Source: a virus. Taken from it: 26,954 nucleotides of DNA. This document shows, in pieces, positions 1 through 26,954 of this stretch (positions are counted from its first letter, which is position 1; the number at the start of each line of letters is the position of its first letter). Location: the IMG/VR virus record IMGVR_UViG_3300032308_001254, positions 1 through 26,954 of that record, one strand, 5' to 3'. The notes beneath the pieces were generated by a model that was given only the letters and a program-made list of their open reading frames with translations, made no database searches and was not told where the DNA came from. Made by a program: the position numbers and the translations under genes.

Positions 1-130
1 CCCCCCCTCAACCCTCCCCCCAACGCCCCCGTGGGGGCAGAAGAGAAGAGAGGAGAAGAGAAGAGAAGAGATACAGAAAACCCCCCCAACCCCCCGCAAG
101 CGGGGGACGCGGGCGAGGCGAAGGCGAAAG
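1..130 (+). repeat. C-rich and GA-rich low-complexity tract, candidate replication origin
   Basis: Bases 1-30 are almost pure C with a few A/T. Bases 25-38 form a GCCCCC/GGGGGC inverted repeat. Bases 39-71 are an unbroken purine run built from AAGAG-like units. Around 90-106 the C-run is followed by CCCCGC-AA-GCGGGG. Across the window ends a further GGGGC-TAA-GCCCC hairpin forms. The tract encodes only a linker between the two domains of the replication protein, the place where lambdoid phages keep their origin. An origin function is inference; no clear iteron set is visible. Confidence 0.45.
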
Positions 131-420
131 AGCCACGCAAGGTCATTCCGGCATACTCCGAGGCGTTCAATCGATTTTGGAACCGGTACCCACGGGTCAG
201 GCGCGTCAACAAGGTGGGCGCTTGGAAGATCTGGGAACATGACGAGATCGAGCGCCCCCAGAAGCCCGGCCAGCGGCTGCTCCTCGACATCGTGATGCAG
301 AGCCTCGAGGACCACATCAAGTGCGACCAGTGGCAAAATGGATTTGTGCCGATGCCATACACCTGGCTGAACCAGAAGCGTTGGAGCAACGACCCACCTA
401 TTAGGGAGAAACCCGAATGA
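1..420 (+). CDS. C-terminal part of O-like replication protein (joins 26598-26954)
   Basis: The reading frame is open from base 1 to the TGA at 418-420. It is the same frame that runs off the right edge (26598-26954 is exactly 119 codons), so the joined protein has 258 residues. This part starts with a Pro/Asn-rich then Glu/Arg/Lys-rich linker (bases 1-130). A compact domain follows with FNRFWNRYP (bases 166-192), AWKIWE and MPYTWLNQKRW. That pattern is typical of the C-terminal domain of phage replication-initiation proteins, which recruit the helicase in lambda O-type systems. The GTG at 31 could be called as a start but has no Shine-Dalgarno (SD) sequence and sits inside the linker, so I read it as internal. 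The next gene overlaps by ATGA. The helicase-loading role is inferred from family and position. Confidence 0.8.
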   Translation, partial: PPLNPPPNAPVGAEEKRGEEKRRDTENPPNPPQAGDAGEAKAKEPRKVIPAYSEAFNRFWNRYPRVRRVNKVGAWKIWEHDEIERPQKPGQRLLLDIVMQSLEDHIKCDQWQNGFVPMPYTWLNQKRWSNDPPIREKPE

Positions 421-917
421 CGACCACCACCAAGACCGCCGGCATCGAACCCGAGGAGGTCACCATCCTCGCGTGCCTGCTCACCGGCGACGAGACCGTC
501 CGAATCTGGGCCCGCCGCATGGGCATCTCGAGCGACATCATGGGCCACGACCGGCTGCGTGAGCTCTACGACTCCCTGCTCATGGCCAGCCAAGTCACCG
601 AATGCCCTCGGCACATGCAGCTCATCGAGCGGCCACTGCCACCCCACTGCGCACCGCATCGCAGCCTGTTCACCGCGACGGAATACTGGAGCGGCATGCC
701 GGGCTTCGAGGCGCGGCTGCAGGCGTTTCAGCGGGCGTGCCGCCTGAGGCTCAAGGCGTGGGCGCCCGAGGTGCTGCGGATCATCGCGGCCAAGATCGAG
801 AAGGGCACCGCCGGCAAGGAGGTGCAGCACGCCGCCGAGCTGCTCGCCTTCGCCGCGTGGACACCTCTATACTCGGGCCCTTGGGTCTACCGCCCAGGCG
901 AGGAGGTGACCAAGTGA
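417..917 (+). CDS. Small helical protein upstream of helicase, possible DnaB-N-like partner
   Basis: This 166-residue protein starts by ATGA overlap with the replication gene and ends by GTGA overlap with the ATPase gene, so it is translationally coupled to both. It looks mostly helical. The first 60 residues (EPEEVTILACLL, then a run ending in ELYDSLLMAS) have the spacing of a DnaB N-terminal domain (short helices ending in a 'YDSLL'-like segment), but similarity is weak by eye. The C-terminus ends GEEVTK, where the codons also supply the SD for the next gene. Context suggests a helicase accessory or loader, or a detached N-terminal helicase domain. I do not recognise the family with confidence. 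Confidence 0.75.
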   Translation: MTTTTKTAGIEPEEVTILACLLTGDETVRIWARRMGISSDIMGHDRLRELYDSLLMASQVTECPRHMQLIERPLPPHCAPHRSLFTATEYWSGMPGFEARLQAFQRACRLRLKAWAPEVLRIIAAKIEKGTAGKEVQHAAELLAFAAWTPLYSGPWVYRPGEEVTK

Positions 918-1903
918 ACGACTACAGCGACTTCCCCGCATGGATCGACCGGGCCGCCATCGAGGCGAGCCTGGCCAAGCACCGGTCGCCGGCCGACATG
1001 ATGACCGGACGCATCGACGGCATCATCGACGGCACCATCAAGCCGGTGGCCACGCCCTGGCCAGCGTTTGACGACATCAAGGCCGCCATGCCGGGCACCC
1101 TCAACGTCGTGTGCGGCGACCCCGGCAGCGCCAAGAGCTTCCTGGTGCTGCAGCTGATGGCTCATGCTCACCGGGCCGGCGTGCCCGTGGCGATGCTCGA
1201 GCTCGAGTGCACCCGTGAGTGGCACCTCATGCGGTACCTCGCGCAGCTCTCAGGCGAACCGCAGGTGACCAGCCTCGACTGGATTGCGGCCAACCCCGAC
1301 CGCATCCGCGGGCTCATGGACCTGCACCGCAGCAGCCTAAACAGCCTGGGCAACGTCATGGACGTGGCTGATGGCAAGCTCCTGACCCACCGCGACGTGC
1401 TGCGATGGGCTCAGGCCAAGCTCGAGCAGGGCGTCAAGGTGCTGGCCATCGACCCCATCACCGCCATGCAGCCGAGCGAGAAGCCGTGGGAAGACGACCA
1501 GAACCTCATCACCGGCCTGCGGCGTCTGCTCGAGCGGCACCACGCCGCCGGGTGGTTGGTGACCCACCCCAAGAAGGGCCGCAAGACCGAGATCTCGATG
1601 GAGGTTCTGGCCGGCGGCGCCGCCATCAGCCGTTTTACCGACGTGGTGCTCTGGCTTGAGCGCCGTGAGCGGCCCGAGACCCACGTGGTCTTCGGCAAGC
1701 GACGGTGGGACGGGACCGAGACCGAGGACCGGCACCAAGACATGGTGCGAGTGCTCAGGGTGCTCAAGTGCCGCGACGGCGTGGCCGCCGGCAGGAATCT
1801 GAGTGTGCGACTGGACCCCAAGAGCCTCACCGTGGAGGCCCTCGGGTGGATCAAGCGGGTGGAGAAGCCCGACAGCCAAGACAACGAGTGCAACCCATTC
1901 TGA
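914..1903 (+). CDS. RecA-fold replicative helicase/ATPase (DnaB/RepA-like, AAA_25 type)
   Basis: The true start is GTG 914 (329 residues), preceded by AGGAGG at 901-906; upstream in-frame codons belong to an overlapping shadow frame. A Walker A motif GDPGSAKS lies at residues 68-75. A Walker B strand VLAID ends at D180, and a sensor-like WLVTHPKKG is centred on H218. The later segment GGAAISRFTDVVLWL matches the late-core region of RepA/DnaB-type ATPases. Its place right after the O-like protein argues for the replicative helicase, the role of lambda P plus host DnaB or of plasmid RepA. It lacks an obvious DnaB N-terminal collar domain; the preceding gene could supply one. The ATPase call is firm and the helicase role is inferred. 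Confidence 0.85.
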   Translation: MNDYSDFPAWIDRAAIEASLAKHRSPADMMTGRIDGIIDGTIKPVATPWPAFDDIKAAMPGTLNVVCGDPGSAKSFLVLQLMAHAHRAGVPVAMLELECTREWHLMRYLAQLSGEPQVTSLDWIAANPDRIRGLMDLHRSSLNSLGNVMDVADGKLLTHRDVLRWAQAKLEQGVKVLAIDPITAMQPSEKPWEDDQNLITGLRRLLERHHAAGWLVTHPKKGRKTEISMEVLAGGAAISRFTDVVLWLERRERPETHVVFGKRRWDGTETEDRHQDMVRVLRVLKCRDGVAAGRNLSVRLDPKSLTVEALGWIKRVEKPDSQDNECNPF

Positions 1904-1914
1904 CAGGAGGAACG

Positions 1915-2199
1915 ATGACGACCGACAGGCACATGCAGGTGGCGGCCGAGCTGCTTGAGGCAGCCCAGAAGCGAGCGGAACAGGCCGAGGCCGACCGAGA
2001 ACTGCTGGCGACGATGGCGTTGACGCATCGACGTGTGATCCATGTGATGTTCGATCACTTGGGCGGCAATAAGACAGAAAACCTCACCAAGGCCGTGCAA
2101 GATGCACTGGATGCGACCATCGCCAGCAAGGACGCCATGGATCGAGCGATCAAGGCGGCGGAGCAAAACATCGCGGCGCAGGCGAAGGAGGCCAAGTGA
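1915..2199 (+). CDS. Small coiled-coil protein, unknown function
   Basis: This 94-residue protein starts at ATG 1915 behind AGGAGG (1905-1910, spacing 4). It is Ala/Glu/Lys-rich with a heptad-like helix over about residues 8-32 (AAELLEAAQKRAEQAEADRELL) interrupted by a His/Met segment, and a second charged helix to the end. The C-terminus AKEAK is encoded by the repeated start-site cassette that also provides the SD of the next gene. It is the first gene of the accessory block, just after the helicase, so an early or replication-accessory role is possible. No family is recognised. Confidence 0.7.
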   Translation: MTTDRHMQVAAELLEAAQKRAEQAEADRELLATMALTHRRVIHVMFDHLGGNKTENLTKAVQDALDATIASKDAMDRAIKAAEQNIAAQAKEAK

Positions 2200-2200
2200 A
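2181..2200 (+). repeat. Start-site cassette copy 1 (SD plus GTGA overlap)
   Basis: GGCGAAGGAGGCCAAGTGAA carries the SD AAGGAGG (2185-2191), four bases, then the GTG start at 2196 overlapping the upstream TGA. It encodes the C-terminal AKEAK of the upstream protein. Near-identical copies lie at 2705-2724 and 2962-2981. Confidence 0.8.
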
Positions 2201-2342
2201 TTACGAAGATGCACACAGCCTGATCGGCGACGGCGACGGCAACGGCGACGGCGACGGCTACGGCAACGGCGACGGCTACGGCAACGGCAACGGCTACGGC
2301 AACGGCTACGGCACCGGCTACGGCTACGGCATTGGTTACTAA
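2196..2342 (+). CDS. Gly/Asp/Asn/Tyr dipeptide-repeat microprotein
   Basis: A 48-residue ORF starts at GTG 2196 and ends at TAA 2340-2342, with an ideal SD and a 4-base overlap with the upstream gene. After a ten-residue head (MNYEDAHSLI) every second residue is glycine. The alternating partner changes along the chain from mostly Asp, through Asn, to Tyr (GDGDGNGDGDGY, later GYGTGYGYGIGY). There is no hydrophobic core, so it is probably disordered, or it may form a Gly/Tyr-rich assembly. The coding DNA is a tandem array of GGC-NAC hexamers. I recall similar Gly-Asp-Tyr orphans in environmental phages but know of no assigned function. The excellent SD and coupling support real translation. Confidence 0.7.
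   Translation: MNYEDAHSLIGDGDGNGDGDGYGNGDGYGNGNGYGNGYGTGYGYGIGY
2226..2330 (+). repeat. GGC-NAC hexanucleotide array
   Basis: Tandem codon pairs GGC-GAC, GGC-AAC and GGC-TAC underlie the microprotein. The array is nearly free of other codons (one GGC-ACC), so its length is likely to vary by slippage or recombination. Confidence 0.8.
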
Positions 2343-2371
2343 GCGGCACAGCCGCAGAAAGTGAGTGAGGA

Positions 2372-2701
2372 ATGTTGATTCAGAAGGCAATCGAAACGGC
2401 AGTGAACAAAGCTCTTGGCGTCGAGAGCGACCACATCACGCAGCAGAAACTCCAGATCGTGGTGTTGCAGCGTGGTTGGGTTGTCGTCGGCATGGTGGCC
2501 ATCAGCGGCGACGACGTGACCATCGGCAACGCGAGCGTGATTCGCGTGTGGGGCACGACGAAGGGCATCGGCGAGATCGCCATGAACGGTCCGACCAAGG
2601 ACACGGTGCTCGATTCGTGCGGCGTCGTGCGTGCCCACAAGGGCAGCGTGGTCATGTACATCGACTGCGTGGAATTGAAGTGGGCTGGCAAGTTGCCCTG
2701 A
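2372..2701 (+). CDS. Conserved-looking phage orphan (109 aa, beta-rich)
   Basis: The start is ATG 2372; an in-frame TGA at 2366 prevents a longer protein. The SD is GTGAG/GTGAGG at 2361-2370; a TTG at 2375 would have better spacing to the second of these and is a possible alternative. A short helix (residues 3-16) is followed by strands carrying VLQRGWVVVG, IRVWGTTKGIGEIA, NGPTKDTVLDSCG and VVMYIDC. I recognise this pattern (an RGW strand, then WGTTKG-GE, GPT and LD) from many unrelated phage accessory regions, but no function is known to me. It sits beside the equally recurrent 2721 gene. It ends at TGA 2699-2701, 19 bases before the next start. Confidence 0.75.
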   Translation: MLIQKAIETAVNKALGVESDHITQQKLQIVVLQRGWVVVGMVAISGDDVTIGNASVIRVWGTTKGIGEIAMNGPTKDTVLDSCGVVRAHKGSVVMYIDCVELKWAGKLP

Positions 2702-2704
2702 CGC

Positions 2705-2724
2705 GGGCGAAGGAGGCAAAGTGA
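2705..2724 (+). repeat. Start-site cassette copy 2 (non-coding upstream part)
   Basis: GGGCGAAGGAGGCAAAGTGA repeats the cassette with one base changed. Here the upstream gene has already stopped at 2701, so the conserved block is not constrained as protein. This supports conservation or spread as a start-site module. Confidence 0.75.
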
Positions 2725-2981
2725 ATAACGACGAACCGGCGATGAGTCTGCGCGACTACTTCGCGGCCAAGGCAATGCAGGCCATGATCGGAAACTTCCG
2801 CATCGTGAACCATCGGAACCCACTGATTGACGGCGATGTGAGCACGACGGAACCGCACCGCGAGATGATGCTGGACTACAACATCAAGACCGGCGAGTGC
2901 GAGGGTGCCGCCGAGATTGCCGGTGATGCCTATGCCATCGCCGACGCCATGCTCCGCGTGCGGGCGAAGGAGGCCAAGTGA
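2721..2981 (+). CDS. Small phage orphan of the 'LRDYFAAKAMQ' type
   Basis: This 86-residue protein starts at GTG 2721, with AAGGAGG at 2710-2716. The N-terminal SLRDYFAAKAMQAMI helix and C-terminal AYAIADAMLRVR helix flank a loop with HRNPLIDGDV. The combination is a recurring short orphan in tailed-phage accessory regions, as I remember it, with no established role. Met 8 could be an alternative start, but it has no SD and the GTG does. The C-terminus RAKEAK is again the cassette. Confidence that it is a gene is high; its function is unknown. Confidence 0.8.
   Translation: MNNDEPAMSLRDYFAAKAMQAMIGNFRIVNHRNPLIDGDVSTTEPHREMMLDYNIKTGECEGAAEIAGDAYAIADAMLRVRAKEAK
2962..2981 (+). repeat. Start-site cassette copy 3
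   Basis: GGGCGAAGGAGGCCAAGTGA includes the SD AAGGAGG (2967-2973) and the GTG start 2978 overlapping the TGA of the previous gene. The upstream GCG/GTG context is also shared with copy 2. Confidence 0.8.
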
Positions 2982-3556
2982 AAGCCACCAACCTGCTTTC
3001 AACCCCGGCAAGGCCGAATCCTGACACGCCCAGCCACGCCGAGGCCGTGGGGCGGCCCGAGCTGCTTCCAAGGCCGCCAGCCCGTCCTGAGCCGTTTGGC
3101 CGCGACTGGTTCAGGCTCGCCGGCAGGATCGACATGCCCAACACCATGGCCGACTGGCCGACGACGCCGCCGACCAACTGGGGCAAGGACGGCCGCATCA
3201 AAGCCGCCGACTACCGCCTGCGGTACACCTGGACCGAGTGGTGCCGCGAGCGGCCTGCCATCCTGCTCACCCTGATCCTCGAGCGGGTGCAGGAGGCCAG
3301 CCGCGGCCACCTAGTCGAGCGCTCATGGGCCTTCTGCGTGACCGAGCAGAGCAACCTCGAAATCATCAGGCAGGCATGGCAGCACGTGGTTGGCTGCATC
3401 ATGTGCAGGAGCAAGCCCGCCATAGCCGAACGCATGCGGGTGATGTGCAAGGTGTGGTGCCACACCAAGGCCGCCGGCATGAGCTGTTTGGACATCTCGA
3501 GGATGACCAGGACGCCATACACCACCACCACGAAAGCCAAGCATGGACGTGCGTGA
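2978..3556 (+). CDS. Unknown protein with Pro-rich N-terminus and probable C-terminal HTH
   Basis: This 192-residue protein starts at GTG 2978 by GTGA overlap. Residues 1-60 are proline-rich and likely disordered. Residues 70-150 are helical and Trp/Cys-rich (YTWTEWCRERPAILL, then CVTEQSNLEIIRQAW). The last 45 residues contain CVMCK-like cysteines and a helix-turn-helix-like end, SCLDISRMTRTPYTTTTKAKHG, resembling recognition helices that read 'DIARxTGxPYTTV'. That suggests a DNA-binding regulator, perhaps an antiterminator or late activator, but there is no clear family match. The next gene starts inside its last 14 bases. Confidence 0.7.
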   Translation: MKATNLLSTPARPNPDTPSHAEAVGRPELLPRPPARPEPFGRDWFRLAGRIDMPNTMADWPTTPPTNWGKDGRIKAADYRLRYTWTEWCRERPAILLTLILERVQEASRGHLVERSWAFCVTEQSNLEIIRQAWQHVVGCIMCRSKPAIAERMRVMCKVWCHTKAAGMSCLDISRMTRTPYTTTTKAKHGRA

Positions 3557-3719
3557 CGCCGAGTACCACCGGATGCAGCAGGAGCTCAACTACCTGCGCG
3601 ACCAGCTCGCCCGCGTCAAGCTGCAGCTCGCTGGCACCAAGGCGGAGAACGCCGAGTGGCGGCGGATCTTCGTGACCGGCATTTGGATCGACGACCGCAA
3701 ACCACAGGAGAAGCCATGA
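3543..3719 (+). CDS. Short coiled-coil protein (58 aa)
   Basis: ATG 3543 lies inside the end of the previous gene and the TGA (3717-3719) overlaps the next ATG, so this short frame is held in a coupled chain. The sequence MQQELNYLRDQLARVKLQL gives leucines in heptad spacing, as in a short zipper, followed by an AEWRRIF tail. The SD is weak (GAAAGCC), and translation may depend on reinitiation. A dimerising partner of a neighbouring regulator is possible but unsupported. Confidence 0.55.
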   Translation: MDVRDAEYHRMQQELNYLRDQLARVKLQLAGTKAENAEWRRIFVTGIWIDDRKPQEKP

Positions 3720-3913
3720 ACGACCTCGACACCGCCAAGGCCATCATTGTCGCCGCCGGCGTCGGCTGGTACATCGCACCCAGAGAGAACATCAAGCCCT
3801 ACGACTTTGCCGGCGCCATCGCCAACGCCATCGCCGAGGCGCGTGAGCAGGGCCGCCAAGAGGCACGCAAAGAGCCCGCCAAGAAGACCAAGGCCGACAA
3901 GCCGACCGTATAA
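3716..3913 (+). CDS. Small orphan with basic tail (65 aa)
   Basis: Starts at ATG 3716 (ATGA overlap) with CAGGAGAAG just upstream as SD. The first 40 residues have a mixed pattern (AKAIIVAAGVGWYIAP, then FAGAIANAIAEA), and the end is strongly Lys/Arg-rich (QEARKEPAKKTKADKP), suggesting nucleic-acid contact or simple solubility. The 3' end contains the TATAAT of the next gene's putative promoter, and its own TAA is part of that hexamer's neighbourhood. Confidence 0.65.
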   Translation: MNDLDTAKAIIVAAGVGWYIAPRENIKPYDFAGAIANAIAEAREQGRQEARKEPAKKTKADKPTV

Positions 3914-3914
3914 T
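3909..3914 (+). promoter_or_regulatory. Perfect -10 hexamer TATAAT, leaderless promoter for the 3922 gene
   Basis: TATAAT ends seven bases before ATG 3922, so the expected transcription start falls at or next to the start codon. No SD precedes that ATG and no good -35 is seen. AT-rich hexamers are rare in this sequence. Confidence 0.55.
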
Positions 3915-3921
3915 CACATCC

Positions 3922-4131
3922 ATGCCGAAGCACATCCTGAACAACGCACCTCGGCACGTGCAAGCCCTCGTCCGCGAGATGGCCGAGAACAAGGCCATCA
4001 CCAGCAAGCACATCATCGACCGCCTGCCCGGCGTCAACCGTCACCACGTCAAGCTCTGGCTCCGCGGTGACTCGCACCGCCTGGCCGAGGGCACCATCGA
4101 TCGCATCCTTGAGGTGGTGGTCAAGGCCTAG
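3922..4131 (+). CDS. Small HTH DNA-binding protein, candidate regulator
   Basis: 69 residues. The segment ITSKHIIDRLPGVNRHHVKLWL reads as a helix-turn-helix (positions about 26-47). It is followed by LAEGTIDRILEVV, reminiscent of the helix after the recognition helix in LacI or XRE-type domains. The protein is basic and small, like a Cro-type regulator. It has its own TATAAT seven bases upstream and no SD, so it may be made from a leaderless mRNA independently of the upstream chain. It is the best candidate to bind the palindrome at 23058, but that link is speculative. Confidence 0.7.
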   Translation: MPKHILNNAPRHVQALVREMAENKAITSKHIIDRLPGVNRHHVKLWLRGDSHRLAEGTIDRILEVVVKA

Positions 4132-4136
4132 GTACC

Positions 4137-4343
4137 ATGATGGTGATGCAAGTGACCAAGCGAGATCTCGACAAGGCCCGCCAACTGGCCGCCACTTTCA
4201 TGCTCGCGGCCAAGGCCAAGAACATGAGCGAGATGGTCGCCGCGCTCGACGCCGCCGAGCGCAGGGTGGCCGAGACCCTCGCCCTCTGGCGTGAGCTGGG
4301 CAAGCTCAAGAACACACGACCACACCAAGAAGGGGCCGACTGA
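4137..4343 (+). CDS. Small helical protein, unknown (68 aa)
   Basis: The start is ATG 4137, with further starts immediately after it (ATG 4140, GTG, ATG); the sequence MMVMQVTKRDLDKARQL makes the exact start uncertain. It is almost entirely helical and rich in Ala, Lys and Glu (AATFMLAAKAKNMSEM, then ALDAAERRVAETLALW). Its TGA shares one base with the ATG of the nuclease gene, so the two are coupled. It could be a small partner of that nuclease. No family is recognised. Confidence 0.6.
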   Translation: MMVMQVTKRDLDKARQLAATFMLAAKAKNMSEMVAALDAAERRVAETLALWRELGKLKNTRPHQEGAD

Positions 4344-4702
4344 TGGGATACGCCGAGAACGCCGTCACCAAGTGCGTCCTCGGCGCCATCACGCTCCACA
4401 GCGCAGGAAGCCACCCGGCAGTCTTCACGCGCGTGCAGTCGGGCATGATCCGGGTGGGCGACCGCCTCATCCGCATGGCCGCGGCCGGCACCGCCGACTT
4501 TATTGGCGTCTACCGCGGACGAGCCGTGGCCCTGGAGGTCAAGACTTCCAAGGGCAGGCAGGCCGACAGCCAGCGAGAATGGGAACAGGCATGGACCGCC
4601 GCCGGCGGCGTCTACCGCGTCGTCAGGTCCGCCGCAGACACCCTCGAGCTGTTCCAAGAGCTCGACCAGGAGGCCGAGGGTGCCCTACATCCGCCGAGGT
4701 GA
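4343..4702 (+). CDS. VRR-NUC type nuclease
   Basis: 119 residues. After a helical N-terminus the core reads GTADF (residues 49-53), a strand, then LEVKT with E65 and K67, and then GRQADSQREWEQAWTAAGG. This is the D...ExK...Q layout of the PDDEXK VRR-NUC family (PF08774), used for structure-specific DNA cleavage in repair and phage replication or maturation. The length is normal for a stand-alone phage VRR-NUC. D52, E65 and K67 are the likely metal and catalytic residues. It lies in the accessory block next to small orphans. A Holliday-junction resolvase or restriction-like role is possible; specificity cannot be told. Confidence 0.85.
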   Translation: MGYAENAVTKCVLGAITLHSAGSHPAVFTRVQSGMIRVGDRLIRMAAAGTADFIGVYRGRAVALEVKTSKGRQADSQREWEQAWTAAGGVYRVVRSAADTLELFQELDQEAEGALHPPR

Positions 4703-5015
4703 GAAGGCCACCCCATGGGTGCCGTGGGCCGACTGGTTCAACAGCGACCAAGACAAGGGCCAGCGTCGGCATCAAACACGACTCAAGGCAGACCGTAAAA
4801 GCGTTAAGCGTGCCCTCGCCATGGAGCTGGGCCGGCGTGTGGTCTGCACCTGGAAGCGAATCGGCCAGACCGAACGCCTCGAGATTCGCGGCGTCCTAGT
4901 CCGCGTGTACCCCTACATCCTGCCGGGCATCGTCGTCTGCGTCGTCAAGCTCTCGACCAAGAAGACCATGCGCGTGGAATCATCGCGCGTCCGCTATGAG
5001 GTGAATACCCCATGA
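4680..5015 (+). CDS. Basic orphan protein (111 aa)
   Basis: Starts at GTG 4680 with AGGAGG at 4668-4673, giving a 23-base overlap with the nuclease gene; upstream in-frame codons are shadow. The N-terminus contains PWVPWADWFN, followed by a basic stretch (QRRHQTRLKADRKSVKRAL) and then alternating beta-like segments (RVVCTWKRIG, then GVLVRVYPYILPGIVVCVVKL). It may be a small nucleic-acid-binding or structural protein. I do not recognise it. It ends by ATGA overlap with the membrane protein gene. Confidence 0.65.
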   Translation: MPYIRRGEKATPWVPWADWFNSDQDKGQRRHQTRLKADRKSVKRALAMELGRRVVCTWKRIGQTERLEIRGVLVRVYPYILPGIVVCVVKLSTKKTMRVESSRVRYEVNTP

Positions 5016-5290
5016 TCTGGCACGCCATTCTTGCCGTCGAGCTCATCGCGCTAGCCATCGCCATGGTGTGGTGGAGAGCACGCAGCCGAGTACACTGTTC
5101 CCATGCTCAGGTACGCCATTCTCGCCATCGTGCTCGCGTCCGCCTCAGGATGCAACGGCAAGCCCAGCGCAGCGGCAACTGGCACCGGCCTACCTGCGGC
5201 CGTGGCCACCACCAGGGAAGCCGCCAAGGCCGTGCAGGCCGCAGCCGCCAAGATCGAGACCGCCAACACCGAGGTGGCCAAGGTGGCTGA
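5012..5290 (+). CDS. Single-TM protein with basic tail, overlapping the lipoprotein gene
   Basis: ATG 5012 overlaps the previous TGA (ATGA). Residues 3-21 (WHAILAVELIALAIAMVWW) form one membrane segment followed by RARSR. The remaining 60 residues are Arg/His/Gln-rich and lie in the +1 frame over the first 188 bases of the 5103 lipoprotein gene. Either a real overlapping pair exists, as in Rz/Rz1 lysis genes, or only the first part matters and the tail is a shadow. A holin-like or lysis-regulatory role is possible from size, topology and position. The basic tail composition is what a shadow frame in this GC-rich DNA would give, so confidence is moderate. Confidence 0.45.
   Translation: MIWHAILAVELIALAIAMVWWRARSRVHCSHAQVRHSRHRARVRLRMQRQAQRSGNWHRPTCGRGHHQGSRQGRAGRSRQDRDRQHRGGQGG
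5091..5096 (+). promoter_or_regulatory. -10 like TACACT, leaderless promoter for the 5103 gene
   Basis: TACACT is followed by exactly six bases and then ATG 5103, which puts the expected +1 on the A of the start codon. There is no SD before 5103 and no recognisable -35. It matches the arrangement before 6212. Confidence 0.55.
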
Positions 5291-5849
5291 CCTTGCCGAC
5301 CAAGCCACCACCATCGCCGCCGGCGTGGCTGAGCTGCGGACCACCGGCGGCACCCTCGAGGCCACCAGCGTCACCCTCGGGGCCGACGCCAAGAAGGTCG
5401 CCGAGCTGCAGGACCAGCTGGCCGCCGCGCAGAAGCAGGTGGCCGACCTCAAGGCCAACAAGGACAGCTGGCTAAGCCGCCTGCTCGGCATCGCAGCCGT
5501 GGCCGGCCTTGGCCTAGCGGTGGTCTCGATGGTCTGGCTGCGGAACGGGCAGGGGGCCCTTACCGGCATCGCCGTCTTCGGCGCCGCCATCGCCGGCCAA
5601 TGGATCTTGGAGTACCGCATCGTGATCGGCATGGCCGCGCTGGGTCTGGCCGCGGCGTGGGTGGTCTACGCCCTGCTCCGCGAGCGGAAGGCCTCGAGCG
5701 AGGTGGTCCGCCTAGTCGAGACCTTCAAGCCCAGGCTCGACGCCGAGAGCTTCAAGACCGTGGCCAACGCCATCCAGAGCAAGAGCACCAAGCGGGTGGT
5801 CGATGCCATCCAGCGAACCTTGGGAATCAACAAGGGCACCGCAGCATGA
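5103..5849 (+). CDS. Lipoprotein with coiled coil and C-terminal TM segments, spanin-like candidate
   Basis: 248 residues. The N-terminus MLRYAILAIVLASASGC is a short lipoprotein signal with C17 as the lipid-anchor cysteine. Residues 30-118 are Ala/Glu/Lys/Thr-rich helices with coiled-coil spacing (AAAKIETANTEVAKVADLA, then VAELQDQLAAAQKQVADLK). Hydrophobic segments follow at about 121-142, 150-169 and 173-193, then a charged tail of 55 residues. An outer-membrane lipid anchor plus a periplasmic coiled coil plus an inner-membrane anchor is the plan of unimolecular spanins (T1 gp11), although those have one TM segment. The gene has a leaderless-type -10. Alternatives are a superinfection-exclusion or holin-like membrane protein. 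Confidence 0.8.
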   Translation: MLRYAILAIVLASASGCNGKPSAAATGTGLPAAVATTREAAKAVQAAAAKIETANTEVAKVADLADQATTIAAGVAELRTTGGTLEATSVTLGADAKKVAELQDQLAAAQKQVADLKANKDSWLSRLLGIAAVAGLGLAVVSMVWLRNGQGALTGIAVFGAAIAGQWILEYRIVIGMAALGLAAAWVVYALLRERKASSEVVRLVETFKPRLDAESFKTVANAIQSKSTKRVVDAIQRTLGINKGTAA

Positions 5850-6199
5850 GCGCAGAGACCGCCGTCGTAGACAGCACGCTTATGAGCCTGGCACGCGAGA
5901 GCATCGTGCTCATCACCGTGCTCATCATCACCTTCGTGGCGTGGTTTATCTGGTCCAAGATCGTCCACCCGTTCCAGCTCAAGCAGGCCGAGATCTCGGT
6001 GGCGACCGCCGAGGCCCTAGCCGCCATCCAGCAGACCACGCAAGCCGTGACCCTGACCTCCAAAGAGGTAACCGAGCAGGCCAAGCAGCTGGCCCAGCTC
6101 GCCGGCAACCTCAACGACCTCATGCAAGCCATGTTGGCCGGGGCACCATGCCAACGCGGCGGACACTGGCCGAGCAACGGGCCTAACAGCAGACCTTGA
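5846..6199 (+). CDS. Membrane-anchored coiled-coil protein, holin/i-spanin-like candidate
   Basis: 117 residues, starting at ATG 5846 by ATGA overlap with the lipoprotein gene. A single membrane helix (about residues 17-39, ESIVLITVLIITFVAWFIW) is followed by a long amphipathic helix rich in Ala, Gln and Thr (AEISVATAEALAAIQQTTQ, then KEVTEQAKQLAQLAGNLND), and a short Cys/Gly/Pro tail. The topology equals that of inner-membrane spanin subunits (Rz) and of some class III holins. With 5012 and 5103 it forms a compact membrane gene set directly before packaging genes. No sequence family is recognised; the lysis role is inferred from architecture. Confidence 0.75.
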   Translation: MSAETAVVDSTLMSLARESIVLITVLIITFVAWFIWSKIVHPFQLKQAEISVATAEALAAIQQTTQAVTLTSKEVTEQAKQLAQLAGNLNDLMQAMLAGAPCQRGGHWPSNGPNSRP

Positions 6200-6205
6200 T
6201 ACACT
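6200..6205 (+). promoter_or_regulatory. -10 like TACACT, leaderless promoter for the 6212 gene
   Basis: TACACT is followed by six bases and ATG 6212, the same geometry as at 5091. There is no SD. It opens the packaging module. Confidence 0.55.
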
Positions 6206-6211
6206 GCTGGC

Positions 6212-6580
6212 ATGAAGAAGCTGGGCAGTGAATCCGAGGGGGCAAGGGGGGAGACCGAGCTGGTGGCCAAGATCGTCGATGGCCAGCACACTAGGGCCAA
6301 CGTGAAGGCGGTGATCGCGGCGCTGGACGACTTTGGCGTCCGAGGCGTGCCGGTGCCCAAGAAGATGGCCGAGGCCATCCCGCGGGTGGTGGTCAAGCTG
6401 CTCGAGAACGCCAGCCCGAGGATCAAGGCCGCGGGCGTCAAGCTCGCCCTGGCGGCCATGAAGCACAACCTCGAGGTGCACCAGCACGCCGACAAGATGG
6501 CCAGGCTTGACGCTGGCCAGGCGACCGAACGCCATGAGATTCAGCTGTACGGCAAGGACGCGCCAGTGGAGGCCGTGTGA
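6212..6580 (+). CDS. Putative terminase small subunit
   Basis: 122 residues lying immediately before TerL with a GTGA overlap, the usual place for TerS. The sequence is mostly helical: KAVIAALDDFGVRGVPVPKK, then RVVVKLLENASPRIKAAGVK and an AMKHNLEVHQHADKMARLD helix. The 'SPRIKAAGVKLALAAMKHN' plus leading basic segment resembles the short TerS-like proteins that precede TerL in many environmental siphoviruses, without a classical HTH that I can see. It would bind the packaging site and start packaging with TerL. The leaderless-type TACACT element lies in the 12-base gap after the previous gene. Confidence 0.6.
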   Translation: MKKLGSESEGARGETELVAKIVDGQHTRANVKAVIAALDDFGVRGVPVPKKMAEAIPRVVVKLLENASPRIKAAGVKLALAAMKHNLEVHQHADKMARLDAGQATERHEIQLYGKDAPVEAV

Positions 6581-7911
6581 GCTACACGCCTTACGGCGGC
6601 ATCCGCGGCGTGTGGCACAGCAGGGCCACCGAGGTCTTGGCGCCGGGGCCCGCGGGCACGGGCAAGACCCGCGGCATCCTCGAGAAGGTCCACCTCTACC
6701 TGCTCAAGTACCCCGGCACTAGGGCGCTCGTCTGCCGCAAGACGCGGGCCTCGATGACCGAGAGCGTGCTGGTGACGTTCGAGGCCAAGGTGGTGCGGGC
6801 AGGCTGCAACCTCAACAACCAGAGCCGGCGGACCAGGACCGGGTACGACTACGAGAACGGCAGCGCCATGGTGGTGGGCGGGCTCGACAACCCCGACCGC
6901 ATCATGAGCACCGAGTACGACATCATCGCCGTGTTCGAGGCCACCGAGTGCTCCGAGGACGACTGGGAGAAGCTCACGACCCGCCTCAGGAACGGCCGCG
7001 GCCCGTACCACCAGATCATCGCCGACTGCAACCCCGCGGCACCGTCGCATTGGCTCAAGCGTCGGGCCGACCGCGGGCAAATGGAAGTGCACCAGTGCCA
7101 GCACCAGGACAACCCGGTGCTCTGGAACCGCGACCTAGGCCAGTGGACAGAAGCCGGCAACAAGTACCTGGCGACTCTGCAGAGCCTGACCGGGCACCGC
7201 CGCGCTCGCCTGCTCGACGGCCGGTGGTCTGCGGCCGAGGGCCTCGTTTACCCCGAGTTCAACCCGGCCACCCACGTGGTGAACGCCATGCCGCCAGGGT
7301 GGGAGAAGTGGTCCAAGATCCGCAGCATCGACTTTGGATACGTCCACCCGTTCGTCTGCCAGTGGTGGGCCATCGACCCCGACAGCCGCCTGTACCTCTA
7401 CCGCGAGATCTACCACAGCCGGCGGACGGTGGCCGACCACGCCGCCATCATCAACCGTTACAGCGACGGCGAGACCTACGTGGCGACCGTGACCGACCAC
7501 GACGCCGAGGACCGTGCCACGCTCGCGGCCCACGGCATCCAGACAGTGGCGGCCAACAAGGAACACCGCACCGGGCGTGACGCCGTGCATGAGCGACTGC
7601 GTGTGCAGGGCGACGGCCGGCCACGCTTGTACCTGCTCGCCAGCGCCACGCTCGAGACTGACCGCGAGCTGTACCAAGCCAAGAAGCCCACCAGCACGCT
7701 GGCCGAGTTCGACTGCTACCTGTACCCACCAGGACAGGACGGCAAGGCTCCCAAGGAGGAGCCGATCAAGCTGTACGACGACGGCCTCGACGCCATGCGG
7801 TACGCCATCATGCACCTCGACGGGCCCAAGGCTTCAATGGGCGCGTGGGTGGGGCGTGTCGCCGACGCGGGTACACTGCACGAGGCGACCGACACACGCG
7901 GATGGGCATGA
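6577..7911 (+). CDS. terL: Terminase large subunit
   Basis: 444 residues from GTG 6577. The ATPase half has Walker A GPAGTGKT (residues 24-31) and Walker B IIAVFE with E121. The nuclease half has SIDFGY (D252), TDHDAED (D307/D309) and a C-terminal DDGLDAMRY with D405, the three acidic sites of the RNase H-like terminase nuclease. It drives ATP-dependent packaging of DNA into the prohead and cuts the concatemer. The length fits the family. The 3' end contains the CGGGTACACTG element at 7868-7878, shortly before the portal start. The protein ends by ATGA overlap with the portal gene. Confidence 0.95.
   Translation: MSYTPYGGIRGVWHSRATEVLAPGPAGTGKTRGILEKVHLYLLKYPGTRALVCRKTRASMTESVLVTFEAKVVRAGCNLNNQSRRTRTGYDYENGSAMVVGGLDNPDRIMSTEYDIIAVFEATECSEDDWEKLTTRLRNGRGPYHQIIADCNPAAPSHWLKRRADRGQMEVHQCQHQDNPVLWNRDLGQWTEAGNKYLATLQSLTGHRRARLLDGRWSAAEGLVYPEFNPATHVVNAMPPGWEKWSKIRSIDFGYVHPFVCQWWAIDPDSRLYLYREIYHSRRTVADHAAIINRYSDGETYVATVTDHDAEDRATLAAHGIQTVAANKEHRTGRDAVHERLRVQGDGRPRLYLLASATLETDRELYQAKKPTSTLAEFDCYLYPPGQDGKAPKEEPIKLYDDGLDAMRYAIMHLDGPKASMGAWVGRVADAGTLHEATDTRGWA
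7868..7878 (+). promoter_or_regulatory. CGGGTACACTG element, copy 1 (before portal gene)
   Basis: The 11-mer includes the -10 like TACACT (7872-7877) and is preceded by GACG. It lies 30 bases before the ATGA at 7908, inside the end of terL. The identical 11-mer recurs at 10833, 14886 and 20798. Confidence 0.5.
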
Positions 7912-10142
7912 CCACCATGGCAAAGCGAACCACCAAGAAGGCGATTGAACCCGACCAGCGCGAGATTCCCGGCGCGTGGGTGTCGGCATCGCTCATCCCG
8001 GGCGAGTCATCGACCAGTTACAACAACCAGAACACGGGCCGCGACTACGAGCTGGTCACGCGCGGCATCACGGGCACGGCCTACCGGGCGGCGACGATCA
8101 ACGCCACGGTGCTGTCGGGCCAGACGCTGCGGCTGTTCCGCAAGACCGGCACGGGCATCGCCAAGGCCGGCCGCAAAGTGGCCGAGAAGCGGATGGTGAA
8201 GCACGCAACCAACCGCGGGCGGGTCAAATCGCTCATCGGCAAGGCGGCCACATACGCCAACCGTGCCGGCGACCAGGTGGAGGAGGTGCTAGACCACCCG
8301 GTGCTCGAGCTGCTGCAGAACCCCGATCCGATCTACACCGGAAGCATGTGGCTGCACATGCTGTTCTGGTTCAAGGAGGTGTCGGGCCGCTCGTACCTTT
8401 ACGTGGGAGAAAAGGTCAACGGCGTGCCGGTGTCGGCCTACATCCTGCCCTCGCAGTTCGCCTGGCCGATGTTGAGCGACACGGGCTTCATCGCCGGGTA
8501 CTACTACGGGCGGAACCGGGCCTCGCCCATGCGGATCGCGGCCGAAGACGTGGTGTACCTGCGGCAGCACGGCAGCCCGGTGCACCCCGCGGGCGGCATG
8601 TCGTGGCTGTACAGCGTCATGGCAGAGACCGACATGGAAGCCGCGGCCCTCCAGGCTGAGGCGCAGCGGTGGCTCAACGGCGGCATGCCGGGCATGGTGT
8701 TCAAGGCGGCCCCGACCACGACCGACGCCCAGATGCGGCAGATCAACGCCCACCTCAACCAGAGCACACGCGGCGTCGGCAAGGCCGGGTCGATCCTGTT
8801 GCTCCGCGACACGGAGCTGGTGCAGTACGCCACCAAGCCCCACGAGATGCAGTACGTGGAGGGCATCACCGCGACTGAGAAGCGGATCTACGACGCCGCA
8901 GGCATCCCCGAGCCGATCTACCGGCTCAACAGCGCCAACCTCGCCTCGGCGACGGTGGCGAACGCCCAGTACATGCGGTACACCATCGCGCCGCGGCTCG
9001 CCACGCTGGCCGGCGAGCTGACCGAGCTCCTGCTGCCTCACTACGGCGTCGAGCCAGGGGACATGTGGTTTTGCTTCGACGACCCGACGCAAGACGACCA
9101 GATCGCCCTGGCGGCCGAGCTGCGGGCGGCCGAGGCGCAGGGCATCATCACGCCCAACGAGTACCGCGCGGTGATCGACCTTGAGGCGCTGCCCGACGAG
9201 CAGAACCTGCTGCGGTACCGCCAGACCGAGGCGCCGGCCCCGATGGGCATCTTCGGCGCGGGCCCGCCGGCGAAGGCCGAGGACATGCCCAGCGAGGACG
9301 TGGGCGAGGCGTCGGTGGACGTCGAGCATCCGACCCCCGAAGACGCCCCCGAAGACGCCCCCGAAGACGCCCCCGAAGTGGAGGGCAAGTCGATGGCCAC
9401 CAAGCCCCGCGTGCCACGCAAGTACAAGGCCACCGCCACCGTGTGGGATGAAGAGACCGGGACGCCGGCGGTGAGCGCTGCGGCCTACCGCCGGTTCGTA
9501 AGCCAGCTGACCGGCTGGTACGTGACGGCCGTGCCCACGATGATCGACGACACCGCCAACGTGATCGCGCCCAGCCAGGAGGCCATGGCCGATCTCACGG
9601 CCATCACCGAGCGCTTCATCGAGAGCGCCATGATTACGGGCGGTCTGCAGGGCCTCGCCCAGCTCGGCGAGACCAAGGAGAGCTTCTCCACGGCCAATGA
9701 ACCGGCCATGGCGTTCATCCGCAACCAAGGCCTTGCCTTGTCCACCAGCGTGCCCGAGACCCTCAAGCCTCACATCCAGGCGGCCATCGAGCGGCAGCTG
9801 GCCGCCGGCACCACCGTGGCCAACATGCGTGACGCCATCCGCGAGGTGGCCCCCGACCTCACTGAGTGGCAGGCCGTTCGCATCGCCAGGACCGAGACCC
9901 TGCGGGCCTACTGCGAGGGCCAGCGGCAGGCATGGGTGCAACGCGGCGTGCAGAACAAGCAGTGGATCAACAGCGGCGGGCCGTGCGCCGTCTGCGACTC
10001 GATCACCGAGGCCTACCCCGGTGAGGTGCCGATCAACCAAGCTTTTAGCGTGAGCGCCGGCAGCTGGCAGGCGCCGCCCGCCCACCCAAACTGCCGGTGC
10101 GACCTGCTGCCCGGCGTGGAGTACGTTGACGATGAAGACTGA
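7908..10142 (+). CDS. Portal protein fused to MuF-like minor head protein
   Basis: About 744 residues from ATG 7908 (ATGA overlap); ATG 7902 and 7917 are alternatives. Residues about 20-440 are an HK97-type portal: NTGRDYELVTRG, VLELLQNPDP, GSMWLHMLFWFKEVSGRSYL, then EKRIYDAAGIPEPIYRL. A spacer with three exact EDAP repeats (from residue 477) leads to a SPP1 gp7/MuF-type domain with RIARTETLRAYCEGQRQAW, CAVCDS (about 692) and the signature AHPNCRCDL near 722. The portal forms the dodecameric DNA channel; MuF proteins are minor head or ejected proteins usually encoded separately. No toxin domain follows the MuF end. The gene overlaps the protease start by 11 bases. Confidence 0.9.
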   Translation: MTTMAKRTTKKAIEPDQREIPGAWVSASLIPGESSTSYNNQNTGRDYELVTRGITGTAYRAATINATVLSGQTLRLFRKTGTGIAKAGRKVAEKRMVKHATNRGRVKSLIGKAATYANRAGDQVEEVLDHPVLELLQNPDPIYTGSMWLHMLFWFKEVSGRSYLYVGEKVNGVPVSAYILPSQFAWPMLSDTGFIAGYYYGRNRASPMRIAAEDVVYLRQHGSPVHPAGGMSWLYSVMAETDMEAAALQAEAQRWLNGGMPGMVFKAAPTTTDAQMRQINAHLNQSTRGVGKAGSILLLRDTELVQYATKPHEMQYVEGITATEKRIYDAAGIPEPIYRLNSANLASATVANAQYMRYTIAPRLATLAGELTELLLPHYGVEPGDMWFCFDDPTQDDQIALAAELRAAEAQGIITPNEYRAVIDLEALPDEQNLLRYRQTEAPAPMGIFGAGPPAKAEDMPSEDVGEASVDVEHPTPEDAPEDAPEDAPEVEGKSMATKPRVPRKYKATATVWDEETGTPAVSAAAYRRFVSQLTGWYVTAVPTMIDDTANVIAPSQEAMADLTAITERFIESAMITGGLQGLAQLGETKESFSTANEPAMAFIRNQGLALSTSVPETLKPHIQAAIERQLAAGTTVANMRDAIREVAPDLTEWQAVRIARTETLRAYCEGQRQAWVQRGVQNKQWINSGGPCAVCDSITEAYPGEVPINQAFSVSAGSWQAPPAHPNCRCDLLPGVEYVDDED
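9336..9377 (+). repeat. 12-base tandem repeat encoding PEDA at the portal-MuF junction
   Basis: CCCGAAGACGCC occurs three times exactly (9336-9371), then CCCGAA. It encodes an acidic, Pro-rich hinge between the two domains of the fusion and could vary in copy number. Confidence 0.85.
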
Positions 10143-10830
10143 ACGAGCGAGCGAGATGGTGCAGGCAATCCGCCGGCGAGCCATCGCCACGGGCGTCATG
10201 ACCAAGGCGGACAACCCCATCGGCGTGATGGCCGGCAAGCAGGCGTACCACACCAAGGCCAAGGTGAAGCAGGCCGCGGGGCAGCCCCTCGAGGTAATCT
10301 GCTACGCCTCGACGGCCGCGGTTGATCTTGAGCAGGAGGTGGTACTGCCCAGCGGCTGCGACATGCAGACCTACTTGGGCGTCAACCGCAACTTGTTCGT
10401 CGATCACAACTACGACGTGTGCTCGGCCGTGGCCACGGTTCGGAGCATGTCGCTCGCCCCGAGCGGGTGGTTGTGCCACGGGGTGTTTCATGACGACATG
10501 GCCAACCCCTACGTGCGGGCGTGCGTGGCCCTCGCCAAGGCGGGCACGCTGGCCATGTCAATTGGTTTTGAGGCCCTCGAGTGGGGTGCTCCAACAGCCG
10601 CCGAAATGGTGGCGTACCCCGGCATCGAGTCCATCGTTCGCCGGTGCAAGGTGCTCGAGGTGTCGTATACGGCCCTGCCCATGAACGTGACGTGCCGCAT
10701 GGTGTCGGGCGGCGGGCGAGATATGGCGGCCAGCGACAAGAGCCGCAAGGCCCTGCTCGAGGCCAAGGTGCCCGACCGCGTGATGGCCGACTTCGGGGTG
10801 CGGGCCGTGCGGACCATCGTCCTGCGGTGA
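10132..10830 (+). CDS. HK97-family prohead protease
   Basis: 232 residues from ATG 10132 (a TTG at 10126 is possible but weaker). Family motifs are visible: ASTAAVDLEQEVVLPSG, VDHNY with the catalytic-type H92, LAMSIGFE with the nucleophile-type S143, and CKVLEVSYTALPMN after it. It cleaves the scaffold or capsid delta domain during head maturation (peptidase U35-like, PF04586). An N-terminal segment of about 30 residues is basic. It directly follows the portal-MuF gene and precedes the capsid gene, the standard order. The stop at 10828-10830 is immediately followed by the second CGGGTACACTG element. Confidence 0.9.
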   Translation: MKTERASEMVQAIRRRAIATGVMTKADNPIGVMAGKQAYHTKAKVKQAAGQPLEVICYASTAAVDLEQEVVLPSGCDMQTYLGVNRNLFVDHNYDVCSAVATVRSMSLAPSGWLCHGVFHDDMANPYVRACVALAKAGTLAMSIGFEALEWGAPTAAEMVAYPGIESIVRRCKVLEVSYTALPMNVTCRMVSGGGRDMAASDKSRKALLEAKVPDRVMADFGVRAVRTIVLR

Positions 10831-11016
10831 CGCGGGTACACTGACAACGCATTCCCTCCTACTCCCTGCCAGCGATGCGACGGCACGCTGGCGGGTTCAA
10901 CCGAATACACCTGCACACGGCAGGTATCGCACGCCGGCCCGAGTGTTTCGCGCCGCGTGCCGTGCCGAGTCCGAGCAGAGAGCCCCATGTTTGCGGCCAC
11001 GCCGCGAAAGGTTCTC
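10831..11016 (+). promoter_or_regulatory. Structured 186-base leader of the capsid gene
   Basis: No convincing gene lies here. After the promoter-like element there are two inverted repeats: GCCAGCG (10868-10874) with CGCTGGC (10886-10892), and ACCTGC (10909-10914) with GCAGGT (10920-10925). The SD GAAAGG lies at 11006-11011. Hairpins in the 5' leader of a major virion gene commonly stabilise the mRNA; that role here is inferred. A GTG at 10957 and an ATG at 10987 are in frame with the capsid but lack an SD. Confidence 0.5.
10833..10843 (+). promoter_or_regulatory. CGGGTACACTG element, copy 2 (before capsid gene)
   Basis: It begins two bases after the protease stop and contains TACACT at 10837-10842. 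GACGCGGGTACACTG is identical over 15 bases to copy 1. Transcription from here would give a roughly 170-base leader for the capsid gene. Confidence 0.55.
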
Positions 11017-12354
11017 ATGCTCACTCGCAAGACTCTCATCGACTCGCTCAAGGCCAACGGCCTGACCGGCGACGTCACCATCGACTCCGCCAAGGCGTAC
11101 ATCGCCAAGCTGGACGCCGAGGGCATCAAGTTCACCGACGCCGACGGCGCTGCCATCGACGTTGACTCCGTGTGGTCTACGTTCTCGGCTGTCAAGGTCG
11201 CCGACGACGTGGCCTCCGTGAAGGGCTCCAAGGCCCCTCACGCGGCCATCGCCGACGCCGACGAGCCCATCAGCGGCGGAACCCCGCAGCGGTTCAGCAT
11301 CGGCAACAACGTCAAGAAGGCGTATGCCGCGAAGATCAAGTCCGGCCGCGCCGTGTTCCATGACGCCGACCAGGCCGAGGCCTTCGGCTCTTGGGCTCGC
11401 CTTGCCCTCCTCGGCACGTACGACTACGGCTCCCAGAAGCGGGCCGACATCGAGATCTGCCGCAAGACGCAGGTCGAGTTCAACAACCAGCTCGGCGGCG
11501 CTCTGGTGCCCATCGAGTTCCTCCCCAACCTCGTCTGGCTGACCGAGCAGTACGGCATTGCCCGCAAGATCGCCAACGTGGTGCCGATGAGCCGCGACGT
11601 GATGACGGTGCCTCGCAAGACCGGCCTGGCGTCGATGGTGCCCATCGCCGAGGCCGGCACGATCAGCGGCCTCGACAACTCGTACAACAACGTGACCCTG
11701 ACGGCCAAGAAGTACGGCGTGCTGTACCAGATCAGCCGCGAGCTCATGGCCGACGCGGCCATCAACATCGCAGATGACGTGGCCCGCAGCATCGCCGAGT
11801 CTCAGGCCATCGCGGAGGACAACGCCTACTTCATCGGCGACGGAACCAGCACCTACGCCAACCAGTCGGGCCTGACTGTCGCCCTGCCTTCCAGCGCGTA
11901 CCTGAGCGGCGTGTCGTGGGGCACGCTGGCCGTTGCCGACTTCACGACGGCGATGGGTCGCGTTGAGAACGTCAACCCGGCTCGCCTCGCGTTCGTGTGC
12001 AGCCGTCAGTTCTTCGCCCAGGTCATGCTCAAGGTGGACAAGACCGCCAACCAGTTCAAGGAGCTCACGATGGGCGGCCTTGGCGGTGACGCCACCTTCC
12101 TCGGCTACCCCGTGTTCTTCTCGCAGGTCATGCCGAAGGCCACCGGCAGCAACGTCAGGTCGTGCTACTTCGGCGACTTCACGGGCGCGACCATGCTGGG
12201 CGACCGCCGCCAGCTCGAGATCCAGACCTCGGATCAGTTCTATTTCAACGCCGACAGCCTGGCGGTCCGCGGCACCAGCCGTTTCTGTGTGGACATTCAC
12301 GGCGACGGCCGCGGCTCGACCTACGGACCCATCGTCTGCATCCAGGGCGCTTGA
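11017..12354 (+). CDS. Major capsid protein, HK97 fold
   Basis: 445 residues from ATG 11017, chosen for the SD GAAAGG five bases upstream. Residues 1-110 are charged and helical (MLTRKTLIDSLKANG, then AKAYIAKLDAEG), the expected scaffold or delta domain removed by the protease. The mature-type region starts around GGALVPIEFLPNLVWL and continues with VPRKTG, VTLTAKKYGVLYQISRELM, FIGDGTSTYANQSGL, FVCSRQFF, GYPVFFSQVMP and a C-terminal FCVDIHGDGR. These match the phage capsid family PF05065 (N-arm, E-loop and A-domain order). The protein forms the icosahedral shell. Its gene has its own leader and probable promoter, consistent with high expression. Confidence 0.92.
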   Translation: MLTRKTLIDSLKANGLTGDVTIDSAKAYIAKLDAEGIKFTDADGAAIDVDSVWSTFSAVKVADDVASVKGSKAPHAAIADADEPISGGTPQRFSIGNNVKKAYAAKIKSGRAVFHDADQAEAFGSWARLALLGTYDYGSQKRADIEICRKTQVEFNNQLGGALVPIEFLPNLVWLTEQYGIARKIANVVPMSRDVMTVPRKTGLASMVPIAEAGTISGLDNSYNNVTLTAKKYGVLYQISRELMADAAINIADDVARSIAESQAIAEDNAYFIGDGTSTYANQSGLTVALPSSAYLSGVSWGTLAVADFTTAMGRVENVNPARLAFVCSRQFFAQVMLKVDKTANQFKELTMGGLGGDATFLGYPVFFSQVMPKATGSNVRSCYFGDFTGATMLGDRRQLEIQTSDQFYFNADSLAVRGTSRFCVDIHGDGRGSTYGPIVCIQGA

Positions 12355-12383
12355 TAGACGCCACAACGAAAGGACTCTGACTC

Positions 12384-12860
12384 ATGAACGTTCTCCTCAA
12401 CTCGTATATCCAGGGCGGCACCTCGACGGGTGGCCCGCTCTCCATCTCAGCGGCCAACACCGGCGTGGCCTTCGACACCACCAACCTCGGCGGCTTCGGC
12501 GAAGTCGTCGGCATCGTGACCATCGGCGCGATCGCGGCTGCCGCGACGGTCCTCAAGGTCGAGCACAGCAACGACAACAGCACGTGGGCCGATCTGTCCG
12601 GCGCGTCGTTTACCAGCACGGCCCTGCCCGATACCGCGAACAAGCAGTGGCTTGTCCACATCCGCACGGGCGGATCGGTCAGGCGCTATCTGCGATTCGC
12701 CATCACTCCGGGCGGTACGACGTTGTACGGCGCAGTGTGGGTCGGCCTGCACGGCGCCAAGGGCGTGACCGGCACCACGGAGGTCGAGCGGTCGGCCTCG
12801 CAGAACCTCGGCAACTCGACCTCGCTGCTTGGTCGTGTGACGGTCCCGACCTCGGCCTGA
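12384..12860 (+). CDS. Putative capsid decoration protein, jelly-roll-like
   Basis: 158 residues, starting at ATG 12384 with GAAAGGA upstream. It is predicted all-beta. LKVEHSNDNSTWADL followed by RYLRFAIT and YGAVWVGLHG is a discoidin/jelly-roll-like pattern of strands that also occurs in the first 115 residues of the fibre gene at 18252. Position directly after the capsid gene is where decoration or head-fibre proteins are usually encoded. The C-terminal tail is Ser/Thr/Asn-rich. No specific family is recognised; a decoration role is inferred from place and fold pattern. Confidence 0.7.
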   Translation: MNVLLNSYIQGGTSTGGPLSISAANTGVAFDTTNLGGFGEVVGIVTIGAIAAAATVLKVEHSNDNSTWADLSGASFTSTALPDTANKQWLVHIRTGGSVRRYLRFAITPGGTTLYGAVWVGLHGAKGVTGTTEVERSASQNLGNSTSLLGRVTVPTSA

Positions 12861-12884
12861 TAGTTTCTCTTGCTCACACACCCT

Positions 12885-12910
12885 CGGCCCGCGGCGAAAG
12901 CAACGGGCCG
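12885..12910 (+). terminator. GC-rich hairpin with GAAA loop before the connector gene
   Basis: CGGCCCG (12885-12891) pairs perfectly with CGGGCCG (12904-12910), with GC-GAAA-GC inside. It ends six bases before ATG 12917, with no U-run and no SD between. It may be a weak or factor-assisted terminator after the capsid and decoration genes, an mRNA processing or stabilising hairpin, or a block to initiation. Confidence 0.5.
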
Positions 12911-12916
12911 GGCTTC

Positions 12917-13546
12917 ATGGCAGCTCTTACCACCACCGCCAGGTACAAGACGTGGGCTGGCATCGTCGGCTCCGCGCAGGACACCGTGTTGGGCTACATC
13001 CTCGACGGCGTGAGCGCCGAGGTGCGGCGGTGGTGCGACCGCAACCTGACCAACGGCTTCGAATCGGTAAGCCGCACCGAGCGGTACGACGGCACCGGCG
13101 AGCAGACCATCAACCTGGTGGAGTGGCCCGTTGCCAGCATCACCAGCGTGACGGTCTACACCGCGGACGGCACGGCCGAGGTGCTCGACTCGAGCACGTA
13201 TCGGGTCAACGGCGATTCGGGCGTGCTCTCGCGGATCGACCCGGTGCGAGCCCGCTATCCCGTCACCGCGTTCGGCAGCGTCGATGCCACCTTCTCGACG
13301 CAGCCATGGTTCCCCGAGGGCTTTGATAACGTGCAGGTGGTCTACACCGGTGGCTATGCCACCACGCCAGCCGACCTCGAGATGAACGTCTGGCGGCTGA
13401 TGGACCTGGCGTATTCCGCCCGCGGACGCAACTTCGGCCTGCAGAGCGAGAGCCTCGGCCAGTACAGCTACACCAATATGGACCCGGCCAAGGTCAACGA
13501 CATCAAGGCCGTGATCATCAGGGCGTACAACAGCGGGAGGGCGTGA
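12917..13546 (+). CDS. Head-tail connector (HK97 gp6-like)
   Basis: 209 residues from ATG 12917; the longer frame upstream is a shadow of the capsid and decoration genes. The N-terminus LTTTARYKTWAGI, then LDGVSAEVRRWCDRNL and INLVEWPVASITSVTVY and the C-terminal helices (LEMNVWRLMDLAYSARGR) follow the layout of phage head-tail connector proteins (PF05135/gp6-like), which form a ring under the portal. It is followed at one base by the head-tail joining gene. No SD is present because of the hairpin at 12885-12910, which is odd for a structural gene. Confidence 0.8.
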   Translation: MAALTTTARYKTWAGIVGSAQDTVLGYILDGVSAEVRRWCDRNLTNGFESVSRTERYDGTGEQTINLVEWPVASITSVTVYTADGTAEVLDSSTYRVNGDSGVLSRIDPVRARYPVTAFGSVDATFSTQPWFPEGFDNVQVVYTGGYATTPADLEMNVWRLMDLAYSARGRNFGLQSESLGQYSYTNMDPAKVNDIKAVIIRAYNSGRA

Positions 13547-13547
13547 C

Positions 13548-13904
13548 GTGGCAAGCACACCTTGGCACCTCCTGACCCAGACCATGGACATCTATACCGC
13601 AACATGGGACGCCGGCGGAGATGGCGTGCCGGTGGGCACGTTCCCCGGCACGGCGTCGGCCAGCGTGCAGTGCAACGTGCAGCCGACCTCGGCGAGCGAT
13701 GCCCTCATCTACGGCCGTGACGCCACCACCAAGCTGTTCGACGTGTACTGCGCCCCCATCACCAACGCCGGAGCCGCATGGAACATCACGCCCAAGGACA
13801 AGGTGATTATCTCGGGCGTGCAGTACCGGGTGGCCGGCCAGCCGCGAAACCTCATCACCATGGGCACCGTGTACGTGGTCACCCTCGAGCGAGACCAGGA
13901 CTAA
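13548..13904 (+). CDS. Head-tail joining / head closure protein
   Basis: 118 residues from GTG 13548, one base after the connector stop, with GGGAGG at 13536-13541. Segments TWDAGGDGVPVG, VQCNVQPTSASDALIYGRD, FDVYC, KDKVIISGVQYRVAGQPRN and YVVTLERD give the beta-barrel pattern of the phage head-tail joining family (PF05521; SPP1 gp16 or HK97 gp7-like), which closes the portal after packaging. The length is typical. The neighbours on both sides fit the neck cluster. Confidence 0.8.
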   Translation: MASTPWHLLTQTMDIYTATWDAGGDGVPVGTFPGTASASVQCNVQPTSASDALIYGRDATTKLFDVYCAPITNAGAAWNITPKDKVIISGVQYRVAGQPRNLITMGTVYVVTLERDQD

Positions 13905-13906
13905 CC

Positions 13907-14518
13907 ATGCGTGTGGACCGCATTTTCATGCAGGTCAACCCGACGCAGCTGGGCGAGATGCTGCTGCAGGCGTCCAACGTTGGCATCGGCCGTTCAGGCG
14001 ACGTGCTGGTCAAGTACCTCAAGCAGAGCTTCACCAAGACCAGCATGAGGGTGCCGTCGCCACCTGGCAGCCCACCGGGCACCGTCACCAACAGGTTGCG
14101 GAACAGCATCCAGGCGACGATCCCCGAGAACGGCAGCCTGATTGTGGGCACCAACGAGCGATACGCCAGGGTGCAGGAATACGGCGGCGTGCTCAAGCCG
14201 AGAACGTCCAAGTACCTCACCGTGCCGGCCAACTACGAGGCGGCCCAGCTGCGTGCGAACGTCAAGACCCTGCGCAGCGTCCCCGACCTTGATTTTCGAC
14301 CGGGCCGAAATCCTGGCGTGGCCTTTTTGTTCCGTGGTAAACGCCTGATGTTCGTGCTCAAGCGTTCGGTGCGACTGCCTGCTCGCCCGTATATGCGGCC
14401 GGCGGCACGCAACCAGACCGTGCAAGGCAACATCGCCAAGGCCTTCAAGGCCGGCTTCACCACCACGGTGCGGCGCTACTTCAAGAACGCAGTGCAGACG
14501 GGAGCGCCAATCGGATGA
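13907..14518 (+). CDS. HK97 gp10-like neck / tail-completion protein
   Basis: 203 residues starting at ATG 13907, two bases after the preceding TAA. Typical features are an N-terminal helix with LGEMLLQASNVG, a PSPPGSPPGTVTNRLRNSI segment, YARVQEYGG and a C-terminal RPYMRPAAR, the signature end of the gp10/HK97 neck family (PF04883). An insertion between the VQEYGG and RPYMRP motifs (residues about 95-160) is longer than usual. It sits in the neck, joining head and tail. The gene ends by ATGA overlap with the terminator gene. Confidence 0.85.
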   Translation: MRVDRIFMQVNPTQLGEMLLQASNVGIGRSGDVLVKYLKQSFTKTSMRVPSPPGSPPGTVTNRLRNSIQATIPENGSLIVGTNERYARVQEYGGVLKPRTSKYLTVPANYEAAQLRANVKTLRSVPDLDFRPGRNPGVAFLFRGKRLMFVLKRSVRLPARPYMRPAARNQTVQGNIAKAFKAGFTTTVRRYFKNAVQTGAPIG

Positions 14519-15012
14519 TTCTCACCTCGATCTACAAAGCCATCTTCGACCACCTCAAGGCCGACACCGGCACCGGCGGCCTGTACAACGGCGGCGGTTG
14601 GAAGATCATCAGCGGGGCGTACAGCGTGTACGGAACGCCGGCGGCCATGGTGTTCCCCTACCTCCTGGTGAGCGTGCGGATGGAGCAGGACCACAGCCTC
14701 ACGGCCGATGAGTTCAACGCCACCGCCACCTTCACCGTGTACGACCAGGTGCAGGATGCCGTGGCCGGCGACTTCAGCACCAACATCAGCTCGGTGCTCG
14801 ACCGTCTGCATGGCAACGCCATCCTCCAGGCTGGCCGCATCCCGACCTACGGCTTCCACCGCCACCTGCTAGTGCTGCCGACCAACGGGTACACTGCCAA
14901 GGCGAGCAACTGCTACGTGCGGACATACGACGCAACCATGATCGACGAGCACACCATGCAGGGCACCATGACGGCCACCTTCCGCGTCACCGCCCTGGCG
15001 ACCAACCCCTGA
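14515..15012 (+). CDS. Tail terminator-like protein
   Basis: 165 residues. The N-terminal helix (MILTSIYKAIFDHLKAD) and PYLLVSVRMEQDH, FNATATFTVYDQ, ISSVLDRLHG and a final MTATFRVTALA strand follow the layout of siphovirus tail terminator proteins (DUF3168 or lambda gpU-like), which cap the tail tube and join it to the neck. It lies between the gp10-like and tail-tube genes, exactly where a terminator is expected. The third CGGGTACACTG element lies in its 3' part (14886-14896). Confidence 0.7.
   Translation: MILTSIYKAIFDHLKADTGTGGLYNGGGWKIISGAYSVYGTPAAMVFPYLLVSVRMEQDHSLTADEFNATATFTVYDQVQDAVAGDFSTNISSVLDRLHGNAILQAGRIPTYGFHRHLLVLPTNGYTAKASNCYVRTYDATMIDEHTMQGTMTATFRVTALATNP
14886..14896 (+). 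promoter_or_regulatory. CGGGTACACTG element, copy 3 (127 bp before tail-tube gene)
   Basis: The same 11-mer lies inside the tail terminator gene, where it encodes N-G-Y-T. It could drive the tail-tube gene at 15023, the most abundant tail protein. Being within coding sequence, it is the weakest of the four. Confidence 0.35.
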
Positions 15013-15022
15013 GACCCTGACT

Positions 15023-15865
15023 ATGGCACTTGCATACCCGCTCACGTCTGAGACCGGCAACCTCACCAGCATCGCGGCCAGCGGCGACCTGCTGTATCTG
15101 TTCGGCACCGCGCTGCGTATGACCACGGATCTCGCCACCATCAAGATCGAATCGAACGAGATCGACGTGACGCAGGCCACAGGCTCGGCCATCAACATGA
15201 TGGAGAAGTTCCACGGCCTGCGAACGGGCACCGTGGACTTCTCGGGCATCTTCCCCAGGACCACCCCGCCCTTGGGCATCTCGGCCTTGGTCACGTATGC
15301 CAGCGGCTACGTGGCTTACATGAACGCCCTGACCATCGACATCACATGGCCGGAGATCGAGATCACGGAGACCACCGGCGCGGCCACCGGCTGGAGGAAG
15401 TGGATGCCCGGCGGCATCGGCAGCTGGAGCGGCAGCTACACCTGCAAGGCCGACGTGAACGACGCGCCGAGCCTGCCGACCAGCGGCGCCTCGGCCACGG
15501 CCAGCTTCAAGCTGGTGGAGGCTGGCACCGATCCGACTCTTTCAGGCAACATCGGCATCCCGAGTCTGAGCCAGAGGGTGCGGCTCGGCGACTTCTCCGA
15601 GCTCAGCTACGCCTTCAACGGCTCCGGCAACCTCAACCAGACCAACGGTGGCCTGTTGGCGGCGTCTGGAGACATCGCCAAGCCCACCTGGAACATCGCC
15701 GGCACATCGGCCACCCCTGACCAGACGTGCCGCCTGACGGTCGGTGGCAGCCGCAAGTGGGAGTTCCCAGCCTTCTGGACCAAGCTCAGCCTGAGCTGGA
15801 AGATGGACGATGTAGTTCGTGTGACCGGCACCCTGCGAATCGCCAGCACCGCCACGGCGTCCTAA
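15023..15865 (+). CDS. Major tail (tube) protein
   Basis: 280 residues. An all-beta pattern includes IKIESNEIDVTQATG, MMEKFHGLRTGTVDFSG, WKWMPGG-like aromatic loops, GIGSWSGSYTCKADVN and a second half with ASFKLVEAG and WTKLSLSWKMDDVVRV. Two beta-sandwich-like repeats in a 280-residue protein between tail terminator and tape measure fit a siphovirus major tail protein. The gap from the terminator gene is 10 bases without a strong SD. The family was not recognised by signature; the call rests on size, composition and order. Confidence 0.7.
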   Translation: MALAYPLTSETGNLTSIAASGDLLYLFGTALRMTTDLATIKIESNEIDVTQATGSAINMMEKFHGLRTGTVDFSGIFPRTTPPLGISALVTYASGYVAYMNALTIDITWPEIEITETTGAATGWRKWMPGGIGSWSGSYTCKADVNDAPSLPTSGASATASFKLVEAGTDPTLSGNIGIPSLSQRVRLGDFSELSYAFNGSGNLNQTNGGLLAASGDIAKPTWNIAGTSATPDQTCRLTVGGSRKWEFPAFWTKLSLSWKMDDVVRVTGTLRIASTATAS

Positions 15866-15877
15866 CTGGAGGTCTAG

Positions 15878-17032
15878 GTGGCAGAGCCTATCGAAATTGG
15901 CGTCAAGATGCGGGCGGACACGTCGGCCATACCTGGCGACGTGGCCAAGGCCAAGGCGCAAGTGGACGCCGCAGCTGCCGACACGGCGGCCAAGGCGACC
16001 GAGGCGACGAATAAGCAGACGGCCGCAACCAGTGCCCTCGGCGAGAAACTCAAGCAGGTCAAGAAGCAATACGGCGAGCAGATCGAGGTGGTGCAGGGCC
16101 TCATCGGCAAGATCGCTGCCATCGCCGGCATCGCCACCATCGCCTTCACTGTCGGTCAGGCGATCAAGAAATACATCGTGGACCTGCTCGAGGATGGTGC
16201 CGAGAAGGCCAAGGACTTCAGCGCCAGCCTCAACTTCAACGACCCGGCCAAGTCTGCCGAGGCGTTGTCGGCCGAGATTCAGCGTGTTGAAGGCGAACTG
16301 GCGGCCACCAAGGAGGAGTACGACAACGTAAAGGCCGCCGGCTTCGGTGGCATCGCCGAGCTCATCGCCGGGCAACGAAAGCAGGCCCAGCTCGAGGAGA
16401 CCCTGCGCGAGCTACGGACACGGCGGAACATCAACGAGAAGGCCGCCGAAACCAAGGCCAACAAGGAAGCAGCCGAGAAGAAAGCCGAGGCCGAAAAGAA
16501 GGCCGCCGAGAAGGCCGCTAATGACGTCGCCAGCATCACCGAGCAGGCCCGCCTCGATGCCATGACCGAGGAGCAGCGGATTGTCGCCCAGGCCGAGGCC
16601 AAGATCGCGGAGCTCACCAAGGCTTACAACGCTCAGACCAAAGAAGAGCGAATCGCCACCAACCAATCCACCGAGGACGCCATCGCCTCGATCCGCCGCA
16701 AGACCCAAGAGGAGGTCGAGAAGAACCGGCAGGAAGCAGCAGACGCCGCGGCGAAGGCGGCCGAGGAGGAGCGGAAGAAGGAAGAGGAATGGCACGACAA
16801 GCTCCGCGACTGGTACCGCGAGCAGGAGGAGGCCCAACGCAAGCAGGCCGAGGCCGCAGCGAAAGCCCGTGACGCTTGGGTGCAAAGCCTCAAGGCCATC
16901 CGATCCGAGATCAACGCCACCTTCGGCGCCGAGACCGCCAACAGCATCACCCAGTTCGGTCAACAGATCCAAGGCCTCGGCATGGCGACCAGCGCCAACA
17001 TGAACCGCATCGTGGTGGAGGGCGTCGGATGA
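15878..17032 (+). CDS. Short tape-measure-like protein
   Basis: 384 residues from GTG 15878 with TGGAGG five bases upstream. It starts with IEIGVKMRADTSAIPGDVAK, a typical tape-measure N-terminus. One hydrophobic segment lies at about 84-105 (GKIAAIAGIATIAFTVGQAI). A long, highly charged Ala/Glu/Lys coiled coil runs from about 120 to 345 and a Gln/Asn/Thr-rich end follows. It lies right after the tail-tube gene without the usual two-frame assembly chaperone. By the known 0.15 nm per residue rule the tail would be only about 55-60 nm long. Alternatively it is a tail-tip coiled-coil protein. It ends by ATGA overlap. Confidence 0.75.
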   Translation: MAEPIEIGVKMRADTSAIPGDVAKAKAQVDAAAADTAAKATEATNKQTAATSALGEKLKQVKKQYGEQIEVVQGLIGKIAAIAGIATIAFTVGQAIKKYIVDLLEDGAEKAKDFSASLNFNDPAKSAEALSAEIQRVEGELAATKEEYDNVKAAGFGGIAELIAGQRKQAQLEETLRELRTRRNINEKAAETKANKEAAEKKAEAEKKAAEKAANDVASITEQARLDAMTEEQRIVAQAEAKIAELTKAYNAQTKEERIATNQSTEDAIASIRRKTQEEVEKNRQEAADAAAKAAEEERKKEEEWHDKLRDWYREQEEAQRKQAEAAAKARDAWVQSLKAIRSEINATFGAETANSITQFGQQIQGLGMATSANMNRIVVEGVG

Positions 17033-17862
17033 CCATTCCAGGCTATGAGCTCGCCCTGTCCCAGCAGCTGGGCAAGGACCGCACCGGCAAGCTGACAGCC
17101 AGCCGGCGGTTCGTCGTGCAGACCCTGAGCCCGCAGACGGCGCTGACCTCGCCTGACGTGCCGGCGCTCAACACCGAGCACCCCGAGGACGCCAGGCTGC
17201 GCCTCGACCGGTACAACATCAGCACCGGCAGCGATGGCGTCTGCACCGTCGAGTGTTTGTACTCCAACGACAACCGGTTTGTGGACCTTCGTTCTCCCAA
17301 CCGGGACGCGCCGACCTGGTACCACTGGGGGTGGAGCAGCCGCAAGGCCACCATCGAGATCCCCATGGCGGTGCGGTCTCAGGTGCTGGCGACCAGCGGC
17401 GACGGCACCCAAGTCGAGAAGCTCGTCTGGAAGATCGCCAAGAAGCAGCTGGTGGAGGTGCGAGTGCTGCGGCCCCTCCAGGTGCGGGTGGTGGTCAACG
17501 ACGTGCGAATCTTCGACGCCATCGCCAAGCAGACCGACAAGCTGCACAAGATGCCCGATGGCGGGTGGTATCACTTTGAAGGCGGCACCGTCAACCAGGT
17601 GGACGACGCCGGCACCTACGACATCTCGTACACCTGGGAGATCGACTACGGCACGTTCTACCTGCCGCCGACCAACAGCGAGGACGTGCAGTATTGCATC
17701 CCCGGCGATGACAGCGTGCCGATGAGATACCCCTACACCGTCTTTGCCACGTTCCAGAAGGGCAACCCCGAGATCGACAAGCCCACGTGCGTGCTGCAGG
17801 ACCTGTACGACCGTGACCCAGAAGGGTGGCGAGAGCTGCCCGGTGCAGAGCGGATCATCTAA
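17029..17862 (+). CDS. Putative distal tail / tail-tip protein
   Basis: 277 residues from ATG 17029 (ATGA overlap); the upstream extension of the frame is a shadow. It is beta-rich with many aromatic residues (YHWGWSSRKATIEI, WYHFEGGTV, YDISYTWEIDYG) and no coiled coil. Position directly after the tape measure suggests a distal-tail or hub role. I do not recognise the family and see no lysozyme or peptidase motif. The next gene overlaps its stop (TAATG). Confidence 0.65.
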   Translation: MTIPGYELALSQQLGKDRTGKLTASRRFVVQTLSPQTALTSPDVPALNTEHPEDARLRLDRYNISTGSDGVCTVECLYSNDNRFVDLRSPNRDAPTWYHWGWSSRKATIEIPMAVRSQVLATSGDGTQVEKLVWKIAKKQLVEVRVLRPLQVRVVVNDVRIFDAIAKQTDKLHKMPDGGWYHFEGGTVNQVDDAGTYDISYTWEIDYGTFYLPPTNSEDVQYCIPGDDSVPMRYPYTVFATFQKGNPEIDKPTCVLQDLYDRDPEGWRELPGAERII

Positions 17863-18248
17863 TGGCCGACCCTCGCCTCATCCTCGGACGCATCGTTAGC
17901 GTGGAAGGCACCACGCCAGGGCCGGCCAGCGGCATCACGTACACCATCGCGGTGCATGACCCGCAGGTGGAAGGCATCTTCCGGCTCGAGCGGCAGAAGC
18001 CGGTGCAGCGATGGCCCGACGCCATCGACATCGTGGCGCTGCGGCCCGGCCAGCTGGTGATCGGCGCGGTGGCGGCGAACGCCGTGCAGTGGCATTTTCA
18101 CGAATACCCTGCGTTCCGAGACTGTGCCACGCCGGCCAACCTGCAAAGCATTCAGCCAGGCGACGGCATCAGAACGGTGCGGCCTCCTGGTTCCGGCGAA
18201 GGCGAGGTAGGACCTGGCGACAGCGAACCCATCGTGAACCCAGACTAA
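17862..18248 (+). CDS. Small beta-barrel-like tail-tip protein
   Basis: 128 residues from ATG 17862 (shares the A of the previous TAA). The N-terminal 75 residues alternate strands (LILGRIVSVEG, ITYTIAVHDP, IDIVALRPGQLVIGAV), like an OB-fold such as those at the base of tail spikes. Then comes WHFHEYPAFRDC with a His pair. The last 30 residues are Gly/Pro/Glu-rich and probably disordered. A tail hub or spike-base role is inferred from the fold pattern and location between the tail-tip and fibre genes. Confidence 0.6.
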   Translation: MADPRLILGRIVSVEGTTPGPASGITYTIAVHDPQVEGIFRLERQKPVQRWPDAIDIVALRPGQLVIGAVAANAVQWHFHEYPAFRDCATPANLQSIQPGDGIRTVRPPGSGEGEVGPGDSEPIVNPD

Positions 18249-20444
<2,196 letters not shown>

Positions 20445-20446
20445 CC

Positions 20447-20797
20447 ATGAGACACATTGTCTACGGCCTTGGCGGCTACGACCCAACCAAGCCCAACAAC
20501 AACATCGTCGAGGATTACGACGACGGCATCTTGGAACCGGTGCCCGAATCCGCCTCGCCGGCGACCATCCGCGTGGCGCTGCGGCGTCTGCACGGCGTCA
20601 CCAACGCCGCCTTGGACGCCACGGTGGCCGCCGTCATCGACTTGCTGCCAGCCGACGAACAGGACGACGCCGAAACCATGTGGCTCTACAGCGTGGCGAT
20701 CCGCCGCGACCATCCGCTGGTGGCGGCAGTCGGCCAAGTGCTGAGCCTCACATCGGACCAGGTGGACGACGTGTTCCGCGTGGCCGCGACTATCTGA
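20447..20797 (+). CDS. Tail-fibre-associated helical protein
   Basis: 116 residues, two bases after the fibre stop. The N-terminus (GLGGYDPTKPNNNIVEDYDDG) is followed by an acidic, Pro-rich linker and a helical domain: ATIRVALRRLHGVTNAALD, AVIDLLPADEQDDAETMWLYS, RRDHPLVAAVGQVLSLTSDQVDDVFR. From memory, this helical pattern (RRxL..., IP/LP..., HPL..., LGLT..QVD) is found in small proteins or domains encoded next to phage tail fibres, perhaps as assembly helpers. The stop codon is immediately followed by the fourth CGGGTACACTG element. Confidence 0.7.
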   Translation: MRHIVYGLGGYDPTKPNNNIVEDYDDGILEPVPESASPATIRVALRRLHGVTNAALDATVAAVIDLLPADEQDDAETMWLYSVAIRRDHPLVAAVGQVLSLTSDQVDDVFRVAATI

Positions 20798-20808
20798 CGG
20801 GTACACTG
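20798..20808 (+). promoter_or_regulatory. CGGGTACACTG element, copy 4 (before 20833 gene)
   Basis: It begins right after the TGA of the preceding gene (TGACGGGTACACTGAC), as copy 2 does after the protease gene. TACACT at 20802-20807 would start transcription near 20814, 19 bases before the next ATG, which has AAGGAAG as SD. Confidence 0.55.
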
Positions 20809-20832
20809 ACCTGACCACCAAGGAAGATCACC

Positions 20833-21750
20833 ATGGCAAACGAAGTACTGAACACCGGCGCGACGAGCTTGGCCAGCGGCAACTGGAAGACATTGGCCGG
20901 CGCCGCCGGCTCGGGCATCGTCGATGATGCCGAGCTGATCATTCAGAACGGCACGCAGGCCATCACCAGCGACATCACGTGGACGTCGCTGACCAACGGC
21001 ATCAAGAACCTGGACATCAGCAGCGGCTTCTCGGGCAACGTGGCCGGCACGTCTGGCAGCTTGGCGTTCCAGACCCGCAACAGCCTCTTCAGCCAGACCA
21101 CGCAGCTGCCTCGCGTGCGGTACGAGGCGAGCGGCGGCAGCCTGTACTACACCGCCGAGAACGCATCGGCGAACGACGAGTGCCACTACCTGCAAGTCAA
21201 CGGCGGCGGCTTCCTCTACGTGACCGGCACGTGCTCGGTGCGGCGCCTCGAGCTCCAGGCCGGCCGCGTGTTCGTGAGCCAGAACGTGGGCAGCACGGCC
21301 AACTACCGGTGGGTCTTCACGGGCGGCGTTGGCACCATCGACGTGGTGAATAGCGGCGGCACCAACGACATTCACGCGCTGACCATCACGGGCGGACAGC
21401 ACCTGCTCAAGCGCGGAATCCAGGGCACGACGGTGACGGCCGGCAGCCGCACCGAGGGCCTGACCGTGGCGGGCGGCAACGTGACGGTGGACGCCGGCAG
21501 CCGCAACCTCTCGGCGGTGACGGTGACTGGCGGCCAGCTGGTGGTGCTCAACGCCGGCAACCCGGACGTGCCCACCGCGGGCGTCACGAACCTGCTCGCC
21601 CTGGGCGGCACCATCGACTTTTCGAGGCTGCAGCGGCCCTTGACGGTGACCTTGGTGGAGGACGCGCCGAGCTGCGTCATTATCCCGAGCAAGCTGCTCA
21701 CGATCACGACGCGCAACGCCATCGGCCGCGGAGCTGACGGCCTCAACTGA
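20833..21750 (+). CDS. Beta-rich virion-associated protein, possible beta-helix
   Basis: 305 residues with a good SD (AAGGAAG, 20820-20826). The sequence is Gly/Ser/Thr/Asn-rich with short regular strands (GNVAGTSGSLAFQT, LTVAGGNVTVDAGSRNLSAVTVTGGQ), typical of right-handed beta-helix or pectate-lyase-like spikes. No signal peptide is present. It has its own promoter-like element. A tail spike, second adsorption protein or head fibre are all possible. It ends in a TGATG overlap with a Cys-rich gene, so the two products may work together. Confidence 0.75.
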   Translation: MANEVLNTGATSLASGNWKTLAGAAGSGIVDDAELIIQNGTQAITSDITWTSLTNGIKNLDISSGFSGNVAGTSGSLAFQTRNSLFSQTTQLPRVRYEASGGSLYYTAENASANDECHYLQVNGGGFLYVTGTCSVRRLELQAGRVFVSQNVGSTANYRWVFTGGVGTIDVVNSGGTNDIHALTITGGQHLLKRGIQGTTVTAGSRTEGLTVAGGNVTVDAGSRNLSAVTVTGGQLVVLNAGNPDVPTAGVTNLLALGGTIDFSRLQRPLTVTLVEDAPSCVIIPSKLLTITTRNAIGRGADGLN

Positions 21751-22685
21751 TGCCCAAGCTCATCCTGAGAGACCGGCAGCTGGGCGTGGTCTTCAAAAAG
21801 CTGGTGACCGATACAGGCGGTGCGCCGTGCTGCTGTGGTGGCGTCTGCTGCCCAGCGGATGCGCCATGCCTGCAGACGCCGATCTTGGCGTGCAACGCCG
21901 GCGGCCTGATGGTGCCGGTGAGCTGTGCCCAGAACCGCGGGTATCGCATGCGGTTGAGCACCACCTGGCGAAGCCTCAAGCGTGAGACATACACCGACGT
22001 GCAAGGCATGCCGGTGGTGTCCGTGGCTCAGTTTGGGATCACGGCCTCGGCCCAGTATTGCGTGAGCTCTGATTCAGCCGGCGACGAGAACGCCATCGCC
22101 AGGCTGATTCCCGACACCATGCGGCTCGAGGGTGCGACGTTCCAGAGTGCCACGGTGAGCGGGCAGAGCGTGTTCGAGTTCGTGGCGTCTGGGTCCGTGC
22201 TGATTCCCACCGGGCCCGCCAGAACCGACCAGCTGCCGGTGGTCAACCAAGAGGGACCGACGCCGCCGGCGGTGGTCGAGCTGCTGCGGCCGGGCACGCT
22301 CGGCTTGCTCTACCCCATCCTCGGCCAAGGTGGCGGCGCCACGGGCACGGCCACGGCGCCCTACATCCCCATCAGCCCGGCTCCATGCACCCTTGCCACC
22401 GTGTGGCCGGTGGACCCACTGAACCGTGGCCGGCGTGCTCAGGAGCAATACACCTTCGCCGATGCATGCGATGCTGGCCGGTTCACGTGGTCCGGCACCG
22501 TCGACCAGCGTGGCCGACCGGTGACCGCAGACCCCACGTACACCCTGAGCTACGCCGCCGATCTCGAAACCACTTGGACCCGCGAGTACTGCAGGTGCGG
22601 TGGTGGCGGGGGTCCGACCGACCTGACCATCACCGGCGGCTGCGCCAACTGCGGCGACCCCTCCACCCTCGAGGTGATCGAATGA
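21750..22685 (+). CDS. Cys-rich protein, unknown virion-cluster protein
   Basis: 311 residues. An N-terminal knot has C27-C28-C29, C33-C34 and C40 (APCCCGGVCCPADAPC), with another Cys shortly after. The middle is beta-rich (FGITASAQYCVSS, QSVFEFVASGSVLIP). The C-terminus has YCRCGGGGG and GGCANCGDP. A clustered CCC-x3-CC is extreme for a cytoplasmic phage protein and suggests metal binding or disulfide clamps in an extracellular virion part. Together with the next gene it forms a Cys-rich pair. I recognise no family. Translation is coupled to the 20833 gene (TGATG) and to the next (ATGA). Confidence 0.7.
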   Translation: MPKLILRDRQLGVVFKKLVTDTGGAPCCCGGVCCPADAPCLQTPILACNAGGLMVPVSCAQNRGYRMRLSTTWRSLKRETYTDVQGMPVVSVAQFGITASAQYCVSSDSAGDENAIARLIPDTMRLEGATFQSATVSGQSVFEFVASGSVLIPTGPARTDQLPVVNQEGPTPPAVVELLRPGTLGLLYPILGQGGGATGTATAPYIPISPAPCTLATVWPVDPLNRGRRAQEQYTFADACDAGRFTWSGTVDQRGRPVTADPTYTLSYAADLETTWTREYCRCGGGGGPTDLTITGGCANCGDPSTLEVIE

Positions 22686-22969
22686 ACCCATGGGCGGCCA
22701 TCGCCGGTGCGAGCAAGTGGGTGAGCTGCACCTCGGCAACGGCCCAAGAAGCCGCCAAGAGGGCCAGCGTGTGCGGGGCCTGCCCGAGCCGGGTGATCGT
22801 CCGGGTCCGCGGCACGAACCTCCAAGCGGCCTTCTGCGGCCCGCCCATGGACCCTCGAGAGGACACCTGCGGATGCCTGGTGCAGTGGCGGTCTGGCGCT
22901 CTGGCGGTCTGGCGCCCTGCCGGCAAGACGACCTGCGAGGACGAAGGCTGCCCATCGGGCCACTGGTGA
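22682..22969 (+). CDS. Small zinc-ribbon-like Cys-rich protein
   Basis: 95 residues from ATG 22682 (ATGA overlap). Eight cysteines are arranged as C16, C31-x2-C34 (VCGACP), FCGPP, TCGC and TCEDEGC, followed by a C-terminal His. Pairs of C-x2-C and C-x4-C with the terminal His suggest one or two zinc sites. It is the last gene of the late block. Function unknown: a metal-binding partner of the 21750 protein, a small virion protein, or a regulator are possible. Confidence 0.7.
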   Translation: MNPWAAIAGASKWVSCTSATAQEAAKRASVCGACPSRVIVRVRGTNLQAAFCGPPMDPREDTCGCLVQWRSGALAVWRPAGKTTCEDEGCPSGHW

Positions 22970-22986
22970 CCGAACCGCACCCTATC

Positions 22987-23000
22987 GACCCGTTCGGGTC
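22987..23000 (+). terminator. Possible terminator hairpin after the late block
   Basis: GACCCG and CGGGTC are complementary (five pairs around GTTC are realistic), followed by TTGCTG. There is no U-tract, so it is a weak candidate supported mainly by its place after the last late gene. Confidence 0.3.
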
Positions 23001-23057
23001 TTGCTGACGATCTGTGGAATCGTGCCCGAATCCTCAAGCGATGCCATCGACGCAGCC

Positions 23058-23075
23058 GAGTATAGAGGTATACTC
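23058..23075 (+). promoter_or_regulatory. Operator-like palindrome over the -10 of the recombination operon
   Basis: GAGTATA-GAGG-TATACTC is a perfect 7-bp inverted repeat. Its right half includes the -10 hexamer TATACT (23069-23074), with TCGACG 16 bases upstream as -35. A repressor bound here would block transcription of the 23129-24961 operon. A related 11-mer lies at 864-874 (reverse orientation) and an 8-mer at 24072-24079. Confidence 0.6.
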
Positions 23076-23082
23076 AGTGCGT

Positions 23083-23100
23083 CAGCCGCGTGTGCGGCTG
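23083..23100 (+). other. 5' stem-loop of the recombination operon mRNA
   Basis: CAGCCGC-GTGT-GCGGCTG, a perfect 7-bp stem with a four-base loop, begins about nine bases after the -10 and so at the very 5' end of the predicted transcript. Such 5' hairpins usually protect mRNA; that effect here is inferred. Confidence 0.55.
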
Positions 23101-23128
23101 CGAAAGACCAACCCTGCAGGAGACCAAC

Positions 23129-23311
23129 GTGGACGACATCATCCTCACCGGCCGCAACCCCAAGGCAGACGCCAAGCTCATCGCCGACGTGCTCAACGCA
23201 CCGACGCAGCAGGAGCTGGTCGAGTGCGACGATCCGTTCGACGGCGGCTGCCCGGCCGACATCATGCCCCGCCGGCGTCACGACATCATCGACCACAACG
23301 AGACCAAGTAA
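23129..23311 (+). CDS. Small acidic orphan heading the recombination operon (60 aa)
   Basis: Starts at GTG 23129 with GCAGGAG upstream. The sequence ILTGRNPKADAKLIADVLN, then QQELVECDDPFDGG and a basic MPRRRHDI, shows a short helix and an acidic loop with one Cys pair (ECDD, GGCP). It has no recognised family. As the first gene of an operon with an exonuclease and an annealase it may modulate recombination or inhibit a host nuclease, in the way Gam-type proteins accompany Red systems, but this is only contextual. The next gene begins 10 bases after its stop. Confidence 0.65.
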   Translation: MDDIILTGRNPKADAKLIADVLNAPTQQELVECDDPFDGGCPADIMPRRRHDIIDHNETK

Positions 23312-23321
23312 GGAGACACCA

Positions 23322-24173
23322 ATGGACCTTCCCAACGGAAACTACCGCAACATCCCCGAGGCCGACTACCACGCGCTGCGCTACGTTAACGCCAGCAGCC
23401 TCAAGGCCGGACGCACCAGCATGGCCCACATGCGACTCGCCATGGCTGGCGGCGGCGGCAGCAGCCCGGCCAAGGAGCTGGGCACGCTCGCCCACCGGCT
23501 CATCCTCGAGCCCGAGAGCCGGCATCTCATCACCCTCGCGCCTGACTTTGGCGACCTGCGGACCAAGGCCGGCAAGGAGGCCAAGGCCGCGTGGATGGCC
23601 AACCTCAAGCCCGACATGGAGGTGGTCGATGCCGAGGTATTCGCGGCGGCCAGCGCCATGGCGGCAGCCGCCGACAGCCACCGCACCATGAGGGAGCTGC
23701 TCAACGTCGCTGGCGGCTTCAACGAGCTCACCATCGTCTGGACCGACGCCGACACCGGCGTGCGGTGCAAGGCGAGGATCGACCGGTACATCACCGGCCA
23801 CCTCATCCTCGATCTCAAGACCGCGAGGGCGGCCACGGCGTTCGCCTTCACCAGGGCGACGGTGGCCTACGGCTATCACCTGCAGGCGGCGTGGTACCGG
23901 CACGCCATCGCGCAGGCCACCGGCGAGCTGCTGCCGTTCGTGTTCGCCGTGCTCGAGAGCTCAGCACCGTACAGCTGCGCCCTGTACGAGCTGGACGATG
24001 CGACCATAACGCAGGCCGCCGAGGTCAACAGCAGCATCCTGCGGCAGTGGGCCGCGGCGGTGGCCAGTGGTGAGTATAGTTCTATCCAAGCGGACGGCCA
24101 GGTGCAGGTGCTCAACCTGCCCACCTGGGCGTTCGACAACGCCGACGCCAACGTGGACGCCGGCAACATCTGA
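23322..24173 (+). CDS. RecE-like PDDEXK exonuclease
   Basis: 283 residues from ATG 23322 with AAGGAG upstream. It opens with the family-typical YRNIPEADYHAL and NASSLKAG, then LGTLAHRLILEP with H58. The catalytic core has NELTIVW (E135), CKARIDRY (D154), ILDLKT (D164, K166) and the QAAWYRHA helix (Q188). This is the arrangement of the DUF3799/RecE C-terminal exonuclease family. It digests 5' ends of double-stranded DNA to give 3' single strands for the annealase encoded next. The length matches the nuclease domain alone. Confidence 0.9.
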   Translation: MDLPNGNYRNIPEADYHALRYVNASSLKAGRTSMAHMRLAMAGGGGSSPAKELGTLAHRLILEPESRHLITLAPDFGDLRTKAGKEAKAAWMANLKPDMEVVDAEVFAAASAMAAAADSHRTMRELLNVAGGFNELTIVWTDADTGVRCKARIDRYITGHLILDLKTARAATAFAFTRATVAYGYHLQAAWYRHAIAQATGELLPFVFAVLESSAPYSCALYELDDATITQAAEVNSSILRQWAAAVASGEYSSIQADGQVQVLNLPTWAFDNADANVDAGNI

Positions 24174-24193
24174 CACCTCTGCAGGAGTACAAC

Positions 24194-24961
24194 ATGTCCG
24201 ACGACATCGACAGCATCTTGGCGGCAGCCGCGCCCAACGAGCGGCACGCCCAACGCACCGCACCCGCACCAGTGACCGGCACGGTGCTCGAGACTAGGGC
24301 AAACGTCACCCTCGGGCCTCGCGGCATGACCACCGACACCCTCGACGGCCTGCAGCGAATGGCCGTGGTGCAGTACGAGGGCGGGGCGTACAAGCCCGCC
24401 TTCTTCGACGGGTGCGAGACCCACCGGCAGCGGCTGGCCCGCATCATCCTCGCCCTCGAGAAGGGCATGGCCGTGGGCTTGGCGGCGAGCGAGGTGCCCG
24501 ACGCCATCAGCTACATCCGCGGCAAGCTGACCATTTGGGGGGACGCCATGGTCGCGCTGGCCAAGCGGCACCCTGACTGCATCGGCATCATCACCAAGCA
24601 TGAGGGCGAGGGCGACAACCGGGCGGCGATGGTGACCGCCAGCCGAAAGGGCCAGCCCGACGTGGTGGTGCGGTTCAGCGTGGCCGACGCCAAGCGTGCC
24701 GGGCTCTGGGGTCAGCGCGGCCCCTGGTCGAGCTACCCCGACCGCATGTTGCAGCAGCGGGCCCGCGGGTTCGCCATTCGCGATCAGTTCCCCGACGCTC
24801 TCATGGGGCTCATCAGCACCGAGGAGGTGCTCGACTACCAGGACGAGCCCGCCAGGGCCGCGCCGCGGCCTCAGGAGATGCCGGTGGCCGCCAAGCCGGT
24901 AACGGAGGCCCCCACCGCAGCCAAGGCTCTGGAGGCCATCAGGAGGGCTTCCAAGCCCTGA
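24194..24961 (+). CDS. recT: RecT-family single-strand annealing protein
   Basis: 255 residues with the SD GCAGGAG. Family features are LEKGMAVGLAASEVPDAISYI, LTIWGDAMVALAKRHPDC, RFSVADAKRAGLWGQRGPW and the strongly typical SYPDRMLQQRARGFAIRDQF followed by DALMGLISTEEV (RecT, PF03837). The C-terminal 45 residues are Pro/Ala-rich, probably an SSB-contact tail. It anneals the strands made by the preceding exonuclease and so serves phage recombination or concatemer formation. It is the last gene of the operon; a strong hairpin follows at 24982-25005. Confidence 0.92.
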   Translation: MSDDIDSILAAAAPNERHAQRTAPAPVTGTVLETRANVTLGPRGMTTDTLDGLQRMAVVQYEGGAYKPAFFDGCETHRQRLARIILALEKGMAVGLAASEVPDAISYIRGKLTIWGDAMVALAKRHPDCIGIITKHEGEGDNRAAMVTASRKGQPDVVVRFSVADAKRAGLWGQRGPWSSYPDRMLQQRARGFAIRDQFPDALMGLISTEEVLDYQDEPARAAPRPQEMPVAAKPVTEAPTAAKALEAIRRASKP

Positions 24962-24981
24962 CAGTCTCTCTCCTCTCCTTG

Positions 24982-25005
24982 GCCGGCGGCAGAAGCGCCG
25001 CTGGC
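24982..25005 (+). terminator. Hairpin after recT, probable terminator
   Basis: GCCGGCGGC (24982-24990) pairs with GCCGCTGGC (24997-25005), nine pairs with one G-U and a six-base loop, extendable by two wobble pairs. TGAGTTTGG follows. It closes the recombination operon; the U-run is short. Confidence 0.5.
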
Positions 25006-25130
25006 TGAGTTTGGCCCATAGGAGCAGGTGGCCTGGGTGATCGGCCCCGAAAACAGCTCTAGGTGCATGCGGCTGGAACCCCCACCAGTGGCAACTCCCC
25101 CCGGCGTAAGGGCGTCACCGTTCTCGCGTC

Positions 25131-25160
25131 GGGGCCTGCGGCTTAACAGCCGCGGGCCCC
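25131..25160 (+). other. 13-bp hairpin upstream of the ParB-like gene
   Basis: GGGGCC-T-GCGGCT, loop TAAC, AGCCGC-G-GGCCCC: thirteen continuous pairs, one of them T-G. It ends 52 bases before the ATG. A second hairpin, CCGGCC-GCGT-GGCCGG (25166-25181), follows with AGTTCCCCCC and a C/U-rich tail. Confidence 0.75.
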
Positions 25161-25212
25161 ATTCACCGGCCGCGTGGCCGGAGTTCCCCCCTTTCTCTCA
25201 CGGAGAAGACCC

Positions 25213-26061
25213 ATGACCGACGCAGTTAAGAAGCTGCTGATGCTGATCGGCAGCAGCACCAAGTCCGAGGGCGAGCAGCTGCTCGCTTGGACGCCCGAGA
25301 TGGCCGAGTACGTCCTGGCCAACCACAACAAGCACAAAGACCAGCGGCGCATGAGCGAGGCCGAAGCCCAGAAGCTTGCCCGCGTGCAGAAGGCCGGGGC
25401 GTGGCGCGAGAACCTGCGGACCACCTGGATCGTCTTCGACTGGGACCGCAACATCATCAACGGGCAGCACACCCTGCGGGCCATCGTGCTCTCGGGGAAG
25501 ACCCTCAAGATCCGCACCGCGTGGGGTGACAACCCCGCCGACATCGCGCTCTACGACGCCTTTCGGCCGCGCACGGTGGCCTACATCGCCGGATGCCTTG
25601 GCGCCAATCACACCACAACCCGCGCGGCGTTTACTCGCCTCAAGCTCATCATCGACGGCGGCATTGCGTCTCCAAAGACGACCGGCCAGGAGGTGGTGAA
25701 GACCACCGTGCACGACAAGCTGGTGGACGGCATCGTCACCGCCATCGCCCAAGACAGGCGCCACCGCGGCAACGGCGTTCCGCCAGCGGTGGCGGCCTTC
25801 GCCCTGTGGCGCATCGCCAAGGTTTATGGCGTCGAGCCGGTGCTCGCCTGGTGGGATAGGACGATGGCTGGCGAGGAGCTGCGTGCCGGCGACCCGCGGC
25901 TGCAGCTGGTCCGGTGGTTTAGGTCTCACCCGACCAACCTCGACGGCGACCGCGTGACCGGCGTGGTGGCGATCTGCAAGGCGTGGGCGATGACCAGGAC
26001 GAAGAGCACCGCCACGCTCCGCGTCATGAAGGGCGAGGCCATGCCCAAGATCGAGCCCTGA
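25213..26061 (+). CDS. ParB-like 'NGQH' domain protein
   Basis: 282 residues from ATG 25213 (SD CGGAGAAG). The N-terminal region has LLAWTPEMAEYVLANHNKH, then WIVFDWDRNIINGQHTLRAI with N83-G-Q-H86, the motif of the ParB/Srx-type nucleotide-binding domain seen in many phage proteins ('INGQHRL'). A helical second half follows (VKTTVHDKLVDGIVTAIAQ, AFALWRIAKVYGVEPVLAWW). Such proteins are common in phages of high-GC bacteria, where their exact role is unknown: regulation, DNA binding or CTP-dependent switching are possible. The structured leader upstream suggests its expression is controlled. Confidence 0.8.
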   Translation: MTDAVKKLLMLIGSSTKSEGEQLLAWTPEMAEYVLANHNKHKDQRRMSEAEAQKLARVQKAGAWRENLRTTWIVFDWDRNIINGQHTLRAIVLSGKTLKIRTAWGDNPADIALYDAFRPRTVAYIAGCLGANHTTTRAAFTRLKLIIDGGIASPKTTGQEVVKTTVHDKLVDGIVTAIAQDRRHRGNGVPPAVAAFALWRIAKVYGVEPVLAWWDRTMAGEELRAGDPRLQLVRWFRSHPTNLDGDRVTGVVAICKAWAMTRTKSTATLRVMKGEAMPKIEP

Positions 26062-26187
26062 CCACAGCAGGGCCAGGTACGGCCGACCGCGGGAGACCGC
26101 CGCCGGCCGATTCCAGTAGCGCACACCGGGGCGCGAAACCCGGAGCAAACCCGGAGCGAGATTTTGCTCCGACTTTCAGGAGATCCC
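26062..26187 (+). promoter_or_regulatory. 126-base gap with tandem 11-mers and a hairpin
   Basis: No gene is seen. Two head-to-tail copies of AAACCCGGAGC fill 26136-26157, and GCTCCG at 26166-26171 can pair with CGGAGC of either copy. The SD CAGGAG for the 26188 gene follows at 26177-26182. The first part is GC-rich without clear order. Confidence 0.5.
26136..26157 (+). repeat. Exact tandem 11-base repeat AAACCCGGAGC x2
   Basis: Two abutting identical units lie 31 bases before the 26188 start. The second unit forms a stem with 26166-26171 around the loop GAGATTTT. It could be an operator pair or a translational switch. Confidence 0.8.
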
Positions 26188-26436
26188 ATGACCGACAACG
26201 AATCCGACGCCGAAGAGAGGTACTGCCGCGTGGTGCAGACCAAGGACCGCGAGTACTCCGCCGGCTGGCGGGCCTACGTCAACGGGCAGCCGTGCCCTGG
26301 CACACCGGTAGCCGCCGATGGCTGGCGTGAAGCCGAGTACGCCGACCAGCAGCTGGGCCGCGACATCCGGTGGTCTGCCGGCGAAAGCGTGGTGGTGCAG
26401 ATCGGCGCCGGGCGGCAGGTCAAGGCGATGGAATAG
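26188..26436 (+). CDS. Small orphan protein (82 aa)
   Basis: Starts at ATG 26188 behind CAGGAG (spacing 5). It is acidic at the N-terminus (DNESDAEERYCRVV), then KDREYSAGWRAYVNGQP with PGTPVAADGWREAEYADQQ and a final strand SVVVQIGAG. A small mixed alpha/beta fold is likely. I do not recognise it. It is the last gene before the replication promoter, 4 bases from the -35, and follows the ParB-like gene, with which it may share regulation. Confidence 0.65.
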   Translation: MTDNESDAEERYCRVVQTKDREYSAGWRAYVNGQPCPGTPVAADGWREAEYADQQLGRDIRWSAGESVVVQIGAGRQVKAME

Positions 26437-26439
26437 GCC

Positions 26440-26468
26440 TTGCGTTATCGGCCGCGTGCTGGTATGCT
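26440..26468 (+). promoter_or_regulatory. Sigma70-type promoter of the replication module
   Basis: TTGCGT (26440-26445), a 17-base spacer, then TATGCT (26463-26468). It is the best -35/-10 pair I can find in the window. Expected start of transcription is near 26475, about 123 bases before the replication protein ATG. Confidence 0.6.
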
Positions 26469-26493
26469 GTGGGTGCTGATCCTTTGACCTGAC

Positions 26494-26601
26494 ATGCGAA
26501 CCCTCATCGACATTCCAACCCCCGGCCGTGCCTATGGCGTGTTCGCATGCGCCACGGGATCAGCCACGGCTCGGGGTTGGGGTGTCGGGAATCAACGATG
26601 A
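26494..26601 (+). CDS. 35-codon leader ORF coupled to the replication gene
   Basis: ATG 26494 to TGA 26599-26601 gives a 35-residue peptide (MRTLIDIPTPGRAYGVFACA, then TGSATARGWGVGNQR). Its stop overlaps the replication ATG as ATGA, the coupling found throughout this genome. It begins about 20 bases after the predicted transcription start and lacks a strong SD. The replication gene also has no SD of its own, so its translation may depend on ribosomes finishing this ORF. The peptide itself may have no function. An alternative is that this is simply an untranslated leader. Confidence 0.45.
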   Translation: MRTLIDIPTPGRAYGVFACATGSATARGWGVGNQR

Positions 26602-26954
26602 CATCGGAATATCACTGGTTCAAGCTCCACAGAACCGAGTGGACGCAGACCACCAAGCTGCTGTCAGCAGCCGAGCGTGGCGTCCTGATGGAGCTGTTTG
26701 TGCAGGCATGGGGCATGACCAAGCCTGGCGTTTTCATCAAGCACAATGGGCCTGCACACAGCCACGACGAGCTGGTGGTGCTTGCGTCTAACTCAAGCGA
26801 CAAGAAGACCGTAGTGGCCAAGGCCATCGACAAGATCATTGCCGAAGGTCTGCTCGAGGTGTCCGATGGCGTCTACGTGATGCCTCTGGTGGTCAAAGAA
26901 CACGGGTCGAACGTCAAGAACACCGAATGGGGACGCATGGGTGGGGCTAAGCCC
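26598..26954 (+). CDS. N-terminal part of O-like replication protein (continues at base 1)
   Basis: 119 codons from ATG 26598 to the window edge with no stop. The protein begins TSEYHWFKLHRTEWTQTTKL, then LLSAAERGVLMELFVQAW, an extended loop with HNGPAHSHDEL, KTVVAKAIDKIIAEGLLEV and YVMPLVVKEHG. This is the winged-helix 'DUF1376-like/replisome-organiser' N-terminal domain that binds origin DNA. The last residues GRMGGAKP lead in frame into the Pro-rich start of the window. The two pieces give the usual two-domain replication protein with a low-complexity linker. No SD precedes it; coupling to the 26494 ORF is likely. Confidence 0.85.
   Translation, partial: MTSEYHWFKLHRTEWTQTTKLLSAAERGVLMELFVQAWGMTKPGVFIKHNGPAHSHDELVVLASNSSDKKTVVAKAIDKIIAEGLLEVSDGVYVMPLVVKEHGSNVKNTEWGRMGGAKP

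Follow-up and report, generated by a model that had tools for sequence, protein, structure and literature searches.

The edges of a linear phage record probably adjoin within a single replication-initiation gene of a circular genome map

Does a viral record that carries no terminal repeat, and whose two edges both lie within open reading frames, represent a whole genome? The window analysed here is the entire IMG/VR record IMGVR_UViG_3300032308_001254 (26,954 bases, genome 66% GC). At its right edge, 119 stop-free codons extend from the ATG at 26598-26600 up to 26954, and at its left edge frame 1 is open from base 1 until the TGA at 418-420. The initial annotation proposed that these two open frames encode one protein across a circular junction, and joining the edges directly does produce an ORF of 258 aa. 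The edge letters are ...GGGGCTAAGCCC on the right and CCCCCCCTCAACC... on the left, the ends thus reading ...GCCC and CCCCCCC..., and no exact terminal repeat or end overlap was detected between the window's own ends, meaning that the window itself is not a DTR contig. We conclude, with a probability of about 0.92, that the window holds practically the whole genome of a tailed phage with a circular map, that its edges are adjacent or at most a few bases apart in one 258-codon gene, and that it is linear because the assembler stopped at a C-rich low-complexity linker. The features on which this conclusion and the following analysis are based are listed in Table 1.

Table 1. Coordinates of the features discussed in the window (positions 1 to 26,954).
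Feature	Coordinates	Strand	Evidence
N-terminal half of a replication-initiation/primosomal-type protein, 119 codons, cut by the right edge	26598..26954	+	Open frame, weak profile matches
C-terminal half of the same protein, 139 codons and stop, cut by the left edge	1..420	+	PHROG matches
C-run/purine-repeat linker at the break	1..115	+	Sequence, run census, same-start contig, relatives
Conserved 166-aa protein after the initiator gene	417..917	+	73% identical in G004
DnaB-like replicative helicase/AAA ATPase	914..1903	+	PHROG 19, E 2.5e-18; PF13481
Terminase large subunit	6577..7911	+	PHROG 2, E 7e-31; PF04466 Terminase_3
Promoter-like site TTGCGT-17-TATGCT upstream of the initiator gene	26440..26468	+	Read from sequence
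Conserved long hairpin (82-nt) directly before the initiator ATG	26507..26588	+	Folding z, shared pairs

The continuity of this region could be followed in a closed relative, IMGVR_UViG_3300042294_001965 (termed G004), which displays an exact 127-bp terminal repeat and corresponds to a circle of 30,569 bp. This map is read as a circle because the end repeat has the length of one of the metaSPAdes k-mers (PMC10914622), and DTRs matching k-mer lengths arise, according to the CheckV authors, from the assembly of circular templates (PMC8116208). The window is colinear with G004 all round in circular order, save for a rearranged cassette region at 2178-2981 (~2.2-3.0 kb), and window blocks 24856-26046, 26435-26586 and 47-1991 correspond respectively to 149-1383, 2498-2646 and 3076-5048 of the relative. 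Measured across the join, the span of 414 bp in the window compares with 429 bp in G004, and the size difference between the two genomes resides mainly in indels elsewhere (portal, fibre, HNH region and 23.1-23.3 kb). A relative in which the two protein halves are separate genes had been named in advance as evidence against the junction. We observed the opposite, since four relatives carry a single continuous ORF: the initiator gene encodes 257 aa in G002, G003, G004 and G005, to be compared with the 258 aa of the joined window protein. G002, G003 and G005 are near-identical to G004 where they overlap, and the relatives' contigs begin and end elsewhere on the circle (G002 starting near window position 16,700 and G005 near 22,970). 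The join is not covered in the terminase relatives G006-G009. Among the viral contigs searched, none carried the right-edge 23-mer, the sole match to the left edge was a contig beginning at the identical base, and no contig of this same phage crossed the join.

Why, then, does the record break at this particular base? The linker at the break exhibits a C7 run at the edge, AGAAGAG repeats at ~40-72 and more C6-C7 runs. Four of the eight C/G runs of at least 6 in the genome fall in bases 1-95, with the AGAAGAG repeats between them, and a matching linker is uninterrupted in the relatives. The C-rich setting that had been noticed at the break is therefore real. The GGGGC-TAA-GCCCC hairpin that had been offered as a cause of the break is not borne out, as this element has 5 bp and the last 60 bases fold at z = -0.51, within chance for their composition. 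The first base of the window is also that of another contig, IMGVR_UViG_3300033571_015567, whose 9,328 bp match window 1-9328 at 99.9% identity. Since a chance break would not recur, the break is systematic rather than accidental, unless both contigs derive from the same reads, and the shared start base taken together with the concentration of C/G runs indicates that the stop is sequence-specific. We infer that a short-read or assembler failure at the C-rich stretch is the simplest cause. Where repeats cause a break, assemblers leave a k-mer-long overlap (PMC10914622); the window ends without self-overlap, which points to missing reads and not to a branching graph. A literature search on poly-G coverage loss yielded nothing usable. 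In the proposed scenario, the assembler could not pass the C-rich linker within the initiator gene and would have left a circular genome linear.

The identical first base of the two contigs, together with the lack of a terminal repeat in the window, would also be expected if a linear virion genome really ended at these edges (cos-type or fixed terminus). We consider this main rival explanation unlikely and give it a very small chance, because such an end would split a replication gene midway, with the terminase gene 6.6 kb away, and because four relatives, one of them circular, run through the place. The terminase gene lies so far from the join that the latter does not adjoin the packaging genes, and the break falls at the most C-rich spot of the genome, which accounts for a repeated stop.

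The agreement of the reading frames says little when taken by itself. Each of the three frames stays open from base 1 (for 139, 97 and 79 codons, respectively), and among random plus-strand stretches of 139 codons 24% lack a stop, as expected in a genome of such GC content, so that in-frame joining is weak evidence, worth little more than its one-in-three chance. It does limit the length of the C-run. The frame is preserved by a direct join (10 Cs) or when three Cs are merged (7 Cs), and it is broken when one or two Cs are merged or when one or two are added; the real run length would consequently be 7, 10 or another member of that series.

More weight is carried by the protein families matched by the two halves. 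The N-terminal half matches PHROG 3992 primosomal protein weakly (E 0.0033) and PF07120 DUF1376 at an E-value of 2e-4, below the gathering cut-off, and the C-terminal half matches PHROG 9474/270 replication initiation protein as well as PHROG 9327 primosomal protein. As had been suggested, the joined 258-residue protein was compared with phage replication families, and it matched PHROG 9327 from end to end (residues 3-251 to 2-242 of 276) with 49.0 bits. The C-terminal half alone scored 30.1 bits against the same profile, and six fusions carrying a shuffled N-terminal half scored 28.5-29.3 bits and were aligned only from residue 138 or later. The N-terminal half thus contributes ~20 bits to the match, in the expected order and register. 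This profile test is independent of the comparison with the relatives, because the N-terminal half of G004 falls in another PHROG (2509/9474). Neither viral contigs nor the phage collection yielded a relative of the window's N-terminal half.

The circular relative that is colinear through the join and the family profile that needs both halves together indicate that a single gene was broken, with little or nothing missing, in agreement with the initial proposal that the ends adjoin and that one gene is cut by the record edges. Against strict adjacency, the N-terminal domain has no similarity to that of the relative and the spacing is compatible with a small linker gap. That the window is a partial genome, with a stretch missing between its edges and an in-frame join due to luck, can draw on the frame chance and on the frequency of open frames at this GC content, but it is the least probable reading in view of the matching spans and protein lengths, of the profile spanning both halves and of a size difference located mainly elsewhere.

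The break is therefore best described as an ordinary assembly feature in a phage of known kind, and a record without terminal repeat becomes usable as an essentially whole genome, so that its gene order and most statements on its gene content stand. In practical terms, a circular relative combined with a shuffled-half profile test can close a contig that lacks a terminal repeat.

The encoded initiator would carry a DUF1376-like domain, presumed to be DNA-binding, at its N terminus and an initiator domain at its C terminus, the two being connected by a low-complexity linker rich in proline. By analogy with the families matched, binding of the phage origin may fall to the N-terminal domain and helicase recruitment to the C-terminal part. 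The standard winged-helix N-terminal domain that had been assumed at the outset was not confirmed: in addition to the DUF1376 score mentioned above, the single-sequence structure model of this half reached a pLDDT of 50, too poor to use, and gave no significant fold match. Hits of the joined protein to solved structures (cytochrome b-245 light chain) were rejected as compositional, since they cover a region containing the proline-rich linker of low complexity.

Close downstream of the initiator gene, the helicase is 90% identical in G004, and the 166-aa protein encoded between the two has no PHROG or Pfam match. Other recognised genes encode the terminase, a portal with a head-morphogenesis domain, a protease, the major capsid protein, a tail completion protein, three types of head-tail connectors, a collagen-repeat fibre, an exonuclease and a RecT-like protein. 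The statement that all siphovirus modules occur once is not borne out: head, connector, terminase and fibre genes are recognisable, but no tape-measure or tail-tube profile was matched, and for the ORFs at 15023-15865 and 15878-17032 the profile searches gave no hit. As judged from sequence, the siphovirus label would rest on the connector and tail-completion genes. The absences that had been called informative are so only in part. No integrase, recombinase or endolysin profile was matched when ~36 proteins were scanned, but many of them have no match at all and could include a divergent lysis gene, which leaves the absent endolysin only weakly informative. The absence of an integrase says somewhat more, as profiles usually detect this enzyme. 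At 5103-6199, two adjacent frames that match no family combine membrane segments with what looks like a lipoprotein-type signal (LASASGC), and are candidate lysis (spanin/holin) genes. The fibre gene (18252-20444) contains a long collagen-like GPTGAT repeat at ~19051-19492, and the region past the repeat is unlike that of the relative. A host search with helicase and terminase alignments in 84,980 genomes gave no match.

In the region where colinearity is interrupted, a gene-boundary element, GCGAAGGAGGCCAAGTGAA, is repeated at 2177-2209, 2702-2734 and 2959-2991. The element comprises the end of one gene, a Shine-Dalgarno sequence and the overlapping GTG start of the next. These elements flank small cassettes whose order differs in G004, where they are also duplicated in part, and which are rearranged in both G006 and G008. 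Furthermore, the seven differences between the window and 3300033571_015567 fall at 2954-2999. Given this reordering in relatives and the position of the differences between near-identical contigs, the boundary elements at 2177-2991 look like a cassette-shuffling site. The same region contains a 48-aa frame (2196-2342) made almost entirely of G-D/N/Y repeats (GDGDGNGDGYGNG...), with a DNA-level match in the relatives.

Upstream of the initiator gene, the leader shares 79% DNA identity with that of G004 over ~150 bp. The spacing of the promoter-like site is retained in the relative (TTGTGT-17-TACCAT), and the leader hairpin folds better than shuffled sequences both in the window (z = -3.45) and in the relative (z = -3.34). 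It has 27 base pairs in common between the two, of which 2 are changed on both sides, a weak covariation as two distinct sequences are compared. No match was obtained for the hairpin in Rfam or for the leader DNA in cultured phages, and among viral contigs the leader motif was found only in the four known relatives. It is a doubtful, though conceivable, proposition that this hairpin, kept while the N-terminal domain was exchanged, acts as a cis-acting element of an undescribed type (replication origin or RNA leader control) and that, in addition, the synthesis of the initiator is tuned by slippage at the in-frame C-run where the two domains meet.

Several known systems can be compared with the window. 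Among cultured phages, the best matches to its TerL are those of Thermobifida phage P1312 and of Streptomyces phages, with 38-46% identity; the genomes of these phages measure 47-68 kb, and the window leader has no DNA match in any cultured phage. With regard to PHROG 9327/270/9474, the window initiator aligns end to end with the first of these families, but its score marks it as divergent, and it carries the C-run/purine-repeat linker. G004 and the near-identical 3300042305_001591, 3300020571_000039 and 3300049595_002431 are closer. Outside the rearranged cassette region their gene order follows that of the window, their DNA identity to it is mostly 66-91% when taken block by block, and they share with it the leader hairpin, the linker and the C-terminal domain of the initiator. 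They differ from the window by an N-terminal initiator domain that looks unrelated (PHROG 2509/9474 type), by longer portal and fibre regions, by a duplicated cassette and by an extra HNH-like frame, and, unlike the window, G004 is assembled as a closed circle. In G004, the HNH-like frame (L013/L014, reversed coordinates ~1400-2093) is located between the counterparts of window 26061 and 26164 and is absent from the window.

The initiators of the window and G004 share the purine-repeat linker and a C-terminal part that is 55% identical in amino acids to that of the continuous gene in all four relatives, whereas their N-terminal domains show no similarity. Two Gordonia phages display the same pattern, their initiators sharing a C-terminal region next to N-terminal domains without detectable sequence similarity, which was attributed to recombination (PMC10684548, Fig. 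5E). The likeness has its limits, since the C-terminal part of the window protein is not near-identical to its counterpart and its N-terminal domain is not a confirmed winged helix. On the basis of these alignments, the apparent N-terminal domain swap is a known kind of event with a published precedent, and the window would add one more case of phage initiator domain exchange, in which leader and linker were left in place.
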